Below are positions 1-64,000 of a DNA stretch of 64,000 nt, piece by piece. The DNA is taken from contig JAKSKR010000001.1 in the NCBI GenBank assembly GCA_024401645.1, forward strand, positions 62,001 through 126,000. Direction: 5' to 3'. Origin of the DNA: Paludibacteraceae bacterium. Its GTDB lineage: Bacteria > Bacteroidota > Bacteroidia > Bacteroidales > Paludibacteraceae. Within the stretch, counting starts at the first letter, position 1, and each line of letters opens with the position of its first letter. The notes below the pieces were generated by a model. That model ran no database searches, had not been told where the DNA came from, and worked only from the letters and a program-made list of their open reading frames with translations. The position numbers and the translations under genes are program-made.

Positions 1-20
1 AATTAATGCATAAATCATAA

Positions 21-35
21 GTGCTATTGTAGCAC
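21..35. other. Short inverted repeat
   Basis: A 6-bp perfect stem (GTGCTA / TAGCAC) with a 3-nt loop lies in the AT-rich space beyond the end of the lyase operon. No clear T-run follows on either strand, so it is at best a weak terminator or a leader element of a gene off the left edge. Confidence 0.3.
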
Positions 36-99
36 TTGAATTAAAAGGGTGAACATCCATCATTAATTACGTAAACGTCTAACTTATTAAGTTTATCTG

Positions 100-128
100 C
101 AAATATAGCCTAATACGCTATAAAACAA
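100..128 (-). promoter_or_regulatory. Bacteroidota-type promoter pointing off the left edge
   Basis: On the minus strand TTG (126-128) is followed after 18 nt by TATATTTG (100-107), a full match to the Bacteroidota -33/-7 pattern. It sits after the stop of the operon's last visible gene. This suggests that a separate transcript starts here and that the lyase operon ends near position 202. Bases 1-201 contain no gene that I can see. Confidence 0.55.
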
Positions 129-201
129 TAAAATGGAATTATATCCCCAACGAATTGCACTAATTACTCTAATTTACATAGTAGGCAATTATACTAATTT
201 T

Positions 202-897
202 TCACTTCTTGAATATTAGCCAATTAGAACCATTAACCAGTGGGTGCTGCACTGTGGTGCTACCGTTGGCATTTCGCCACCAGGTGTAGTCCCAGTCTTT
301 GCCCATTTCCATGTAGAGGGCATTGCTGACGTGCATTTGTTCCAATTCGAGCAAGAAGCGCCATAGCGGCATGGCAATGGTCGACTCGAAGAAGAAAAGG
401 GTGTCATCTTTCTCGCAAAGAACGCGGTAGTAGGCAATGTGTTCGGGGCCCTTGGGATATTTCTCTTGCGTTTGGCCCTTATAGACCACCAGGCACTGCC
501 CATAGGCACAGGCAATGTTGTCGGCTTGCAAGGCCGTGGCATACTCGTCGTTGTTGCAGAACTTCCAGCTGCCGTCGGTATAATAGATGAAGCCGCCGCT
601 GTTGTTGCCGCACTTGAAACCCTTGTAGTAGGTGCCGCCGGCAATGTGGTTGCCCCCAATGTTAATGTGGTCGAACCCAGGTTTAATGAGTCCCGTAAAG
701 GCAGCTGCCGTGCAGAAAACTACGTTGGCGTCGGTGGTGTCGGGTGCGGTGCCGCAAGCCAAGTCTATTTGGCTAAACTTGGGCATGCGCAAGGCAAAGC
801 TGTCTGTTTGGGTGCAAATGGTGTGCTGGGCACTTGCGGTTGCAGTGAAAAAGAAATAGCCCCAGCATAGTAGGGCTATTCGTTTATAGAGCTTCAT
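202..897 (-). CDS. Exported protein, NAGPA/phosphodiester-glycosidase-like
   Basis: A 231-residue protein with a clear signal peptide (about residues 1-23, ending ATASAQ). The mature part loosely follows the phosphodiester glycosidase (NAGPA/DUF2233-type) plan. It has a central IN-x-GG patch followed by GGFIYYTDGSW, then a late helix followed by SNALYMEMG where family members carry an Asn-Ala-Leu-Tyr-Leu-Asp-Gly-like motif. Key glycines of that motif are not all conserved, so activity is uncertain. It starts 1 nt after the acyltransferase stop and is the last gene of the lyase/FabG/ACP/acyltransferase operon. That position suggests a periplasmic or surface step for the same product. The family call is by eye only; a hypothetical secreted protein is the safe fallback. 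Confidence 0.5.
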   Translation of the reverse strand: MKLYKRIALLCWGYFFFTATASAQHTICTQTDSFALRMPKFSQIDLACGTAPDTTDANVVFCTAAAFTGLIKPGFDHINIGGNHIAGGTYYKGFKCGNNSGGFIYYTDGSWKFCNNDEYATALQADNIACAYGQCLVVYKGQTQEKYPKGPEHIAYYRVLCEKDDTLFFFESTIAMPLWRFLLELEQMHVSNALYMEMGKDWDYTWWRNANGSTTVQHPLVNGSNWLIFKK

Positions 898-898
898 C

Positions 899-1780
899 TT
901 AATTCCAGAATTTGTAGAAGTTAAACCATTGTTCGGGGTGAACTTTCATGCGTTCTTCCAATACGGCAACGTACTGGTCGAGCAACTGCATTTCCTGTTT
1001 CTTCTCGGCGCTTCGTTTTGGCGGGTCGGCAAAGAAGAAGTTGAAACTGTAGCGGTGGGTGTCTTCCTTCTCTGAAAAATAGAAGACTACCGGAAGGTGC
1101 ATGCGCGATGCAATGAGGAACGGTCCTGCCGGAAATTTGGCCTCGTGGCCCATGAAGGTGTGGGTGAGTACCTTGTTCTCGTTAATGTAGCGGTCGCCCT
1201 GGAAGCAGACGTACTCGTTGTTGTCGAGTGCCTTCTTAATGTTGAAGATGGTTGCCATCTCGTCGTCGTTCACCGGAATGACCTTGTAGTTGCGTCCGCC
1301 AACGGCAGCCTCGACCTGCTCCTTAATCTTCTGGTATTCGGCATCGTACATCACAATGTTAATCTTCTTGCTGTAGTCGCCGAAGAACTGTCCGCCCAGT
1401 TCCCAGTGGCCGAAGTGTGCGCCAATCATCACCACGCCCTGTCCGCTGTTCAGCACGTTAAGGAAACGTTCGTAGTCGTTGAAGTCGTACTTGAAGTTCT
1501 TGTCGTAGCCCGAAGGCGCCGAAATCTTGTCGATGATGATCTGTCCGAAACGGTAGTAGTGCTTGAACAGAAGGCAAAAACTGGCAAACCGTCCCTTGTG
1601 GTGAATGTTTCGCCAGTACCACCAACTTGCCCTGGTTGCCTTGGGGGCAAACGGAACGAAGTAGGGCACCACCAGCAACAGCAAGGCATAGGCAGCCTTA
1701 AGCCCACAGTGCTTGAGTAGGCCTATAAAAATGCGGTAGCCCAACGAGCCACCGCGTGTTTTACCTTTCCATTCTGGCAT
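899..1780 (-). CDS. LpxL/HtrB-type lysophospholipid acyltransferase
   Basis: A 293-residue protein of the lipid A biosynthesis acyltransferase family. The catalytic HX4E motif is visible as HFGHWE at about residues 122-127, inside IGAHFGHWELGG. The N-terminal part (about 20-45) is hydrophobic, as expected for membrane association. True LpxL/LpxM act on lipid A, but paralogues like this are regular members of flexirubin and aryl-polyene clusters, where they are thought to esterify the pigment to a lipid anchor. The setting between an ACP gene and an exported protein, below a tyrosine-lyase-like gene, favours that second role. The start ATG lies 14 nt after the ACP stop. The family is secure; the substrate is inferred. 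Confidence 0.85.
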   Translation of the reverse strand: MPEWKGKTRGGSLGYRIFIGLLKHCGLKAAYALLLLVVPYFVPFAPKATRASWWYWRNIHHKGRFASFCLLFKHYYRFGQIIIDKISAPSGYDKNFKYDFNDYERFLNVLNSGQGVVMIGAHFGHWELGGQFFGDYSKKINIVMYDAEYQKIKEQVEAAVGGRNYKVIPVNDDEMATIFNIKKALDNNEYVCFQGDRYINENKVLTHTFMGHEAKFPAGPFLIASRMHLPVVFYFSEKEDTHRYSFNFFFADPPKRSAEKKQEMQLLDQYVAVLEERMKVHPEQWFNFYKFWN

Positions 1781-1794
1781 AGGTTCCTGTTCCT

Positions 1795-2043
1795 TTATTT
1801 GTTGTTAATACGGCTATCTAGTAGGTCGTAGAGGTCGTTAAACGTCTTAACATTGGCAAAGTCTTCCTTCGACGTCTTAATGGCGAAAAGTCTTTCAACC
1901 ATAACAATGACGTCGACAATGTCTAGACTGTCAATTTCCAATGTTTCGCGTAGGTCGCCGTCGAGGGCGAAGTCTGCGCTGTCTTTCTCAAACTCTTCAG
2001 CCAACTGGTTGTTGATGGCGGTAATAATCTCTTGTCTCTCCAT
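1795..2043 (-). CDS. Acyl carrier protein (cluster-specific)
   Basis: An 82-residue acidic ACP with the phosphopantetheine attachment motif IDSLDIVDV; the serine is at about residue 39. I place the start at the ATG at 2043; the six codons further upstream begin with TTG and look like leader. It is not the housekeeping AcpP: it has no fabF neighbour, its sequence around the serine is divergent, and it lies inside the lyase operon. It would carry the aryl-primed or fatty acyl chain that FabG reduces and the acyltransferase transfers. Confidence 0.85.
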   Translation of the reverse strand: MERQEIITAINNQLAEEFEKDSADFALDGDLRETLEIDSLDIVDVIVMVERLFAIKTSKEDFANVKTFNDLYDLLDSRINNK

Positions 2044-2072
2044 TAGATTTTCCGTATTCAATTATAATTCGT

Positions 2073-2801
2073 TTAGGTGTAAAGGCCACCATTAACCGAA
2101 ATAGCCTGACCGGTAACGTAGCCAGCTTCCTTGCTTGCCAGGAAGCCAACAACAGCAGCTACCTCTTCTGGTGTGCCGAAGCGGTTAGCCGGAATCTGTT
2201 TCTTCAATTCAGCCTCGTCCAAGTCTTTGGTCATGTCGGTTTGAATGAAGCCTGGGCAAATAGCGTTAACGGTAACGTTCTTGCGGGCAACTTCCTGTGC
2301 CAATGCCTTGGTCGCACCAATCAAGCCACTCTTGGCAGCAGAATAGTTGGTCTGGCCTGGCAAACCCTTCAAGCCCGAAAGGGAAGACATGTTGATGATG
2401 CGGCCGAACTTCTTTACAAGCATATCCTTCAAAAGGACGCGGGTAACGTACATGAAACCGTAAAGGGTAGTGTCTACGACGCTTTCCCATTCTTCGTCGG
2501 TCATCCACATAAGCATGTTGTCGTGACGAATGCCGGCATTGTTAACCAATACGCTGATGTATTCGCCCTTGTGTGCCTCTTGCCAACCGCTGATGGCAGC
2601 TTCTACCGATTCTTTGTTAGCAACGTCGAATGGAAGAAGTTCGCCATCGCTACCTGCAGCCTTTACGGCTTCGAGGGTAGCATCGGCTTCAGCCTTGTTG
2701 CTGCGATAGTTGATGACTACGTAGTAACCCATCTGGGCCAATTTGATGGCGCATGCACGGCCAATGCCGCGAGAACCGCCTGTAATAAGTGCTATGTTCA
2801 T
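2073..2801 (-). CDS. fabG: FabG-type 3-oxoacyl-ACP reductase
   Basis: A 242-residue short-chain dehydrogenase/reductase. The NADP-binding TGGSRGIGRA is at residues 7-16, NNAG follows at about 87-90, and the catalytic Ser (SSLSG) precedes YSAAK. The length and the C-terminal GGLYT ending match FabG. It would reduce the 3-oxoacyl-ACP formed after each elongation cycle. The housekeeping copy is usually beside fabD/fabF/acpP; this one lies between the lyase and a divergent ACP, so it is probably dedicated to the aryl-lipid pathway. The gene starts 18 nt after the lyase stop. Confidence 0.88.
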   Translation of the reverse strand: MNIALITGGSRGIGRACAIKLAQMGYYVVINYRSNKAEADATLEAVKAAGSDGELLPFDVANKESVEAAISGWQEAHKGEYISVLVNNAGIRHDNMLMWMTDEEWESVVDTTLYGFMYVTRVLLKDMLVKKFGRIINMSSLSGLKGLPGQTNYSAAKSGLIGATKALAQEVARKNVTVNAICPGFIQTDMTKDLDEAELKKQIPANRFGTPEEVAAVVGFLASKEAGYVTGQAISVNGGLYT

Positions 2802-2819
2802 CTTATGATAATTTTCTTT

Positions 2820-4346
2820 TTAAATTTCAGTGTTCTTTAGGTATTCCTGCACCGCTGCTACGGAAGTGTAGAGAGGGTAGTCTTCGGTGAAGACTGGGAA
2901 TATCTTGCGAATGTCGTTGTAAACCTTCAAGGTAGCTGGCGCCAACTTGTCTTGAATCTTCAAGTAGTCTACTGCCTGTGCCATGGTCATGTAGTGGATG
3001 GCCATTACCTGGAAAGCGTTGTTGATGACGCGCTTTGCAATGAGGGCCGAGTTGGTACCCATGCTCACAATGTCTTGGTTGTCGTTGTTGTTCGGTATTG
3101 AGTGAACATACATCGGGTTCGACAGGGTTTGGCATTCGGCAGTGGTGCTGGTAGCGGTAAACTGCGATGCCTGTAGGCCGTAGTTCAAGCCAAGTACGCC
3201 CAAGTTCACGAACGGAGGAAGAATGCCCTCGTTGATGCGGTCGTGGAACAGGTAGTTCATCTGGCGTTCCATGGTCATGGTCATCTTGGTGATGGCAATC
3301 TTCAGCTTGTCCATCTCGAAGCTGACATAGTCGCCGTGGAAGTTGCCGCCGTGGTAAACGTTCTGTGTCTTTGCGTCGACAATTGGGTTGTCGCAAGCCG
3401 AGTTCACCTCGTTCTCGAGTACGCGTGCTGTGTTCTCGATGGTTTCCATGATAGGACCCAAAATTTGAGGGATGCAGCGTAATGAGTAGTAAGGCTGAAC
3501 CTTGTGCTTGAATATCTTGTCGTCTACGTGTTTGTAGAGCTCGTTTTCGCGTTTAAGCATGCATTGGCTGCCGGTGGCAATTTCGCGCAACTTCTCGGCA
3601 ACCTTCTGCTGTCCCCACTGGCGGCGGACGCCGTTGAGGGTCTCGTTCATAAGGTCGTCGAACGAAGCAACGATTTCGTTAACCAACACCGAGGCAGTAA
3701 GTGCCCAGTGCAAGAGGCGCTGTGCGTCGAACAGGTTAACCAAACCAATACCGGTCATGAACGATGTGCCGTTGGTGATTGAAAGGCCTTCGCGAATGTG
3801 AATTTCGAATGGCTTTATGTTGAGTTTCTTCAGCACGTCGCTTGCTGGCTGCCATTTGCCTTCGTAGTTGACCTTGCCTTCGCCAATGAGGGTGAGTGCC
3901 AAGTGTGCCAACTGTACCAAGTCGCCGCTGGCGCCTACGCTGCCATGCTCGGGTATGAATGGTATGATGCCTTCGTTGATGTAAGACTGAAGCAAGCGGA
4001 CAACGTCGGGGTGTACGCCACTTTCTGCCTGAAGGAATGTTCCTATGCGGGCAATCATTGCAGCCTTTACGTAAATGTTGGGAAGAGGCTCGCCTGCGCC
4101 TGTTGAATGGCTACGGATGATGTTGTACTGCAAGGCAGTGCGGTGCTCTTCGCTTACACGGTACTGGGCCATTGGACCAAAACCGGTGTTGATGCCGTAG
4201 ATGATTCTTTCGTGCGAAAACTTGTCAAGGAAGTCGTAGCTTTCTTGCAGCTCTTTTATGGTGTTGTCACTTATTTTCAGCTTTTTTCCGCCGTAAAGCA
4301 GATCCTTTATAAGCGATAGTGACAAGTAATCCTCTTCGTTTGTCAT
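2820..4346 (-). CDS. Aromatic amino acid ammonia-lyase, probably tyrosine ammonia-lyase
   Basis: A 508-residue member of the HAL/PAL/TAL family. The MIO-forming Ala-Ser-Gly is at residues 139-141 (HGSVGASGDLVQLAHL) and the catalytic Tyr50 lies in IYGINTGFG. The substrate-side motif IRSHSTGAGEPL and the long stretches NVYHGGNFHGDY and SIPNNNDNQDIVSMGTNSA resemble, as I recall it, the characterised tyrosine ammonia-lyase of Flavobacterium johnsoniae rather than the histidine-degrading HutH. No hut genes are nearby. The enzyme would release ammonia and give 4-coumarate, the starter of flexirubin/aryl-polyene-type pigments. It is first in its operon, behind a strong promoter match at 4368-4398. 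The family is near certain; tyrosine specificity is inferred. Confidence 0.88.
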   Translation of the reverse strand: MTNEEDYLSLSLIKDLLYGGKKLKISDNTIKELQESYDFLDKFSHERIIYGINTGFGPMAQYRVSEEHRTALQYNIIRSHSTGAGEPLPNIYVKAAMIARIGTFLQAESGVHPDVVRLLQSYINEGIIPFIPEHGSVGASGDLVQLAHLALTLIGEGKVNYEGKWQPASDVLKKLNIKPFEIHIREGLSITNGTSFMTGIGLVNLFDAQRLLHWALTASVLVNEIVASFDDLMNETLNGVRRQWGQQKVAEKLREIATGSQCMLKRENELYKHVDDKIFKHKVQPYYSLRCIPQILGPIMETIENTARVLENEVNSACDNPIVDAKTQNVYHGGNFHGDYVSFEMDKLKIAITKMTMTMERQMNYLFHDRINEGILPPFVNLGVLGLNYGLQASQFTATSTTAECQTLSNPMYVHSIPNNNDNQDIVSMGTNSALIAKRVINNAFQVMAIHYMTMAQAVDYLKIQDKLAPATLKVYNDIRKIFPVFTEDYPLYTSVAAVQEYLKNTEI

Positions 4347-4367
4347 TTTTTTAGGAACAATTTTTTA

Positions 4368-4398
4368 CAAAAATAACCAAAAATTATCTTTTATCAAC
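4368..4398 (-). promoter_or_regulatory. Promoter of the lyase operon
   Basis: On the minus strand TTG (4396-4398), a 20-nt spacer and TATTTTTG (4368-4375) match the TTG-N19-23-TAnnTTTG consensus. It lies 22 nt upstream of the lyase ATG. Confidence 0.7.
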
Positions 4399-4488
4399 GT
4401 GATTACTTATGTTATAAAATCTATTTTGATTTTATTAGCAAGTTTTTGCCCGACTTGCGCGGGGTGTACATGGGTGGAGGATGTGTAT

Positions 4489-4526
4489 AAAACGATAAAA
4501 GCCTCCCAGATGTCTGGAAGGCTTAA
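4489..4526 (-). terminator. Terminator after rpsT
   Basis: Inverted repeat: AAGCCTTCC-type arms at 4498-4510 and 4513-4524. Read on the minus strand it is followed by TTTTATCGTTTT. It ends the tRNA-Glu/rpsT transcript. Confidence 0.75.
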
Positions 4527-4549
4527 TATCTTTTTTTATCCTAGAATGA

Positions 4550-4804
4550 TTAAGCAAGTGCGTTAACCTTCTTTGCCAAGCTAGACTTCAAGTTAGCAGC
4601 CTTGTTCTTGTGGATAATGTTCTTCTTTGCGAGCTTGTCGAGTAAGCTATTTACCTTTGGAAGAAGTGCTACGGCTTCGCTCTTGTCAGTTGTTGCACGA
4701 AGTGCGCTAACTGCGTTACGAGTGGTCTTTGCGTAGTATCTATTGTGAAGGCGACGGACTTTAGCCTGTCTTACTCTCTTAATAGTTGATTTGTGATTTG
4801 CCAT
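4550..4804 (-). CDS. rpsT: 30S ribosomal protein S20
   Basis: An 84-residue, strongly basic protein with the S20 N-terminus [13 protein letters not shown] and the alanine/lysine-rich helical C-terminus. It binds 16S rRNA in the 30S body. The gene begins 23 nt after a tRNA-Glu gene with no promoter match between them, so it probably shares the tRNA transcript and is released by tRNA processing. A terminator follows the stop codon. Confidence 0.97.
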
Positions 4805-4827
4805 CTTATTTATAATCTTTAATTTTG

Positions 4828-4899
4828 TAGTCCATGGCGGAATCGAACCGCCCTTGCAAGAATGAAAATCTTGAGTACTAACCGATATACGAATGGACC
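4828..4899 (-). tRNA. tRNA-Glu (UUC), copy 2
   Basis: A 72-nt cloverleaf on the minus strand. The acceptor arms GGTCCAT / ATGGACT pair (with one G-U), the anticodon stem CAAGA / TCTTG encloses loop TTTTCAT with anticodon TTC, and the T-loop contains GGTTCGATTCC. The 3' CCA is not encoded. It is identical to the copy at 5013-5084; identity extends over 83 nt (4827-4909), including the 5' flank. Confidence 0.95.
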
Positions 4900-5012
4900 A
4901 GCCTTATAATTGCTCTTCTCTTTGTTCGATGGATTTCGGCTCTCTTGCCTAAAATCGATTGTTCCATCAGAACGTTTTTGAAAACCTGTCTTGCGACTTC
5001 TGTTTTCTTTCG

Positions 5013-5084
5013 TAGTCCATGGCGGAATCGAACCGCCCTTGCAAGAATGAAAATCTTGAGTACTAACCGATATACGAATGGACC
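5013..5084 (-). tRNA. tRNA-Glu (UUC), copy 1
   Basis: The same 72-nt cloverleaf as 4828-4899, base for base, with anticodon TTC. It lies 113 nt upstream of the second copy and behind the promoter at 5121-5151, so both tRNAs and rpsT appear to form one processed transcript. Confidence 0.95.
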
Positions 5085-5120
5085 AGCCTTATAAGATTTG
5101 CTTGTTTTGTTAAGCGAGTG

Positions 5121-5151
5121 CAAAGTTAGAGCATTGTTTTGAACTTTGCAA
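5121..5151 (-). promoter_or_regulatory. Promoter of the tRNA-Glu/tRNA-Glu/rpsT unit
   Basis: On the minus strand TTG (5149-5151), a 20-nt spacer and TAACTTTG (5121-5128). This full consensus match lies about 36 nt upstream of the first tRNA. Confidence 0.75.
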
Positions 5152-5180
5152 ATACTTTGGCAACTTTTTTTCTAAAATTT

Positions 5181-5795
5181 TTATTTTTCCTCGTCTGCCT
5201 GTGCTCTCGACTTCTTACCCAAGTAGCCGCCATGGTGGCGTTTTGCGTACTGTTCGCTGGTGTAGCCAATGGCAGTCATGGTGCCTACAACCAATATGTC
5301 GCCAATGACGGTCATCATTGTGGTTGAGGTGGTTGGAGTCAAGCCTAGCGGGCAAACTTCCTTCGGATTGCCGGTGTATAGGCAGATGTCTGCCGACTTT
5401 GCCAACTGGCTTTCCTTGCCGCCGGTAATGACGATGAACTTAACGTCGGGGCGAAGGCCGCGTGCCAAGGTGACGAGGTCGACAATCTCGTTTGTCTTGC
5501 CAGAATTGGAAATGAGAAGCATGATGTCGTTTGGCTGCAATATGCCTAGGTCGCCATGCTGGGCTTCCGATGGGTGCAAGAACACTGCTGGCGTTCCTGT
5601 TGAACTGAATGTGGTGGCTATGTTCATTGCTATCTGGCCAGCCTTGCCCATACCGCTTGTCACTAGTTTGCCACCTTTCTTGTTGACTTGTTCTACGATA
5701 AGGTCGATGGCTTTTGAGTAGTCGTCTGTAATGGGCAGGTTCATAATTGAATCAGCCTCGTGCTTTAGAATCTCTCTGATTTTTGATTCTTCCAT
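5181..5795 (-). CDS. SIS-domain sugar-phosphate isomerase, KdsD-like, no CBS domains
   Basis: A 204-residue protein that is one SIS (sugar isomerase) domain. It shows KdsD/KpsF family features: TSGMGKAGQIA at about 46-56, HPSEAQHGDLGIL, LISNSGKTNE and the loop PLGLTPTTSTTMM. The likely reaction is ribulose-5-phosphate to arabinose-5-phosphate, the first step to Kdo for lipopolysaccharide. Proteobacterial KdsD is about 320 residues with a C-terminal CBS pair; here the protein stops right after the SIS domain with a short charged tail. SIS-only versions are known in Bacteroides, so this is probably complete rather than truncated. It has its own promoter match inside the end of the upstream gene. 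Confidence 0.82.
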   Translation of the reverse strand: MEESKIREILKHEADSIMNLPITDDYSKAIDLIVEQVNKKGGKLVTSGMGKAGQIAMNIATTFSSTGTPAVFLHPSEAQHGDLGILQPNDIMLLISNSGKTNEIVDLVTLARGLRPDVKFIVITGGKESQLAKSADICLYTGNPKEVCPLGLTPTTSTTMMTVIGDILVVGTMTAIGYTSEQYAKRHHGGYLGKKSRAQADEEK

Positions 5796-5831
5796 TGTTC
5801 TCTATTTTCCGTGATTGCTTGAAAAACTTGG

Positions 5832-5862
5832 CAAAGTTACTTCTTTATCTTCGTATCTGCAA
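5832..5862 (-). promoter_or_regulatory. Promoter inside the end of the LOG-family gene
   Basis: On the minus strand TTG (5860-5862), 20 nt, then TAACTTTG (5832-5839). The element overlaps the last codons of the gene ending at 5837 and points at the SIS isomerase gene 37 nt downstream. Confidence 0.65.
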
Positions 5863-6409
5863 GTGTGCAAAGCCATTCTGCAATCTTGCTGACGCAAACG
5901 TCTACGTTATCGACTGGTATTAAGCCCTGTTGGAACATTTTCGGGGTGAAGCGTTCTTCGCGCATTATTTCTGCCAGGCTGATAAGGTGGCCGTAGAAAT
6001 TGTTCATGTTCAGAAGGAAGACGGGCTTCTTGTGTATGCCCACCTGGCCGCAAGCCACAACGTGGAAAATTTCGTCGAGCGTGCCGAATCCGCCCGGTAG
6101 TGCAATGAACAGGTCGCTTTTCTCCATCATGGTGTTCTTGCGCTCCACCATGTCGCCTGTTACGATGATGCGGTCGGCGCAGTTGCTGGCGAGACCGTTG
6201 TCGTACATGAACTGTGGCATGACGCCAATAACGGTGCCGCCGTTGGCGTTTACGCTGCTAGCCACGGCTTCCATTAAGCCCTGGTGCGTGCCGCCATAGT
6301 AAATGGTGTGGCGGTTCTTGCCAATCCATTCGCCTAGTTTGTGTGCCTGCTCGTAATATATAGGTGCCAGGTCGTCGCTGGCCGAGCAGAATATGCCGAT
6401 GTTTGCCAT
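5837..6409 (-). CDS. LOG-family phosphoribohydrolase (TIGR00730)
   Basis: A 190-residue Rossmann-fold protein with the family signature PGGFGTLDE at about residues 104-112 and YYGGTHQGLM nearer the N-terminus. Members hydrolyse the N-glycosidic bond of nucleoside 5'-monophosphates; the plant and actinobacterial ones activate cytokinins, while the bacterial role is often nucleotide salvage. It was long mis-annotated as lysine decarboxylase. Its length is normal for the family. It is upstream of the SIS isomerase on the same strand, but that gene has its own promoter. The family is secure; the physiological substrate is unknown. Confidence 0.9.
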   Translation of the reverse strand: MANIGIFCSASDDLAPIYYEQAHKLGEWIGKNRHTIYYGGTHQGLMEAVASSVNANGGTVIGVMPQFMYDNGLASNCADRIIVTGDMVERKNTMMEKSDLFIALPGGFGTLDEIFHVVACGQVGIHKKPVFLLNMNNFYGHLISLAEIMREERFTPKMFQQGLIPVDNVDVCVSKIAEWLCTLADTKIKK

Positions 6410-6728
6410 AATATTGCTTTTTCTTAAAGATAGCCTTTTTTGTTTTCTTTGCGCCTATTTTGAAACAATAATTTGAAATGTATGCTTAAATGTTTGCTAA
6501 AAGAAACCGATTTTGTCGTGAAATGTTCGCACGGCGTTAATTGTGTTTCTGCTTCCGCGAAAATAATACATAAGTTTTTTAAGGACTAAAATTACAACTT
6601 CACACTATTTTTTATATTTTTGTTTTTGATATTCGCAGTTGTGGTTCCTTACCGGAGGCTTATTACCTTATATAAGGCGCTGCAACGGCTTGAGGTGAAA
6701 TAACAATTTACTTAATTTTTAAAATAAT
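6410..6728. other. Divergent intergenic region (LOG gene / mdh)
   Basis: 319 nt without a gene. It holds the mdh -7 match at 6615-6622 and a 12-bp perfect palindrome (CCTTATATAAGG, 6666-6677) in the mdh leader. No convincing minus-strand promoter for the LOG gene was found. Confidence 0.6.
6615..6622 (+). promoter_or_regulatory. -7 element of the mdh promoter
   Basis: TATTTTTG matches TAnnTTTG. At the -33 position there is TTA instead of TTG. The transcript would have a leader of about 100 nt carrying the palindrome at 6666-6677. Confidence 0.5.
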
Positions 6729-7739
6729 ATGAAGGTTAAAGTTTTAACTAACAAGAAGTTGCTCTTGGTTGGAGCAGGTGGTGCAATTGGTTCTAACATG
6801 GCTCAGACTGCAGCTATGCTTGGTCTTTCTTCTAACATCTGTCTTTACGATATTTTCGAACAGGGCGTTCATGGTGTTTACGAAGAAATGCGTCACTGCG
6901 GTTTCGATGGTGTTAACTTCTCTTATACTACCGATGCTAAAGAAGCATTTACCGATGCTGAATATATCATCTCTTCAGGTGGTGCTCCTCGTAAGGAAGG
7001 CATGACCCGTGAAGACCTTTTGAAGGGTAACGCTCAAATCGCTGCTGATTTCGCTGACAAGGTAAAGATGTACTGCCCTAACTGTAAGCACATCGTTGTT
7101 ATCTTCAACCCAGCTGATATCACTGGTCTTATCGTATTGGTACGTTCTGGTTTGAAGCCTGAACAGGTTACTACTCTTGCTGGTTTGGACTCAACTCGTT
7201 TGCAGAGCGAATTGGCTAACCACTTCGGCATTGAACAGACTGAAGTTGCTGGTTGCATCACTCTTGGTGGCCACGGCGAAAAGATGGTTCCTGTAACTTC
7301 TAACGTTACAGTTGCTGGTACTCCTTTGACTCAACTCGTTGGTACTTCTAAGTTGACTAACGAACAGTTCGAAGAAATCAAGCAGAAGACTATCCAGGGT
7401 GGTTCTAACATCATCAAGTTGCGTGGTCGTTCTTCATTCCAGAGCCCAGCATACGTTGCTGTACGCATGATTGAAGGTGCTATGGGTGGTGTTCCTTTCA
7501 CTTTGCCTGCAGGTTGCTTCGTTAAGGACGGTATGTACGGTTACAAGAACGTTTGTATGGCAATGAAGTCTATCATCGACGAAAGCGGTGTTAACTACGT
7601 TGAAGCAAAGCTTTCTGCTGAAGAAAAGGCTGCTCTCGATGCTAGCTACAAGCACTTGGAAGCTATGCGTGACGAAATCATCGGTTTCGGTATCCTTCCA
7701 CCAGTTGCTGAATGGAACAAGATCAACCCTAACCTCTAA
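6729..7739 (+). CDS. mdh: NAD-dependent malate dehydrogenase
   Basis: A 336-residue lactate/malate dehydrogenase-family protein. The N-terminal Rossmann motif is VGAGGAIGSNMAQTA (about 15-29). The GLDSTRLQSELA loop carries a substrate arginine, and GGHGEKMVPV holds the catalytic histidine. It interconverts malate and oxaloacetate, which in fermentative Bacteroidota is part of the reductive branch to fumarate and succinate. Codon use is strongly biased (GGT, CGT, AAC, GAA), a mark of very high expression. It is transcribed alone, with a terminator at 7765-7795. Confidence 0.95.
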   Translation: MKVKVLTNKKLLLVGAGGAIGSNMAQTAAMLGLSSNICLYDIFEQGVHGVYEEMRHCGFDGVNFSYTTDAKEAFTDAEYIISSGGAPRKEGMTREDLLKGNAQIAADFADKVKMYCPNCKHIVVIFNPADITGLIVLVRSGLKPEQVTTLAGLDSTRLQSELANHFGIEQTEVAGCITLGGHGEKMVPVTSNVTVAGTPLTQLVGTSKLTNEQFEEIKQKTIQGGSNIIKLRGRSSFQSPAYVAVRMIEGAMGGVPFTLPAGCFVKDGMYGYKNVCMAMKSIIDESGVNYVEAKLSAEEKAALDASYKHLEAMRDEIIGFGILPPVAEWNKINPNL

Positions 7740-7764
7740 TTCTAGGGCTTATTCCATAATATAT

Positions 7765-7795
7765 AAGGTTGTGCCGCAAGGCACAGCCTTTTTTT
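7765..7795 (+). terminator. Terminator of mdh
   Basis: Perfect 11-bp stem AAGGTTGTGCC / GGCACAGCCTT with a 4-nt GCAA tetraloop, followed by a T-run. Confidence 0.9.
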
Positions 7796-7849
7796 GTTTG
7801 GATAAATTGGCAGGAAACCTTAACTTGCAAAAAAAATCGCTGTAGGAAA

Positions 7850-8545
7850 ATGAATAGGAAACTGTTGATTGTTAAGGTTAGGTCGCTAGTGGAAAAATTG
7901 ATGGTAATTTTCTTTATGCTTATTGTTTATTTTGTTGTTGCTGTCTTTTCAATTTTATTAGGTGGACTTGCCGAACAACTTCCTGGTGTGCTGGCTTTTA
8001 TCATTCTTTTGCCAAGCTTGATTTTAGGATCTCTCCTTTTTATTCCCTTATCTTCGTTTTTGGTCCAACATGTGGAGGATTTTAATAAGAAATCACTTTC
8101 TTTAGAGTTTGAGATTGTTAAACACAGAATAACTCTTATGAAGATGGTGTTTGGCAATGACACTGAACTGTTGGAGAAGAAGTTTGGTGAGAAAATTGTA
8201 GAACTGTTGAAAACGTACCCTTTTCCACAACTTTCTGTATCTGTTATTCGGGAAGTTGAATCGTTGACGCAAGAAAATAAAGAGAGCCTCATTCTCGAAT
8301 TGTTTGAAACATCGCTTGAAGACAATGTCGTGTCGTACGTAGAGTGGGACGCACTGCAAAAACTTATGTCGCAGATTGGGTTAGATGCTGAAACTGTGGA
8401 ACGTTTGAATAAGCGGTTTGCCCCTTATAGGGCGGTATTCCCTGATATGAAAAATAGGAATGTGTCGGTTTCTGGCAATAATGACCAAATATCTACAAAA
8501 GTTGAAAGCCGCGAATCGAAAACTTTGAAGATAGGGAGAAAATAA
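7850..8545 (+). CDS. Unknown membrane-anchored protein
   Basis: A 231-residue protein with two hydrophobic segments near the N-terminus (about residues 18-40 and 48-70), then a charged, helix-rich soluble part (about 75-231) with many Glu/Lys. I place the start at the ATG at 7850, because 27 further in-frame codons upstream run through the mdh terminator. I recognise no domain. Codon use is AT-rich and unbiased, unlike mdh, which suggests low expression and a lineage-specific gene. It stands alone between mdh and panC. Confidence 0.65.
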   Translation: MNRKLLIVKVRSLVEKLMVIFFMLIVYFVVAVFSILLGGLAEQLPGVLAFIILLPSLILGSLLFIPLSSFLVQHVEDFNKKSLSLEFEIVKHRITLMKMVFGNDTELLEKKFGEKIVELLKTYPFPQLSVSVIREVESLTQENKESLILELFETSLEDNVVSYVEWDALQKLMSQIGLDAETVERLNKRFAPYRAVFPDMKNRNVSVSGNNDQISTKVESRESKTLKIGRK

Positions 8546-8882
8546 GACGTTGGAAGTGGCGTTTGCCGATTGACTATGATGCATATTTATGAAATTGCGT
8601 AAAGCTATCTGTAAGGTGATGAACGAAATGTGCCGGCTTTTAGTAAATCTAACGCTTTGTTTTATAGTTAAGAATAAATTTTCTGCATTTTTATTTTAAA
8701 ATTTTACACTTTTGGACCGGTTTTTGCATTTTCTTTCATGAAAGTGAATAAGAGAACAAATGCTTGAAGTGCTTTAAAGCCTTTGTAGATGTTTTCCTAA
8801 TAAATTTTCAGTAACTTTGTGCCCGAATTCAGCAGGGGTGGTCTTGCTGGCGGTTATTAATAACTCTAAAACTGTTTTTGAA
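8546..8882 (+). other. Intergenic region upstream of panC
   Basis: 337 nt without a gene. Apart from the panC promoter elements at the right end I see no structure, RNA or terminator of note; bases 8640-8770 are simply AT-rich. Confidence 0.5.
8783..8819 (+). promoter_or_regulatory. Promoter of panC-panD
   Basis: TAACTTTG (8812-8819) is a full -7 match; the nearest TTG (8783-8785) is 26 nt upstream, a little far. Its position rules out the in-frame ATG at 8817 as the panC start. Confidence 0.55.
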
Positions 8883-9731
8883 ATGAAAGTATTTGACAAG
8901 ATTGCTGACGTTCAAAAAGAAATTGCTCAACTTCGCAGTATGGGCAAGACTATTGGTTTGGTGCCTACAATGGGCGCTCTTCACGAAGGACACCTTTCGT
9001 TGGTAAAGCGTTGCGTTGCAGAAAACGATATTTGTATTGTTGATGCATTCGTGAACCCAACCCAGTTTAACAATAAGACCGATTACGACAAGTACCCTCG
9101 TACAGTAGATGCCGATGCAAAGTTGCTGGCTAGCGCCGGTGCACACATCGCCTGGTTCCCTACTGAATCTGATATCTATCCAGAACCAGATACCCGTGTG
9201 TTCGAACTCGGTCCTTTGGCTGAAGTTATGGAAGGCCCTGCACGTCCTGGTCACTTCAACGGTGTTGCGCAGGTGCTGACCCGCTTGTTCGACATTATTA
9301 AGCCCGACCGTGCTTACTTTGGAGAAAAGGATTTCCAGCAGTTGGCAATCGTGCGCGAATTGGTAAATCACTACAACATTCCGGTTCAGATTGTTGGTTG
9401 CCCAATTGTACGCGAAAGCGATGGCTTGGCTTTGAGCAGCCGTAATATGCGCCTTTCTGCAGAAGAACGCCAGCACGCATTGCGCATTTCGAAGACCTTG
9501 TTCGCAAGCTTGGACAAGATGAAGGAAATGAGTGTTGCTGAAGTGCAGAAGTGGGTGGTCGACGAAATTAACAGCGAACCATGCCTGGAAGTTGAGTACT
9601 ACGAAATCTCAAACTCACTGACACTTCAACCTGTTCAGAACTGGTCTGATGCCGAAAATATTGTAGGTTGCATTACTGTTTATTGCGGCGATGTTAGACT
9701 TATTGATAATATCCAGTACAAGAAAGCTTAA
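8883..9731 (+). CDS. panC: Pantoate--beta-alanine ligase (pantothenate synthetase)
   Basis: A 282-residue protein with the PanC ATP-site motifs [14 protein letters not shown] (about 27-40) and NPTQF, plus FGEKDFQQL and SSRNMRLS further on. It joins pantoate and beta-alanine with ATP to give pantothenate, the precursor of coenzyme A. The start at 8883 gives the usual family length; a longer reading from 8817 would begin inside the promoter. panD follows after 7 nt, so beta-alanine supply and use are co-expressed. The later step CoaBC is encoded at 22056. Confidence 0.95.
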
Positions 9732-9738
9732 TACAGAA

Positions 9739-10092
9739 ATGTTGATTGAAATCCTGAAATCTAAGATTCACCGTGTAAAGGTGACAGAGGCTGACCTTAA
9801 TTATATTGGCAGTATTACGATTGACGAGGCCCTTATGGAGGCTGCAAACATATTGCCGAATGAAAAGGTGTTGGTGGTAGATAACAACAACGGAGAACGC
9901 TTGGAGACCTATGCTATTAAGGGTGAACGCGGCTCTGGTATTATCTGCTTGAACGGCGCTGCTGCTAGAAAGGTGCAGAAGGGCGATGTGGTCATCATCA
10001 TGTCGTTTGCTCAAATGGATTTCGAGGAAGCTAAAACGTTTAAACCTTCGGTCATTTTCCCTGATCCGAATACCAATAAGCTCATCGGCTAA
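9739..10092 (+). CDS. panD: Aspartate 1-decarboxylase proenzyme
   Basis: A 117-residue PanD. The self-cleavage site is Gly-Ser in [10 protein letters not shown] (Ser at about residue 25), which forms the pyruvoyl group. The core [20 protein letters not shown] follows. It makes beta-alanine from aspartate for PanC. The ATG at 9739 gives the standard length; the 16 extra in-frame codons upstream overlap the end of panC. The ATG lies 7 nt after the panC stop, and a terminator follows. Confidence 0.95.
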
Positions 10093-10120
10093 TTCGTAAG
10101 GTTTAGACATAGAAATATTA

Positions 10121-10154
10121 AAAGGCATAAGGGTGCTTACTCTTATGCCTTTTT
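10121..10154 (+). terminator. Terminator of panCD
   Basis: Stem AAAGGCATAAG / CTTATGCCTTT with a 10-nt loop, then a T-run. Confidence 0.88.
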
Positions 10155-10182
10155 CTTCTCCTTGAATATTATGTATGTTTAT

Positions 10183-10219
10183 AGAAAAAGCCTGCAACTC
10201 GGTGGAGTGGCAGGCTTTC
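10183..10219 (-). terminator. Terminator of the M23 peptidase gene
   Basis: On the minus strand an AAGCCTGC / GCAGGCTT stem is followed by TTTTTC. It faces the panCD terminator. Confidence 0.82.
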
Positions 10220-10252
10220 AATTCAATATATACTTTTTTATCTAAATCGTCT

Positions 10253-11230
10253 TTATTTAGTCTCGATGATCAATTTCTTGCCGAGGCTAAGGATACCGTC
10301 GCGGTTAATGCCGTTCAATTCGCAGATGCGTGCAACTGAAGTGTTGTATTCGCGTGCAATGCGGAAGAGGTTGTCTCCCTGCTTAACAGTGTAGCGGATG
10401 GTGCGCTTTGCATTTGCCATTGCCATTTCTTCGCCAGAGTTGGCTGCTGATGCTGAATCGACTGTTTCAACCTTGGCAATTGCACCCTTCGTGTTCTTGC
10501 GCTTGCGTGGTTCGCGATACAAACCGTGGTACTTGTTATATTCTCGGAACGATTTCTTCTTGTCAACAACGTATTCGTCGCTATAAATAACGTTAGCGTC
10601 GAAGTCGATGATGTTTCTAGGGTTCATTGGAACACCAAGGAAACGGGTTTCGAAGTGGAGGTGAGGACCAGTTGAACGGCCGGTTGAACCGCCAAGACCA
10701 ATAACCTCGCCAGCCTTAACACGCTGATTGTTGGTAACGAGCGAGCGCTTTAGGTGACCGTAAAGGGTTTCCAAACCGTTGTCGTGGCGTACAACAATGT
10801 ACCAACCATAACCATCTTTGTCGTATTTGCGGCCGATGCGAACCTGACCGTCAAATGCTACACGGATTGAGTCGCCTGTGCGAACTGCGATGTCAACGCC
10901 AGAATGGAAACGTCCCCAACGAGGACCATATTCAGATGTTACTGCGTTTTCGATAGGAGCAACATATTCGGTTAGAATGATTTTGAAAGAGTCTGGAAGG
11001 GCAGCTTGGTAAGGGTTTACTCTGTCGTTTAACCACATTGAAGAGTAAAGAGCATCCGATGGATATGATTCTTCGTGTTCAGAGAAGTCGTTGAACTTGC
11101 TGACTGATTCTTCTTGCTTGACGGCCTTTGCGTAACGCTTGCCGTTAGAGGCACCTTTCTGAGCTGCATGTCCGCTTACGGCAAATGTAGCTAATGCCAA
11201 AGCTCCAAGTATAACTCTTTTAAGTATCAT
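10253..11230 (-). CDS. M23 metallopeptidase with C-terminal LysM
   Basis: A 325-residue exported protein. The signal peptide ends near AVSGHAAQ (about residue 23). The LytM/M23 domain (about 105-215) carries the zinc-site motifs HSGVDI and GPHLHFE with the YGHL box between them. A basic linker follows, then one LysM module (about 278-323: YTVKQGDNLFRIAREY) that binds peptidoglycan. It probably cuts peptide cross-links during envelope growth or division, or acts as an activator of amidases. It is transcribed alone from a structured leader with a perfect Shine-Dalgarno sequence. Confidence 0.93.
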   Translation of the reverse strand: MILKRVILGALALATFAVSGHAAQKGASNGKRYAKAVKQEESVSKFNDFSEHEESYPSDALYSSMWLNDRVNPYQAALPDSFKIILTEYVAPIENAVTSEYGPRWGRFHSGVDIAVRTGDSIRVAFDGQVRIGRKYDKDGYGWYIVVRHDNGLETLYGHLKRSLVTNNQRVKAGEVIGLGGSTGRSTGPHLHFETRFLGVPMNPRNIIDFDANVIYSDEYVVDKKKSFREYNKYHGLYREPRKRKNTKGAIAKVETVDSASAANSGEEMAMANAKRTIRYTVKQGDNLFRIAREYNTSVARICELNGINRDGILSLGKKLIIETK

Positions 11231-11402
11231 TTTGTCCTCCTTCGTTTAGTGTTTTAGATGGAAAAAAGAGTTCCTAACCAAGTTTTTTGCCTGGTTACCC
11301 TCTAAATTTCCTTGTGTTTGTTTTCTTTGCAAGAAGAATTCGGTATTAGATAAACTGAATTGCAAACCTCTGTGAGATGTCCACATTTCCTTCTTGCGGT
11401 TG
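11231..11402 (-). promoter_or_regulatory. Structured 5' leader of the M23 gene with full Shine-Dalgarno
   Basis: The leader is about 170 nt. AGGAGG (11236-11241) lies 5 nt before the ATG, a perfect SD that is rare in this phylum. Upstream, a 7-bp hairpin (11276-11296) is followed after 8 nt by six T's (11262-11267), resembling an attenuator. Confidence 0.5.
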
Positions 11403-11410
11403 CAAAGTTA
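11403..11410 (-). promoter_or_regulatory. -7 element for the M23 gene
   Basis: TAACTTTG on the minus strand; no TTG at the expected -33 distance. Confidence 0.5.
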
Positions 11411-11804
11411 ATCTCTCTAAAAAGAAAATGAAATTTTCGCTATATGTTCTACAGCATAAATATACATTTTTTCGTTGCGTGAAAAATGATTGAAATTTCG
11501 CAAATTGCTGATTATTAGTTTATGTTAGACGATAATGGGCATATGGAACAGAATTTTTGGCCATTTGGACTGTTAAAAGAAGAGGGAAGCATTACTAATG
11601 GATGTTAATGGCTAAGGAACGCGTTTGGTTAAATATGTTAACAAAAAGAAGGCCTATAATTAAGTATATTTTCGCTTTTTGCTCTTTTTTTTTGACCATA
11701 CATACGATTTTTATTTACTTTGCGCTAAATTTTGATAATTTCCAATTAATAGGTATTTGGAGATTTGATGCAATTTTGCACCATCATTCAAAAGCATATG
11801 CGCT
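11411..11804. other. Divergent intergenic region (M23 / topA)
   Basis: About 390 nt with no gene. An in-frame run of 72 codons at 11602-11820 exists but is AT-rich and overlaps the topA start, so I do not call it. TTACTTTG, one base off TAnnTTTG, lies about 85 nt before topA and may be its promoter. Confidence 0.45.
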
Positions 11805-14234
11805 ATGCAAAAGAACTTAGTAATTGTTGAGTCTCCTGCCAAGGCTAAAACTATTGGCAATTTTTTAGGTGAGGGCTACGCTGTAACCTCTAGTATGGGC
11901 CACATTCGTGACCTCAAGAAGAAAGGTCTTGGTATTGATGTTGAAAATAACTTTTTGCCCGATTATGAAATTTCGCCCGATAAGGTTAAGTTGGTAGCTG
12001 AACTGAAAAAGGCTGCGAAGGAAGCCGATAGGGTTCTGCTCGCATCCGATGAAGACCGTGAGGGAGAAAGTATTGCATGGCATTTATATGAGGTTTTGGG
12101 CTTGAAGCCTGAAAACTATGATAGAATCGTTTTCCACGAAATCACCAAAACGGCTATAACCGAGGCTGTAGCCCATCCGCGTCGCATCGACCAGAACTTG
12201 GTCAACGCACAGCAGGCACGCCGCGTACTCGACCGTATCGTCGGTTTCGAAATCTCGCCAATTCTTTGGCGTAAGGTGAAGCCGTCGCTTTCTGCCGGTC
12301 GTGTGCAGAGCGTAACCGTTAGACTTTTGGTTGACCGTGAACGTGAAATTAAGGCATTCAACTCGCAGGCCTATTATAAGGTAACAGCAGTGTTCACCTT
12401 GACAGATGCCGATGGCAAGGAACAGTCGCTTAAGACCGAACTCAACAGTCAGCTGAAGAGCAAGGAAGAGGTGGTTGAATTCCTCGAAAAGTGCAAGTCT
12501 GCGTCATTCTCTATAGAAGATGTGGCTAAAAAGCCTATCGTTCGCCATCCGGCACCACCGTTCACCACATCAACACTTCAGCAAGAGGCAGCCCGCAAGT
12601 TGGGCTTCTCGGTTTCGAAAACCATGATGGTGGCACAGCACCTCTACGAAAACGGTAAGATTACCTACATGCGTACCGACTCCTTGAATCTTTCTAACTT
12701 GGCAATTAATACTTGCAAGGACCAGATTGTGAAGGAGTATGGTGACAATTACCATAAGATGCGCACTTACCATGCAACCTCGAAGGGAGCACAAGAGGCG
12801 CACGAAGCCATTCGCCCTACTTACGTAAACAAGCCAACGGTTGAGGGCTCTAGCGACGAAAAACGCTTGTATGAACTCATTTGGAAGAGAACAGTTGCTT
12901 CGCAGATGGTCGATGCTGAATTGGAGTCTACTACCATTTCCATTTCAGTTTCTGGCGATAGCCGCAAGTTTGTGGCTTCTGGCGAAGTTGTCAAGTTCGA
13001 CGGCTTCCTAAAAGTATATATGGAAAGTGTTGACGATGCAGAAGATGAAAACAACACATTGTTGCCACCGGTTAAGGTGGGCCAGGTGTTGCAGACTCCA
13101 AAGGCTATAGATGCCTTGCAGCGTTACACACGTCCGCCATACCGCTATACCGAGGCTAGCTTGGTTAAGCAGTTGGAAACCCTTGGCATTGGACGTCCTT
13201 CTACCTATGCCCCTACCATCTCTACCGTACAGACCCGTGGATATGTGGTTAAGGAAGATGTGGCTGGCGAAGAACGTTCTTGCAACATGCTGACGTTGAA
13301 GTCGGGTGAAATTAAGGAAAGCAACAAACAGGAAATGTTCGGTGCTGAACACGGAAAGTTGAGACCTACCGACTTGGGCTCGGTGGTAAACGACTTCCTG
13401 ATTGAAAACTTCCCAGACATTATGGACTACAACTTTACGGCCGAGGAAGAAAAGAACTTCGACGAAATTGCGGCTGGTAACTTGGTGTGGACCGAGTCTA
13501 TTTCCAACTTCTACCGTGGTTTCCATCCGGTTGTTGAAAATGTGTCTGGCCAGTCTGGCCCTAAAGTGGGTGAACGTCAGGTTGGTGTTGAACCCGGAAC
13601 CAATAAGCCTGTGTTTGTAAAGATAGGCCGATTCGGTCCGGTTGCACAGATAGGTTCTGCCGACGATGAGGAAAAGCCACGCTTTGCTTCGTTGCGTAAG
13701 AATCAGCACCTCGACACCATTACGTTTGAAGAAGTAATGGACCTTTTCCGCTTGCCACGCGAAATTGGTGAATACGAAGGTAAGACCCTTACCGTGGCAG
13801 AAGGTCGCTTTGGACCTTATGTCCGTCACGATAGCAAGTTCTATTCGTTGAAGAAGACCGACGACCCAATGACCATTACAGCAGAACGTGCCATTGAGCT
13901 GATTGAAGAAAAACGCTTGGCCGAAAAGAACAAGGTCATCAGCGACTTCCCTAACGAAGGCATTCAGGTATGCAATGGCCGTTATGGCGCCTACATTGCT
14001 AAAGACGGTGTGAACTATAAGATTCCGAAAGACAAGGTTGCCAACGAACTGACTGCCGAAGACTGCTTGGAAATCATTAAGGAACAGGGCGAGAAAAAGC
14101 CTGCCGAAAAGCGTTTCAGCCGTAAAAGCACAGCAACAACTGCTAAAAAGACCGAAACTGCCAAGACAACCAAAACAGCAAAGACTACTACTGCTGCAAA
14201 GAAGTCTACTGGCAAGGCGGCTGCCAAAAAGTAA
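11805..14234 (+). CDS. topA: DNA topoisomerase I
   Basis: An 809-residue type IA topoisomerase that relaxes negative supercoils. The TOPRIM domain starts at the N-terminus (VIVESPAKAKTIG) with the acidic SDEDREGE at 81-88. The active-site tyrosine is Y288 in ITYMRTDS. Instead of the zinc ribbons of E. coli TopA, the C-terminus (about 570-760) holds glycine/aromatic repeat modules (FGPYVRHD, YGAYIAKDG). It ends in a Lys/Ala/Thr-rich tail of about 45 residues that probably binds DNA non-specifically. It appears monocistronic, although the next gene starts 42 nt downstream. Confidence 0.96.
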   Translation: MQKNLVIVESPAKAKTIGNFLGEGYAVTSSMGHIRDLKKKGLGIDVENNFLPDYEISPDKVKLVAELKKAAKEADRVLLASDEDREGESIAWHLYEVLGLKPENYDRIVFHEITKTAITEAVAHPRRIDQNLVNAQQARRVLDRIVGFEISPILWRKVKPSLSAGRVQSVTVRLLVDREREIKAFNSQAYYKVTAVFTLTDADGKEQSLKTELNSQLKSKEEVVEFLEKCKSASFSIEDVAKKPIVRHPAPPFTTSTLQQEAARKLGFSVSKTMMVAQHLYENGKITYMRTDSLNLSNLAINTCKDQIVKEYGDNYHKMRTYHATSKGAQEAHEAIRPTYVNKPTVEGSSDEKRLYELIWKRTVASQMVDAELESTTISISVSGDSRKFVASGEVVKFDGFLKVYMESVDDAEDENNTLLPPVKVGQVLQTPKAIDALQRYTRPPYRYTEASLVKQLETLGIGRPSTYAPTISTVQTRGYVVKEDVAGEERSCNMLTLKSGEIKESNKQEMFGAEHGKLRPTDLGSVVNDFLIENFPDIMDYNFTAEEEKNFDEIAAGNLVWTESISNFYRGFHPVVENVSGQSGPKVGERQVGVEPGTNKPVFVKIGRFGPVAQIGSADDEEKPRFASLRKNQHLDTITFEEVMDLFRLPREIGEYEGKTLTVAEGRFGPYVRHDSKFYSLKKTDDPMTITAERAIELIEEKRLAEKNKVISDFPNEGIQVCNGRYGAYIAKDGVNYKIPKDKVANELTAEDCLEIIKEQGEKKPAEKRFSRKSTATTAKKTETAKTTKTAKTTTAAKKSTGKAAAKK

Positions 14235-14276
14235 GCCAGAGATTAATTAATGGCTTGAATATATAGAATTATAGTG

Positions 14277-15746
14277 ATGAAAAAGATTCTTTCTTTATTA
14301 GCTCTACTTATGTGTAGCCTGTTCGTGCGGGCTGCCGAAGAGCCGTTTGAAAGTGGAAACGAACTCATTTACTCGTCCATAAACACCATGGGCGTGGAAA
14401 AGGGGCTTTCCCTCTACAAGCGTAAGCAGGTTATCTTTTTCCGTAACGATACGGCCTATGTGGTTGCGGTTACCTTTTCTTCTGAACTCGATCCGTTCTG
14501 GATTGCCAAGGAATTGGAACACTTGCCTGTAGACGACCAGTTTGCCTACGACGACCATGCCGATAAGATTATTTTCTCTTCCCTTGGCAAACTCTACTAT
14601 AGCTATTGGAAAGAAGATAGCTGGACCCCACACCGTCGTGTGAAGATGGAGGGCGTCAACATGAAGGTAAAGCATGCCACCGACGACAAGGACTCGCACC
14701 CCGAATTCATTCAGAAGATGTACAACCCAACCTTTGCCAAGGGTGGCGACCGTATGTACTTTTCTGCAGTGTCGAAAGGTCGGTCTGACTTGGACTTGTG
14801 GTACAGCGACCGTGGTCCTGAAGACACTTGGCTCTCGCCACACCGTTTGTCTATCAACACCGATGCTAATGAGGAACACCCATTCGTGGTGGGCGACTCG
14901 TTGCTTTACTTCTCGTCGAACCGTGCCGAAAACCAGCGTGCCAACCTCTATTACGTCGACCTGACGGCAAAGGAACCCGTTGCACGTATTTCCGTTTTGA
15001 GCAACAAGAATAGCGACGAAATTGGCATAGTGGTGGTCGACGACCGAGCGCACCTCATATCTAACCGTCGTAAAGACAGGCCTGACCGTGTGTTAGACGA
15101 AAACATCTTCAAGGCACAAATCGTATTCCACGAAAAGAAAGAGGCGGGTATCTCGTTTAAAGATATTCCGGAAACCGTTCCGCAAGAAAATGTCTCTGCA
15201 CCTTACGAGGTGATGCCTTTTGTTTTCCGCACAATGACCGAGGCTGAAGCCGATGCGGCACTTGCGCGTGGCGAAAAGTTGAGAGCCGACCGCTTGGTGG
15301 CGCTCGACTCTATTGCACAAGCCAAGGCCGACAGCGCATTGCGTGTGGCTATCAGCACCGTTGGCGAAAACACGGGTGCCGATAGGGTGACCGACAACGT
15401 GGCAAAGACACACGACAAGGTAATCTTCTATTTCGACTTGGACGATGACAAGTTGCAAGAGAAGTACAATGCCGACATCGATGCCATTGTGCAATACATT
15501 CTCTCGTCTGACGACAAGAGCAAATTCCTGATTTATGGCTTTACCGACGAGAGGGGATCTGATATGTACAATCAGAACCTTTCGGTAAGAAGGGCACAAC
15601 GCGTATTTCAAGCGTTGTGCGATAGGGGTGTTCCTTCAGCCAAGTTGCTGTTTACCGGTTTTGGTGAACGTGGCCTTGTGGTCAAGAATGCAAAAACGGA
15701 GGCTGAACACCAGAAGAACAGAAGGGTGGAAGTCCGCAAGATGTAA
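14277..15746 (+). CDS. Exported beta-propeller (PD40-like) plus OmpA-domain protein
   Basis: A 489-residue protein with a signal peptide (about 1-20, ending VRAAEE). Residues about 30-280 contain WD40/PD40-like blades (FAKGGDRMYFSAVS, HPFVVGDSLLYFSSNRA). A linker follows, then an OmpA-like peptidoglycan-binding domain (about 375-489) with FDERGSD-type residues in GFTDERGSDMYNQNLS and RRAQRVFQAL. This architecture resembles PorE-like T9SS accessory proteins and TolB/Pal hybrids in Bacteroidota, but the TPR part of PorE is absent. It probably links an outer-membrane complex to the cell wall. The start is the ATG at 14277, not the GTG one codon earlier. Confidence 0.82.
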   Translation: MKKILSLLALLMCSLFVRAAEEPFESGNELIYSSINTMGVEKGLSLYKRKQVIFFRNDTAYVVAVTFSSELDPFWIAKELEHLPVDDQFAYDDHADKIIFSSLGKLYYSYWKEDSWTPHRRVKMEGVNMKVKHATDDKDSHPEFIQKMYNPTFAKGGDRMYFSAVSKGRSDLDLWYSDRGPEDTWLSPHRLSINTDANEEHPFVVGDSLLYFSSNRAENQRANLYYVDLTAKEPVARISVLSNKNSDEIGIVVVDDRAHLISNRRKDRPDRVLDENIFKAQIVFHEKKEAGISFKDIPETVPQENVSAPYEVMPFVFRTMTEAEADAALARGEKLRADRLVALDSIAQAKADSALRVAISTVGENTGADRVTDNVAKTHDKVIFYFDLDDDKLQEKYNADIDAIVQYILSSDDKSKFLIYGFTDERGSDMYNQNLSVRRAQRVFQALCDRGVPSAKLLFTGFGERGLVVKNAKTEAEHQKNRRVEVRKM

Positions 15747-15786
15747 TGTTTAGGCATTGCATTGCGGGGCTCCACCCTTTTCTTTT
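15721..15786 (+). terminator. Terminator embedded in the end of the OmpA gene
   Basis: The arms AAGGGTGGA..CCGCAA and TTGCGG..TCCACCCTT pair, and TTTTCTTTTT follows. The 5' arm consists of the last coding codons; the stop (15744-15746) lies in the loop. Confidence 0.75.
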
Positions 15787-15841
15787 TGATATTTCAGTAT
15801 GTAGTAAGTTTAATGTTTAGAAACAAACACTTTTTTTAAGT

Positions 15842-17539
15842 ATGGAAACAGTATTGAGTATTTTAAGTCTTATTGGTTCATTGGCCTTGTTCCTTTACGG
15901 AATGAAGATAATGAGTGAAGGCTTGGAAAAATTTGCCGGCGACAGGTTGCGTAACATCCTTGCCGCAATGACAAAGAACCGTGTGATGGGTGTCTTGACG
16001 GGTGTCTTGATTACCGCCATCATTCAGTCTTCTTCTGCGACTACCGTTATGGTGGTCAGCTTCGTAAATGCAGGCTTAATGACATTGACCGAGTCTATTG
16101 GCGTTATTATGGGTGCCAACATCGGTACAACAGTAACGGCTTGGATTATTTCAGCTGTCGGATTTAAGGTGAACATATCAGCCTTTGCTATCCCGTTGTT
16201 GGCTATTGGCCTTCCGCTAATCTTCAACGGAAACTCAAGTAAGAAGAGCATTGGTGAATTTATCTTCGGATTCTCGTTCCTCTTCATGGGCTTGAACTTC
16301 TTGCAGACAGCAGCCAATGCGTTGAATATTGGCTCACTAGTGGCAAACATGTTGTCGCATGTTCCTTGCGACAGCTTCTTTACCATCTTGCTGTTTGTTG
16401 TTGTGGGTGCAATCGTTACCATGATTGTGCAGGCCTCTGCCGCAACAATGGCCATTACCCTCATGTTGTTCGACATGCACATTCCTGGTTTCGGATTTGA
16501 ACAGGCAGCGGCTTTGGCAATGGGACAGAACATTGGTACCACCATCACTGCATTCATGGCCTCGTTAACCGCCAATACACAGGCCCGCCGTGCCGCATTG
16601 GCGCACATGTTCTTCAACGTGTTTGGTGTTATCTTCGTACTCATTTTCTTCTATCCGGCTTGTTCTGCAGTCGACTGGTTCGTCGAGAACATTATGCGCA
16701 TACAGAATAACGATTTGTTCAAGTTGTCTGCTTTCCATACGGCATTCAACATTGTTAATACCTTGTTGCTCATCTGGTTCGTTAAGCAGATTGAGGCATT
16801 CGTTTGCAAGGTGTTGCCACAGAAGGAACAGAACGAGGAATTCCGCTTGCGTTACATTTCAGGTGGTTATCCTTCAACAGCCGAACTTTCCCTTATTGAG
16901 GCTCAAAAGGAAATCAACAACTTTGCCGACCGCTGCCGACGCATGTTTGGCTTTGTCAACGAATTGTTGAAGCTTGAAAAAGACGAAGAGTTTAATAAGC
17001 TTTACTCGCGAATTGAGAAATACGAAAGCATTGCCGACAACATGGAGGTGGAAATTGCCAAGTATTTGAAGAAGGTGAGTGAGGGCCGACTTTCTAACCA
17101 GTCAAAGTCTGACTTGCAGTGCATGTTGCGTCAGATTTCTGAATTGGAAAGTGTGAGCGACTCATGCTACAATTTGGCACGTACCATTAATCGTTGCCGT
17201 ACCGACAACAATGTAGAATATACCGAACAGCAGCTTAATCACATCGCAAACATGATTAAGATGGTAAATGAGGCGCTCGACGAAATGGTTAGGGTGTTGG
17301 GTAACTTCCCTGAACCGCAGGAAATTAATGTTTCTAACAACGTCGAGAACGAAATCAACAACTATCGCAATCAGTTGAAGAACCAGAACATGAACGACGT
17401 TAAGGCTGGCGTTTACGACTACCAGTTGGGCGTTTACTACATCGACTTCATTAGCGAATGCGAAAAGATGGGCGACTATATTATGAATGTGGTTGAGGCT
17501 ACCAACATTCCGCACCACCACAGTTTGCCACAGTCGTAA
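15842..17539 (+). CDS. Na/Pi-cotransporter family protein with PhoU-like tail
   Basis: A 565-residue inner-membrane protein of the NptA/YjbB family. Residues about 1-340 are the transporter with two inverted repeats, each bearing the QSSSATT / QASAATM motif of the SLC34-type ion and phosphate site. Residues about 350-555 are a helical PhoU-like cytoplasmic domain. It probably exports or imports phosphate with sodium; some relatives act mainly in phosphate efflux or signalling. The gene stands alone behind the OmpA terminator. Confidence 0.92.
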   Translation: METVLSILSLIGSLALFLYGMKIMSEGLEKFAGDRLRNILAAMTKNRVMGVLTGVLITAIIQSSSATTVMVVSFVNAGLMTLTESIGVIMGANIGTTVTAWIISAVGFKVNISAFAIPLLAIGLPLIFNGNSSKKSIGEFIFGFSFLFMGLNFLQTAANALNIGSLVANMLSHVPCDSFFTILLFVVVGAIVTMIVQASAATMAITLMLFDMHIPGFGFEQAAALAMGQNIGTTITAFMASLTANTQARRAALAHMFFNVFGVIFVLIFFYPACSAVDWFVENIMRIQNNDLFKLSAFHTAFNIVNTLLLIWFVKQIEAFVCKVLPQKEQNEEFRLRYISGGYPSTAELSLIEAQKEINNFADRCRRMFGFVNELLKLEKDEEFNKLYSRIEKYESIADNMEVEIAKYLKKVSEGRLSNQSKSDLQCMLRQISELESVSDSCYNLARTINRCRTDNNVEYTEQQLNHIANMIKMVNEALDEMVRVLGNFPEPQEINVSNNVENEINNYRNQLKNQNMNDVKAGVYDYQLGVYYIDFISECEKMGDYIMNVVEATNIPHHHSLPQS

Positions 17540-17585
17540 GTGGTTGTTTCGTCGCTTTTAATGCCTTTTTTTCTACAAAAGGGAT

Positions 17586-17612
17586 TTGAGACGGAAAAAA
17601 GTGCTAACTTTG
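17586..17612 (+). promoter_or_regulatory. Promoter of the DUF4254-GT9 pair
   Basis: TTG (17586-17588), 16 nt, then TAACTTTG (17605-17612), about 44 nt before the first ATG. Confidence 0.6.
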
Positions 17613-17656
17613 TTATCCTAGTCTAATTATAAATATAATTTGTTAAGAAATATAAT

Positions 17657-18262
17657 ATGAGCTTCACATCCGATGCCAATAAGCTATTCGATCAGGTGAT
17701 TGTTGACTATCACAAGACCGACAATGTAGATGCACCTATTAATAACCCATTTGCTGCACAAACCATCGACAACATTCTTTACTTGAAGAACTGGATCGAC
17801 ACCGTGCAGTGGCATCTCGAAGACATCATCCGCAATCCTGAAATCGATCCGGTTGAAGCTTTGGCTTTGAAGCGCCGTATCGACAAGAGCAACCAAGACC
17901 GTACCGACTTGGTTGAACGCATCGACAGCTATTTCTGGGAAAAGTATCAGGGCGTTAAGGTTAAGTCTACCGCCGTTATCAATACCGAAAGCCCTGCATG
18001 GGCTATTGACCGTCTTTCAATCCTTGCATTGAAGATTTACCACATGCGTGTTGAGGCTGAACGTACCGACGTTAGTGCAGAACAGCATGCCGCTTGCCAG
18101 AAGAAACTAGATGTTCTTTTGGAGCAGCGTGTTGACCTTTCTACTGCTATTGACCAATTGTTGGCCGACATTGAAAATGGCGACCGTTACATGAAGGTGT
18201 ACAAGCAGATGAAGATGTACAACGACCCTAACTTGAACCCTGTTCTTTACGGCAAGAAGTAA
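17657..18262 (+). CDS. DUF4254 family protein
   Basis: A 201-residue, helix-rich soluble protein with no signal peptide. The sequence pattern (NPFAAQTIDNILYLKNWIDTVQWHLED, split by a conserved Trp-His, then RIDKSNQDRTDLVE and SPAWAIDRLSILALKIYHM) fits DUF4254, a family largely confined to Bacteroidota. Family members commonly sit next to a family-9 glycosyltransferase, as here (19-nt gap). That suggests a role in lipopolysaccharide core synthesis, perhaps as a partner of the transferase. No catalytic motif is evident. The family assignment is good; the function is unknown. Confidence 0.8.
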   Translation: MSFTSDANKLFDQVIVDYHKTDNVDAPINNPFAAQTIDNILYLKNWIDTVQWHLEDIIRNPEIDPVEALALKRRIDKSNQDRTDLVERIDSYFWEKYQGVKVKSTAVINTESPAWAIDRLSILALKIYHMRVEAERTDVSAEQHAACQKKLDVLLEQRVDLSTAIDQLLADIENGDRYMKVYKQMKMYNDPNLNPVLYGKK

Positions 18263-18281
18263 TAAGCAATTACAGTAGGTC

Positions 18282-19292
18282 ATGAAACGAATTTTGGTGA
18301 TGCGCCTTTCGGCTATGGGCGACGTGGCAATGACAGTGCCCGTTGTTGCTAGCCTGTTGCAACAGAACCCCGATGTTGAGGTGGTGATGTTGAGCAATCC
18401 GCGTTTCGAACCAATGTTCAATGGCATAGACCGCCTTACTTATGTGGGCGTTGACACCAAGAATACCTATAAGGGGTTCTTGGGCATCATAAAACTTTTC
18501 CGTTACCTACGCAAGAACTACAAGATAGACCAGATGGTCGACTTGCACGATGTTCTTCGCAGCAAGGTCCTTCGTAAGCTCTATTGGTTGACGGGCACCA
18601 AGGTGGCCATCATCGACAAGGGACGCACTGAAAAGAAGGCGTTGGTAAGGGATGGAAATGCCGATAAGCATCAGCTAAAAACTTCGGTTACACGTTATGC
18701 CGAAGCATTCGCACAAGCAGGACTTAAGGTGAATGTTGACTTTAAAGGCCTGTATGAAAAGAACGAACAGGTTGAACTGCCGTTCGAAAAAGATGCAACT
18801 TGGATTGGCATAGCTCCATTTGCCCAACACCAGGGAAAGATTTATCCTGTCGAGAAAATGGAACAGGTGGTCCGCCAATTGGCTGAACTGCCGAATGTGA
18901 AAATCCTTCTTTTCGGTGGAGGAGCAAAGGAAAAGGCTGTTTTAGAGAAATGGGAGCAAGATGTTCCATCAACCATATCGCTCGCCGGCAAGTATCCGCT
19001 GACAACCGAGCTGCATTTGCTGAATGCTTGTAAGGTGGTCGTTAGTATGGACTCTGCCAATATGCATTTGGCGTCGTTGGTCAACACACCAGTAGTGTGC
19101 GTGTGGGGTGCAACCCACCCTTATGCAGGCTTCAACGGCTATGGCCAAAATCTGGCGAATGCCGTTCAACTCGATATGGATTGTCGTCCTTGTTCAATTT
19201 ACGGAAATAAGCCATGTAAGAAGGGAAACTTCCCTTGCATGAACAATATCACCCCAGAAATGGTGGTGGCAAAAGTGAAAAACTTGTTATAA
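18282..19292 (+). CDS. Glycosyltransferase family 9 (heptosyltransferase-like)
   Basis: A 336-residue GT-B fold protein of the WaaC/WaaF family. The N-terminus MKRILVMRLSAMGDVAMTVP is the typical acceptor-side strand-loop with Met-Gly-Asp. The donor-side motif SMDSANMHLASL at about 250-261 is the family signature. It would add a heptose or similar sugar to the lipopolysaccharide core, using an ADP-sugar. It forms a two-gene operon with the DUF4254 gene and ends at a strong terminator. The exact sugar cannot be told from sequence. Confidence 0.9.
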   Translation: MKRILVMRLSAMGDVAMTVPVVASLLQQNPDVEVVMLSNPRFEPMFNGIDRLTYVGVDTKNTYKGFLGIIKLFRYLRKNYKIDQMVDLHDVLRSKVLRKLYWLTGTKVAIIDKGRTEKKALVRDGNADKHQLKTSVTRYAEAFAQAGLKVNVDFKGLYEKNEQVELPFEKDATWIGIAPFAQHQGKIYPVEKMEQVVRQLAELPNVKILLFGGGAKEKAVLEKWEQDVPSTISLAGKYPLTTELHLLNACKVVVSMDSANMHLASLVNTPVVCVWGATHPYAGFNGYGQNLANAVQLDMDCRPCSIYGNKPCKKGNFPCMNNITPEMVVAKVKNLL

Positions 19293-19307
19293 GTATTGAA
19301 AATAACG

Positions 19308-19347
19308 AAAGCGGGATGCGGCAAAGGTCGCATCCCGCTTTTTCTTT
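19308..19347 (+). terminator. Terminator between convergent GT9 and MFS genes
   Basis: A 13-bp stem AAAGCGGGATGCG / CGCATCCCGCTTT with an 8-nt loop and a T-rich tail; probably used by the plus-strand operon and possibly in both directions. Confidence 0.88.
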
Positions 19348-19362
19348 GTTGCCATAGTCACC

Positions 19363-20544
19363 CTACTGTGCCAACTTCCTTTTTTCAAAGAAATTCTTTG
19401 TGCCTGTGTAGAATAGAAGTGTTGCAAGGCAATGCATCAGGAACATGACAAGGAACGCATGGTGATAGCCGATGTGTTCTGCTATGAATCCGCCGCTCAA
19501 TACGCCGAAACCAATGCCAAGATCCCACGACGTAAGTAGGGTAGAGTTAGCAGTACCGCGTTCGTTGTGGTGGGCAACGCCAATCATCATGTTCTGAAAC
19601 GCAGGCCAAAGGTGTCCGTTGCCTAAACCAATTAAGAGAGCAGAACCGTAGTAGCCGATGGGGTTCTGAACGAACACGAATGTACCGTAGCCAATAGACG
19701 AAAGCATGAGCCCTAGTCCGCAATTGCGGGCAATGAGCCCTTTCTTTAGCGTTCGGTTCCCAATAAGGCGCGATGCAATTAGTCCCGATGAAAGGATGAG
19801 GAAGAACGTGCCAGTTCCGTTGGTAATGCCTAACATTTCCTTTCCGTAAATGGCTAGGTAGTTAGATATGACACCATAGCAGAAGCCAACCAACACCACG
19901 TTGACGCCAATTAGCCAACCATTGGTTAGGAAGAAACGGTCGAGCGATATTTTCTCCTTATTCTTTACAATCTCTTTCAGCGGAATCTCAACCAGCGAAT
20001 CGGCTATTAAACCGGTAAGCGAAACCGCCAGAGCTATCCAAAACAGCCATTCAAAGCATTGTGTCTGCTGGTAAATGAAGATGCCGATGCTGGGCGCAAT
20101 GGCAGTGGCAATGTTGTTGCTCAACCCGTAGAAGCCGATGCCCTCGTTCCTTCGGCTAGGGTGAAGGACGTCGATGGCCGCCGTGCTGTTGGCCACCGTG
20201 CAGGCTCCAAACGGACCGCCGTGCAGCGTGCGGAACACGGTAAACAGAAACAAGGAACCGGCAATGAGGTAGCTGCCCATAAACAGACAATTGGCGGCAA
20301 GGCAAAGCAACAACACCTTCTTGCGGTTGAAACTGTCGACCACGTAACCGCTAAATGGCCTAACCAACAAGGCCGTAATGGAATAGCCCGCCAAAACAGC
20401 GCCAATCGTATCTTTAGTCGCACCGAAATGCTCGCTCAAGTAGAGTGGCAGAAGGGGCATTGTGATGTAAAAGGCAAAATAGAGGCAAAAGTTTGTCACC
20501 ATTACCTTGTTGTAGTTCCTGTTCCACAACCGTTGTTCTTCCAT
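19363..20544 (-). CDS. MFS transporter
   Basis: A 393-residue major facilitator with about 12 membrane segments. The loop after TM2 carries PFSGYVVDSFNRKK, matching the MFS motif between TM2 and TM3, and TM5 has a proline/glycine-rich stretch. It resembles the drug-efflux/sugar-efflux (YfcJ-like) branch, but the substrate is unknown. The start is the ATG at 20544: the -7 promoter element at 20563-20570 lies inside the 27-codon upstream extension, so a longer protein cannot be made from that promoter. It ends at a shared convergent terminator. Confidence 0.88.
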   Translation of the reverse strand: MEEQRLWNRNYNKVMVTNFCLYFAFYITMPLLPLYLSEHFGATKDTIGAVLAGYSITALLVRPFSGYVVDSFNRKKVLLLCLAANCLFMGSYLIAGSLFLFTVFRTLHGGPFGACTVANSTAAIDVLHPSRRNEGIGFYGLSNNIATAIAPSIGIFIYQQTQCFEWLFWIALAVSLTGLIADSLVEIPLKEIVKNKEKISLDRFFLTNGWLIGVNVVLVGFCYGVISNYLAIYGKEMLGITNGTGTFFLILSSGLIASRLIGNRTLKKGLIARNCGLGLMLSSIGYGTFVFVQNPIGYYGSALLIGLGNGHLWPAFQNMMIGVAHHNERGTANSTLLTSWDLGIGFGVLSGGFIAEHIGYHHAFLVMFLMHCLATLLFYTGTKNFFEKRKLAQ

Positions 20545-20562
20545 GTGCTTATTGTTTTGGTA

Positions 20563-20570
20563 CAAAGTTA
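20563..20570 (-). promoter_or_regulatory. -7 element of the MFS gene
   Basis: TAACTTTG on the minus strand, 18 nt upstream of the ATG; no good -33 TTG. It fixes the start codon at 20544 and implies a leader of only about 10-12 nt. Confidence 0.55.
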
Positions 20571-20705
20571 CGGCATATTGACCTATTTGTTCCATTTGTT
20601 GGTGCCCAACATAAAATAAAAGCAAAATCTTTCCGTTTCAATGTAGGTTAGCTCTATTTTTTCGAGTTGGTGCCAAAAAAGTTTTCAACTTTCAGCATTA
20701 ATTCC

Positions 20706-20713
20706 TAAATTTG
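20706..20713 (+). promoter_or_regulatory. -7 element of bamD, almost on the start codon
   Basis: TAAATTTG matches TAnnTTTG. The bamD ATG is only 9 nt further on, so the mRNA would be nearly leaderless. At -33 there is TTTTC rather than TTG. Confidence 0.5.
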
Positions 20714-20722
20714 TATCTTGAT

Positions 20723-21550
20723 ATGAAAGCAAAGTATTTACTCATATTGTTATGTTCCTTGTTTCTCTTCACATCGTGTGGCGAGTATCAGCGTTTGATG
20801 AAAAGTACCGACAACGAGTTGAAGTTCACCAAGGCAAAGGAATACTACGAAAAGGGCAAATACCTCGAGGCTTGCACGTTGCTCGAGGCTGTTGTGGTTC
20901 CTTTCCGCGGCACACAGAAGGGTGAGGAGGCACTCTACCTCTTGGCTAGTGCGCATTACAAGAACAAGGACTACATTACAGCACGTAGCTATTTTTCAGG
21001 CTATGGCCGTAGCTATCCGCGTGGCGTCTATGCCGAAGAGTGTGCTTTCCATGTGGGTTTGTGCTACTACAACGACTCGCCCGAAGCAAAGCTCGACCAG
21101 GTGGGTACCGTTAAGGCGGTTGACGAGTTTACCACGTTCATGCAGACATACCCAAACAGCGTTTATGTGGCTGAAGCCGAAAGCAAACGTCAGGAACTTA
21201 AGGACAAGTTGGCCTATAAGGCTTACCTGAATGCACGCCTTTATTACCGCTTGGGTAACTACCAGGGCAACAACTACAAGTCGTGTGTTATTGCGGCAAC
21301 CAATGCGCTTCGCGACTTTCCGGAAAGCATTCACCGCGAGGAGTTGTCTTACCTCATCTTGAAGGCAAAGTACCGTCAGGCCGTAGAAAGTGTTGAAGAA
21401 AAGAAACTCGACCGTTTTCACGACACCATCGACGAATATTATAATTTCATTCAGGAATATCCTGAAACCGAATATAAGAAAGAAGCTGCCGACATTCTTG
21501 AAACGTCAAAGAAGTATGTCAGCTCTAAAGAAAATGTGACAAAAAATTAA
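20723..21550 (+). CDS. bamD: Outer-membrane assembly lipoprotein BamD
   Basis: A 275-residue lipoprotein: the signal peptide has a lipobox ending in Cys19 (LFLFTSCGEY). The mature part is built of TPR helices (about 30-240) with FTKAKEYYEKGKYLEA and YYRLGNYQG as typical units. BamD is the essential partner of BamA in folding beta-barrel proteins into the outer membrane. The start is the ATG at 20723; a TTG four codons upstream lies inside the promoter element. It leads the conserved Bacteroidota order bamD-rpoZ-coaBC-DUF4835-recN. Confidence 0.93.
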   Translation: MKAKYLLILLCSLFLFTSCGEYQRLMKSTDNELKFTKAKEYYEKGKYLEACTLLEAVVVPFRGTQKGEEALYLLASAHYKNKDYITARSYFSGYGRSYPRGVYAEECAFHVGLCYYNDSPEAKLDQVGTVKAVDEFTTFMQTYPNSVYVAEAESKRQELKDKLAYKAYLNARLYYRLGNYQGNNYKSCVIAATNALRDFPESIHREELSYLILKAKYRQAVESVEEKKLDRFHDTIDEYYNFIQEYPETEYKKEAADILETSKKYVSSKENVTKN

Positions 21551-21564
21551 TTCAATAATAAAAC

Positions 21565-21900
21565 ATGGATTACAAAAAGCTTAACGCTCCTAACACCACC
21601 ATTACTCGCGACATGAACAGCATGTGTGGCGAAACTAACATCTACGAGGTGGTTAACGTAATTGCAAAACGCTCTAACCAGATCGCTGTTGACATTAAGA
21701 GCGAACTTGACAAGAAGCTCCAGGAGTTTGCTTCTATCAACGATAACCTTGAAGAGGTTTTCGAAAACCGCGAACAGATTGAAATCTCTTGCTTCTATGA
21801 ACGCCTTCCAAAGCCAACTCTTATGGCTACACAGGAATTCATCGAAGACAAGCTCGCTTACCGCTTGGCTGGTAAGAAGGGCGTGAACATCGATAAATAA
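21565..21900 (+). CDS. rpoZ: RNA polymerase omega subunit (Rpb6/RpoZ family)
   Basis: A 111-residue protein with the Bacteroidota omega pattern: NAPNTTITRDM, IYEVVNVIAKRSNQIA (the conserved helix that binds beta-prime), LEEVFENREQIEISCFYERLPKPTL and the terminal ATQEFIEDKLAYR. It aids folding and assembly of RNA polymerase. It starts 14 nt after bamD and is followed by a terminator at 21946-21993, so bamD-rpoZ form a unit. It is annotated in many genomes only as a conserved hypothetical protein because it is divergent from proteobacterial omega. Confidence 0.9.
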   Translation: MDYKKLNAPNTTITRDMNSMCGETNIYEVVNVIAKRSNQIAVDIKSELDKKLQEFASINDNLEEVFENREQIEISCFYERLPKPTLMATQEFIEDKLAYRLAGKKGVNIDK

Positions 21901-21945
21901 TTAAAGGGGTTGGCGCTTGTCGCTTAACTCGTTTCTCACGATTTG

Positions 21946-21993
21946 AAAAAGATAAAGCACGTCTCCCTTTGGGTCCGACTTTATCTTTTTTTC
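21946..21993 (+). terminator. Terminator after rpoZ
   Basis: Stem AAAGATAAAG / CTTTATCTTT (10 bp), about 21-nt loop, then a T-run. Confidence 0.75.
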
Positions 21994-22055
21994 TTTATTG
22001 GGGCTGATGCCTGGCGTTAGGCAATCCCCCCTTATATTTAAACTGTTTGATTCTG

Positions 22056-23261
22056 ATGCTGAAAGGTAAACACATATTGTTGGGAATTACGGGCGGCATT
22101 GCTGCGTACAAGTGCGCAGGCTTGGCACGTTTGCTTGTGAAACAGGGTTGCGAGGTGAAGGTGGTAATGACGCCGCTTGCACGCCAGTTTGTTACCCCAT
22201 TGTCTATGGCAACGGTTACGAAGAATCCGATTCTGGTCGATTTCTTTAATCCCGAAAACGGTGAGTGGAATAGCCACGTAAGTCTTGGCTTGTGGGCCGA
22301 TGCTTACCTTATTGCCCCAGCTACTGCCAATTCGTTGGCAAAGATGGCCAATGGCATAGCCGACAATCTGTTGCTTACCAGCTACCTTTCGGCTCGTTGC
22401 CCTGTGTTCGTGGCGCCTGCCATGGACTTGGACATGTATGCACACAAGGCTACCCAACGCAACCTTGACCAGTTGCGTGCCGACGGCGTGAACATCATTG
22501 AACCAGAATCTGGATTCTTGGCAAGTGGCTTGGAAGGTAAGGGACGTATGGCTGAACCCGAAAGCATTGTTGCCGCATTGGATACCTATTTTTCCGAAAC
22601 GCAAGATTTGGCCGGAAAAACAGTGATGATAACAGCAGGGCCGACATACGAAAAGATTGACCCTGTACGTTTTATTGGTAACTATAGCTCTGGCAAGATG
22701 GGCTTTGCCTTGGCTGAAGAATGTGCAAGGCGTGGTGCCGATGTTAAACTGGTAGTCGGACCTGTTTCGCTCACAACCTCAACGCCAGGCATTGAACGCA
22801 TTGATGTGGAAAGCGCACAGCAGATGTACGATGCGGCTGTGAAACTTTCTGACGTTGCCGATATTGAAATTCTTTGCGCAGCTGTTGCCGACTATAGGGT
22901 GGCACAGCAGTCTGACCAAAAGATTAAGCGCGAAAAGACTGGCGCCATGACCATTGAACTGGTGCCAAACCCCGACATTGCTGCCGAATTGGGCAAACGT
23001 AAGCGCCCAGGACAGTTGATGGTGGGCTTTGCTTTGGAAACAAACGACGAACAGCATAATGCAACTGGCAAGTGCGAACGCAAGAACTTGGACTTCATTG
23101 TCTTGAACTCGTTGCGCGACAAGAATGCCGGTTTCCGTTACGATACCAACAAGGTGACAATCATAGACCGCAATGGCGACGTTGTGCCTTACGAATTGAA
23201 GAGTAAGGCGCTTGTGGCTAAAGATATTGTTGATTACGCCCTAAATAAATTGAAGAAATGA
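22056..23261 (+). CDS. coaBC: Bifunctional CoaBC (phosphopantothenoylcysteine decarboxylase / phosphopantothenate-cysteine ligase)
   Basis: A 401-residue, two-domain protein. The N-terminal flavin decarboxylase CoaC (about 1-185) has GITGGIAAYK, the catalytic histidine in WNSHVSLGLWADA and the PAMDLDMY substrate clamp. The C-terminal CoaB (about 190-400) has TAGPTYEKIDPVRFIGNYSSGKMG and the KIKR lysines. The enzyme couples cysteine to 4'-phosphopantothenate and decarboxylates the product, downstream of PanC/PanD in this same window. The start is the ATG at 22056. Its stop overlaps the next gene (ATGA), so DUF4835 is translationally coupled. Confidence 0.96.
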   Translation: MLKGKHILLGITGGIAAYKCAGLARLLVKQGCEVKVVMTPLARQFVTPLSMATVTKNPILVDFFNPENGEWNSHVSLGLWADAYLIAPATANSLAKMANGIADNLLLTSYLSARCPVFVAPAMDLDMYAHKATQRNLDQLRADGVNIIEPESGFLASGLEGKGRMAEPESIVAALDTYFSETQDLAGKTVMITAGPTYEKIDPVRFIGNYSSGKMGFALAEECARRGADVKLVVGPVSLTTSTPGIERIDVESAQQMYDAAVKLSDVADIEILCAAVADYRVAQQSDQKIKREKTGAMTIELVPNPDIAAELGKRKRPGQLMVGFALETNDEQHNATGKCERKNLDFIVLNSLRDKNAGFRYDTNKVTIIDRNGDVVPYELKSKALVAKDIVDYALNKLKK

Positions 23262-24154
23262 AAAAGATACTATATACTGCACTTTTGGGCATGTTGACCG
23301 CATTCTCGGCTTCGGCTCAAGAATTGAACGCACGTGTTGAGGTGAACGCCCAGCAAATTGAGGGCTCGAACAAGGACATATTTACAACCCTTCAGTCTGA
23401 CTTGAACGAATTCATCAACTCACGCAAGTGGAGCGATGCTATCTTTGCCAACGAAGAGCGCATTGACTGTACTTTCATTCTGACAATCGATAACGTTTCG
23501 GGTAATACCATGAACGGCAGCTTGCAGATTACGGCTAGCCGCACGGTGTACAATTCCAGCTATTCTACGCCAATTTTCAACTTTAAGGACAATAACTTTA
23601 GGTTCAGCTATGCGCAGTTCGATAGGCTGGAGTTTAACGACAATGCCTATGAGTCGAACCTTATGTCGATCATTGCCTTCTACAGCTACATCATCTTGGG
23701 CGTAGATTTCGATACCTATAGCCGCTACGGTGGTCAGAAGTATTTTGAAAAGGCTGAATTTGTGGCGAATCTTGCCCGATCTAGCGACGATGCTGGCTGG
23801 AAGGCTTACGAGAGCGACAACAACCGCTATGCGCTTATTTCTAACTACATGGATAATAACTTGCGCGGATTGCGTGAACTCAATTACGACTATCACCGCC
23901 TTGGCTTGGACTTGATGAGCCAGAATGTTGAGAACGGTAAGTCGCAGATTTTGTCGTCGTTGCCAGTCCTTCAGTCAATGAACAGCGCCAAGCCATTCTC
24001 GGTTGCCTTGCAGAACTTTGCAGAATGCAAGTTGAACGAACTGGTCGATATGTTCCGCAATTCTCCTGCAAGCGATAAACAGAAGGTTTATGAAATTCTT
24101 TCGGCTGTGTTGCCTACGCAGACTTCGAAGATGAAAGACTTGACTTCTAACTAA
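23258..24154 (+). CDS. DUF4835 family exported protein
   Basis: A 298-residue protein with a signal peptide (about 1-20, ending SASAQ). The mature part begins ELNARVEVN, with the family's conserved stretch about Gln-Ile-Glu-Gly, then a Trp in the first 40 residues and RTVYNSSYSTPIFNFKDNNF later. It overlaps coaBC by 4 nt and precedes recN, the usual family context in Bacteroidota. Some annotation pipelines, as I recall, call this family PorD and link it to type IX secretion; I cannot verify that here. It is probably periplasmic or outer-membrane associated. The family call is good; the function is open. Confidence 0.82.
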   Translation: MKKILYTALLGMLTAFSASAQELNARVEVNAQQIEGSNKDIFTTLQSDLNEFINSRKWSDAIFANEERIDCTFILTIDNVSGNTMNGSLQITASRTVYNSSYSTPIFNFKDNNFRFSYAQFDRLEFNDNAYESNLMSIIAFYSYIILGVDFDTYSRYGGQKYFEKAEFVANLARSSDDAGWKAYESDNNRYALISNYMDNNLRGLRELNYDYHRLGLDLMSQNVENGKSQILSSLPVLQSMNSAKPFSVALQNFAECKLNELVDMFRNSPASDKQKVYEILSAVLPTQTSKMKDLTSN

Positions 24155-24172
24155 ATTTTGCGTTAACGGGTT

Positions 24173-25831
24173 ATGTTAAAGACGCTTACTATAGACAATT
24201 ATGCCCTAATAGAACATAATTGCATCGACTTTGCCGCAGGCTTCTCGGTCATTACGGGTGAAACGGGTGCCGGTAAGTCTATTATGTTGGGCGCATTGGG
24301 CTTGCTGTTGGGCAAGAAGGCCGATGTTAGTGTCCTTAAAAACGCTGCAAGCAAATGCTATGTTGAAGGTGTTTTCGACGTGCAGGCTTACGGCTTGCAG
24401 AAGTTCTTTGCCGAAAATGAACTAGATTACGACGACGAGTGCATCATTCGTCGCGAAATAGCGTCTAATGGTAAGAGTAGGGCTTTCGTTAACGACACGC
24501 CAGTTAACCTAAACGTGTTAAAGGCGTTGGGCGAACATCTGCTCGACATTCATTCGCAACACCAAAACTTGTTGCTGAACAATGCCAACTTCCAACTCGA
24601 CGTGGTGGATGTGGTTGCCGGTAACGACGAATTGCTGAAAACCTATAAGGAAAAATATGCGGTTTACCGCCAAGGTTTGCTTCAACTGAAAAAGATGACC
24701 GATGCGGCTAACCAAGACAATGCCAACCTCGACTTTGTGCAGTTCCAGTTCAACCAGTTAGACGATGCCAAGCTGGTGGCTGGTGAACAAGAAGCGTTAG
24801 AGGCTGAACAGAACACGCTAGCGAATGCCGAATCTATTCGCGAGGGCTTGTCGAAGGCCTGCTGGATTCTGAACGAAGGCGATAACAACGTCTTGGCCAG
24901 CTTGAAGGACGCAGTTACTGCTTTGACCGATATTTCGGCGGCTTACGCACAGGTCTCTCCTGAACTTGAACGCGTTAACAGTGCCTTGATTGACTTGAAG
25001 GACGTGGCGCACGAACTCGATAGCCACATGAATGGCGTAGAGGCAAATCCGGCTAGACTTGAACAAGTGGAAGCCCGCCTAAACCTCATATACTCATTGC
25101 AACAAAAACATAAGGTCGATTCTGTTGAGGCGCTTATTGCCCTTCGCAACGATTTTGAACGCCAATTGACACAGATTGATTCTTATGACGAAGATATTGC
25201 CAACTTAAAGAAACAACTGGCGGTACAACAGGCCGAGTTGAAGAAGTTGGCAGCCAACTTGTCGGAAAACCGAAAGAAGACGGCTCCAAAGTTGGTGGAA
25301 GAACTGTGTGGCTTGCTGCAGCCTATGAATATGCCAAATGCACGCTTGGAGGTGAAGTTCGACGTTACACCAACGCTGACCGACTGTGGAACCGATGCTG
25401 TTTCGTTCCTCTTCTCGGCCAATAAGGACCAAACCCTTAACCCAATCGCGTCAATTGCGTCGGGTGGCGAAATGGCGCGTGTCATGTTGTGCCTAAAGTC
25501 GGTGCTTTCTAGGTCTCTAGGTATGCCGACCATCATTTTCGACGAAATAGATACCGGCGTTTCGGGCGACGTGGCTTCAAAAATGGGAACCATCATGCAA
25601 CAGATGGGTAAGTATATGCAGGTCATCAGCATTACCCATTTGCCGCAAATTGCCGCAAAGGGTGCTTCGCACTACATGGTCTACAAGACCGACACTGCCG
25701 ATTCTACCATTTCGCATATTCGCCAGTTGAACGACGACGAAAGGGTAGAGCAGTTGGCACGCATGCTTAGCGGGTCGGAACTTACCGATGCGGCCATGCA
25801 AAACGCTAGGGAATTGCTAAAGTCTAACTGA
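24173..25831 (+). CDS. recN: DNA repair protein RecN
   Basis: A 552-residue SMC-like ATPase. The Walker A GETGAGKS is at about residues 30-37. A long alpha-helical coiled coil (about 150-370) follows, then the ABC signature IASGGEMARVMLCLKS and Walker B PTIIFDEIDTGVSG. RecN holds broken DNA ends together in double-strand break repair. The start at 24173 matches the conserved N-terminus MLKTLTIDNYALIE. It follows the DUF4835 gene by 18 nt in the same transcript. Confidence 0.96.
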   Translation: MLKTLTIDNYALIEHNCIDFAAGFSVITGETGAGKSIMLGALGLLLGKKADVSVLKNAASKCYVEGVFDVQAYGLQKFFAENELDYDDECIIRREIASNGKSRAFVNDTPVNLNVLKALGEHLLDIHSQHQNLLLNNANFQLDVVDVVAGNDELLKTYKEKYAVYRQGLLQLKKMTDAANQDNANLDFVQFQFNQLDDAKLVAGEQEALEAEQNTLANAESIREGLSKACWILNEGDNNVLASLKDAVTALTDISAAYAQVSPELERVNSALIDLKDVAHELDSHMNGVEANPARLEQVEARLNLIYSLQQKHKVDSVEALIALRNDFERQLTQIDSYDEDIANLKKQLAVQQAELKKLAANLSENRKKTAPKLVEELCGLLQPMNMPNARLEVKFDVTPTLTDCGTDAVSFLFSANKDQTLNPIASIASGGEMARVMLCLKSVLSRSLGMPTIIFDEIDTGVSGDVASKMGTIMQQMGKYMQVISITHLPQIAAKGASHYMVYKTDTADSTISHIRQLNDDERVEQLARMLSGSELTDAAMQNARELLKSN

Positions 25832-25858
25832 TAACAATAGATTGTCAATTATTTACAG

Positions 25859-27034
25859 ATGGGGCGTGTTCTGAAACTCGTATTGGTTTTGCGCATTTGT
25901 CTAGTCACTTTGTCGCTTTTCGTAAGTCAGGCGGCTTTCCCTGTTTTGTGGGAAGAGGTTGATACGGCATCTGTCGGTGCGCCCGATTCACGTCCGGCAC
26001 GAGGCTTCAGTATCGACGAGATGGCCGACGATGTAGACGTTTTCACTTACGTCTACATGCAACCATCTTACGACGACCCTATTGTTGAAATAGGCCACCA
26101 ATACCTTACCCCTTTCTATTCTGTTAATGCTTTCCGTCCAAACCGTGTCAGTTTTACTACCGGGCCGCAGTATTACCTTACGGCTAACCTCGATTGGAAG
26201 TGGCTTCGTGTAGGACTAGCCCACCCATTGGCCGATTATACGCACGGTTACGATTTCCGTTTTAGCCCAAGCATTGCCAATTTTCAGATAGACTTCAGTG
26301 TGTCGAAAATCCGCAATTACCGACAAACCAACAACTTCGATGCCTTTGCCTATTTCGACAACCGTTTCGACAAAGAAGACGATGATGCCGATACTTCGCC
26401 TGAAGAACAAGAAGTGCGTTTAGACGGCTTGGAAACATTTGAATGGAAGTGTAGTTTAGAGTGGATTCTGAATAAGACCTATTTCTCGGCAAGTTCAGCC
26501 TTCTCACAGTCCTATTCCAGTGGTCAGCGCGTTAGTGCCGGATCTATGTTGTGTGGATTTGCTTTCGGCGAAAACCGTTTTAAACTGAATGCTAGCGATA
26601 GCCGAACCGAAGAAGCTAACCAGTTGTTGAGTCAGTTGCCAATGAAAGACAACCGCATCTTCAACTTGTCGTTAGGTTGTGGCTATGGCTATAACTTTGT
26701 GGTTAGGCAAGGAACCTTCGTCATTGGGACGCTGATGGTGCCTTACCTTACAATGGCAAACTCCAGATACGACTTGAACGATGTGCCCCAAAGCCGCGTG
26801 GGGTTTGGAGGACGCGTGCACGGACGGCTTAACTGTGTTTACCAATACAAACTCGGATTTGTTACCCTTGCGGGCAATTGGCATGGCTTCTACCTGAACG
26901 ATGTAGACTATTCTTACTTCCAGAATAACTTTACCGTTAACGTCTCTGCCGCGTTCAAATTGGGCGAATTTGGCATTCGTCACGAAAAAATACCGGGACA
27001 CCAGATTATCGATTTCTTGGGAAATCTTTTCTAA
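25859..27034 (+). CDS. Exported beta-barrel-like protein, possibly DUF4421
   Basis: A 391-residue protein with an N-terminal hydrophobic signal (about 1-25) and a mature part rich in alternating polar/aromatic residues. It has repeated strands such as YYLTANLDWKWLRVGLAHP and IDFSVSKIRNY, and ends in a phenylalanine-rich C-terminus (FLGNLF) as outer-membrane barrels often do. The FRPN-plus-strand pattern recalls DUF4421. It is 27 nt downstream of recN and probably the last gene of that operon. It is probably an outer-membrane protein; the family assignment is tentative. Confidence 0.55.
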   Translation: MGRVLKLVLVLRICLVTLSLFVSQAAFPVLWEEVDTASVGAPDSRPARGFSIDEMADDVDVFTYVYMQPSYDDPIVEIGHQYLTPFYSVNAFRPNRVSFTTGPQYYLTANLDWKWLRVGLAHPLADYTHGYDFRFSPSIANFQIDFSVSKIRNYRQTNNFDAFAYFDNRFDKEDDDADTSPEEQEVRLDGLETFEWKCSLEWILNKTYFSASSAFSQSYSSGQRVSAGSMLCGFAFGENRFKLNASDSRTEEANQLLSQLPMKDNRIFNLSLGCGYGYNFVVRQGTFVIGTLMVPYLTMANSRYDLNDVPQSRVGFGGRVHGRLNCVYQYKLGFVTLAGNWHGFYLNDVDYSYFQNNFTVNVSAAFKLGEFGIRHEKIPGHQIIDFLGNLF

Positions 27035-27059
27035 AGATGTTATTTTTTTGTGCATTAAA

Positions 27060-27090
27060 TTGAATTTGATAGAACTTTGTTCTATATTTG
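27060..27090 (+). promoter_or_regulatory. Promoter of the DUF4377 gene
   Basis: TTG (27060-27062), 20 nt, TATATTTG (27083-27090): a full consensus match. The leader is about 120 nt long. Confidence 0.7.
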
Positions 27091-27219
27091 CGTTGCTTTA
27101 TAGCGAACAGATGGCTTTGCAACGCCGTGTATCTATTTCACTAGGCTTGGCAAGCTTTTTGTTATATAATTAAAGGGGCTTTGCTCCATTATGTTAAACG
27201 AATAAACAGTATTAGCTAT

Positions 27220-27585
27220 ATGAAAAAGTTTTTGATTTCTATTCTGATGACTTTGTCAATTGCTCCAGCTTTTGCTGGCGATTATATGAAGGTAGCAGAA
27301 AAGTATGTTATTACCGAAGACTACCAGCGTTGCTACAACGTTAAGCCTGGTTATAGCCGTAAGGATAACACTCCTTGGACTCCATATTGTGGTAAGATCA
27401 ACAACTTCTACTATGAAGAAGGTTACGAATATACCATCATGGTGGAAAGTTATGATTTGAATCAGCCTGAAATGACTGTTACAAAGACTCTTGCTCGAGA
27501 CAACTCTTCTTACTACAAGCGTTTGCAGCGTAAGAAGGACTCAATTAAGGCTGTTAGAGCTGCTCAAGCAAAGACAAAGAAGTAA
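27220..27585 (+). CDS. Small exported DUF4377-like protein
   Basis: A 121-residue protein with a signal peptide (about 1-20, ending APAFAG). The middle has CYNVKPGYSR, then TPWTPYCGKINNFYYEEGYEYTIMVE, which follows the DUF4377 pattern (a Trp, then Ile-x-x-Phe-x-Tyr-x-x-Gly-Tyr-x-Tyr). The C-terminus is a Lys/Arg-rich helix. Two cysteines may form a disulfide. It is transcribed alone between a consensus promoter and a strong terminator. Its codon use is biased as in highly expressed genes. The function of the family is unknown. Confidence 0.7.
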   Translation: MKKFLISILMTLSIAPAFAGDYMKVAEKYVITEDYQRCYNVKPGYSRKDNTPWTPYCGKINNFYYEEGYEYTIMVESYDLNQPEMTVTKTLARDNSSYYKRLQRKKDSIKAVRAAQAKTKK

Positions 27586-27609
27586 ACACAAATCCGTGTC
27601 ATAATATTT

Positions 27610-27640
27610 AAAAGGAGAAAGCAATCTTTCTCCTTTTTTA
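27610..27640 (+). terminator. Terminator after the DUF4377 gene
   Basis: Stem AAGGAGAAAG / CTTTCTCCTT with a 4-nt loop, then a run of T's. Confidence 0.88.
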
Positions 27641-27655
27641 ATGCTCATACGTGAA

Positions 27656-28771
27656 ATGAAAACTTTAAGATATTTACTTTTAACGGCACTTTCTGCTGCC
27701 ATGCTTTTACCTTCGTGTACCGACAACGACCATTTTGTGGTGAATGGTAAGCTTAATGGTGTTGACAGCGGTATGGTTTATTTGGTTCATGAGGACGGTG
27801 ACTTGTCTTCGTATTGCGATTCTGCTAAAATAACCGCTAACGGAACTTTCAAGTTGAAGGGCTTGCGTCCTTCTTGTCCCGATTTCTATTCCGTTCGCAT
27901 CGATTCTTCGTCTTTGTGGTTAGCTGTCGACTCTACTGAAACCATTGAGGTGAAGTCTGATAAGGACTTCAAGAATTGCACGGTGATGGGGTCTGAACAA
28001 AGTGTGCAGATGCTGCAGTGGCAACAATACGTCCGCCAAATGGAAGATAGTATGGCGCATAGCCTAATGGCGGGTAATAAGGCAGCTGCCGAGCAGACAA
28101 TGTTTGGCTTGCTGAAAAGTTATAAGGATACGGTTAACCGTTTTGTACAGGCGCATCCGGCATCGTTGGTGTCGTATTACTTGTTGTACAAACGCGTGGG
28201 ATTCTTGCAACCCTTTGAACCTTTTGCCAAGGAAGACCGCCATGCTTTTGCTGTTGTTGCCAACACATGGAACAAGCGCTACCCGCAGAGCCCGCGTGCC
28301 ATTCAGTTGAAGGAACTAATGGCCGACGTTGCACGCCTTAACAATGCAGAGAAATTCCGCAAGGAGACTGCCAATACGCCGGTTGCCGGATTCATCGACT
28401 TGTCTCTGCCAAATGCAAAGGGCGATATGGTGAAGTTAAGCAGCTTGAAGGGGAAACACATCTTGCTCGAATTCTGCTATTTGGCTGCAATGGATGCTGA
28501 CGTTATTGCCGCATTGAAGGCTGTGCATGAAAAATATAAGGCCAGGGGTTTTGAAATCTATATGGTCAATTTCGACAAGAATAAGAACTCTTGGAAGGAA
28601 AGAACAGCCTCTTGCCCCTGGGTGACGGTGCTCGACGAAACAGAAAGTTCGGCTAGAACTTATAATTTCCAGATCGTTCCAACCAATTACTTTATTGGCA
28701 AGGATGGCAACATCAATGGTCGTGACGTGTCGTTAGAAGAAGTCGTTGCCTACATGGAAATGGCCAAATGA
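27656..28771 (+). CDS. TlpA/AhpC-TSA-fold lipoprotein lacking the CxxC active site
   Basis: A 371-residue lipoprotein: lipobox LLPSC with Cys21. The N-terminal part (about 25-130) resembles DUF4369 (FVVNGKLNGVDSGMVYLVHED), the usual partner of Bacteroidota thiol-disulfide proteins. The C-terminal thioredoxin fold (about 245-370) is recognisable from GKHILLEFCYLAAM, GFEIYMVNFDKNKNSW and IVPTNYFIGKDG. Where an active protein has Trp-Cys-x-x-Cys this one reads YLAAMDAD, so the redox pair is lost. It may act as a binding or scaffolding relative. The start is the ATG at 27656; a 5-codon upstream extension begins right at the previous terminator. Confidence 0.8.
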   Translation: MKTLRYLLLTALSAAMLLPSCTDNDHFVVNGKLNGVDSGMVYLVHEDGDLSSYCDSAKITANGTFKLKGLRPSCPDFYSVRIDSSSLWLAVDSTETIEVKSDKDFKNCTVMGSEQSVQMLQWQQYVRQMEDSMAHSLMAGNKAAAEQTMFGLLKSYKDTVNRFVQAHPASLVSYYLLYKRVGFLQPFEPFAKEDRHAFAVVANTWNKRYPQSPRAIQLKELMADVARLNNAEKFRKETANTPVAGFIDLSLPNAKGDMVKLSSLKGKHILLEFCYLAAMDADVIAALKAVHEKYKARGFEIYMVNFDKNKNSWKERTASCPWVTVLDETESSARTYNFQIVPTNYFIGKDGNINGRDVSLEEVVAYMEMAK

Positions 28772-28797
28772 CATCTACCCTCTCTGAATAAACGAAC

Positions 28798-28840
28798 AAC
28801 GGGAGAAACTGCAGCTGCAATTTCTCCCGTTTACTTTTTC
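28798..28840 (+). terminator. Terminator after the TlpA-like gene
   Basis: Stem AACGGGAGAAA / TTTCTCCCGTT (11 bp), 12-nt loop, T-rich tail. Confidence 0.85.
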
Positions 28841-28854
28841 ATGCGATTCTAGAC

Positions 28855-29193
28855 TTACGACAAGTCGCCAGTCAAGAACTTGTATTTGTCGCTAGTCTCG
28901 AAGTCGAGGTCTTCAATTTGGGTGAAGAGACGCTTTAGCGATTCTATTTCTTCTTTCGATGGATTTGCCGGATTGTTGGCTGTAAGCTCAATGCGGTCGT
29001 TAAACTCGGTGATGAGGTCGTTTAGCTTGCCGAACTTCTCAATGAGTTCGTTACGCATGCTGGTTTCTTCTTCGGTCTTCGGTGTGAACTCGGTGACCGA
29101 TTCCTTGTAGTCCAACATCAATTCAGCTTCTGCTTGGGTGTAGAGGAGTTCGTCGGTGTCTTGAATCTCCATTAACAATTCTTCTGTATTCAT
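28855..29193 (-). CDS. Small acidic helical protein, unknown
   Basis: A 112-residue, strongly acidic protein (many Glu/Asp), predicted largely helical and probably coiled-coil in residues about 38-95. It has no signal peptide or cysteine. I recognise no domain. It runs opposite to the TlpA-like gene and shares the intergenic terminator with it. The regular third-position composition and consistent acidic bias support a real gene. Confidence 0.6.
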   Translation of the reverse strand: MNTEELLMEIQDTDELLYTQAEAELMLDYKESVTEFTPKTEEETSMRNELIEKFGKLNDLITEFNDRIELTANNPANPSKEEIESLKRLFTQIEDLDFETSDKYKFLTGDLS

Positions 29194-29241
29194 ATTCTGT
29201 GATTTTTGTGATTTTGGTTCATTTCATAATCTGTGTAGGAA

Positions 29242-29281
29242 ACACAAAAAAAGACTATCCGAACTTTAACGGATAGTCTAA
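29242..29281 (-). terminator. Terminator of the AmpG-like gene
   Basis: Perfect 10-bp stem AGACTATCCG / CGGATAGTCT, 8-nt loop, followed by TTTTTTTG on the minus strand. Confidence 0.88.
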
Positions 29282-29340
29282 TTTAATAAATCTATTTTGA
29301 TTTTGTTTAAGAAATCTGTCTTAAATTTTTAACCCCCTTC

Positions 29341-30741
29341 TTATTCCTTCTTGCCAAATTTCGCATCGAACGGCAATTTGCTGACGATTATGAATCCGGG
29401 TATCGTGCAGATGCAAACCCAGATGAAGAAGTGGAAATAACCGATTTGGGTTTGAATGTGGCCCGCAAACAGGCCTGGAATTAACATGCCCAAAGCCATG
29501 AAACCAGTGCAGAAAGCGTAGTAGGTGGTCTTGTACTGACCTCTTGAAAAATAGAGCAAGTAGAGCATGAATCCGGTGAAGCCGAAGCCATAACCGAACT
29601 GCTCGATGCAGACAAGCAAGGTAATCAGGTACAGATTGGAAGGAATGGCGAACGACATGTAGACGTAAACAATGTTAGGCAGGTTCATGGTCAATGCCAT
29701 TATGAAGAGCCATTTCTTCAAGCCGTCTTTCGCAGCCATCCATCCACCAAGAATGCCCCCTATGGTTAGCGCTGTAATGCCAAAGGTGCCATAAATGATG
29801 CCTATTTGTTCAACCGAAAGGCCCAGTCCGCCTTTTTCTGCGCTGTCCATCATAAACAGAGGGGTAATCCTACCCAATTGCGCTTCTCCTAGTCTGAAAA
29901 GTAAGATGAAGGCAAGTGCCATGCCAATGTTCTTCTTGGTCATGAACTTGTAGAAAGTCCTTGAAAAAGATTTGAAGAAATTCTCGGTAGACGTGTGCTT
30001 GTCTTCTGCCGGTTTTGGTAGGAAGATGGAGTGGTAGAAGAACAAGATGAAAAGCAGCACGCCGGTAATGCCGAAGGTGATGGACCAGGCTGTGCGCACG
30101 TCGCCCAGGTGATTGGCAAGCTTGCCCACTACGAACAGCAGTATGCCTTGGCTGAAAATGGTGCTTATGCGGTAGAACGTGTTGCGGATGCCGGCAAAGA
30201 AACTCTGCTGGTGCGAGTCGAGCTCCAGAATGTAGAATCCGTCGGCAGCAATGTCGTGTGTGGCGCTGCTGAATGCCAGCAACCAAAAGAGAACCAATGT
30301 AATTGAAAAGAAATGGTCGATGCCTTGCAGACCTAACCAGCCAATGCTGGCAAGACCGGCACCCAAGAACAACTGCATGAAGAGGATCCACCAGCGCTTG
30401 GTCTTGAACATGTCGACGAACGGACTCCAAAACGGCTTTATTACCCACGGAAGGTTCAACCAACTGGTGTAGAATGCCGCGTCGGAATTGTTGAAGCCCA
30501 TCTGCTTGTAAAAGACGAGTGTCAGGGTGTTGATGATGACGTAGGGCATACCTTCGGTAAGGTAAAGCGAAGGTATCCACGAAAGGGCTTTTGCCTTGCT
30601 GCTCTTTCCTGATTGGCCGTCTTTCACTTGTGTGGCAGGAATGTCGTTGTTAGAAATGGCAGGCTTCACGCTAGATAAATTGTTACTGTTGTCTTTTGTG
30701 TTGTCGGCTAATTGTCTCTCTATGTCTTCTGTTTCGTTCAT
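29341..30741 (-). CDS. AmpG-like permease (MFS, PAT family)
   Basis: A 466-residue protein with 12 or more membrane segments after a cytoplasmic Ser/Asn-rich N-terminus (about 1-50). The block SSATHDIAADGFYI is the diagnostic loop of AmpG and the acetyl-CoA transporter branch; PWVIKPFWSPFVD and YFSRGQYKTTYYAF fit too. AmpG carries anhydro-muropeptides into the cytoplasm for cell-wall recycling; Bacteroidota have several paralogues whose substrates are unproved. The gene stands alone between its own promoter and terminator. Confidence 0.85.
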   Translation of the reverse strand: MNETEDIERQLADNTKDNSNNLSSVKPAISNNDIPATQVKDGQSGKSSKAKALSWIPSLYLTEGMPYVIINTLTLVFYKQMGFNNSDAAFYTSWLNLPWVIKPFWSPFVDMFKTKRWWILFMQLFLGAGLASIGWLGLQGIDHFFSITLVLFWLLAFSSATHDIAADGFYILELDSHQQSFFAGIRNTFYRISTIFSQGILLFVVGKLANHLGDVRTAWSITFGITGVLLFILFFYHSIFLPKPAEDKHTSTENFFKSFSRTFYKFMTKKNIGMALAFILLFRLGEAQLGRITPLFMMDSAEKGGLGLSVEQIGIIYGTFGITALTIGGILGGWMAAKDGLKKWLFIMALTMNLPNIVYVYMSFAIPSNLYLITLLVCIEQFGYGFGFTGFMLYLLYFSRGQYKTTYYAFCTGFMALGMLIPGLFAGHIQTQIGYFHFFIWVCICTIPGFIIVSKLPFDAKFGKKE

Positions 30742-30759
30742 AATTGACCTTTTCTAGCA

Positions 30760-30767
30760 CAAATATA
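30760..30767 (-). promoter_or_regulatory. -7 element of the AmpG-like gene
   Basis: TATATTTG on the minus strand, 18 nt upstream of the ATG; no TTG at -33. It is divergent from the activase promoter 130 nt away. Confidence 0.5.
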
Positions 30768-30895
30768 CCTATATTTCGTTAAAAACTTCTAATTTGTAAG
30801 GCGTAGACTTCTGTTCTTTCCGATTTAAAACCTAAATATTGTGAATGATACTAAATCGGGAGACTCCAAAAACCGGATAATAGGGATATTTATCG

Positions 30896-30903
30896 TATAT
30901 TTG
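30896..30903 (+). promoter_or_regulatory. -7 element of the activase gene
   Basis: TATATTTG, 60 nt before the start; the -33 position has no TTG. Confidence 0.5.
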
Positions 30904-30963
30904 CACATATTATCCCTAATAAGGCTTTTTAAGGCCAGTAACGTGTAAGGAATTTAATTTTAA

Positions 30964-33900
30964 ATGGAGATGAAAACCTATAATATCGGTTTGGATGCGG
31001 GTTCTACAACCTTAAAGATAGTAGTGACCGATGCAAATGGCGATGTCGTATATTCAGACTATCAGCGTCACCATGCCGATATAGCACACACACTATCGGT
31101 ATCTTTGCAAAAACTTAAAGAACAGATGGGCGATGTCTGTGTCCGTTTCCAGGTCACAGGGTCGGCCGGTATGGGCTTGTCAGAACGTTACCATATTCCT
31201 TTTACGCAAGAAGTTGTGGCTGCCACCGAGGTTATAGAACGCAAGTTCCCACAGGTGCGTACGCTGATTGATATAGGTGGTGAAGATAGTAAGATTATCT
31301 TCTTCAACAAGAACATGCAGGCCGACATGCGCATGAACGGTAACTGTGCCGGTGGTACAGGTGCCTTCATTGACCAGATGGCGGCTATTCTGAATGTGAG
31401 TACCGACCAGTTGAACGAGTTGGCGCTTAATTCCGACACCATCTATCCCATTGCTTCACGTTGCGGTGTCTTTTCAAAGACTGATATTCAGAACCTGATA
31501 GCGCTTAATGTTAAGCGCGAAGATATAGCGGCATCTATCTTCAATGCCGTGGCAACCCAGGTGTTGTCAACATTGTCGCGTGGTTGCGACATTTTGCCAA
31601 AGGTGTTCCTTTGTGGAGGACCGTTTGCGTTCATTCCAATGTTGAAGAACATTGTGAAGGAAAAGTTGTCGTTGAACGACGACGATGTCATTCTTGACGA
31701 ACATGCGCAAGTGGTTCCGGCTTGGGGTGCCAGCCTTTCGGTTGAAGAAACCGCAGAGGCCAAGCTGTTGAGCGAGTTCATCACTTTCTTCGAGCAGCAG
31801 CCAACCACCAGCGTACGCCCACAGAGTGCCTTGCAACCTTTGTTTAAGGACAATGCCGATTTTGAAGCCTGGAAGGCCGATAAGGAAAAGCATGCCATCC
31901 GCAAGATTGCCATTGCTGACCTTAAAAACAACAATTGCTACATTGGTATTGACTCTGGTTCTACCACGACCAAGGTGGTGGCTACCGATGAAGACGACAA
32001 TATTTTCTTTACTTTCTACAAGAAGAGCAGTGGCCGTCCGCTAGAAGTGGCGCAAGAAGGCTTGAAACAACTCTACGACGAGGCGAAGGCCGTAGGCCGT
32101 GAACTGAATGTTGTGGGTAGTTGCTCTATTGGTTACGGTGAAGACCTTATAAAGACTGCGTTCGGTTTAGACTATGGCATGGTTGAGACCATTGCCCACT
32201 ACACTGGCGCACACAAATTGAATCCTAACGTATCGTTCATCCTCGATATTGGTGGTCAAGACATGAAGGCCATCTTCGTTGAGAACGGTGCTATTAACAG
32301 ATTGGAAATCAACGAGGCTTGTTCATCGGGTTGTGGCTCGTTCATCGACAGCTTTGCAACCTCGTTGTCGTGCCCGTTAGGTGAGTTTGTTGAACGTGCG
32401 TGCAAGAGTACCAATCCGTGCGACTTGGGCACCCGTTGTACCGTGTTCATGAACTCAAAGGTGAAGCAGTCGCTTCGCGAAGGTGCTCCGCTCGACGACA
32501 TTTCGTGTGGCTTGGCCTACTCGGTAGTCAAGAACTGCCTCTACAAGGTGCTTAAGCTGAAGACCGTCGACGAATTGGGCGACAACATCGTCCTTCAGGG
32601 TGGTACCATGAGGAATATGGCCGTTGTGCGTGCCTTCGAGTTGTCGGTAGGCAAACCGGTGGCCGTCTCTAACTACCCAGAATTGATGGGTGCTTATGGC
32701 GGTGCCCTTTATGCAAAACGCATGAAGGAGAAGGATAGCTGCAAGGTTAGCCGCCCGTTGGTTGAACTTTGCGACTTGCAAGCTTACGAAACCAAGCCTT
32801 TCCGTTGTGCTGGTTGCGAGAATAACTGCCGTGTCTTGAAGAACATCTTCGCCAACGGCAAGATTTTCTATTCGGGTAACAAGTGCGAGAAGGTGTATAC
32901 CAATAAGGGTGAAAAGGCAAGAATGGCGTTCAACATGAACTTGTTCAAGAACGAACAGGTTTTCCACAAGAACATCCGCCTCGAAGCCGATGCAAAGCCA
33001 TTCCTTTCGCTAGGCATTCCGCGTGCCTTGAACATGAACGAAGAGTTCCAGTTCTGGTACACGCTGTTCACCAAATGTAATATCGATGTAAAGTTGTCTC
33101 AACGCTCGTCGTTCAAGCTTTACGAACGAGGCTTGAATACGGTGATGGCCGACAACATTTGCTTCCCAGCAAAGTTGGCACATGGCCACATCTTCGATTT
33201 AATTGACAAGAAGGTAGACCGTCTGTTCTTCCCTTATGTCATTTTCGAGGCGCAAGACCCTAATACAAATAACAGCTTTAACTGTCCGGTTGTCTCTGGC
33301 TATTCCGACGTAATTCGCAGTGCCATTAATCCGGAAGAGAAGTATGGCATTCCGTTCGATTCGCCAGTCATCAACTTTAAGGACAACAAGCTGCTCAAAA
33401 AACAGTGCGAACGTTACTTGAAGGAAATTCTAGGAAAGAATTACTCTAAAAAGGTATTCAACGAGGCTTTTGTTGCGGCTATTGACGCACAGAACGCTTA
33501 CGTGAAGAAACTTCAGGAAAAAGCACAGCACTTGATTGAGTCGGCCCGCAAGGAAGGACGCATGCTCATTCTTTTGGCTGGACGTCCTTACCATACCGAT
33601 TCCCTCATCCAGCACAAGGTTTCCGAAATCATCACCCAGTTTGGTGTTGACGTCATTACCGAAGATGTTGTACGCCGCGAAGATGCTGGCGCACTGAAGA
33701 ACGTAAACATCATACCGCAGTGGACTTATATAAACCGTGTGGTTAAGGCAGCACAGTGGGTTGCCGACAACAAGGTAGACAACGTTTACTATGTGCAGCT
33801 GACGTCGTTCGGTTGCGGCCCAGACGCCTTCATCCTCGACGAGGTGAGCGACATCCTTCACCGTGCGCACAAAACGCACACAATATTGAAGGTAGACGAT

Positions 33901-35238
33901 GTGAACAACGCCGGTTCCTTGAAATTGCGCATCCGTTCACTTATCGAAAGCCTTAAGTTCCGCGATGCTGAAGAAAAGGCAAAATTGCCGTTCGTCTCTA
34001 CCGCTACCTACACGGCTGCCGATAGGGGCAAGACCATTTTGGTACCTTATTTCTCCGACTTCGTTTCTCCGTTCATTCCAACCGTATTCCGTTTGGCTGG
34101 CGAAAAGGTCGAGAATATGGAGCCAAGCAACCGTCTTTCGGCTGAATTGGGCTTGAAGTATGCCAACAACGAAATCTGCTATCCGGCAACATTGGTCGTG
34201 GGCGACTGTGTAAAGGCCATTCAGTCGGGCAAGTACGACCTGAACAACATTGTCTTCGCCATTACCCAAACCGGTGGACAGTGCCGTGCTACCAACTACA
34301 TTGCCCTTATAAAGAAGGCTTTGGTGGCAGCCGGTTATCCTAATATTCCGGTCATTTCTTTGTCTATTATGAATACCATTAACGAACAGCCTGGCTTCCA
34401 ACCCGACTATTCGTTAAAAACAATGGCAACGGCAGTCAATGCCATCTACTTCAGCGATGCCTTGGCAAAGATTTACTATGCTGCGGCTGTTAGGGAAACC
34501 AAGAAGGGCGAAGCCTTGCGTTTGCGTAACGAATATATGAAGCGTGCCGTTGACCTGGTTGCCGACAAGAAATCGTCGAAGTTGACCAACTTGTTGAAGG
34601 AAGCTGCACAGGCATTCAATGCCATTACGGAAAAGAAGAAGGTTCCGCGCGTAGGTGTTGTAGGCGAAATCTACATCAAGTACAACAGCTATGGTCACCA
34701 GTATGTGGTCGACTGGTTGGTTAACCACGGAATTGAACCGGTAATTCCACCGCTTTCCGAATTCTTCACCCAGTACTTCCCTAATGCCAAGTACAATGCC
34801 GACGTCAATCTCGATAGCAAACCTAGCTTCAAGGATAAGCTTATCTCTGTTTTAGGCGAGAAGGTACTTAACAGAATGGCGAAGAAGATGGATAAGGCCG
34901 CAAAGGATTTCTACTACTACACGCCACTCGAAAACATTCACCATGGCGCCAAGAAGGCAGCTAACATCGTTAACTTGGCAGCACAGTTCGGTGAAGGTTG
35001 GCTCATTCCTTCCGAATTTGCGTCATTTGCCGAACAGGGCATTCATGCTGCTATCAGCTTGCAACCGTTCGGTTGCATTGCCAACCACATCATTTCGAAA
35101 GGTGTAGAAAAGCGTGTGAAAGACCTTTACCCAGATCTTAATCTCCTTTATCTCGACTTCGACGGAGGTGTAAGTGAGGTGAATGTGCAGAACCGTATGC
35201 ATTTTATTGCGCGTCAGGTGCAAAAAATGGACCTCTAA
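30964..35238 (+). CDS. Giant acyl-CoA dehydratase activase fusion (two BadF/HgdC domains plus DUF2229 and dehydratase-like part)
   Basis: A 1424-residue cytoplasmic protein. Two ASKHA-type ATPase domains of the 2-hydroxyacyl-CoA dehydratase activator (HgdC/BadF) family lie in tandem. The first (about 3-270) has GLDAGSTTLKIVV and a cluster-ligand cysteine in NGNCAGGTGAF (C128). The second (about 320-585) has GIDSGSTTTKVVA and EACSSGCGSF. Next comes a Cys-rich stretch FRCAGCENNC and a DUF2229-type region (about 640-900), and then a C-terminal part resembling HgdB-type dehydratase subunits. Such proteins use ATP and a [4Fe-4S] cluster to pump an electron at low potential. No stand-alone dehydratase or CoA-transferase gene is beside it, so the substrate is unknown. 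The second Met (codon 3) is an alternative start. Confidence 0.9.
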   Translation: MEMKTYNIGLDAGSTTLKIVVTDANGDVVYSDYQRHHADIAHTLSVSLQKLKEQMGDVCVRFQVTGSAGMGLSERYHIPFTQEVVAATEVIERKFPQVRTLIDIGGEDSKIIFFNKNMQADMRMNGNCAGGTGAFIDQMAAILNVSTDQLNELALNSDTIYPIASRCGVFSKTDIQNLIALNVKREDIAASIFNAVATQVLSTLSRGCDILPKVFLCGGPFAFIPMLKNIVKEKLSLNDDDVILDEHAQVVPAWGASLSVEETAEAKLLSEFITFFEQQPTTSVRPQSALQPLFKDNADFEAWKADKEKHAIRKIAIADLKNNNCYIGIDSGSTTTKVVATDEDDNIFFTFYKKSSGRPLEVAQEGLKQLYDEAKAVGRELNVVGSCSIGYGEDLIKTAFGLDYGMVETIAHYTGAHKLNPNVSFILDIGGQDMKAIFVENGAINRLEINEACSSGCGSFIDSFATSLSCPLGEFVERACKSTNPCDLGTRCTVFMNSKVKQSLREGAPLDDISCGLAYSVVKNCLYKVLKLKTVDELGDNIVLQGGTMRNMAVVRAFELSVGKPVAVSNYPELMGAYGGALYAKRMKEKDSCKVSRPLVELCDLQAYETKPFRCAGCENNCRVLKNIFANGKIFYSGNKCEKVYTNKGEKARMAFNMNLFKNEQVFHKNIRLEADAKPFLSLGIPRALNMNEEFQFWYTLFTKCNIDVKLSQRSSFKLYERGLNTVMADNICFPAKLAHGHIFDLIDKKVDRLFFPYVIFEAQDPNTNNSFNCPVVSGYSDVIRSAINPEEKYGIPFDSPVINFKDNKLLKKQCERYLKEILGKNYSKKVFNEAFVAAIDAQNAYVKKLQEKAQHLIESARKEGRMLILLAGRPYHTDSLIQHKVSEIITQFGVDVITEDVVRREDAGALKNVNIIPQWTYINRVVKAAQWVADNKVDNVYYVQLTSFGCGPDAFILDEVSDILHRAHKTHTILKVDDVNNAGSLKLRIRSLIESLKFRDAEEKAKLPFVSTATYTAADRGKTILVPYFSDFVSPFIPTVFRLAGEKVENMEPSNRLSAELGLKYANNEICYPATLVVGDCVKAIQSGKYDLNNIVFAITQTGGQCRATNYIALIKKALVAAGYPNIPVISLSIMNTINEQPGFQPDYSLKTMATAVNAIYFSDALAKIYYAAAVRETKKGEALRLRNEYMKRAVDLVADKKSSKLTNLLKEAAQAFNAITEKKKVPRVGVVGEIYIKYNSYGHQYVVDWLVNHGIEPVIPPLSEFFTQYFPNAKYNADVNLDSKPSFKDKLISVLGEKVLNRMAKKMDKAAKDFYYYTPLENIHHGAKKAANIVNLAAQFGEGWLIPSEFASFAEQGIHAAISLQPFGCIANHIISKGVEKRVKDLYPDLNLLYLDFDGGVSEVNVQNRMHFIARQVQKMDL

Positions 35239-35273
35239 TCGCTTCATATTTACAAACAATTTGTATATTGCAT

Positions 35274-35314
35274 AAGTCTATTGTCTTGCTTGGGTAAGGC
35301 AATAGGCTTTTTTC
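35274..35314 (+). terminator. Terminator of the activase gene
   Basis: AAGTCTATTG pairs with CAATAGGCTT (one G-U), followed by TTTTTTC. Confidence 0.78.
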
Positions 35315-35332
35315 TTTATTTAGTAGGTTTAT

Positions 35333-36352
35333 ATGAGAAAGGGTATAATCGCAATATTATTCATGTTATTGAACTCCGCATCGTTGGTGTTCGGCCAGTC
35401 GCTGAGTGTGGTCGACTTGACGCGTATGTACCACATGTCGCCCGACAAGTTGCCGGCTTTTATGAAGGAAAAGGATTGGGATGGCAACACAACCACGATG
35501 AATGGAAACGCCTTCGACATGAGTTGGCAATACAACAATGCCGAAGACATTGTTGTTAAGCAAGACGAGAAGGGTTTGCGCAGCATTTCGTACCGACTGC
35601 ATAAGGAGGCCGATATTGAGGCATACAAGAATAAGAATGGAAATTTTGACAGCTTCGAGAAGTTAATCTCTAACAAGAAAAACGTTGAAATTTACCGCCA
35701 TAAGAACATCTTGCAGATGTTGACGACCAATACAACCAAGGGGATCCTAACCATCCGTTACGAGGTGCATCCCGACGTTGCTTTCTGGACCGCGCTAATT
35801 GACGCCAATTCGAAGGATGAGGCTTATGCGGTTGGAACTTATTTGGCAGAAGAGGGTGGTGTGGTCATCGGTCATTCGCCCGATAGTGCAGAGGTATATG
35901 TAGTCGCCCTTGAAGACCTGAAACGTGGCAATGGCTGCAGCTGGAGCTCAAAGAAAGGCAAGGTGCCCGGTTGTTTCATTTCAAACCAGTGGAGCAAGGC
36001 CAATTACGACTATGCTGGCAGGGCAAACACAAAGGCCATCTGTGCATACGTCGAGGGCGAACAGCAGTTAAGGGCTGCCCAGTTGGCTGTTAACTACGAA
36101 GGCGGTAACCATCGCGATTGGTACGTACCGTCTATTGCCCAATTGAAGATGATTGCCGACAACAAGGTTGACATTGATGCCAGCTTGCGACAGAATGGCG
36201 GCATTTCCATTGCAAAAATGTGGTACTGGAGTAGCTCGCAGTATAACGACACCATGGTTTGGGCCTACAATTTCGCAACCCTTATTCTTGGCCATAGCGC
36301 TAAAGATGGACACGACCGTGTGCGTGCAGTGCGCACCGTAAAGTTAAGGTGA
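35333..36352 (+). CDS. Exported protein with C-terminal DUF1566/Lcl-like domain
   Basis: A 339-residue protein with a signal peptide (about 1-21, ending LVFGQS). The first half (about 25-160) has no known domain: MYHMSPDKLPAFMKEKDWDG, then a region that looks like a repeated lipid- or peptide-binding fold. The second half (about 165-339) follows the DUF1566/Legionella Lcl C-terminal pattern: WYVPSIAQLKMI, then YWSSSQYNDTMVWAYNF and a final RVRAVRTV. Such domains are surface-exposed and C-type-lectin-like in topology. The protein is probably on the cell surface or in the periplasm. It stands alone between two terminators. Confidence 0.72.
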   Translation: MRKGIIAILFMLLNSASLVFGQSLSVVDLTRMYHMSPDKLPAFMKEKDWDGNTTTMNGNAFDMSWQYNNAEDIVVKQDEKGLRSISYRLHKEADIEAYKNKNGNFDSFEKLISNKKNVEIYRHKNILQMLTTNTTKGILTIRYEVHPDVAFWTALIDANSKDEAYAVGTYLAEEGGVVIGHSPDSAEVYVVALEDLKRGNGCSWSSKKGKVPGCFISNQWSKANYDYAGRANTKAICAYVEGEQQLRAAQLAVNYEGGNHRDWYVPSIAQLKMIADNKVDIDASLRQNGGISIAKMWYWSSSQYNDTMVWAYNFATLILGHSAKDGHDRVRAVRTVKLR

Positions 36353-36392
36353 TGGGCAAAGGAATTTGAAGACGATTATTACACTAAAAATT

Positions 36393-36427
36393 AAACCGCC
36401 ATTGAGTGCTCAATGACGGTTTTTATT
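36393..36427. terminator. Bidirectional terminator between convergent genes
   Basis: AAACCGCCATTGAG pairs with CTCAATGACGGTTT (one mismatch) across a 2-nt loop, with T-runs on both sides. Confidence 0.85.
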
Positions 36428-36447
36428 TTAAACAGTGATGATGTTCC

Positions 36448-36942
36448 TTACACAATGTAGGCGTTCCACACTTCCTTGCAGTAAAGGGCGCAGAAGGCAA
36501 TTACCACAGCTAGCTTTAGACCGGAGGAAAGGATGAAGCCAACAAACGAACCCATGCCCGATTTTAGAGACTCCATATTGTCTTTGCCGGCAATAAGCTC
36601 ACCAACAACTGCACCTACAAATGGTCCCCAGAGGAAACCAAGTGGCAGTGGCGATAAAAAAACACCCACAAACAGTCCTACAATACTGCCAATTATCCCC
36701 AATTTACTACCTCCGAATTTCTTGGTGCACCAAGCCGGAAATATGTAGTCGAGCAGTATGATGGCGACCGTTACAACCCCGGCAATGACCAAGTCGCGTG
36801 TGGTGAATTCAATTTTGTTGCTGAAGTGGATGAGCAACATACCGGCATAACCTAGTGCGGGGCCTGGTAGTGCGGGAACCACACAACCAATTAAACCAAT
36901 AAGCATGCAGACACCTGCAATGATGATGAGGAAAATGTCCAT
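36448..36942 (-). CDS. DUF456 membrane protein
   Basis: A 164-residue inner-membrane protein with about five hydrophobic segments and glycine-rich helices (GLIGCVVPALPGPALGYAGMLL; FVGVFLSPLPLGFLWGPFVGAVVGELI), the pattern of DUF456. Function unknown. It begins 1 nt after the flippase-like gene stop, so the two are one operon. Confidence 0.85.
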   Translation of the reverse strand: MDIFLIIIAGVCMLIGLIGCVVPALPGPALGYAGMLLIHFSNKIEFTTRDLVIAGVVTVAIILLDYIFPAWCTKKFGGSKLGIIGSIVGLFVGVFLSPLPLGFLWGPFVGAVVGELIAGKDNMESLKSGMGSFVGFILSSGLKLAVVIAFCALYCKEVWNAYIV

Positions 36943-36943
36943 G

Positions 36944-37930
36944 TTACTTTTCTGTTTTTTGTTTGTTGATGAATGGTAAAATCATGCTACAACCAAAACC
37001 AACCACACAGTTGACCACTATTTCTACCAAGTGTGCCAACACAGCAAATGTTCCGGCTGCAGTAGCCCCAATGCCATAAATCTCCAGTGCCTTAATGGTC
37101 ATAAACTCGTAGGTGCCAATGCCACCTTGTACGGGAACCACCATGCCAAGTGCTCCAAAAACGTAGGTGGTCAGTCCTGCCTTTGGTGAAAGGTCTGCCG
37201 TAAAGTCGAACACCCAGAAACTGAAGTAGAGCATCAGGTAGTAGATGAAGAAGATGAGTAGGGAATATACAACGAACAAAGGCTTGTTCTTGACTTGGGT
37301 AAACGACTTCAGACCGTTCCAGATGCCCTTTCCCATCTCCATCACTTTGCCCATGAACTTCAGTTGCATGATTTTTTTTCGCAACAAGAAGGCAACCAGG
37401 GCAAGTACCACAATTGCCACCCAAAGAATAGGGTTCATTAGTAGACTGCAAAAACTTTGCCAAACTGTTATGCCACTCAAGATGTCGTTAAACACGTCAA
37501 ATTCAATGACCACTGTTGCCAACACAATAAGTAGGGTGACCAGTAGGTCGAAAGCTCGTTCGGTAATAACGGTTCCCAATAGCTCGGTAAATGCAATGCC
37601 TTCGTAGCGCTTTAGCACGCCACACCTTGCAAACTCGCCAGCACGTGGCAATAGGTGGTTAATGAAGTAACCGTACATAACGGCACAGAAGGTGTTCTTA
37701 ATGGCAGGCTCCTTGGCTATTGGCTCAATAAGCATGTTCCAACGTAGGGCACGCACAAGGCTGCTTAAAAGGCAGAGTACGATTGGGAGTAGTATGTATT
37801 GCCAGCGGGCATTGCCGATGAGTTCTCCCATTTCCTTCATGTCTAACTGTCGGTACACCAACCAGAATACAACGATGCCTAGCATTAGCGATACTAGTGT
37901 CTGAATGGCATCTTTTAGTGTTATTTTCAT
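36944..37930 (-). CDS. Lysylphosphatidylglycerol-synthase TM-region / flippase-like protein (UPF0104)
   Basis: A 328-residue integral membrane protein with about 8 segments. The family block is HLLPRAGEFARCGVLKRYEGIAF (split by charge), followed late by VPVQGGIGTYEFMTIKALEIYG. Members include the flippase part of MprF and the AglD/YbhN group. This protein has no catalytic synthase domain, so it is a stand-alone membrane part that may flip a lipid or lipid-linked sugar. A TTG-N23-TAATTTTG promoter lies just upstream. Confidence 0.88.
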   Translation of the reverse strand: MKITLKDAIQTLVSLMLGIVVFWLVYRQLDMKEMGELIGNARWQYILLPIVLCLLSSLVRALRWNMLIEPIAKEPAIKNTFCAVMYGYFINHLLPRAGEFARCGVLKRYEGIAFTELLGTVITERAFDLLVTLLIVLATVVIEFDVFNDILSGITVWQSFCSLLMNPILWVAIVVLALVAFLLRKKIMQLKFMGKVMEMGKGIWNGLKSFTQVKNKPLFVVYSLLIFFIYYLMLYFSFWVFDFTADLSPKAGLTTYVFGALGMVVPVQGGIGTYEFMTIKALEIYGIGATAAGTFAVLAHLVEIVVNCVVGFGCSMILPFINKQKTEK

Positions 37931-37961
37931 GCTTGTTTTCCTTGTCTGTTTGTTTTATGTG

Positions 37962-37995
37962 CAAAATTACATCACTTGGTTCAGTTATAAGACAA
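37962..37995 (-). promoter_or_regulatory. Promoter of the flippase-DUF456 pair
   Basis: On the minus strand TTG (37993-37995), 23 nt, TAATTTTG (37962-37969), 31 nt before the ATG. Confidence 0.6.
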
Positions 37996-37997
37996 AA

Positions 37998-38032
37998 AAA
38001 AGGAGAAAACCCAACGGGTTTTCTCCTTTTCT
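37998..38032 (-). terminator. Terminator of the nuo operon
   Basis: Perfect 13-bp stem AAGGAGAAAACCC / GGGTTTTCTCCTT with a 3-nt loop; on the minus strand it ends in TTTTTTTG. Confidence 0.9.
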
Positions 38033-38054
38033 TATGTTTAGCCTTATGTTTGGC

Positions 38055-39500
38055 TTAATTTACGCCGAATGACCAAGCAAGTAGCTGCTCGTAAACTGGG
38101 CTGATTAAGCCAAGAACAAGCATTGCAATTGTGCAGATGGTCAAACCAACAAGGCTTGCATTGTCGCTCTTGAATGGTGCGATTGGGTTGTTGCTCTTGT
38201 TGATGAACATTGCCTTTACTACTAGCAAGTAGTAGAAAAGTGAAATGATGGTGTTTGCCAATGCGATGAATACCAACAAGTATTCGCCTGCTTGTGCTGC
38301 ACTTGCAAAGATGAAGAACTTGCTGAAGAATCCTGCGAATGGAGGAATACCACCAAGCGAGAACATTGCCAACATCATTACGACAGCCATCTTCGGGTTG
38401 GTTTCATACAAACCATCGTAGTCGTCCATGCCAACCTTGCCGCACTTGTCTTCGATGTTGCTGATGACGCCGAATGCAGCCAAGTTAGTGAAGAGGTAAA
38501 CCAAAAGGTAGTAAACCATGCTACCCATACCCATGCTGGTACCACTCATCAAACCGAGCATGACGTAACCGGCCTGTGAAATTGAAGAGAATGCCAAGAA
38601 ACGCTTCAAGTTCTTTTGGCGGATGGCGAAGATGTTACCAACGGTGATGGTGATAACGATGATCCACCACAAGATGTTGTGCCATACGGTTTCTGCTACG
38701 TTCGATACGGTGAAGGCCTTCCACATAACAATCATGAATGCGAAAGCAGCTGCACCCTTCGACATAACTGAAAGGTAAGCGGTAACGCTGGTTGGTGCAC
38801 CCTGGTAGGTGTCTGCAGTCCACAAGTGGAATGGAACCAACGAAATCTTAAATGCAACACCTGCCATGAAGAAGATCATTGCCATAATCTGTACAGGAGT
38901 TGCTGCGAATGACTTAACAACGTCGCAGAAGTAAAGCGAACCGCCGCAAGAACCGTAAATCAACGAAATGCCGAATAGCATTACGGCTGAAGAGAAACCT
39001 GCAGTAAGAATGTACTTTGCTGCTGCTTCTGCCGATTCGTTGCGCTTCTTGTTCAAGGCTACCAATGTTGCCATTGGAATTGAAGCGGTTTCCAAACCGA
39101 GGTAGAACAAAAGGAAGTCGCCCGATGATACCATCAAGTACATACCGAACAAGGTAGACATCATTAGCAAGTAGAATTCTGCTATATGATTACTGTTTTC
39201 CTTCTTGTTCCATTCAATTGAGAAGATGAGAACGAGTAGGGTACCTACGTTGAGCATGTTCTTAACAAAAACGTGGATGTTAGATGTTAGGTACATGCCC
39301 GAGAAAGCTTCCTGCTGTCCGCTAATTTCGCCTTGGATGAAGTTGTAGATGGTGTGAATACCAAATACTACCAATGCTAACGTTTGGAAATATTGCTTCG
39401 ACTTGTCGTTGCCCATTACTAGGTCGGCAACCAAAAGCACGATTAATGCAAGTGCCAGCGTAACTTCTGGCGTCATTAATAAAAATTGACTGTAATCCAT
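38055..39500 (-). CDS. nuoN: NADH-quinone oxidoreductase-type complex I subunit N
   Basis: A 481-residue membrane protein with about 14 segments, an antiporter-like proton-pumping subunit. It has the family stretch MKGAAAFAFMI-like around LSVMSKGAAAFAF, the conserved lysine-bearing helices, and FLAFSSISQAGYVMLGL typical of NuoN. It is the last gene of the operon, 18 nt after nuoM, and carries a Shine-Dalgarno GAGGAG 8 nt before the ATG. A strong terminator follows. Confidence 0.95.
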   Translation of the reverse strand: MDYSQFLLMTPEVTLALALIVLLVADLVMGNDKSKQYFQTLALVVFGIHTIYNFIQGEISGQQEAFSGMYLTSNIHVFVKNMLNVGTLLVLIFSIEWNKKENSNHIAEFYLLMMSTLFGMYLMVSSGDFLLFYLGLETASIPMATLVALNKKRNESAEAAAKYILTAGFSSAVMLFGISLIYGSCGGSLYFCDVVKSFAATPVQIMAMIFFMAGVAFKISLVPFHLWTADTYQGAPTSVTAYLSVMSKGAAAFAFMIVMWKAFTVSNVAETVWHNILWWIIVITITVGNIFAIRQKNLKRFLAFSSISQAGYVMLGLMSGTSMGMGSMVYYLLVYLFTNLAAFGVISNIEDKCGKVGMDDYDGLYETNPKMAVVMMLAMFSLGGIPPFAGFFSKFFIFASAAQAGEYLLVFIALANTIISLFYYLLVVKAMFINKSNNPIAPFKSDNASLVGLTICTIAMLVLGLISPVYEQLLAWSFGVN

Positions 39501-39518
39501 TTTTGTATCTCCTCTTTG

Positions 39519-41075
39519 TTAGAATGGTGCTACAATTGTTTTGTCGGCGAACAAACTTACCAATCTAGGCAAGTCGAAGTTGAGGATGCCTGTCCACAAT
39601 GAAGGGTACATACCAATACCTGCAACGCAGATGATCAAGCCGAATGCTGCAATCTTTTCGAAGTAGTTCGCATCGCTGAGGCTTGCGTGGTGCTGATCCT
39701 GGATAGGACCAAACAACATCTTGCCAACCACACGCAAAATGTAAACTGCTGTAATTACGATAGAAGTGCAAGCCAAGATGGTAAAGATAAGGAACATCCA
39801 ATTGCCTTCTTCGTAAGAAAGAACTGAACGCTGGAACGAACCAACGAAAATGTTCATTTCTGCAACGAAACCACTCAAGCCTGGCAAACCGAGTGATGCC
39901 ATACCTGCAATAACGTAACAAACGCAAAGCACTGGCATAATGTTCATCATACCACCCATCAAGCGAATGTCGCGAGTGTGGGTTCTGCCGTAGATGCTAC
40001 CAATAAGGCTGAAGAACAAGGCTGTCATCAAACCGTGTGAAAGCATCTGCAAGAATGCGCCGGTAAATGCAGTCTGGTTCATCATCAACAAAGCGAAGAG
40101 TACCATACCGCAGTGGCTAACTGAAGAGTAGGCGTTGATGTACTTCAAGTCGTTCTGGACGCATGCGCTGTATGCACCGTAGAAAACAGACGTACCGGTA
40201 AGGATCAAGAAAATCCAACCGAGGTCTGCCGATGCCTGTGGCATCAAGCACATAGCAACGCGGAAGCAACCATAACCACCAAGCTTCATCAATACACCAG
40301 CGTGAAGCATTGAAACGGCTGTTGGTGCACTTGCGTGACCGTCAGGAGACCATGTGTGGAATGGGAACATTGCACCAAGTACGCCAAAACCTACGAAGGT
40401 AAGGCAGAAGAAGATGTGCTGCCATTCAATTGGCATGTTCTTGCTAACGCTTTCCATTAGGGTTACCATTTCGAATGTGTGTGCACCATCTGGGGTACCC
40501 ATAAAGTAGATACCGAAGATACCTACCATTAGGAATGCAGAACCACCCATCAACATAAGTGTCAACTTCATGGCTGCATATTCCTTTGCGTTACTACCCC
40601 AGTAGCCGATAAGAAGGTACATAGGGATGAGCGCTACCTCGTAGAAGAGGAACATGGTGAAGAGGTCGATGGAAATGAAGAAACCAAATACACCAATTGA
40701 AAGCATCAAGAACCACAAGAAGTATTCTTTTGCTTTGTCTTCAACTGCAAATGATGCGAACGAACCTGTAAAGGTGATTACAGATGAAAGCACCAACATG
40801 GCAACCGAAATACCGTCAACACCCAATGAAAGGTGGATGTTAAGGAAACCTTCGTACCACACTTTGCTTGCGGTGAACAGGTAAGGAGCAGTTGCTCCTG
40901 CTGAACGCTGTTCAATAAATTCAATGGTAATGTAGGCTGCAAGAGCAACTAATAGGGCAGAACCGCCAGCCATTGTCTTTCGGATGAGATCCTTCTTCTC
41001 TCCTGGAATCAGGTAGAGAACGCCCATCATCACCAAAGGAATGATTACAAAATATAATAAAATAAATTCACTCAT
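39519..41075 (-). CDS. nuoM: Complex I subunit M
   Basis: A 518-residue antiporter-like subunit with about 14 membrane segments. The family blocks are FPFHTWSPDGHASAPTAVSMLHAGVLMKLGGYG, which I split as PFHTWSPDGHASAPT and HAGVLMKLGGYG, the Glu in FLFYEVALIPMYLLIG, and INAYSSVSHCGMVL. It conducts protons in the membrane arm together with NuoL and NuoN. It lies between nuoL and nuoN with short gaps. Confidence 0.95.
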   Translation of the reverse strand: MSEFILLYFVIIPLVMMGVLYLIPGEKKDLIRKTMAGGSALLVALAAYITIEFIEQRSAGATAPYLFTASKVWYEGFLNIHLSLGVDGISVAMLVLSSVITFTGSFASFAVEDKAKEYFLWFLMLSIGVFGFFISIDLFTMFLFYEVALIPMYLLIGYWGSNAKEYAAMKLTLMLMGGSAFLMVGIFGIYFMGTPDGAHTFEMVTLMESVSKNMPIEWQHIFFCLTFVGFGVLGAMFPFHTWSPDGHASAPTAVSMLHAGVLMKLGGYGCFRVAMCLMPQASADLGWIFLILTGTSVFYGAYSACVQNDLKYINAYSSVSHCGMVLFALLMMNQTAFTGAFLQMLSHGLMTALFFSLIGSIYGRTHTRDIRLMGGMMNIMPVLCVCYVIAGMASLGLPGLSGFVAEMNIFVGSFQRSVLSYEEGNWMFLIFTILACTSIVITAVYILRVVGKMLFGPIQDQHHASLSDANYFEKIAAFGLIICVAGIGMYPSLWTGILNFDLPRLVSLFADKTIVAPF

Positions 41076-41096
41076 TGGTTTGAATATTTTCGGTTA

Positions 41097-43097
41097 TTAG
41101 TACACTGCCAAGAATACGATGGTTATAACACCCATAATGAACACCCAAACATACTGCTGTACGTTTCCGCTCTGTGCTTCTTTTGTGTTGTATGAAGTGT
41201 GCTTTGTAATCCATGCGCAGAAGTTCATGAAACCGTCGATGCAGTTATGGTCGAACCATGCGATTGACTTACAGATGACGCCGAAGATAAATGAACGGGT
41301 AATACCGTACCAAATTTCGTCGATCTTCATGCGGTCGTAAACGAAGGAGCAAAGCTCTGGGCACTTATCCATGATCTGTTTAGGCATATCGTTCTTCTTG
41401 AAGTAGAGAACGTATGCAATGCCAATGCCAGTAAGGGCAACGGCTATGCTTATGCCTTCAATAAACCAGTTGGTTGGCATTTCCATTTCGCCACGGGTTG
41501 CTGTAATACCGTTGTTGAAACCTGGGAACAAGAAGAAGAACACGGTAAGAACTGCGAACACGATTAATGGCAAAGTCATCTGCCATTCCTGGTCGTGAGG
41601 CTTGTGCTTCATGGTTGCATATTCTTCATTTTCTTGCCAGTGGAAGATGTGGAAGAACAAGCGGAACATGTAGAACGAAGTCAAACCTGCGGTTGCAGTC
41701 ATTACAATGTAAATAGCCTTGTAACCGTTTTCGAAACATGCGGTAAGGATTTCGCCCTTCGAGAAGAAACCAGAGAATGGAGGAATACCTGCAATTGCCA
41801 AACAGCCAATGCCGAAGCAAATCCAAGTCTTCTTCATGTACTTCCACAAACCGCCCATGTGCTTCATTTCGTTGCTTTCTACGCAGTGGATAATACAACC
41901 GCAGCAGAGGAACAACATAGCCTTAAACATAGCGTGGGTGAACAAGTGCATCATTGATGCTGTGAAACCAAGCTCTGTTTCGTGGTTACCGAAGCGTGAA
42001 ACGCCAAGGGCAACCATCATGTAGGCAATCTGTGAAATGGTAGAGAATGCAAGCACGCGCTTGATGTCGGTCTGTGCTACTGCAATAATTGCGGCAAACA
42101 ATGCGGTGAATGCGCCAATGTAGCAGATGGCATTCAACACTTCAGGTGCTGCAAATGAGTAAACAGGGAACAAGCGTGCTACCAAGAATACACCGGCAAC
42201 AACCATTGTTGCAGCGTGGATGAGGGCAGATGATGGTGTTGGACCTTCCATAGCATCTGGCAACCAGATGTGGAATGGGAACATTGCACTCTTACCGGCA
42301 CCACCCAAGAAGATGCAGAATGTAGCAATTGTGATGAGTGGGAAACCTAGGAAGGCGATGCCCTTGCTTTCTGCAGTAATCTGGAATGCATCCATAACCA
42401 ACTTTGCGTTGTTGGCATTCAACTTGTCGAAGTCGAAAGTCTGTGCGTGGTAAGAAAGAACCAAGATACCGATCAAGAAGAACATGTCGGCAAAACGGGT
42501 TACGATGAACGCCTTCTTACATGCACTAACAGCTGCTGGCTTGAAGAAGTAGTAGCCGATGAGCAAGAATGATGATACACCCACCAACTCCCAGAAAATG
42601 TACATCTGGAAGATGTTGGTTGCAAGTACCAAGCCCAACATTGCGAACGAGAACAACGATAAAACGGCATAGTAGCGAGACATGCCTTCGTCGAAGTGTC
42701 CGTGTTCGAACATATAGCCGTAGCTATAGATGTGTACCATGAGAGATACGGTAGCAATTACTACCAACATCATGGCAGAAATTGGGTCGAGGTAGAAGCC
42801 AATATGGATGATGAGGTTTTCGGTCATCTTCATCCATTCCATATTGAAAATGGTCATTTGGTTGTAAACTTCACCGGTTTTGTTGAAGACTTCATAGCCA
42901 TTCTCGTTCACTACGCTGAACGAACCGAAGAAGTACTGACCAGCAATGTAGTAGCATAATATAGCTACAATACCGAAAGCTACGGTTCCGATTTTTGCCG
43001 ATGTCTGTCCGCTAAACTTGTGACTGGTAAGTCCAAGGAAAACGAACATGCATAGTGGCAACAGAAGGACCCAAGGAGCTATTGACGTAATTTCCAT
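41097..43097 (-). CDS. nuoL: Complex I subunit L
   Basis: A 666-residue, distal antiporter-like subunit with about 16 membrane segments. The signatures are PFHIWLPDAMEGPTPSSALIH (cut here: PFHIWLPDAMEGPTP and SALIHAATMVVAGV), FWELVGVSSFLLIGYYF, and KRVLAFSTISQIAYMMVALG. The C-terminal region contains the long lateral helix expected for NuoL. It is the largest subunit of the operon. Confidence 0.95.
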   Translation of the reverse strand: MEITSIAPWVLLLPLCMFVFLGLTSHKFSGQTSAKIGTVAFGIVAILCYYIAGQYFFGSFSVVNENGYEVFNKTGEVYNQMTIFNMEWMKMTENLIIHIGFYLDPISAMMLVVIATVSLMVHIYSYGYMFEHGHFDEGMSRYYAVLSLFSFAMLGLVLATNIFQMYIFWELVGVSSFLLIGYYFFKPAAVSACKKAFIVTRFADMFFLIGILVLSYHAQTFDFDKLNANNAKLVMDAFQITAESKGIAFLGFPLITIATFCIFLGGAGKSAMFPFHIWLPDAMEGPTPSSALIHAATMVVAGVFLVARLFPVYSFAAPEVLNAICYIGAFTALFAAIIAVAQTDIKRVLAFSTISQIAYMMVALGVSRFGNHETELGFTASMMHLFTHAMFKAMLFLCCGCIIHCVESNEMKHMGGLWKYMKKTWICFGIGCLAIAGIPPFSGFFSKGEILTACFENGYKAIYIVMTATAGLTSFYMFRLFFHIFHWQENEEYATMKHKPHDQEWQMTLPLIVFAVLTVFFFLFPGFNNGITATRGEMEMPTNWFIEGISIAVALTGIGIAYVLYFKKNDMPKQIMDKCPELCSFVYDRMKIDEIWYGITRSFIFGVICKSIAWFDHNCIDGFMNFCAWITKHTSYNTKEAQSGNVQQYVWVFIMGVITIVFLAVY

Positions 43098-43113
43098 GTT
43101 TCTGTATTATGCT

Positions 43114-43422
43114 TTAGTTTTTCAATTCTTTAATACTATTCACAGTTTCATTACCCTTTCTACGGTAAATGTTCATGATGATGGCGATGGCTACTGCAGT
43201 TTCGGCAGCGGCTACCACAATAACGAACAGACTGTAGATGTAACCTTCAAGCTGACCAGGGAAAAGGTAACGGTTGAAAGCTACGAAGTTGATGTTGACC
43301 GCGTTCAAGATGAGCTCGATTGACATAAGTACACCAACGAGGTTCTTGCGGGCAATAAAGCCAAACACACCAATGAAGAACAGTAGGGTGCTGACTACCA
43401 AATAAAATTCTACTGGTATCAT
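43114..43422 (-). CDS. nuoK: Complex I subunit K
   Basis: A 102-residue protein with three membrane helices. It has the family's conserved Glu residues in LMSIELILNAVNINFVAF and VVAAAETAVAIAIIM. Its ATG overlaps the stop of nuoJ (TAATG) behind an AGGAGG-type ribosome site, so the two are translationally coupled. Confidence 0.95.
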   Translation of the reverse strand: MIPVEFYLVVSTLLFFIGVFGFIARKNLVGVLMSIELILNAVNINFVAFNRYLFPGQLEGYIYSLFVIVVAAAETAVAIAIIMNIYRRKGNETVNSIKELKN

Positions 43423-43970
43423 TATTTTTCCTCCTTTTCTTTATTAGCAATTACCAATGCACCAATGATGCAAGCAAGCAACAAGATACCGGTTGCCTCA
43501 AATGGTAACAAGTACTGGTTCTTGCCTGTGCCAAGCAATGTGGTACCAATAAGCTTCATGTTAACTTCGCTTTCAGTAAACGCATCTGCTGCAGGGCAGT
43601 TGGCGAAATTTCCGTAGATGAACAAAGTGGCCAAAACAAGCACTGCACCGCTAAAAGAAGCAATTGCAGCCCATCCTTTCTTTTTGCATGACACGCTTTC
43701 GCTGTTCTCGCCAATTCTGTGGACGAGGACGATGGCGAAGATGAATAGCATAAGTATGCCACCAGCATAAACTGACAACTGTGCAGCTGCCAGGAATTCG
43801 TAGTTCATGTGCAAGTATAAACCTGCAATGCCTACCAAGGTAAGGAAAAGGTAGAATGCTGCGTGCATCAACTTTTCAGTCAATACAGAAAGCAAGCCTC
43901 CTGCCAAAATTACCATTGATAGCAGAACGAATATGATATTGTTCGCTGTTAGTAATTCCACTATTTCCAT
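43422..43970 (-). CDS. nuoJ: Complex I subunit J
   Basis: A 182-residue membrane protein with about five helices. SVYAGGILMLFIFAIVLVHRI (a 21-residue helix, ending at the Arg-Ile) carries the conserved Tyr-Ala-Gly of NuoJ helix 3. It sits at the junction of the peripheral and membrane arms. It starts 2 nt after the nuoI stop. Confidence 0.95.
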   Translation of the reverse strand: MEIVELLTANNIIFVLLSMVILAGGLLSVLTEKLMHAAFYLFLTLVGIAGLYLHMNYEFLAAAQLSVYAGGILMLFIFAIVLVHRIGENSESVSCKKKGWAAIASFSGAVLVLATLFIYGNFANCPAADAFTESEVNMKLIGTTLLGTGKNQYLLPFEATGILLLACIIGALVIANKEKEEK

Positions 43971-43972
43971 GT

Positions 43973-44497
43973 TTATTGATTGTTTTCGTTATTCTGTTTT
44001 GGCTCAGCATCAACCTTCTGTTGTGCTGCAGCTGGCTTTGCCACTTCCATTTTCTTGCTACCAGGCTGGTTCAACTGCTTAACCAACTTGCTGCGGGTAT
44101 AAACCGCATGCTCGAAGTTAGTAGTGAACTCAATTGCGCCCTGTGGGCAAACGCGGGTGCAAAGACCACAGAAAATACAGCTACCAATGTCGTAAAGATA
44201 CTGGTCCAAAATAATCTTTGGTTTGCCGTTTTCGTCGGTGATCTTGTTCTTTGTTACCTGAATTGTCTGGTTAGGACAGTTCATCGCACAAATACCGCAG
44301 GCTGTACACTTATGCTCATTGCTGGCATTGTGTGGCATGGTAAGCTCTGCACGGAAACGATCTTTTGGCTTAAGTTCGTCTCTCTTTTCAGGGTATGGCT
44401 GGGTTACTGCTGGGCTAATAAGAACCTTACCGGTTACCTTCATACCCTTCAGCAAGTTGACAATGCCTGAAAATATGTTTGTGAAATATTTAATCAT
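43973..44497 (-). CDS. nuoI: Complex I subunit I (2 [4Fe-4S] ferredoxin)
   Basis: A 174-residue protein with two tetranuclear iron-sulfur motifs: CTACGICAMNCPN (about 61-73) and CIFCGLCTRVCPQ (about 108-120). They bind clusters N6a and N6b, which pass electrons towards NuoB. The C-terminal about 40 residues are a Lys/Ala/Gln/Asn-rich tail absent from E. coli NuoI. In a complex without NuoEFG this subunit is a plausible docking point for an external donor such as ferredoxin (inference). Confidence 0.95.
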   Translation of the reverse strand: MIKYFTNIFSGIVNLLKGMKVTGKVLISPAVTQPYPEKRDELKPKDRFRAELTMPHNASNEHKCTACGICAMNCPNQTIQVTKNKITDENGKPKIILDQYLYDIGSCIFCGLCTRVCPQGAIEFTTNFEHAVYTRSKLVKQLNQPGSKKMEVAKPAAAQQKVDAEPKQNNENNQ

Positions 44498-44519
44498 TTT
44501 CTTTGCTTAATTGATTGTT

Positions 44520-45599
44520 TTAGAATACCCAACCATTTGCTACAAGAACAGCCATCAACAAAATGTTGAACAAGCTGAATGGCAACATAATCTTCCATTC
44601 AAGGTGAAGCAACTGGTCGATACGCAAGCGAGGGAATGACCAACGAACCCACAAGCTCAAGAAGATGAGTAAGAGGGTCTTGCCAAAGAACCATACGCAA
44701 CTTGGAATGTAGTCCATAACTGCGTTGAAACCTTCACAACCAGGGAAGTGAAGCGGCTGCCAACCACCCAAGAATACGAGGGCACCGATTGCTGCGTTGA
44801 TGAACAAGTTACAGTATTCGCCTACATAGAAGAAACCGAAGGTGATACCTGAATATTCAACGTGGTAACCTGCAGTCAACTCTGACTCTGCTTCTGGCAA
44901 GTCGAACGGACCACGGTTTGTTTCGGCGTGTGCTGCAATGAGGTAGATGACCATGCCGATGAATGCAGGAATAGGCGCTTGGAAGATGAACCAAAGTCTG
45001 CCCTGGCTTTCCATCATGTCCGAGAGGTTCATTGAACCGCAAAGAATAACCATTGCCATCATTGACAAGCAGGCTGATAGCTCGAAACTGATAACTTGAG
45101 CACCGCTTCGCATTGCACCAATCAATGAGTATTTGTTGTTACTTGACCAACCTGCCAACATAACACCAATAATGCTGATTGACGATACTGCCAATAGATA
45201 GAAAACACCAATGTTGAAGTCAACACCATGTACGCCCTTCGCAAACTGCAAACCGCCGAATGTGAGCAATGAACCCATAATGACGATGAAAGGTGCTGCG
45301 TAGTAGAGCAACTTGTCGTTGTGCTTCAAAGGAATGATTTCCTTCAACAAGATCTTCACCATGTCGGCAATAACCTGGAAGATACCCCAAGGACCTACAC
45401 GATTAGGGCCAAGACGACACTGGAAGTATGCACATATCTTACGTTCGAAAATGATAAGGAACAAGGCTATCAAGGCATACAATGTCAAGAAACCGAGACC
45501 TACCAGAACGTACTCGATTAGCTTCACGGCCCATTCTGCAGGAATGTTTGCAGAAAGGAATTCGTGAATCCATGTAATAATATCTGATAATTGTAACAT
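44520..45599 (-). CDS. nuoH: Complex I subunit H
   Basis: A 359-residue subunit with about eight to nine helices. It has the quinone-site blocks [14 protein letters not shown] and [20 protein letters not shown] plus FFVGEYC-type [10 protein letters not shown]. It forms the quinone tunnel with NuoB and NuoD. It is 33 nt downstream of nuoCD. Confidence 0.96.
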
Positions 45600-45632
45600 A
45601 ATCGTTTTTTTGGTTTATGTATTCAAATTGGT

Positions 45633-47267
45633 TTATCGGTCAGCACATGGAATAACGTAGTCGAGAGATGCACCAATTGTGATCAAGTCGGCAATCTTCT
45701 CACCCTTGCAGAGTGGGTCGAGAGCGCTGATCAAGGTCATACATGGAGAACGGAACTTCACGCGGTAAGGGTTCTTGTTGCCGTCGCTCTTGATGTAAAC
45801 ACCAAAGTCACCACGGGCAGTTTCTGCACGCTGGTAATATTCTCCTTCTGGCAACTTAACGATTGCTGGTACCTTAACCTGGAAACCATCGCCAGGAAGG
45901 TTGGTAACCAACTGCTCAATGATGTTCAACGATTCCTCAACTTCGTCCAAACGGATGATGTATCGGTCGAATGAGTCACCCTTGCAAGTGTCGGTGTTGC
46001 GAAGAATTTCCTTGAAATTAACCTTGGTATATGCTGAATATGGAGCAATCTTACGAACGTCGTTGCTCCAACCTGATGCACGGCCGGTAGGGCCTGTTGC
46101 ACCGAGGGCAACTGCAGTTTCCTTTGTCAACCAACCCACATTATGCATACGGTCTGATGCAATTGGGTTGTGTGTATAAAGGGTGTGGTATTCCTTGATT
46201 GACTCACGCATATAGCTTACAAAGTCAAGAACGGTCTTTTCGAAGCCAGAGGTAACATCCTTGGTCAAACCACCAATAATGCTGTATGCTGGCATCAAGC
46301 GGCCACCACCGTTTTCTTCGAAGATGTCCATAATCTTTTCACGGTCACGCATACCGTAAATGAAGGCGGTAATTGCGCCCATGTCCATTGCCATACAGCC
46401 CCAACCCAACAAGTGGGAAGCAATACGAGTCAACTCGTCGAAGATGACGCGGACGTACTGTGCACGCTGTGGAACCTCAATGCCTGCTGCATTTTCAACA
46501 CACATGCAGAATGCATGGCGGTTGATTGAACCTGACAAGTAGTCGAGACGTTCGGTGTATGGAAGGATTTGTGGATATGTCAAGTTTTCAGCCAACTTTT
46601 CAATACCTCGGTGAATGTAACCGAAGTTAGGGTCTATCTTCTTAACAATCTCACCATCGAGAGAGGTGCGAAGGTGAAGCACACCGTGTGTTGCTGGGTG
46701 CTGTGGACCGATGTTGACAACATACTCGTTAGCACCGAACAATTTTGCGTTCTTTTCAACAATCTTGCCGTCTCTGTCAAGGGTGATAGAAGGCAATGTT
46801 TCCAAATCGTCGATGTCGACGTTGGTTGTTGGTGTTTCGTTTACTTCGTTGTAGTCTTTGCGGAATGGGAATCCTTTCCAATCGCCACGCAAGAAGATGC
46901 GACGCATGTCTGGGTGGTTAATGAAACGGATGCCGAAGAAGTCGTAAACCTCACGTTCATAAAGGTTTGCCGACTGCCAAATGTCACATACGGTATGAAG
47001 TACAGGGTTTTCGCGGTCTGCAGTCTTGGTCTTCAAAACTACAAGTGCGGTCTTGTCTGTGCTCGATGAAATGTGGTAAACGGTACCAAGTGCATCGCCG
47101 TAGTCAACACCAGTAAGGTTGATGAGGTAGTCAAAACCAGCATCCTTCAACTTCTGGGCAACGGCTCTAACCTCATTGGGCTCAAGCTCAAGGGTAGGGT
47201 ATTGCGTGTTTTCTGCAAGTGTCTTGCCAGACGCAACCTTTGCTAATAATTTCTTGATATCTTCCAT
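45633..47267 (-). CDS. nuoCD: Fused complex I subunits C and D
   Basis: A 544-residue fusion. NuoC (about 30-160) shows LYEREVYDFFGIRFINHPDMRRI (from Tyr-Glu-Arg-Glu on). NuoD (about 170-544) begins with the VVNIGPQHPATHGVLH loop that carries the quinone-binding histidine, followed by LDYLSGSINRHAF and DFGVYIKSDG. The C-D fusion is a common bacterial arrangement. It starts 3 nt after the nuoB stop and is followed by nuoH, so there is no room for nuoE, nuoF or nuoG. Confidence 0.96.
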   Translation of the reverse strand: MEDIKKLLAKVASGKTLAENTQYPTLELEPNEVRAVAQKLKDAGFDYLINLTGVDYGDALGTVYHISSSTDKTALVVLKTKTADRENPVLHTVCDIWQSANLYEREVYDFFGIRFINHPDMRRIFLRGDWKGFPFRKDYNEVNETPTTNVDIDDLETLPSITLDRDGKIVEKNAKLFGANEYVVNIGPQHPATHGVLHLRTSLDGEIVKKIDPNFGYIHRGIEKLAENLTYPQILPYTERLDYLSGSINRHAFCMCVENAAGIEVPQRAQYVRVIFDELTRIASHLLGWGCMAMDMGAITAFIYGMRDREKIMDIFEENGGGRLMPAYSIIGGLTKDVTSGFEKTVLDFVSYMRESIKEYHTLYTHNPIASDRMHNVGWLTKETAVALGATGPTGRASGWSNDVRKIAPYSAYTKVNFKEILRNTDTCKGDSFDRYIIRLDEVEESLNIIEQLVTNLPGDGFQVKVPAIVKLPEGEYYQRAETARGDFGVYIKSDGNKNPYRVKFRSPCMTLISALDPLCKGEKIADLITIGASLDYVIPCADR

Positions 47268-47270
47268 CGT

Positions 47271-47921
47271 TTACTTATTATCTGCGTTAGCTGCCTTGCG
47301 GGCTTCTTCTTCCTTTGCAAACTTCTCTGCCCATACTTTTTCTTCTGGGGTGATAGCTGGCTTTTTAGGCAACTTGAAGAATCCTTCTAGCTTGATTTTT
47401 CTTTCCATTTGCAACATGCCATACAATACGGCATCTGGTCTTGGAGGACATCCAGGAACGTAAACGTCAACCGGAATAATCTCGTTAACACCCTTAACCA
47501 CATTGTATGAGTTCTTGAACGGACCACCACTAATAGCACAACCACCCATAGCGATAACGTACTTTGGTTCTGCCATCTGGTCGTAAAGGCGCTTAAGAAC
47601 TGGAGCCATTTTATTTACGATGGTACCTGCAACGAAAACGACGTCGGCCTGACGTGGAGAGTTACGGGTAACCTCCCAACCAAAACGAGCGAAGTCGGTA
47701 CGTGCTGCACCTACGCACATGAATTCAATACCGCAGCATGCGGTAGCGAATGTCAATGGCCATACAGAGTGGCTACGTCCCCAGTTAATGGCGTCGTCAA
47801 GACAACCAACTGCTAGGTTAACACCATTTTTCTTCAACTCTTCAACATACTGTTCCAAGTATTCATTGTCGTTGAAGGTGACATGGTTCATGCTTTTAAC
47901 ACGCAAATTCTTTACTTCCAT
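47271..47921 (-). CDS. nuoB: Complex I subunit B (cluster N2)
   Basis: A 216-residue subunit. The N2 ligands are present: tandem cysteines in ATACCGIEFM, one in GGCAISGG and one in VPGCPPRPDA. It hands electrons to quinone. I prefer the ATG at 47921, which overlaps the end of nuoA by 10 nt; a reading starting seven codons earlier is possible, as is an internal ATG 10 codons later. The C-terminus has an extra Lys/Glu/Ala-rich tail of about 35 residues. Confidence 0.95.
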   Translation of the reverse strand: MEVKNLRVKSMNHVTFNDNEYLEQYVEELKKNGVNLAVGCLDDAINWGRSHSVWPLTFATACCGIEFMCVGAARTDFARFGWEVTRNSPRQADVVFVAGTIVNKMAPVLKRLYDQMAEPKYVIAMGGCAISGGPFKNSYNVVKGVNEIIPVDVYVPGCPPRPDAVLYGMLQMERKIKLEGFFKLPKKPAITPEEKVWAEKFAKEEEARKAANADNK

Positions 47922-48265
47922 TCTAAGCCTCCTTTCCGCCAAGCATATGCAAGGCCTAAAATGAGCACTACAAGGAAGAACGATACTGCATACAATGCCT
48001 CAACGCCAAGGTCCTTTACTAGGACTGCCCAAGGGAAGAGAAGCACTGCTTCAACATCGAACATCAGGAACAAGATGGCAATTAGGTAGTAACCTACCTT
48101 GAACTGCATCCAAGATGTTCCACGAGTTGGAATACCGCTCTCATACTGTTCTCCTTTCTGGATGTTCTTCGATTTTGGCGATAGCAATAAGCCGACCGCC
48201 GAACCGCCGATTACCATAACAAGAGCCATGATGAAAACGACTACGAAAATCTCGTTTGGACTCAT
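47912..48265 (-). CDS. nuoA: Complex I subunit A
   Basis: A 117-residue protein with three membrane helices. It has the conserved YESGIPTRGTSW loop between helices 1 and 2 and FLMFDVEAVLLFPWAV in helix 2, both typical of NuoA/ND3. It is the first gene of the operon; the leader upstream holds two hairpins and no clear promoter. Confidence 0.96.
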   Translation of the reverse strand: MSPNEIFVVVFIMALVMVIGGSAVGLLLSPKSKNIQKGEQYESGIPTRGTSWMQFKVGYYLIAILFLMFDVEAVLLFPWAVLVKDLGVEALYAVSFFLVVLILGLAYAWRKGGLEWK

Positions 48266-48308
48266 ATTATTTTAATTAGTTATTAATTTTGTTTCACTCA
48301 AAAATGGA

Positions 48309-48344
48309 GAATGCACCCCGGTGGTTTATTGCCAGGGTGCATTC
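48309..48344 (-). terminator. Terminator-like hairpin in the nuo leader
   Basis: Perfect 10-bp stem GAATGCACCC / GGGTGCATTC with a 16-nt loop. On the minus strand it is followed after a few bases by TTTTT, 44 nt upstream of the nuoA ATG. It could end an upstream RNA or attenuate nuo. Confidence 0.5.
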
Positions 48345-48387
48345 TGCTTTATATCCTTGTCTTGCCTTTTACGTATACAAGCACGGC

Positions 48388-48407
48388 GTATGCAACTTTC
48401 TGCATAC
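48388..48407 (-). other. Second hairpin in the nuo leader
   Basis: Perfect 7-bp stem GTATGCA / TGCATAC with a 6-nt loop, about 45 nt upstream of the larger hairpin on the nuo strand. Confidence 0.35.
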
Positions 48408-48892
48408 ACACTTTGTTTACTATTGACACGACTTGTTTCATCTTTTTTTGTCTTTTATATGCTATGTACATCCTTTTTATTTTTCCTTCGAAATGACGAA
48501 AAATAATTTTCGATGTAGGTTTATACTTGCAATTTAGCGCTTGTTTCTACGTTTTTCTTTTAGTTTTTTTATTTTATCAAGCAGAAAACTTTCGGTCTGA
48601 AATTTGGACGCGTTTAGTGCGTACTCCTTCCATTTACCTAAATTTCCATCATACAAAATTCAAAAAAGTTATTTGATTTGGCAATAAAAAAACGATGAAA
48701 TTTTCGTGCAAAAATACCTTTTTTAGTTATCCTTATGATGGCTGTTTTTGTCTTTTGATGGTGTTATTGGTTATTGTTTGTGACTATAATTGCTGTTTTT
48801 GCCTTTTTTTGCGTCACTTTGTTCGGTTTTTGTTTGACTTGGCTTACTTGCCGAGTTGCTTTGCTTGATTGCTTTTTTTAACGTTTGCAAAA

Positions 48893-48926
48893 AATAGCCG
48901 TATCAGTTGCAACTGATACGGCTATT
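48893..48926 (-). terminator. Terminator of the DUF2752 gene (34-nt perfect palindrome)
   Basis: A 17-bp inverted repeat without a spacer (AATAGCCGTATCAGTTG and its complement). On the minus strand TTTTTTG follows at once. Confidence 0.88.
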
Positions 48927-48950
48927 GATGCCTCTTGTTAGGTTTGTTTC

Positions 48951-49313
48951 TTATAGGTTGTATATGTTCCTGAAGACACACCATGCCATGCTTACGGTTA
49001 TGAAGGCTATGACGGTTGTCTTGCTTTCTATCTTGCGGGTGATAGCGTTCCCCTTGTTTGCTGCTTTTGCCGTGATGTAGGCAACGGCAAATGGGAAAAG
49101 TGCCACGAAATAGAAATTAAGTGCCATGGCTTCTGTGATGTTCAAATGCAGTAGCTGGTGCAGGGCACGTTGTGTGCCGCATAGGGGACATCTATAGTGA
49201 AGGATGGCATTAGAGGGACATTTTGGAAAATAAATGTGTTGGCTTGGGTCGAATGCAAAGTATAGGCTGCACAAGAACAGTACTATAACGGTTAGGACAA
49301 ACCTTAACTTCAT
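48951..49313 (-). CDS. DUF2752 membrane protein
   Basis: A 120-residue protein with two to three hydrophobic segments and the family motif CPLCGTQRALHQLLHLN (about 42-58). It is probably an inner-membrane protein, and the CPxCG could bind a metal or react with thiols. Function unknown. It follows the 86-residue gene by 20 nt, so the two are probably co-transcribed. Confidence 0.85.
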   Translation of the reverse strand: MKLRFVLTVIVLFLCSLYFAFDPSQHIYFPKCPSNAILHYRCPLCGTQRALHQLLHLNITEAMALNFYFVALFPFAVAYITAKAANKGNAITRKIESKTTVIAFITVSMAWCVFRNIYNL

Positions 49314-49333
49314 TGCTCGCCAAACTTGAACGC

Positions 49334-49594
49334 TTATCTCTTTTCAATGTAGGCTTCGTCGTGGCGAATTTTTGCCTTCATGTATTTTAGGTGTTCCATT
49401 AGGATGTCGATGTGGGCATCGAGGATGACCTTGTTGATTTCTACGTGGCCTTTGTACTCGAAAGGGTAGAGGCCTTTGTATTTTGAGTGCTCGTCGTCAA
49501 CACCGTTTAGGTCAGCCTTAATCACTTCAACCATCTTGTCGAATTCTTCTTTGCAGAAGTTTATCTTCTCTTCTTTTACTAGTAAGTTTTCCAT
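49334..49594 (-). CDS. Small soluble protein, unknown
   Basis: An 86-residue charged protein (many Lys/Glu) with no signal peptide, helical at both ends, with GLYPFEYKGHVEINKVI in the middle and a Lys/Arg-ending tail. I recognise no family. It is probably the first gene of an operon with the DUF2752 gene. No promoter match was found in the 211 nt upstream. Confidence 0.6.
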   Translation of the reverse strand: MENLLVKEEKINFCKEEFDKMVEVIKADLNGVDDEHSKYKGLYPFEYKGHVEINKVILDAHIDILMEHLKYMKAKIRHDEAYIEKR

Positions 49595-49734
49595 GAATAT
49601 CTATTTTTCAGATGTGTTTATATTGCCTGTTGCCAGGATTAGTTCTATATTTTAAAGGTACGGCAACACCCAAATAATACCAAATATTAATGTGTGTTTT
49701 ACAACACCAAAACCGTGTTTCGTTGAAAACAAAA

Positions 49735-49757
49735 AGAGCAGAGGTGCACTCTGCTCT
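49735..49757 (-). terminator. Terminator of the ABC exporter gene
   Basis: Perfect 9-bp stem AGAGCAGAG / CTCTGCTCT, 5-nt loop, TTTTTG after it on the minus strand. Confidence 0.85.
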
Positions 49758-49805
49758 CTATATTAATAAGGTATCTGTTTCCTGAAAAATGTCAGCAGTA
49801 AACTT

Positions 49806-51638
49806 TTAGAACGATTGCATGTCGCAAAGCTTCTTGTAGATGCCGTTTTGTGCAATCAGTTCGTCGTGTTTGCCGCGTTCAACAATTTCGCCTTCGTTCA
49901 ATACGCAAATTTCGTCGGCATTGCGGATGGTCGACAATCGGTGCGCAATAACAATGGTGGTGCGTGTCTTCATCAGGTGCTCCAAAGCGCCTTGCACCAA
50001 CTTCTCGCTTTCGGTGTCGAGGGCCGAGGTCGCTTCGTCGAGGATGAGGATTGGCGGATTCTTCAAAATGGCGCGTGCAATGCTCAATCGTTGGCGCTGA
50101 CCACCAGATAGACGTTCTCCGCGGTCGCCAATGTTGGTCTCGTAGCCATCTTCGGTGGCAACAATGAAGTCGTGGGCATTTGCAATCTTTGCTGCGCTTT
50201 CAATGTCTTCCTGGGTTGCGCCCTTGGTTCCGAAGGTGATGTTGTTGGCTATGGTGTCGTTGAAGAGGATGGCTTCCTGGTTCACGTTACCCATCTGCTT
50301 GCGCACGTCATACAACGCCATGTCCTTAATGTTGATGCCGTCTATCAGAATTTCGCCCTGCTGAACGTCGTAGAAACGTGGCAGTAGGTCAACCAGTGTA
50401 GACTTGCCGGAACCTGACTGACCAACTAGGGCAATGGTCTTTCCTTTCTCTACGGTTAGGTTGATGTTCTTCAACACCCACTGGTCTTCGTACTTGAACC
50501 AGACATTCTTGAATTCTATCTTGCTGTTGAATGGCTTGATTGGAATTGGGTTGTCGACAATCTTCAGTGGGTTGCTGGCTGCAAGAATGGCGTCGATACG
50601 TTCAAGCGAAGCTCTACCTTTCTCAATGCTGTACCATGCTTTCGACAAGTCTTTTGCCGGATTGATGATGCTATAGAATATAATAAGGTAGTAAATGAAG
50701 GAAGAGGCGTCGAGTGTGCTGTTGCCGTCTAAAATGACCATACCGCCAAAAACCAACACAATGGCAATGGTGGCAGTTCCCAAAAATTCGCTCATTGGGT
50801 GTGCCAGCATGTTGCGGCGTTGCATCGAATTTGTGGTTTTTCGCAGATCGTTGTTCATCTGGTCAAAGCGACGCATAACGTCGTTTTCGGCATTGAAAGC
50901 CTTAACCACTCTTAATCCGCCTAGCGTTTCTTCAATCTGTGCCAGCAGTTGTCCGCTTTGCGTTTGTGCCAATTGTGACTTTCTCTTTAGCGACTTGCCG
51001 ACCTTGCCCATGAGTGTGCCCGCAAACGGCAGGACAATGAGGACAAACAATGTCAGTTTCCAGCTTAACCAAAGTAGAACGCCAAAATAGATGATGATCA
51101 TGATTGGATTCTTGGTCAGCATTTCAATGGAACTCATGATAGAGGCTTCCACTTCGCCAACGTCGGCTGTCATTCGCGACATGATGTCGCCCTTCTTGTG
51201 GTGGTGAAAGAAGCCGAGATTCAAGTCCACAATCTTGTCGTAGAGTTTTTGGCGCAAGTCTCGAACAACGCCGCTGCGTAGCGGAATGATGTAGTAACTT
51301 GCCAAGTAGGCCGAACCTGTCTTCAACATGGTCATTACAACCAGGAATCCGCCAAGTAGGGCTAGGGTTGCAACACCCCCGTGCTCGCTTATGAACTGTT
51401 GCATCCACCAGTAGGCGTTGTTTTTCAACGAACCTGCAAGGTCATTCCAGTTGATGGGTGCGTAGGTGTACACTTGTGTCTCTATTCTGAACAAGATGTT
51501 CAGGATAGGGATGATGAGTGCGAATGAAAAAAGGCTGAAAACCGTGGAAAGGATGTTGAACAGAAAGTTCAAACCCACATAGGTCTTGTAGCCCGCAACA
51601 AATCGCTTTACCAGCGTTATGAATGAGGGTGCTTTCAT
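49806..51638 (-). CDS. MsbA-like ABC exporter (TMD-NBD half-transporter)
   Basis: A 610-residue half-transporter. Six membrane helices (about 15-340) are followed by an ATPase domain (about 365-610) with Walker A GQSGSGKST, the signature LSGGQRQR, Walker B ILILDEATSALD and the H-loop IVIAHRLSTI. It works as a homodimer. Bacteroidota MsbA, which flips lipid A-core, has this build; drug exporters look the same. I start at the ATG at 51638: the 16-codon extension upstream reads through the purB terminator. It may be the essential lipid flippase or a paralogue. Confidence 0.88.
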   Translation of the reverse strand: MKAPSFITLVKRFVAGYKTYVGLNFLFNILSTVFSLFSFALIIPILNILFRIETQVYTYAPINWNDLAGSLKNNAYWWMQQFISEHGGVATLALLGGFLVVMTMLKTGSAYLASYYIIPLRSGVVRDLRQKLYDKIVDLNLGFFHHHKKGDIMSRMTADVGEVEASIMSSIEMLTKNPIMIIIYFGVLLWLSWKLTLFVLIVLPFAGTLMGKVGKSLKRKSQLAQTQSGQLLAQIEETLGGLRVVKAFNAENDVMRRFDQMNNDLRKTTNSMQRRNMLAHPMSEFLGTATIAIVLVFGGMVILDGNSTLDASSFIYYLIIFYSIINPAKDLSKAWYSIEKGRASLERIDAILAASNPLKIVDNPIPIKPFNSKIEFKNVWFKYEDQWVLKNINLTVEKGKTIALVGQSGSGKSTLVDLLPRFYDVQQGEILIDGINIKDMALYDVRKQMGNVNQEAILFNDTIANNITFGTKGATQEDIESAAKIANAHDFIVATEDGYETNIGDRGERLSGGQRQRLSIARAILKNPPILILDEATSALDTESEKLVQGALEHLMKTRTTIVIAHRLSTIRNADEICVLNEGEIVERGKHDELIAQNGIYKKLCDMQSF

Positions 51639-51664
51639 TAATTGTGTTTTCTTAATATATATAA

Positions 51665-51713
51665 GAACAGAAAACCGACCTCGCAAATTGTGTTAAAGGA
51701 CGGTTTTCTGTTC
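51665..51713 (-). terminator. Long-arm terminator of purB
   Basis: A 13-bp perfect stem GAACAGAAAACCG / CGGTTTTCTGTTC with a 23-nt loop lies between purB and the exporter gene. On the minus strand it is followed by an AT-rich tail with few consecutive T's. Confidence 0.6.
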
Positions 51714-51753
51714 GAATATGATTCAATCGTATAAGATACGGTTCTCGGGACGA

Positions 51754-53097
51754 TTACATACCAGTGTAGTTGCTTGGGCTAATAGCCTTAAGCTCCTGCT
51801 TCACGCTGTCGCTAACTTCAAGGGTGTCGATGAAGTCGTGGATTGACTTTTCGGTGATGGCAGTGTTTACACGGGTAAGGTTCTTCAAAGTCTCGTAAGG
51901 GTTAGGGTAGCCTTCGCGACGGAGTATGGTCTGAATGCCTTCTGCTACAACTGCCCAAGTGTTGTCGAGGTCGTACTGTAGGCTTTCTTCGTGAAGAAGC
52001 AACTTGCCAAGGCCCTTCAGTGTGCTCTTAATGGCGATGATGGCGTGTGCCATTGGTACACCCACGTTGCGGAGCACGGTACTGTCGGTAAGGTCGCGCT
52101 GCAAACGAGATACAGGCAACTTTGCTGACAAGAACTGGAAGATGGCGTTGCTCATGCCAAGGTTACCTTCTGCGTTTTCGTAGTCAATTGGGTTGACCTT
52201 GTGTGGCATTGCGCTTGAACCCACTTCGCCAGCCTTAATCTTCTGCTTGAAGTAGCCCAATGAAATGTACATCCAGAAGTCGCGGTTCATATCAATCATG
52301 ATGGTGTTGATGCGCTTCATGCAATCGAACAACGCACCCATGTTGTCGTAGTTAGAAATCTGTGTGGTCCACTGCTCGCGCTGCAAGCCAAGAACGTCGT
52401 CAACGAAGTGGTTGCCGAATGCCTTCCAGTCAATAGCTGGGTATGCAACGTGGTGAGCGTTGAAGTTGCCGGTTGCACCACCGAACTTGGCGCTGTAAGG
52501 AATCTGCTTCAACTGTTCCAATTGGGTGTTAAGACGGCTAACGTAAACCATAATTTCCTTGCCGAGGCGGGTAGGAGATGCTGGTTGTCCGTGTGTGCGT
52601 GCCAACATAGAAACATCCTTCCATTCGTTAGCCTTTTCCTGAAGGGTATCGATCAACTGCTGTAGGGTTGGAATGTATTCGTTGGTTACAGCTTCCTTCA
52701 AGGTGAGAGGAATAGAAGTGTTGTTAATGTCTTGTGAGGTCAAGCCGAAGTGGATGAATTCTTTAGGCTGGCTCAACTTCAAGGCGTCGAACTTTTCCTT
52801 AAGGAAGTATTCAACCGCCTTAACGTCGTGGTTGGTGACGCTCTCAATTTCCTTGATGCGCTGTGCGTCAGCCAAGGTGAACTCCTTATAGATGTTTCTC
52901 AAGGCAGGGAACACGCTGTGGTCAACGCCTTTCAACTGCTCGAGTGGCAATTCGCAGAGGGTGATGAAATACTCGATTTCGACGCGAACGCGGTAGCGGA
53001 TAAGTGCATATTCTGAAAAATATTCGCCTAATGCGTCTACTTTGTTGCGGTAACGACCGTCAATCGGAGAAATTGCGGTAAGTGAGTTCAATTCCAT
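51754..53097 (-). CDS. purB: Adenylosuccinate lyase
   Basis: A 447-residue fumarase/aspartase-superfamily enzyme acting twice in purine synthesis (SAICAR to AICAR, and adenylosuccinate to AMP). The superfamily signature loop GSSAMPHKVNPIDYENAEG carries the catalytic serine. ARTHGQPASPTRLGKE carries the catalytic histidine. The N-terminal SPIDGRYRNKV is typical of the E. coli-like branch. It is transcribed alone from a promoter at 53145-53152. Confidence 0.96.
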   Translation of the reverse strand: MELNSLTAISPIDGRYRNKVDALGEYFSEYALIRYRVRVEIEYFITLCELPLEQLKGVDHSVFPALRNIYKEFTLADAQRIKEIESVTNHDVKAVEYFLKEKFDALKLSQPKEFIHFGLTSQDINNTSIPLTLKEAVTNEYIPTLQQLIDTLQEKANEWKDVSMLARTHGQPASPTRLGKEIMVYVSRLNTQLEQLKQIPYSAKFGGATGNFNAHHVAYPAIDWKAFGNHFVDDVLGLQREQWTTQISNYDNMGALFDCMKRINTIMIDMNRDFWMYISLGYFKQKIKAGEVGSSAMPHKVNPIDYENAEGNLGMSNAIFQFLSAKLPVSRLQRDLTDSTVLRNVGVPMAHAIIAIKSTLKGLGKLLLHEESLQYDLDNTWAVVAEGIQTILRREGYPNPYETLKNLTRVNTAITEKSIHDFIDTLEVSDSVKQELKAISPSNYTGM

Positions 53098-53144
53098 ATT
53101 AGTATTATTTGTTTTATTGTTATTCTTATAGGTAAAAACGTTAG

Positions 53145-53152
53145 CAAATTTA
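53145..53152 (-). promoter_or_regulatory. -7 element of purB
   Basis: TAAATTTG on the minus strand, 47 nt upstream of the ATG; no TTG at -33. Confidence 0.5.
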
Positions 53153-53243
53153 CTATATTTTTCTGTGCTTTCGGCTTTTTAACACTACTATTTGAAGTTA
53201 TTTTGTTTTGTTGGTTTCTCCACATAATAAACCCAAAAATTAC

Positions 53244-53251
53244 TATCTTTG
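53244..53251 (+). promoter_or_regulatory. -7 element of the Rpn nuclease gene
   Basis: TATCTTTG, 23 nt before the ATG at 53275. It excludes the in-frame 24-codon upstream extension. Confidence 0.5.
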
Positions 53252-53274
53252 CTAAAAATCAAAAACTTGGTCCT

Positions 53275-54219
53275 ATGTGTATACCCGGAACGGCATTATC
53301 TCGCTACATTAACTTCTATACCGACTTCGCCTTTAAGAAGATTTTCGGTACAGAGGCAAACAAAGATTTGCTCATCAGCTTCCTGAACGGTCTGTTCAAC
53401 CTGGAAGGCGATGAGGCTATTGAAGACGTCACCTACCTCAACACCGAGCAGCTGGGCGAGAATGCGTTCGACAGGCGTGCCATATACGACGTGTATTGCA
53501 AGACCGGCAAGGGTGAGCGCTTTATTGTGGAGATGCAGAAGGCGCTGCAAGACAGCTTCCGCGACCGTGCACTCTATTACTCCTCTTTCGCTGTTCGCGA
53601 TCAGGGCGTGAAGGGCTCAAGGTCACGTCCGTGGGACTACCGTTTGGCGCCTGTGTATGTGGTGGGCGTACTCAACTTCGAGATGCAGGGTAGTAATCCC
53701 GACCGCTACATCACCCATGTGAAACTCAAGGACGATGACAATCAGGTGTTTTCGGAAAACCTGAATTTCGTTTTCCTGGAAATGCCAAAATTCAACAAGA
53801 CCGAAAACGAACTAGATACGTTCTGCGACAAGTGGCTCTTTGTCTTAAAGAACCTTTACAAGCTTGAAAATTGTCCCGCAGCCCTCACCGAGGGCATATT
53901 CCGCAAGCTTTTCGAGGTGGCAGAAATTGCATCGTATTCGACTAACGAACGCTCGGTTTACGAAGAGAGCTTGAAAAACCTCTGGGACTTGAACAACTGC
54001 CTTGAAACAGCAGAACGCAAGGGAAAGGAAGTGGGACGTGAGGAAGGACGTGCAGAAGGACGTGCAGAAGGCGAGGCTATCGGCTTGGAGAAAGGACGTG
54101 CAGAAGGTGAATACGCAAAAAGCATGGAGCATGCAAAGAAGATGAAGGCAAAAGGCTTTTCTTTACAAGAAATTGCAGAAATCACAGAACTTAAAATAGA
54201 AGAAATAGAAAAACTGTAA
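53275..54219 (+). CDS. Rpn-family PD-(D/E)XK nuclease (transposase-like)
   Basis: A 314-residue protein. The N-terminal FTD-type start (YINFYTDFAFKKIFGTE) is diagnostic of the Rpn / PDDEXK_2 family. The nuclease core has Asp72 in IYDVYCKTG and Glu86-x-Gln88 in FIVEMQ. The C-terminal part contains in-frame GRAE repeats (about 254-278) and a helical tail (SLQEIAEITELKIEEIEKL) like a helix-turn-helix. E. coli Rpn proteins cut DNA and promote RecA-independent recombination; some act in phage defence and are held in check by a short product made from their own C-terminus. Here the tail is duplicated just downstream. Confidence 0.88.
   Translation: MCIPGTALSRYINFYTDFAFKKIFGTEANKDLLISFLNGLFNLEGDEAIEDVTYLNTEQLGENAFDRRAIYDVYCKTGKGERFIVEMQKALQDSFRDRALYYSSFAVRDQGVKGSRSRPWDYRLAPVYVVGVLNFEMQGSNPDRYITHVKLKDDDNQVFSENLNFVFLEMPKFNKTENELDTFCDKWLFVLKNLYKLENCPAALTEGIFRKLFEVAEIASYSTNERSVYEESLKNLWDLNNCLETAERKGKEVGREEGRAEGRAEGEAIGLEKGRAEGEYAKSMEHAKKMKAKGFSLQEIAEITELKIEEIEKL
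53962..54053 (+). repeat. Direct repeat, copy A, within the Rpn gene
   Basis: 92 nt coding for the LKNLWDLNNCLETAERKG part of the nuclease C-terminus. It matches 54240-54331 at 83 of 92 positions by my count, with no gaps. Confidence 0.85.
54034..54105 (+). repeat. 12-nt in-frame tandem repeat (Gly-Arg-Ala-Glu)
   Basis: GGACGTGCAGAA or close variants occur at 54034, 54046, 54058 and 54094, interrupted once by 24 nt. Each unit codes for GRAE or GREE, so slippage would change length but not frame. Confidence 0.8.
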
Positions 54220-54344
54220 TGAATGTGCTGACCGCTGAAGAAGAGGAATTGAAACTCCTCTGGGACTTGAACAAATGCCTTGAAACAGCAGGACGCAAAG
54301 GTAAGGAAGTGGGACGTGAGGAAGGACGTGCGATGATGGGCTAG
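54219..54344 (+). pseudogene. 41-codon duplicated fragment of the Rpn C-terminus
   Basis: An open frame of 41 codons starts with an ATG that overlaps the nuclease stop (TAATG), so it could be translated by re-initiation. After about 7 unrelated codons it repeats the nuclease tail (LLWDLNKCLETAGRKGKEVG, then REEGRA) and ends at a TAG after AMMG. It lacks the final helix of the parent. The simplest reading is a relic of an unequal duplication or of a decayed neighbouring Rpn gene; a small regulatory protein is possible. It is too short to be called from coding statistics. Confidence 0.6.
54240..54331 (+). repeat. Direct repeat, copy B
   Basis: Second copy of the 92-nt element at 53962-54053, lying 187 nt after the end of the first. 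Confidence 0.85.
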
Positions 54345-54438
54345 AACGATGAAAAAACTAGGAAGATTTTTTTTATTGGTAACTTATTGCTAATCATAAA
54401 TATTTGCTCTATCGTAAACGATTTCGCCTTCTGAATTG

Positions 54439-54468
54439 TTGAAAACTTGAGAATATTACATATATTTG
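54439..54468 (+). promoter_or_regulatory. Promoter of the porP-like gene
   Basis: TTG (54439-54441), 19 nt, TATATTTG (54461-54468): a full consensus match, 61 nt before the ATG. Confidence 0.7.
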
Positions 54469-54529
54469 CCACAATAAAGGGGATTTTATACTCCTTGTTG
54501 TTTTTAATATCGTGAAAAATAGTTTAGCA

Positions 54530-55507
54530 ATGAAGTTGAGATATATTACAACACTTTTGATCTCCATGCTCTGTTTTACAGGCTTGAAGGCTCAAGATGA
54601 GATCGTTTACGACCAGTATTTCTGGAACTACTATCTCGTAAACCCTGCAGTTGCCGGCGCTAGCCGTTGCTCACACGTAATGGGTACATTCAAGAAGCAG
54701 TGGGTAGGTATGGATGACTCTCCAATTACCGGAACATTGAGTTTCCGTACCCGTATCTTGAAGAACCTCGGTTTAGGTGCTTATGGTTACTACGACAAGA
54801 ATGGTTATTCTCTTCGTCAGGGTGGTCAGGTATCATTGGCATACCACATTCCGCTTACACAGAACTATGGCTACTTCATGAAGGACCGTGAGTTGCAGCG
54901 TCAGTTGTCATTCGGTCTTTCTGCAGTCATCAACCACTATGGCTTCGACTCAAAGTTGTTCGAAGACGAAGATGCTTTGAGCGATAACACAATTGTGAAT
55001 GGTGGTGAGGATAAGGGTACTTATTTCAATGCCAACTTCGGTACCTACTTTATGTGGGACCGCTTCTTCGCAGGTTTGTCAATCGCAAACTTGTTGCCTA
55101 CCGAACTTGAGCAGCTTGGTGCCGACGAACCCGTTCGTCCAATGACCTTCTTCATCTTCGCAGGTTACACCTTCCCGGTTAATAGCACAATCGACATCGA
55201 ACCATCAGCAATGTTCAAGTTCGATGAAAATGATAACCGTCAGTTAGACATTAACTTAAAGTACGAGCAGGTGTTGCCAGACAATCCTGACTTCTCTTAT
55301 TGGCTGCAGATGGCATATCGCCACGGCTTGGATCCGGACAACTCACAAGGTTTGGCATTCTCACCAATGGGTGGTATCAACTACAAGGGTTTCCACATTG
55401 GTTATGCCTATACCCTTGGTTTGACCGATATTCAGCGTCACAACTCTGGTACCCACGAGGCCATGCTTGGCTACTCATGGTGTAAGGTTAAGAAGTTCTG
55501 CCGTTAA
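54530..55507 (+). CDS. PorP/SprF family type IX secretion membrane protein
   Basis: A 325-residue outer-membrane barrel protein. The signal peptide ends near TGLKAQDE (about residue 22). The family start DQYFWNYYLVNPAVAGA follows, close to the classic QY-x(n)-NPA-x-AG. Barrel-like strands run to the C-terminus. PorP/SprF proteins pair with T9SS substrates that carry a type-B sorting domain and are usually encoded directly upstream of them, as here. I start at the ATG at 54530; a GTG six codons upstream gives a worse signal peptide. The codon bias suggests strong expression. Confidence 0.92.
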   Translation: MKLRYITTLLISMLCFTGLKAQDEIVYDQYFWNYYLVNPAVAGASRCSHVMGTFKKQWVGMDDSPITGTLSFRTRILKNLGLGAYGYYDKNGYSLRQGGQVSLAYHIPLTQNYGYFMKDRELQRQLSFGLSAVINHYGFDSKLFEDEDALSDNTIVNGGEDKGTYFNANFGTYFMWDRFFAGLSIANLLPTELEQLGADEPVRPMTFFIFAGYTFPVNSTIDIEPSAMFKFDENDNRQLDINLKYEQVLPDNPDFSYWLQMAYRHGLDPDNSQGLAFSPMGGINYKGFHIGYAYTLGLTDIQRHNSGTHEAMLGYSWCKVKKFCR

Positions 55508-55548
55508 AAATGATAATTACGTTTAAAATATAAAGTTAGTATAGGCAT

Positions 55549-55578
55549 TAGGAAATCTGAAAAGCAGGTTTCCTTTTG
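55549..55578 (+). other. Hairpin between porP-like gene and cargo
   Basis: AGGAAATCTG and CAGGTTTCCT pair, followed by TTTT, 45 nt before the cargo ATG. It may partly terminate porP transcription or protect the upstream message. Confidence 0.45.
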
Positions 55579-55622
55579 CCGTTTAGGTGTATATTTTATT
55601 AATAGGGAAAAATTCTAGTAAC

Positions 55623-58600
55623 ATGAAAACAAATAAGCTTTTTAAATGGGTTGTTACGGCTGCTCTGGCGTTGACAGGGCTGTCGGGCAGTGCCTATGCA
55701 CAGGGTACACTACCTTTGGTTTCTGGTACCAACTTCGAGGTCGAAGGTGCGGGGAAGAATTATTACAAGTCAGTGGATGAAGTTACCGGTTGGTTGGGTA
55801 TTATACGACCAACTATGGGTATCGGTGATTTTAAACTAGTGGATACAACTAATTCCGATGGCCTTTTGTCGCATTTCTTGTCAGAAGATAAATTCTATGG
55901 TATTAATAATAGTTCCATTAGATTGGATTCTCTCCGTTTGAAAGAAGACGATGGTTGGGGTATGGTTGTGTCTGGAGGCGATAAAGGAATTCAATATGGT
56001 GGCGCTACTATTTTGAATTTTTCTGTTGGTGGCTTACAACCTGGAAGTGCGTATCGTGTGGAAATAGATTATGAATCTCCTTTGATTGCAGATTATGCAA
56101 AAACAAGTTCAGATCTTAATAAAGACAAAGATGCAAAAGGCAAAACGAGGACTACAAGGAGACAAACTGATGAAATTGGAGGTTTATTAGCAAATGTCAA
56201 TTGTACTGCTACAAACTGGAAGGCTGGTGAAAAGTTATCAACTTCGTCTACGGGAGGTCAAACATTGACCTTAACGTCGAGTAATGATCAAACTACAGGA
56301 CCAATTGGATCTGATGGTAGGTTGTCCTTGAAGATTGGTGTTAATTCAATTACAGCTCATAGTGCAATTAAAATAACGGCAATCCGTGTTTATGCTCAAG
56401 TTGCTGCCAAGATTGTTGGACCTAATCCTCCAGAAGTGTGTGCAGGTGGTGAAGAAGTTCGTTTAGCTGTTGACCAAGATTATGTGGGGGTAAGTTATAA
56501 GTGGCTTGTTGACGGCAGTCCTGCGTCAGGTGATAATGTGGGTTCTGCTTATTTACACAAATCGGTACTAGAATTCCCTAATAAAAACACTACTTCTATA
56601 AGTCATACATATACATATCAGGTTATAAAAGATGGAAAAGTATTGTTAACTTCTGATCCTTTTGTACTCACTGATATTCTTTGCTGTATGGAAGGTGGAA
56701 AACCAACTTCACGTCGTTTGATTTGGCAAGACGACTTTGGTACATTCACATCCCCAACTTCTTATTGGAATTGGGATTATTCCAATCCAGATGAACCTAA
56801 GAAGGTTACTGGTACTACAACTTTAGCCAACCGATACGAATACTGTAGAACAGACGATATTCCTGGTGCTGAATGTTCTCTTATTGGTTATAGTAGTACC
56901 TATGGACAAGTATTTGGTGAGGGTAAGTACACATATATTGCAAAAATTGGTCGTGTTAATGGTAATTTTACCGATAATGCTGGTATTGGTTGGGTATGTC
57001 AAACTGGTGATGGACAATATCCAGACGAAGTTGGTTTAGAGTTTTTCCCTGACCACACATATCCTGATGGTAGTGCTGCCGGTGCTTGCTTGATGCTGAA
57101 CTGTGGTAACAATGCTGGTGAAACTATTTACAAGAGAACTATTCCGAATTTGTGTGAAAAAACCGTTACGGTAAAATGTTATATTAATACATTTTCAAAA
57201 TCAGGTAATCCTGTATCAATACAGGTTAAAGTTACAGATGTAGCGAGTGGTAATTTTAAGCTTTCAGATCCTGTAACTAAATATTCAAACAAGGGACGTG
57301 CGTGGGTTCCTGTTCAGGCTACTATTGATTTGACAGGTACTGAAATGGAGTTTGAAATTATTTCATTTGTTGGTGTAGGTTCGCCTCATGACCCATTAAC
57401 AACTGGTCCTGGCCCCGATAATAAACCTAAAGAGCAATGTGATTATAATGAATTGGGTAATGACTTGTTGTTAGACGACATCCAGATTTGGGGATGTTCT
57501 GCTCCTCCTGTTGATTTGTTCTTTAATCATTTAGAAGTTGAAAATGAAACCTGTAAGGGTGATACAACAGAATTGCATGTTAATGTAACACAAGCTATAA
57601 CAACCTATTATGGTTCTGAATCTCCTTATTTCATTTATCAGTATTCTACTACTCCTACAGATAAAGACTCTTGGAAAAATTTGAATGAGGCTCCGACCAA
57701 TGAAGTTATCTACAAGGATTTGTCTGACCTTATAAAGGCATTAGACCTTAAGACTGATGATGAGGTTTATTTCAGAGTTGTTATGGGAACAGAAACCTCT
57801 TTGAATAAAGCTTTGAGTGATAATGAAGTATTCAATCCTAATAAGGTTTGTTCTGACTATGTTGTTTCTGATCCCGAGAACGTGATTAAGTTGACAATTA
57901 AGTGTGCTGACTGTACGGATCCTAACGACATAAAACTTACCGCCAAGGTTGATGCTGAAGCAGCAAAGCCAGCTCCTGCGGTAATTAAACTTTGTCAAGG
58001 TCAAAGTGTAACTTTGTCAACTAACGATTTAAAACCAGAAAAGCCTGAAGACATTAAGTCTGAAGATTTCAAGGGCTTCACAGTTAAATGGTATAAAGAT
58101 GAAGTCTTACAAGACGAATTGACAGAAACACCTGTTACAAAAACTACTAACACCATTACTTATTCTGAAACAGATGAACCTGGTAAGTATGTATGGAAAG
58201 TTGTCGCAACCGATCCGTTCCCAGGTGCAACTTGTGAAAAGGAAGCAGAAATTACTGTTGAGTTCCTTGAAAAACCAACAGTTGAAAACCTCGCATTTGA
58301 ATTCTGTGAAAAGGAACCGGATGCAACTGATAAACTTCCTACGGCTAAAACAGGTGAAACTTATTCTTATTTTGCATCTGAGGAAGACGCAACTGCTGGA
58401 ACCCCAGATGTTACAATTGGCGATTTCAAAACATTGGCAGTAGATGAGTATAATTATTTCTACACATTAACTGATGCAAATAAGTGCGTAAGCGATCCTG
58501 CAAAAGTTGATATTACTGTTCGTGAAGTTCCCGTTTTCGAGGTCCCTGCTATCACGCCTCCTTCTTTCTGTGCTGGACAGTATGATGCAGATGGTGATGG

Positions 58601-61600
58601 TGAACCAGATGAAAATTATGAGTTGATGGTAAATGACCCTGACGAAAAGTATGATATTACTTGGACTCCAGTTTCAGAGGGCGCGTCTACTAAAGTGAAC
58701 TCTATGAAGGGTAATATTTCTGCTTTCAAGTTTAAATATGTTGTATCTGCAACTTACGGCGACTTGGTTTGTAAGGCAAAAGAACAAGATTATTCCGTTA
58801 AGGTTGACCCTGCTGTTGTCATTGAAAAACTAGCAACTAGAACTGACGAATGTGACTTGTATGTTCTTGATGTGGTTATTGACCCAGCTGACGCTGACAA
58901 AAAATGGACCGGTGAAGGATTTGATGTTGACGATTCATTCGCTGAAAAGTGGGTAAAAGCGTTTGTAACTGGTAAGATTACTTTGGAAGCTTCTAAAGAA
59001 GGTTATTGCCCTGTAAGTAAGGATTTGGAAGTGAAAACAAAAAAGAGCCCTATAGTAATTACAGCTAATCCTGTAACAATGGTTAAGATGTTACAGTACA
59101 AATCACCTAAGACTTTGAAGGAAGCTTGTAGTGGCTTGTCTCCTGACTTGGCAGCAGATGATGCCAACTTGGCGAGCGATTTGGAACTTGTATATACTCA
59201 GTCTCCATTGAAAACTGAGGCTACTAAGGATGAAGCAAAGGCTTTAACTTATTCTGCAACAGAACCTAAACCACAGGCAACGCCTGATGGTCAGGAAGGT
59301 AAGTTTAATGCTGATAAGGAAGTTCAATACTATTACATTAGAGTTCACAACAAAGAAACTGATTGTTATAGTGACCCTATCTTAGTTGTGGTTACATTCT
59401 ATGGTGCTCCTATTCCAGAAGCTGATAACTCATATTTCTGTAAGGGCGTTGAAACTACCATGACCTTAGATAAGTTTGTTCGAGCAACAAAGGCTTCTGA
59501 ACAAGACGAAACCATCTATACTCTTCACGTTTACAATGAGGACAAAACTACCGAGTTAACTGGTGCTGATTTAGCAATTAACACAGATAATGAAGGTGTG
59601 ACTCAATATTGGGCTACACAGAGTAGTGTTGTAGAAGGTGAGTACTCTGAAAGTGAAGCTGTTCCATTTGCAGTTACAGTATATGGTGTTGACGCTCCTA
59701 CTATTGATCAATCACAGTCTCATTATGTTAGAGAGGATAGTAAGGATAAACTTTACTATTGTTTGAATGACGATGATGTTTCTGTGATGAAGGCTATTGA
59801 GAATATAGATGAGTCTAATTCTTTGTATTCTTCTGGTATGGAGTGGTCGAAAGGCTCACAACTTGATGATAATACAAGGGGTGACGCTACAATGACACCT
59901 TCAGTTGATGCTGTTGGTGAAACCGATTACTTTGTTCGCCAATATTATAAGATAACAGCTGAAGGGTTCGAGGCGGTATGTGTCAGCAAGTCTACTCCTT
60001 TGACTGTCGTTGTTGAAAAGACAGAAAAGCCTGGTGTAACAGACGTTACTTACTTGTATAGCGATTATAAAGAAAAGACTCAAATGAATTCATTGCTAGA
60101 GCAGGAAGCTAATCTTATTACCGATGCTGATAAGAATGATTTCATTTATGAATACGCAGAACTTAATGATGCTGGAGATCTTTCTTCTGCAACAAGTTGG
60201 GATGCTACCGTGCCGGTTCCTGATAAGATTGATCCAAATGGTGCATCTGTGACTAAGTATTATGCGGTTCGTAAGACTGCAAAATCTGGAGCAAAATGTA
60301 CAAGTGAGTCTTCTTTGATTACAGTTACGTTTAGCGACTCTCCAATGCCGAAGGTAAAAGCTATTCAGCTTTGTGAAGGTCAAACTATACCTTCTTTATA
60401 TCCTTCTGATTTTGTAAAAATTGGCGAGGGTATAAATGGTTATAATAAGTTCGATTTGCTTTGGATTGATGGTGAAACTTTCAACGGTACACCAAAAGCT
60501 GCTGATTTCGAAGGCGTAACTCCAAACAATACTCCTACATCTTTAGGTGTTGCCAAAGTGAAGGATGTTGGTCAGACTGCAGAATATGTATATTATATTG
60601 CACAGAAGGACCAGAATGAGCCTTATGCAATTGGGGCGCCTAGCAAGTTGGTTATTACTGTTTATCCAAATCCAGTTTTGGTTACAGAAGAAATTGAACC
60701 TGTATGCGAATCTAAAGTCGATTTGGCTAATGGTGTAACTTCTGTTAATAGTGTTTCTTCTACTGAAAAACATTACTACCAGACAAAGGATGATTTCAAT
60801 TCTGAAATCCTTGATGGTAAGGCTTCGGAAACTGGTTCTTACTATGTTGTTGGTTGGATGTTGAATCCTGGTGATAACCCTATTACAGGTAGTGAATACT
60901 GTAGATCTAGCTTTGAAGAGATTAAGGTTACAGTTGATGAACTCGAAATTACCAGGGCTAACGACTCTATTACCTGTCCTGATACAAAGGGTTACCTTAC
61001 TGCTGCTATCGAGACTAACGTGTCTAAGGCAAAGTTCGAATGGTCTGCACAGAATGGTACTAGTGGCACTCAAACCGATAATGATGTTCTTGATGGTAAG
61101 AGCAAGTTTGAGTCTAAGGCATTGCCTGGCATTGCCAACGATGTTTACTTGTTTGACTTGAAGGTGACTGCTGGATCATGTTCAGAGTCGAAGTCCGGTA
61201 TTAAGATTACCTTGGGCGATGGACCTGTTGAAGGTACTTTGACATTGGCCGAGACCAACAATACCATGTCTGGTAAAGCTTACAGCGACAATTCTCGCGA
61301 CGTGACTTCCGATCCGTTCTTTATGTGTGGCGATGGCGTTTCTGCTACTGCTGACTTTAAAAAGGATGAAAATTCTGAATTCAAGTGGGTTGACGTTGAT
61401 GATAATCCTGTAAGTGCTAGCGCAATTACTAAACCTGGCGTTTACTACGTTAAGTACTCTAATAAGTGTGCTACTTCTGTTAAGTTCGAAATTAAGGATG
61501 CTTCTATCAAGGACAATATGTTCACTATTTCTAGCAAAACTTTGAAGGCTGACGAAAATAGTGCTGAACAGTTGTCTATTTGTGAAAAGGAACCGCTCGA

Positions 61601-63350
61601 CTTCAACTTGAAGTACACTACAACTAAGAGTGATGAGTTCTCTATTGTTTGGACAAAGAATGGTGCATCTACCGAAGATGTGAAAAACGACAAGGGCTCT
61701 ATTGCTTATTCTAAACCTGAAAATAGTGGCGAATATAAATACGTCATTACTAACAAGGGTTGCTCTGTAGATGGTAAGGTTAGTGTACAGGTTAAGCCGT
61801 ACATTAAGTTTACTCCTGAAAACGACTTCTTCATTGCACGTCGTGATAGCGAACTCGTTATCAACATCGACATGGAAGTGCCTACTACAACTCCTGACGT
61901 TGAATGGTTGAGCGAAAACAAGGGCTCTGTAGTTTCAACCGACGAAGATTATACTTATAAGGTTAAAGCTACCGATGTCTTTAAGGTTCACATGTCTGGC
62001 AATGACTTCTGTCCTGCCGATACAACAATTAGGGTTGTTATGGATGGTAGACTTACTGCTGAAACCCAGTTGGATGAGAAGATGTGTAAGGACGATAAGG
62101 CGTACTTGATAATTGACACAACTGGTACAGGAGACTTGTATTACAAAAACTTGTACAGTGTTGTAGTTTATGAAACCGTTGGCGATGTTACACGTGAACT
62201 TAGCGACTCAAAGAGAAAGGTAGATACACAAACTGGTATTATCTCTTACGAGGTTTCGCCACGTGCTTCAGCTACTTACCTTACCAAGATTACTTATCGT
62301 GAAGGTGAGGGCGTTGATGAACAGGTGTTCACTGTTGACAACGAAATTGAAATCTTGCAACCTGCATCGTGGACCTACTCTCCTGACTATGCTGTTTGTG
62401 CTGGTGATGAGTTACAAGTTGACTTGACTAACATTAAGCCTGTTGGTGCAGTAACCATTGAATGGGATGCAAATGCCGACATTACTTCAACTGCCGATTC
62501 AAGTGTTGTGGTTGCTCCTGTTTACGATGAGGTTAAGGCTAAGAACCATAAGGTAACCAAGCGTTATGCATTCACTGTTAAACGTGAAGGTTGTGTTGAC
62601 CGACGCGACTCAGTTCCTGTTAAGGTTTGGGAACCTATTGTAGGTTCAATGAACGATACCATTATTTGTGAAGGCTTTGGCGTTCGCTTGAATGCGACTA
62701 ACTACCAGGCTAACACTTATGAATGGACAACAGCTAGGGAAGCTACTCCTATAGCAAAGACTGCTACTGCTTACATTGAACCTGAAGTGACTGCTTTCTA
62801 CGTGGTTCACATGACTCGTGGCGTTTGTGAACTTGACGATTCATTGCAAGTTCAGGTTAACTCTAAACCAGTCTTCCAGGGTGTTGATAGTACCGGTATT
62901 CACCAGTTGACCGTGGCTGTTGAAGCTATGTCTGGTACTTCTCCATTTGAGTACCGTGTTGACAATGGCGAATGGGTATCTGATAACATTCTCGACAGCG
63001 TGGCTTATCATCACCACGTCATTTATGTGAAGGATGCTGCAGGCTGTTTGGATACTACCGAATACTATTTGAACCCACCTATCATTACTATTCCAATTTG
63101 GTTCTCACCTAATGGTGACCAGACTGCCGATCGTTGGGAAGTTCCTAGCATCAGCGAAACTTATCCTTCTGCTGAAATTAAGATCTTCGACCGTTGGGGT
63201 AAGCTCTTGGTTCGCTACAATGGTTCTGACCCAGGATGGGATGGTAAGTACAATGGTCAAGACATGCCTTCTACCGACTACTGGTACGAAATTCATGTGC
63301 GTGAAATTGATAAGACCTACACTGGTCACTTCACGTTGTTGAGACGATAA
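55623..63350 (+). CDS. Giant T9SS-secreted surface protein with type-B (gliding-motility-associated) C-terminal domain
   Basis: A 2575-residue protein. The signal peptide (about 1-26) ends SAYAQG. The region about 30-280 has unknown beta-rich structure. Around 360-640 there is a jelly-roll-like region (WQDDFGTF, GNDLLLDDIQIWGC). From about 640 to 2490 a long series of Ig/PKD-like modules follows, many opened by a Cys-x-Gly motif (LCQGQSVTL, LCEGQTIPS, VCAGDELQV, ICEGFGVRL). The last about 85 residues are the type-B sorting domain: WFSPNGDQTADRW, IKIFDRWGKLL, GWDGKYNGQ and DYWYEIHV. It should cross the outer membrane through T9SS and act as an adhesin or surface filament with the PorP/SprF-like partner encoded upstream. 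No enzyme domain was seen. Confidence 0.9.
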   Translation: MKTNKLFKWVVTAALALTGLSGSAYAQGTLPLVSGTNFEVEGAGKNYYKSVDEVTGWLGIIRPTMGIGDFKLVDTTNSDGLLSHFLSEDKFYGINNSSIRLDSLRLKEDDGWGMVVSGGDKGIQYGGATILNFSVGGLQPGSAYRVEIDYESPLIADYAKTSSDLNKDKDAKGKTRTTRRQTDEIGGLLANVNCTATNWKAGEKLSTSSTGGQTLTLTSSNDQTTGPIGSDGRLSLKIGVNSITAHSAIKITAIRVYAQVAAKIVGPNPPEVCAGGEEVRLAVDQDYVGVSYKWLVDGSPASGDNVGSAYLHKSVLEFPNKNTTSISHTYTYQVIKDGKVLLTSDPFVLTDILCCMEGGKPTSRRLIWQDDFGTFTSPTSYWNWDYSNPDEPKKVTGTTTLANRYEYCRTDDIPGAECSLIGYSSTYGQVFGEGKYTYIAKIGRVNGNFTDNAGIGWVCQTGDGQYPDEVGLEFFPDHTYPDGSAAGACLMLNCGNNAGETIYKRTIPNLCEKTVTVKCYINTFSKSGNPVSIQVKVTDVASGNFKLSDPVTKYSNKGRAWVPVQATIDLTGTEMEFEIISFVGVGSPHDPLTTGPGPDNKPKEQCDYNELGNDLLLDDIQIWGCSAPPVDLFFNHLEVENETCKGDTTELHVNVTQAITTYYGSESPYFIYQYSTTPTDKDSWKNLNEAPTNEVIYKDLSDLIKALDLKTDDEVYFRVVMGTETSLNKALSDNEVFNPNKVCSDYVVSDPENVIKLTIKCADCTDPNDIKLTAKVDAEAAKPAPAVIKLCQGQSVTLSTNDLKPEKPEDIKSEDFKGFTVKWYKDEVLQDELTETPVTKTTNTITYSETDEPGKYVWKVVATDPFPGATCEKEAEITVEFLEKPTVENLAFEFCEKEPDATDKLPTAKTGETYSYFASEEDATAGTPDVTIGDFKTLAVDEYNYFYTLTDANKCVSDPAKVDITVREVPVFEVPAITPPSFCAGQYDADGDGEPDENYELMVNDPDEKYDITWTPVSEGASTKVNSMKGNISAFKFKYVVSATYGDLVCKAKEQDYSVKVDPAVVIEKLATRTDECDLYVLDVVIDPADADKKWTGEGFDVDDSFAEKWVKAFVTGKITLEASKEGYCPVSKDLEVKTKKSPIVITANPVTMVKMLQYKSPKTLKEACSGLSPDLAADDANLASDLELVYTQSPLKTEATKDEAKALTYSATEPKPQATPDGQEGKFNADKEVQYYYIRVHNKETDCYSDPILVVVTFYGAPIPEADNSYFCKGVETTMTLDKFVRATKASEQDETIYTLHVYNEDKTTELTGADLAINTDNEGVTQYWATQSSVVEGEYSESEAVPFAVTVYGVDAPTIDQSQSHYVREDSKDKLYYCLNDDDVSVMKAIENIDESNSLYSSGMEWSKGSQLDDNTRGDATMTPSVDAVGETDYFVRQYYKITAEGFEAVCVSKSTPLTVVVEKTEKPGVTDVTYLYSDYKEKTQMNSLLEQEANLITDADKNDFIYEYAELNDAGDLSSATSWDATVPVPDKIDPNGASVTKYYAVRKTAKSGAKCTSESSLITVTFSDSPMPKVKAIQLCEGQTIPSLYPSDFVKIGEGINGYNKFDLLWIDGETFNGTPKAADFEGVTPNNTPTSLGVAKVKDVGQTAEYVYYIAQKDQNEPYAIGAPSKLVITVYPNPVLVTEEIEPVCESKVDLANGVTSVNSVSSTEKHYYQTKDDFNSEILDGKASETGSYYVVGWMLNPGDNPITGSEYCRSSFEEIKVTVDELEITRANDSITCPDTKGYLTAAIETNVSKAKFEWSAQNGTSGTQTDNDVLDGKSKFESKALPGIANDVYLFDLKVTAGSCSESKSGIKITLGDGPVEGTLTLAETNNTMSGKAYSDNSRDVTSDPFFMCGDGVSATADFKKDENSEFKWVDVDDNPVSASAITKPGVYYVKYSNKCATSVKFEIKDASIKDNMFTISSKTLKADENSAEQLSICEKEPLDFNLKYTTTKSDEFSIVWTKNGASTEDVKNDKGSIAYSKPENSGEYKYVITNKGCSVDGKVSVQVKPYIKFTPENDFFIARRDSELVINIDMEVPTTTPDVEWLSENKGSVVSTDEDYTYKVKATDVFKVHMSGNDFCPADTTIRVVMDGRLTAETQLDEKMCKDDKAYLIIDTTGTGDLYYKNLYSVVVYETVGDVTRELSDSKRKVDTQTGIISYEVSPRASATYLTKITYREGEGVDEQVFTVDNEIEILQPASWTYSPDYAVCAGDELQVDLTNIKPVGAVTIEWDANADITSTADSSVVVAPVYDEVKAKNHKVTKRYAFTVKREGCVDRRDSVPVKVWEPIVGSMNDTIICEGFGVRLNATNYQANTYEWTTAREATPIAKTATAYIEPEVTAFYVVHMTRGVCELDDSLQVQVNSKPVFQGVDSTGIHQLTVAVEAMSGTSPFEYRVDNGEWVSDNILDSVAYHHHVIYVKDAAGCLDTTEYYLNPPIITIPIWFSPNGDQTADRWEVPSISETYPSAEIKIFDRWGKLLVRYNGSDPGWDGKYNGQDMPSTDYWYEIHVREIDKTYTGHFTLLRR

Positions 63351-63373
63351 AACAATCATCTCCTTATAAATTG

Positions 63374-63404
63374 AAGGAGCTGCCCAATAGGGTGGCTCCT
63401 TTTT
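63374..63404 (+). terminator. Terminator of the giant cargo gene
   Basis: AAGGAGCTGCCC pairs with GGGTGGCTCCTT (two G-U pairs) over a 4-nt loop, then seven T's. Confidence 0.88.
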
Positions 63405-63568
63405 TTATACATTATTTAACTATGCTAGTCCTTAATTTGCTCTTAATTATGATTAACTTTACAAGAATGGGTAATATTTGCCAATTTATGTGGCTTTACC
63501 CCCCTTATATATGCCTACCATATGTGTGGGCCCCTACTAACATAGAATAAAAGAAAAAATGATATATA

Positions 63569-64000
63569 ATGACAAACAAGTGGGTTTCCAATCCTCTGAC
63601 GGATGAACAAGAAAAACAGAAAGAAGCCCTAGCCAAAGAGTTAGGCTTCAGCCCTGTGCTTTGTCAGCTGCTGATTGAGCGTGGGGTTACGGACGCGGAA
63701 AGCGCCCGACATTTCTTTCGTCCCCAGTTGAGCGACTTGCACGATCCTTTCCTTATGAACGACATGGGAAAGGCGGTTGAGCGCATTAACAAGGCAATGG
63801 GACAGAAGGAAAAGATTTTGGTGTATGGCGACTACGATGTTGATGGCATAACTGCTGTTGCATTGGTCTACAAGTTCCTTCGGAGCTTCTATTCGCGTGT
63901 GGCTTTCCATATACCAGACCGCGATACCGAAGGTTATGGTATCTCGAAGAAACGTATTGACTGGGCTGCTGAAAACGAGATTAAGCTCATCATTATTCTC
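63569..64000 (+). CDS. recJ: Single-stranded-DNA exonuclease RecJ, N-terminal part (runs off the window)
   Basis: 144 codons without a stop reach the window edge. The start is the ATG at 63569 (MTNKWVSNPLTDEQ). Residues about 70-100 read KILVYGDYDVDGITAVALVY, the first DHH-family motif of RecJ with its metal-binding aspartates. It is preceded by ARHFFRPQLSDLHDPFLMND, the usual RecJ lead-in. IPDRDTEGYGIS follows, another RecJ hallmark. RecJ degrades single-stranded DNA 5' to 3' in recombination and mismatch repair. The rest of the protein (about 430 residues) is outside. Confidence 0.93.
   Translation, partial: MTNKWVSNPLTDEQEKQKEALAKELGFSPVLCQLLIERGVTDAESARHFFRPQLSDLHDPFLMNDMGKAVERINKAMGQKEKILVYGDYDVDGITAVALVYKFLRSFYSRVAFHIPDRDTEGYGISKKRIDWAAENEIKLIIIL

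Follow-up and report, generated by a model that had tools for sequence, protein, structure and literature searches.

A truncated tail copy behind an Rpn-family nuclease gene of a Paludibacteraceae genome is probably a decaying relic, within a wider pattern of separate Rpn tail reading frames in Bacteroidales

A 41-codon open reading frame (ORF) starts on the stop codon of an rpn-type nuclease gene in the 64,000-nucleotide stretch of Paludibacteraceae DNA analyzed here (the window). Most likely it is a decaying, truncated relic, left after the 3′ end of the nuclease gene was duplicated downstream. The copied segment is cut short and carries amino acid changes, it is absent behind a twin of the gene, and its counterpart in a sister genome is broken; the window copy is presumably without function. 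The features of the locus are as follows.

51754-53097, minus strand: purB, on one flank of the nuclease gene, named from its translation
53244-53251, plus strand: candidate -7 element TATCTTTG upstream of the nuclease gene, read from the sequence
53275-54219, plus strand: rpn-type PD-(D/E)XK nuclease gene, 314 amino acids from the ATG, TAA at 54217-54219
53962-54053, plus strand: first copy and source of the repeat, encoding residues 230-260 of the nuclease, within a predicted long helix (223-292)
54073-54207, plus strand: gene residues 267-311, an 8-residue repeat insertion among them; tail portion that aligns to residues 8-44 of RpnA-S
54219-54344, plus strand: 41-codon ORF, its ATG (54219-54221) overlapping the nuclease stop
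54240-54331, plus strand: truncated copy of the nuclease tail, from repeat alignment, blastn and tail profile
54533-55504: PorP-type gene (porP), ATG at 54533, on the other flank of the nuclease gene, named from its translation

The gene matches PF12784 (E = 4.5e-67; 226.6 bits against a Pfam cut-off of 27.4) and the Rpn family model TIGR01784 (121.9 bits, above the NCBIfam cut-off of 52.1), which bears out its initial annotation as an Rpn-family nuclease. Residues D72, E86 and Q88, invariant across 49 aligned sequences, lie on two strands of the structure model, 71-77 and 82-90, and we take them to be the PD-(D/E)XK catalytic residues. The family models and these residues place the gene, as judged from its sequence, in the Rpn nuclease family. 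A search of the PDB with the sequence gave a single, unrelated match (E = 1.2), and a Foldseek search of the PDB with the model gave nothing at E ≤ 0.001, the weak rows including restriction-type enzymes.

The upstream element TATCTTTG fits the Bacteroidota -7 element, with the consensus TAnnTTTG; the identical string lies upstream of two paralogs in the same genome (C45 and C56). Promoter, gene and partial tail copy form a unit lying between purB and porP. The genus comprises six genomes including that of the window. In G001, purB and porP are adjacent with no rpn gene between them, and in G004 they are neighbors across an 840-nt gap devoid of rpn similarity; G002 has porP (purB is absent from the stretches read), and porP is cut at a contig end in G003 and G005. 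The PorP-type gene of the window and another in the same genome (G000:C22:19203-20159) share 96% protein identity, and G002 likewise carries two PorP-type genes.

Comparison of the end of the gene with the sequence behind it confirmed the initially annotated 92-nt direct repeat: 53962-54053 recurs at 54240-54331 with 90% identity, no gaps and a spacing of 278. Its blastn E value of 1.3e-30 rules out a chance repeat, and an assembly artefact is unlikely because the two copies differ by 10%. The repeat presumably arose by duplication or unequal recombination. The second copy was described as open, and indeed it lies in a 41-codon frame joined to the gene by TAATG, in which the ATG of the ORF and the TAA of the nuclease have one A in common. 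The openness of this frame is weak evidence, because the copy stems from a stretch that was already coding and the frame closes only some 10 nt past the similarity. The ORF has no Pfam and no NCBIfam match.

The initial annotation held that the copy lacks the terminal helix. This helix is indeed absent, and more is absent with it. The tail helices of the nuclease are predicted at 223-292, 297-304 and 308-313 (mean pLDDT of the model, 70.7), and the copy lacks the rest of the long helix and both terminal helices, because it corresponds to gene residues 230-260 only. We built a profile from 36 tails and compared it with the E. coli antitoxin domain RpnA-S (PDB 7TH0); profile positions 45-81 aligned with 7TH0 residues 8-44 at E = 8.9e-6, a match that twelve other sequences, including pentatricopeptide and other helical repeat proteins, exceeded in score. 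The aligned part of the gene tail (54073-54207) has no counterpart in the window copy. On the profile the window gene spans positions 2-84, the copy 8-38 and E. coli ypaA 33-80; position 84 is reached by the tail ORFs of L089, L105 and C56 (copy 1) and by the L088 mini-gene, all described below. In the structural alignment of the L088 mini-gene model, RpnA residue 244, the start of RpnA-S, corresponds to mini-gene residue 30 and profile position 21. By this model-based mapping the window copy would reach no further than the beginning of RpnS helix 1, without its rest or helices 2 and 3, and a three-helix antitoxin domain is thus not apparent in the sequence of the ORF. Nor did the ORF match the C-terminal part of TIGR01784 at E ≤ 1; L034, the L088 mini-gene, L089, L105, L205 and ypaA gave matches within positions 187-273 of this model, below the whole-protein cut-off.

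To place the substitutions separating gene and copy, 24 codons of both were set against 13 other segments, of which 10 are distinct: three copies behind genes and, for the remainder, gene tails or the L157 mini-gene. Gene and copy differ at 11 bases, nine of which, in five codons, changed on the side of the copy; in each of these codons the encoded residue differs as a result. Eight of the nine bases occur in none of the 13 segments, and one is common to the copy in the sister genome (C217). The replaced residue is found in all 13 segments for S to E, N to L and N to K; for Y to E, 12 of the 13 have Y and the C217 copy has a stop, with one base in common with the window copy; for E to G, nine have E and four have K. 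One of the two silent differences is a change on the gene branch, the base there being peculiar to the gene and its twin, and the second is unplaceable, relatives having either base. So few silent changes (0 of 5, or at most 1 of 6) have probabilities of 0.004 and 0.016 at an omega of 0.1, 0.029 and 0.10 at an omega of 0.2, and 0.39 and 0.73 under neutrality. Pairwise over 30 codons, dS is 0.129 and dN 0.102. The ORF thus gives no sign of purifying selection and appears to fit neutrality, with few changes available. Weak constraint on the copy, or selection for a new role, is conceivable.

The window genome (2.70 Mb, 58 contigs, 71% completeness), whose nearest named relatives are Paludibacteraceae gut MAGs, yielded 24 protein matches to the nuclease, grouped into 16 gene loci; in the same protein search tail copies were found behind the gene at 2 of the 16, the window locus and C56. 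The twin gene, C45, has 99% amino acid identity and the same stop, and no tail copy follows it. At C56 (79% identity; array at L025 1096-1870, G000:C56), an exact 337-bp tandem duplication creates a complete tail ORF (copy 1), followed by a truncated one. This third copy of the array has 4 mismatches in 101 nt and spans profile positions 5-42. In the sister genome, G005:C217 has the gene and a related copy whose frame stops at codon 5. Both the C56 and C217 copies have an in-frame ATG just after the stop of the gene, as in the window. C56 and C217 are similar in the 5′ part of the gene, the gene end and the copy and dissimilar in the flanks, and the tail copy therefore seems to travel with the rpn unit.

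These arrays bear on the idea that the repeat serves as a recombination substrate, with unequal crossing over lengthening or swapping the tail repeats and the copy acting as DNA rather than as protein. The mismatch-free duplication at C56, with the same 337-bp step separating that repeat from the third copy, would fit such exchange, as would repeat numbers that differ among copies and genes. The window, however, has no trace of such an exchange, and the exact duplication at C56 is in a MAG and may be an assembly effect. We consider this explanation quite improbable.

Complete tail ORFs were found behind rpn genes of relatives. Among 80 rpn loci, five offered less than 60 nt of sequence after the gene; 75 were assessed, 70 of them with at least 500 nt. 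Tail copies lay within 500 nt at three of the 75 loci, L080 (the same sequence as G005:C217), L089 and L105, and L088 has a separate tail copy about 2.1 kb away. Other flank matches were whole or contig-cut paralogs (L081, L107, L148, L150) or short (L131, L139). We fetched 20 further regions and left out ten that were cut by contig ends (L202, L206-L212, L218, L219).

At L089 (G089:C179), a complete tail ORF begins 46 nt behind the stop, and gene and copy differ by 16.5 silent and 6.5 amino acid changes over 83 codons (dS 0.404, dN 0.034). A second locus of the same genome, L241, has the last 96 bases of a gene at the contig start, then a spacer and a complete ORF. Counting the stop and the ATG, the spacers of the two loci agree at 49 of 52 nt; the copies compared with each other give a dS of 0.225 and a dN of 0.040. 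Both complete copies, in this one genome, look selected by their excess of silent changes. L200 1779-2135 (G106:C24), an exact copy of 118 tail codons from a native ATG that may be an assembly artefact, sits behind an rpn gene of another subfamily; like C56 copy 1, it is exact and hence uninformative on selection. For L105, dS is 0.126 and dN 0.179 over 115 codons, with an N-terminal part that aligns poorly; over the last 82 codons, one silent and four amino acid differences (dN/dS 0.97) show no silent excess, and this ORF was dropped as a selected one. With the L105 ORF as query against 295 genomes of the order, two matches other than itself fell in frames below 130 aa. Both come from the genome of L105: G501:C121, where a contig begins, and G501:C135, a frame of 97.

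The L089 copy has one four-residue repeat more than its gene in the alignment, and ypaA likewise has one extra repeat relative to RpnE; the repeat number of the gene is kept in C56 copy 1, L105 and L200. Because one added repeat abolishes inhibition in E. coli RpnC, according to the preprint PMC10327210, the L089 copy and ypaA may be mismatched with their own genes. Elsewhere, L205 1438-1683 (G143:C39) is a diverged tail ORF of 82 aa that immediately follows an rpn frame devoid of its nuclease half; it was set aside as a clean example, as the preceding frame begins mid-gene. In L201 (G106:C2), two rpn tail frames of 131 codons, nearly identical, lie some 1.4 kb from each other.

The small ORF had been proposed to supply the inhibitor of the nuclease from a separate downstream copy instead of an internal start. 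Inhibition by an Rpn C-terminal product is known biology, the antitoxin RpnS being made from an internal start, and a separate downstream source is known from E. coli ypaA (Zhong et al. 2023, preprint PMC10327210); for the window copy the proposal is not supported, as most of the RpnS domain is gone. A working short antitoxin of 41 residues, pairing with the first part of the nuclease tail helix and made by coupled translation, would agree with the coupled ATG and open frame, with the published biology of RpnS (PMC10327210), with the start of the first RpnS helix predicted by structural alignment, and with the complete downstream copies of G089 that look selected. However, most of the RpnS domain is missing, the five codons altered in the copy all change the residue, the twin gene has no copy, the C217 counterpart stops early and the TIGR01784 match is absent. 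Moreover, since inhibition in E. coli RpnC is lost with a single extra repeat (PMC10327210), a helix cut after its first repeats is unlikely to match. We regard a working antitoxin as unlikely.

The alternative of a relic, already raised in the initial annotation, fits better with the truncation, the residue changes, the twin without a copy and the early stop in the relative. The open frame and coupled start run counter to it, as do the in-frame ATGs of the C56 and C217 copies, the predicted beginning of the first RpnS helix and the complete copies behind two genes of one relative. As a relic, the copy would have arisen when the 3′ end of the nuclease gene was duplicated downstream, by duplication or unequal recombination. 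It would have retained the linker and first repeats of the tail helix and lost the rest of the RpnS domain; with conserved residues altered, probably no working antitoxin is made. Translation may be coupled at the TAATG junction, and any peptide would be expected to be inert.

A second type of separate tail gene has arisen by deletion. Such mini-genes occur in 6 of the 16 genomes of genus g27, and a start-motif search of stretches fetched from those six genomes gave 12 copies, not counting a full-length gene that shares this start. Nine are intact (at least 77 codons), and three are shortened to 35, 57 and 62 codons; the copies have similar upstream sequence (loci L161, L203, L204 and L213-L216). 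In the L034 mini-gene, the upstream sequence and first seven codons resemble those of the L088 full-length gene and are fused in frame to the tail, and in that full-length gene ACAG lies near both ends of the stretch missing from the mini-gene. Among the nine intact mini-genes (36 pairs), dS ranges from 0.22 to 1.25 and dN/dS from 0.04 to 0.40; pooled over four non-overlapping pairs, dN/dS is 0.07. Gene conversion from full-length genes may have imported constrained sequence into these copies, although few donors are apparent. These ratios argue that the g27 mini-genes are maintained by selection as separate genes.

The L088 mini-gene matches TIGR01784 at 210-271 and the RpnA model at 243-287. 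Its structure model (pLDDT 72.2) had 7TH0 (RpnA-S) as the best row among 92 chains, with a Z score of 5.5 that is modest for a helical bundle (next row, 4.3), at 2.2 Å over 46 of 46 residues. The mini-genes thus appear homologous to RpnS, with a predicted RpnA-S-like fold in the one modeled. Only one of the six genomes (G178) has a full-length match of more than 50% identity, the other five being without a close parent; all six genomes are 88-100% complete. L157, in G003, is a deletion form of a second kind whose junction lies elsewhere; it is recent, since its 72-nt tail segment is identical to that of a full-length gene on the same contig. Across 393 genomes of the order searched at E ≤ 1e-14, five matches were listed, each in a frame of at least 220 aa. 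Judging from translations, some mini-genes lie among putative Rhs-like fragments and others elsewhere; L203 3915-5504 and the flanks of L034 and L040 carry repeated putative AAA-ATPase-like genes and Rhs-like fragments.

Tail-only ORFs thus recur around Bacteroidales rpn genes by two routes, downstream duplication and in-frame internal deletion, and this recurrence is new here. Tentatively, and with confidence that stops somewhat short of probable, we propose that the antitoxin part of Bacteroidales Rpn systems repeatedly left its gene-within-gene state, by tail duplication or by in-frame deletion with the promoter and start of the parent retained. The deletion form would, in one Paludibacteraceae genus, have spread as selected orphan antitoxin genes without a close parental nuclease, perhaps acting against incoming Rpn nucleases, and the window copy would be a failed product of the duplication route. 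Taken alone, the window feature carries little weight, being a degenerate case of what E. coli already shows. The wider pattern merits testing more than the window ORF. It suggests that PF12784 genes of Bacteroidota readily give rise to separate RpnS-like genes, on independent occasions, some of which are retained although no close nuclease is present. It bears on the ways in which the toxin and antitoxin of Rpn systems can come apart and on the purpose of an orphan antitoxin.

The window arrangement itself is of an already known kind, because ypaA adjoins rpnE in E. coli. According to PMC10327210, rpnES (ypaA) and rpnCS are separate downstream genes of independent origin, rpnCS occurring in some strains; some species encode RpnS as a gene of its own, under the annotation DUF4351; and the ypaA protein was detected. 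In MG1655, RefSeq labels ypaA a pseudogene. Among the papers listed, none dealt, judging by title and opening of the abstract, with tail-only genes of PF12784 rpn in Bacteroidota. Like the copies of L089, L241, L105, L200 and C56 (copy 1), the window copy lies behind an rpn gene and derives from the same source region; unlike it, those copies extend to the tail end. As with the intragenic RpnA-S (7TH0), the full-length gene of the window has a homologous tail, whereas its small ORF is without most of that domain. As in E. coli rpnE-ypaA, a second Rpn C-terminus forms its own ORF directly behind a full-length gene, although RpnE belongs to PF04754 and the window nuclease to PF12784. The spacing differs, ypaA lying 12 nt behind rpnE and the window ORF overlapping the nuclease stop. 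In ypaA the 3′ end is repeated from just before the internal start, the AAAAGGAG stretch included, and it spans profile positions 33-80, in contrast to the window copy, which spans 8-38 only.

Follow-up and report, generated by a model that had tools for sequence, protein, structure and literature searches.

The window analysed here, a stretch of 64,000 nucleotides from an uncultured Paludibacteraceae bacterium (GenBank assembly GCA_024401645.1, contig JAKSKR010000001.1, positions 62,001 to 126,000), encodes an outer-membrane shuttle of the PorP/SprF family followed by a giant T9SS cargo. On the grounds of its tree position, C-terminal tail, cargo class and gene neighbourhood, this shuttle belongs with the SprF-type carriers and outside the PorE-linked static class. 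On balance it is probable that a shared SprF-clade shuttle exports the cargo and anchors it, and it may also couple it to the PorK track for movement.

The shuttle/cargo locus

Both genes lie on the forward strand, as do all features given below, and the coordinates and lengths in a preliminary description of this DNA were reproduced: 54530–55507 for the shuttle (325 aa, of the PorP/SprF family by PF11751 and TIGR03519, and in the SprF clade by the tree) and 55623–63350 for the cargo (2575 aa, a putative adhesin). The shuttle-to-cargo gene order and an orthologous cargo N-terminus (28–53% identity) were found again in other genera, which argues that the pair is not a chance adjacency. Records of relatives, including horse faeces, fit the gut half of the ‘gut or oral’ origin proposed in that description.

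The DNA elements that had been taken to make the pair a closed unit fared unevenly. A candidate −7 box of the Bacteroidota TAnnTTTG type, TATATTTG, is present 5′ of the shuttle gene (54461–54468), where a consensus promoter had been claimed; such boxes number 22 and 21 on the two strands of the window versus around 30 in shuffles, i.e. they are not enriched, and the promoter evidence is therefore weak. As sigma-70-like sites are likewise at chance level (23 found versus 25.4 expected), the promoter was dropped as proof of a unit. The strong terminator after the cargo gene was recovered as an intrinsic terminator with a 13-bp stem and a T run (63373–63402; −25 kcal/mol, z −5.6). Missed, however, was a hairpin in the gap between the shuttle and cargo genes (55544–55580; −21.7 kcal/mol, z −5.6), so that ‘closed unit’ hides a possible attenuator; several orthologous loci have strong hairpins at the equivalent position. 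A leader motif, AATAGGG, seen upstream of several cargo genes, was rejected as too thin; among 162 background leaders it turned up in 6, and four of these hits were read as T9SS cargos.

The cargo begins with a signal peptide, read by eye in the sequence (MKTNKLFKWVVTAALALTGLSGSAYA; 55623–55700), and ends in a type B sorting domain with an SprB-like ending, DYWYEI...GHFTLLRR (63087–63344). This domain occupies residues 2489–2574 of 2575 and scores 97.9 bits against TIGR04131 (cut-off 35), as had been read from the sequence, and together with the N-terminal signal peptide it marks a T9SS type B cargo. Residues 28–970 (55704–58532) form an N-terminal region with an Ig-like domain that is orthologous, at equivalent position, in other genera, with 28–53% identity across seven relatives. 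The supposed ‘Ig/PKD repeats’ are weaker than claimed: for the Ig-like part, a profile of eight orthologues matches solved structures of Ig-like domains (E 1.6e-15), but the PKD part is unsupported, and the internal repeats are very degenerate. Single-sequence Pfam scores are under the cut-off for both families (Ig_7 18.9 bits versus 27.3; PKD 12.8 versus 27). In agreement with the preliminary description, no recognisable enzyme or lectin family was found in the cargo, which is consistent with an adhesin; by analogy, it may be a moving adhesin or filament. Single-sequence searches gave no solved-structure match for shuttle or cargo, and structure predictions had mean pLDDT values too low for use (38.7 for the cargo N-terminus, 29.7 for the shuttle).

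Shuttle cysteines and class

Assignment of the shuttle as PorP/SprF-like is borne out by a full-length match to PF11751 (E 9.8e-65, 219.2 bits, curated cut-off 22.3) and by TIGR03519 (207 bits, curated cut-off 90.55). Three of its cysteines are invariant: Cys47 (codon 54668–54670) in all 53 Bacteroidales copies, and both cysteines of the C-terminal tail, Cys318-X5-Cys324-Arg-stop (55481–55501), in 60 of 60 copies from 46 genomes, the tail being read by analogy with that of SprF (PMC12635249). The C-X-C motif of SprF is absent from this tail, which reads C-X5-C-R (or K) in every one of the 60 copies; the protein is therefore described as working like SprF and is not filed as SprF itself. Cys47 and Cys318 probably form a structural disulfide of the shuttle barrel, because the two co-occur across clades. 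Cys324, which has no equivalent in the PorE-linked and core PorPs, is the candidate for linkage to PorK, after the example of F. johnsoniae SprF. The C-X5-C spacing counts against the coupling model, and so does the possibility that Cys318 is occupied by Cys47, as only one tail cysteine would then be left; the PorG protein of P. gingivalis does use a single one.

In a tree of 44 PorP/SprF proteins, the window shuttle groups with both Cys-tailed flavobacterial shuttles (support 97/97), and the split separates it from the other PorPs that its genome encodes, both core and PorE-linked. One of these flavobacterial shuttles is CXC-tailed, and its gene lies directly 3′ of that for an SprB-like type B cargo and is followed by a phosphoglycerate-kinase-like gene. 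The sorting domain of the window cargo has the DYWY...GHFT ending of SprB-type cargos (DYWYVLKLNDPKDPREFVGHFTLYR) and falls into one class with that of the cargo encoded before the flavobacterial CXC shuttle; PorE-linked cargos of both lineages have a different ending. There is also no PorE gene beside the shuttle/cargo pair, and the absence of a neighbouring PorE is what marks the mobile pairs of F. johnsoniae (PMC12618676). The suggestion that this is an SprB-type pair thus gains support from the tree, the cysteine tail, the sorting-domain class and the lack of a PorE neighbour.

Copy number, shared cargos and genomic context

The pair had been described as dedicated, a reading rejected because of shuttle and cargo copy numbers. 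A second shuttle in the same genome is 99.3% identical to the window shuttle in its mature part, and these are the only two of this clade found there, whereas some ten cargos (the window cargo and nine others) share its sorting-domain class, most of them without an adjacent shuttle. The second copy lies directly behind a PorE-PorP pair, a position that leaves room for a static role. Probably, the two near-identical shuttles serve all of these cargos. A one-to-one arrangement, where the window shuttle exports its neighbour alone and different carriers take the remaining cargos, would suit the conserved adjacency with an orthologous cargo N-terminus in other genera and the frequent specificity of type B cargo/shuttle pairs (PMC12618676); it is unlikely given some ten cargos of one class against two shuttles of such identity, and given an orphan shuttle in F. 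johnsoniae that serves three orphan cargos (PMC12618676). Across the family, paralogous shuttles within one genome are usually 96–100% identical at conserved, distinct loci, pointing to gene conversion. Fresh duplication or an assembly artefact, without concerted evolution, might mimic this, as several copies lie at contig edges in draft metagenome assemblies, yet such an origin is improbable: the two copies of this genome, the three of G134 and the two of G138 are located within contigs, and neither their flanks nor their signal peptides are related; both locus types, PorE-PorP-shuttle and shuttle-cargo, recur across genera, which makes the shuttle paralogy older than the genera.

Among 150 family genomes, the shuttle and the window-type sorting domain occur together in 54, one without the other in 2 and 5, and neither in 89, counts that include related species and so are not independent; by genus, both occur in 11 of 33, neither in 22, and none has only one.

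The genome contains a T9SS, with SprA/Sov (2483 bits for SprA), PorK (583.6 bits) and PorD. The gene for the last of these, porD, lies inside the window (23258–24154; NF052317, 353.6 bits versus a cut-off of 170), contrary to the preliminary description, in which the window has no further T9SS core gene. The KGCF site of PorK aligns with the RGCF motif of P. gingivalis, and PorL/M/N-like ORFs, assigned from order and size alone, lie 3′ of PorK. Of the gliding proteins, GldD (204.7 bits) and GldH (135 bits) exceed their cut-offs; a GldJ-like protein (404.6 bits, far more than the 227.4 scored on GldK) is below the curated 458.2, as are those of all 150 family genomes, and GldB was not found in this 71%-complete genome. 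GldJ, GldD and GldH are found across the family with or without a Cys-tailed shuttle and are thus non-discriminating. GldJ was also abandoned as a gliding marker tracking that shuttle, 20 further matches (mostly partial) having revealed GldJ-like proteins family-wide.

Moving or static adhesins

In the mechanism proposed, which follows that described in relatives (PMC9143113, PMC12618676, PMC12635249), the signal peptide would direct the cargo to Sec export and the protein would cross the outer membrane via the SprA/Sov translocon. The neighbouring SprF-clade shuttle would recognise the type B sorting domain, pull the cargo out and remain bound as its outer-membrane anchor. Cys324 in the periplasmic tail of the shuttle would then be joined by a disulfide to the cysteine in the conserved KGCF site of PorK. 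This would link the adhesin to the PorK/PorN(/GldJ) track, by which it would be pulled along the cell. Export and anchoring by the T9SS and the shuttle are well supported by analogy; like the pairing of shuttle and cargo, they are inferred from work on F. johnsoniae and P. gingivalis. By analogy only, the disulfide with PorK may form and the cargo may move. Movement on the PorK/GldJ track is uncertain, because GldJ is below its cut-off and GldB was not found.

Those two gaps would equally suit a static adhesin, exported and anchored by the shuttle without movement and serving adhesion to fibre, mucus or other cells, with cysteines that only stabilise the barrel; this we hold possible, if rather doubtful. 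The second shuttle copy behind PorE-PorP fits it, the three invariant cysteines could be structural, Paludibacter jiangxiensis has gld genes and was not observed to be motile (PMC5522939), and gut commensals have been proposed to have lost gliding (PMC12635249). Two points speak against a static role. In the tree the shuttle joins SprF-type shuttles and is set apart from the PorE-linked class found in the same genome; and Cys324, missing from PorE-linked and core PorPs, is invariant at the extreme end of the protein, a position that makes a structural role less evident.

If the coupling model holds, a gut lineage believed immobile may still be running a moving-adhesin machine. We suggest, tentatively, that gut Bacteroidales deemed non-motile run a live gliding-type system in which one shuttle, homogenised by gene conversion and hooked to PorK by a single tail cysteine, carries 2–23 giant adhesins. 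According to a published proposal, most commensals have lost gliding (PMC12635249), and in one study a gut Bacteroidales was judged likely non-motile on the grounds that neither SprB nor RemA was found (PMC12483993); with this locus type, both claims can be put to the test. A simple sequence test that combines the shuttle clade, the tail cysteine, the class of sorting domain and the presence or absence of a PorE neighbour separates T9SS surface proteins predicted to move from static ones. It marks out at least 11 genera in a single Bacteroidales family as movement candidates, and a common homogenised shuttle would explain the possible export of many orphan cargos without an adjacent one.

Compared with SprF-SprB of F. 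johnsoniae, the window locus shares a shuttle in the clade of flavobacterial SprF-type shuttles, an adjoining giant type B cargo without a PorE gene, a cysteine-bearing C-tail and a PorK/GldK with a reactive-cysteine motif. It differs in having the shuttle gene before that of the cargo instead of after it, a C-X5-C-R tail plus Cys47 in place of C-X-C, no sprC or sprD adjoining the pair as far as was read, several homogenised shuttle copies per genome, a gut Bacteroidales host and a cargo of only 2,575 aa, likened to SprB by its sorting domain alone. The F. johnsoniae orphan shuttle Fjoh_1677, with its three orphan type B cargos (PMC12618676), is similar in that one shuttle is thought to serve many orphan cargos bound for moving machinery; the second Cys-tailed flavobacterial shuttle, maybe its counterpart, has cysteines matching Cys47 and Cys318. 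Unlike Fjoh_1677, the window shuttle has a cargo neighbour, and each genome has two or three copies of it that are nearly identical. In PorP-PorE-PG1035 of Porphyromonas gingivalis and other PorE-linked PorP pairs, a PorP-family protein likewise holds a surface type B cargo, but this class has PorE, lacks the tail cysteines, carries another sorting-domain class and sits on the opposite side of the tree; the source genome has at least four such PorE-linked PorP loci as well.

Shuttle and cargo numbers across the family

A dedicated pair had been proposed in the preliminary description, comprising a PorP/SprF-family outer-membrane protein (the shuttle, 54530-55507) and a 2,575-residue T9SS type B protein (the cargo, 55623-63350). 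Both genes are as described, 115 bases apart, and family models clearly identify the first product as a PorP/SprF protein and the second as a type B T9SS substrate. Among 150 family genomes, shuttles with cysteines at the extreme C-terminus, as in the window, occur in 56, sorting domains ending like that of the cargo in 59, and both in 54 (Fisher p 3e-32, with species that are not independent). At genus level, both are present in 11 and both absent in 22, and no genus has only one, in a count that takes in partial shuttles at contig ends. Three further genomes, without such a shuttle and with marginal sorting-domain matches (E about 1e-16), are left out of the counts. Genomes bearing the domain encode 2-23 such cargos (median 8) whereas most show one to three shuttles, figures that do not bear out exclusive pairing. 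Given this imbalance, and the finding that three orphan cargos are served by one orphan shuttle in F. johnsoniae (PMC12618676), the shuttle is better understood as shared than as dedicated, and sharing is probable.

The window's genome is a 2.70 Mb draft in 58 contigs, 71% complete; the records of its close relatives bear the names uncultured Bacteroidales and Paludibacteraceae, and one is from horse faeces. It gives nine matches to PorP/SprF and nineteen to the type B sorting domain, the latter in two classes: one ending DYWYEI...YTGHFTLLR like the cargo (ten by profile), mostly without an adjoining shuttle, and the other reading GTYFY...KDGR..KGTIELV, with PorE-like and PorP genes after it. 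At one locus (G000:C7:44000-63999; L061), two cargo-PorE-PorP triples lie in tandem, with PorE and PorP ORFs matching in lengths and ends; this is a recent tandem duplication. The genome also encodes SprA, PorK, a GldJ-like protein, GldD and GldH, and GldB was not found in the 71% recovered. The statement that the window holds no other T9SS gene fails, as porD (NF052317, 353.6 bits) is present at 23258-24154, between coaBC and recN.

Tail cysteines and proposed anchoring

The window's shuttle carries Cys318 and Cys324 at its extreme C-terminus and Cys47 near its N-terminus; the tail cysteines are kept in all 60 copies from 46 genomes, and the N-terminal one in 53/53. This tail is missing from the core PorP and PorE-linked PorPs of the same genome. 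The same split is seen in two genomes that we read as flavobacterial, where PorE-linked PorPs end ...SPRFF, the shuttle that immediately follows an SprB-like cargo has a CXC ending (and is, from context and tail, probably SprF), and a second shuttle has a strand-end cysteine plus CXC. A maximum-likelihood tree separates all Bacteroidales Cys-tailed shuttles, both flavobacterial shuttles and a PorP-PorE fusion from PorE-linked and core proteins (support 97/97). In such fusions, found in the flavobacterial-type genomes G206 (L167) and G174 (L172), PorP is joined in frame to a PorE-like protein (801+ aa); they branch inside the SprF clade and have no cysteine tail. Because Cys47 and Cys318 occur together in Bacteroidales copies and in the second flavobacterial shuttle, with neither present in the CXC-only SprF, we infer from these two or three clades a structural disulfide between them, which would leave Cys324 as a free tail cysteine.

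Export of type B cargos requires cognate PorP/SprF shuttles (PMC12618676), which hold them at the cell surface (PMC9143113). SprF of F. johnsoniae is disulfide-bonded through its twin-cysteine tail to GldK Cys343, which ties the adhesin to a moving track, and in P. gingivalis PorK the same cysteine is exposed (Cys356 in RGCF) (PMC12635249). From this published work, and the aligned KGCF carried by PorK of the window's genome, it is proposed that the cargo would be exported through SprA and then captured and anchored by the shuttle, whose Cys324 might couple it to the PorK track. Export and anchoring in this manner are very probable; coupling and movement are tentative, with an even chance or somewhat less.

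Movement is the weak step of the proposal. GldJ of the window's genome scores under its curated threshold, GldJ, GldD and GldH have no discriminating value inside the family, GldB is absent from the recovered part of an incomplete genome, and no movement was seen in a Paludibacter strain that carries gld genes (PMC5522939). The idea that gut Bacteroidales glide is not new, since gliding-associated transcripts have been reported from unclassified members (PMC10266427); what is new, against the open-access full-text literature, is the evidence from shuttle tail, sorting domain and copy number.

Similarity among shuttle copies

Eleven genomes with two or three shuttle copies were compared: the mature parts share 96-100% identity in eight of them, 82-83% in another two and 46% in the last. 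Paralogues that are 99-100% identical in the mature protein, at loci that differ and are conserved, occur in the window's genome (G000:C1:116530-117504 and G000:C22:19203-20159) and in G134, G138, G119, G062, G005 and G037, a pattern of concerted evolution, and the signal peptides and flanks of copies within a genome are unrelated. Two locus types recur across genera, namely PorE-PorP-shuttle (G000, G134, G138 and G005, the last with core porP and porK next in line) and shuttle then orthologous cargo (this window and others); in the tree, the copies nonetheless group with others of the same genome. The simplest account is gene conversion combined with strong purifying selection. The two copies in the window's genome differ by 66 synonymous codons and only 2 amino acids, so the last conversion would have been either not recent or partial.

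The gene pair and its flanks

The Ig-like character ascribed to the cargo is real but weak: Pfam matches of the single sequence are sub-threshold, and a profile built from the N-termini of eight orthologues hits Ig-like domains in solved structures (E 1.6e-15). Domain searches found no enzyme or lectin family in the cargo. The strong terminator at the end of the unit was confirmed, and an equally strong intergenic hairpin lies at 55544-55580. Strong hairpins occupy the same gap in several orthologous loci, not all (present in L017, L138, L128, L125 and L139, absent from L134); the hairpin is possibly an attenuator keeping the shuttle above the cargo. A short motif, AATAGG(G), stands shortly before the cargo gene (about 55600-55610), in leaders of the L130, L134, L128, L139 and L017 cargos, and in those of the genome's own C19, C33 and L076 cargos; it occurs in 6/162 background leaders, four of which we read as belonging to cargo genes.

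Directly upstream of the shuttle is a gene for an Rpn-family PD-(D/E)XK recombination-promoting nuclease (53203-54219), and the stretch that follows it (54220-54345) reads as a repeated fragment of the nuclease gene's own 3' end. Elsewhere in the window are flxB and flxA (flexirubin biosynthesis reductase and tyrosine ammonia-lyase; 2073-4346), both over cut-off, and an acyl-CoA dehydratase activase fusion of 1424 residues (30964-35238) that contains two activase parts as well as DUF2229.
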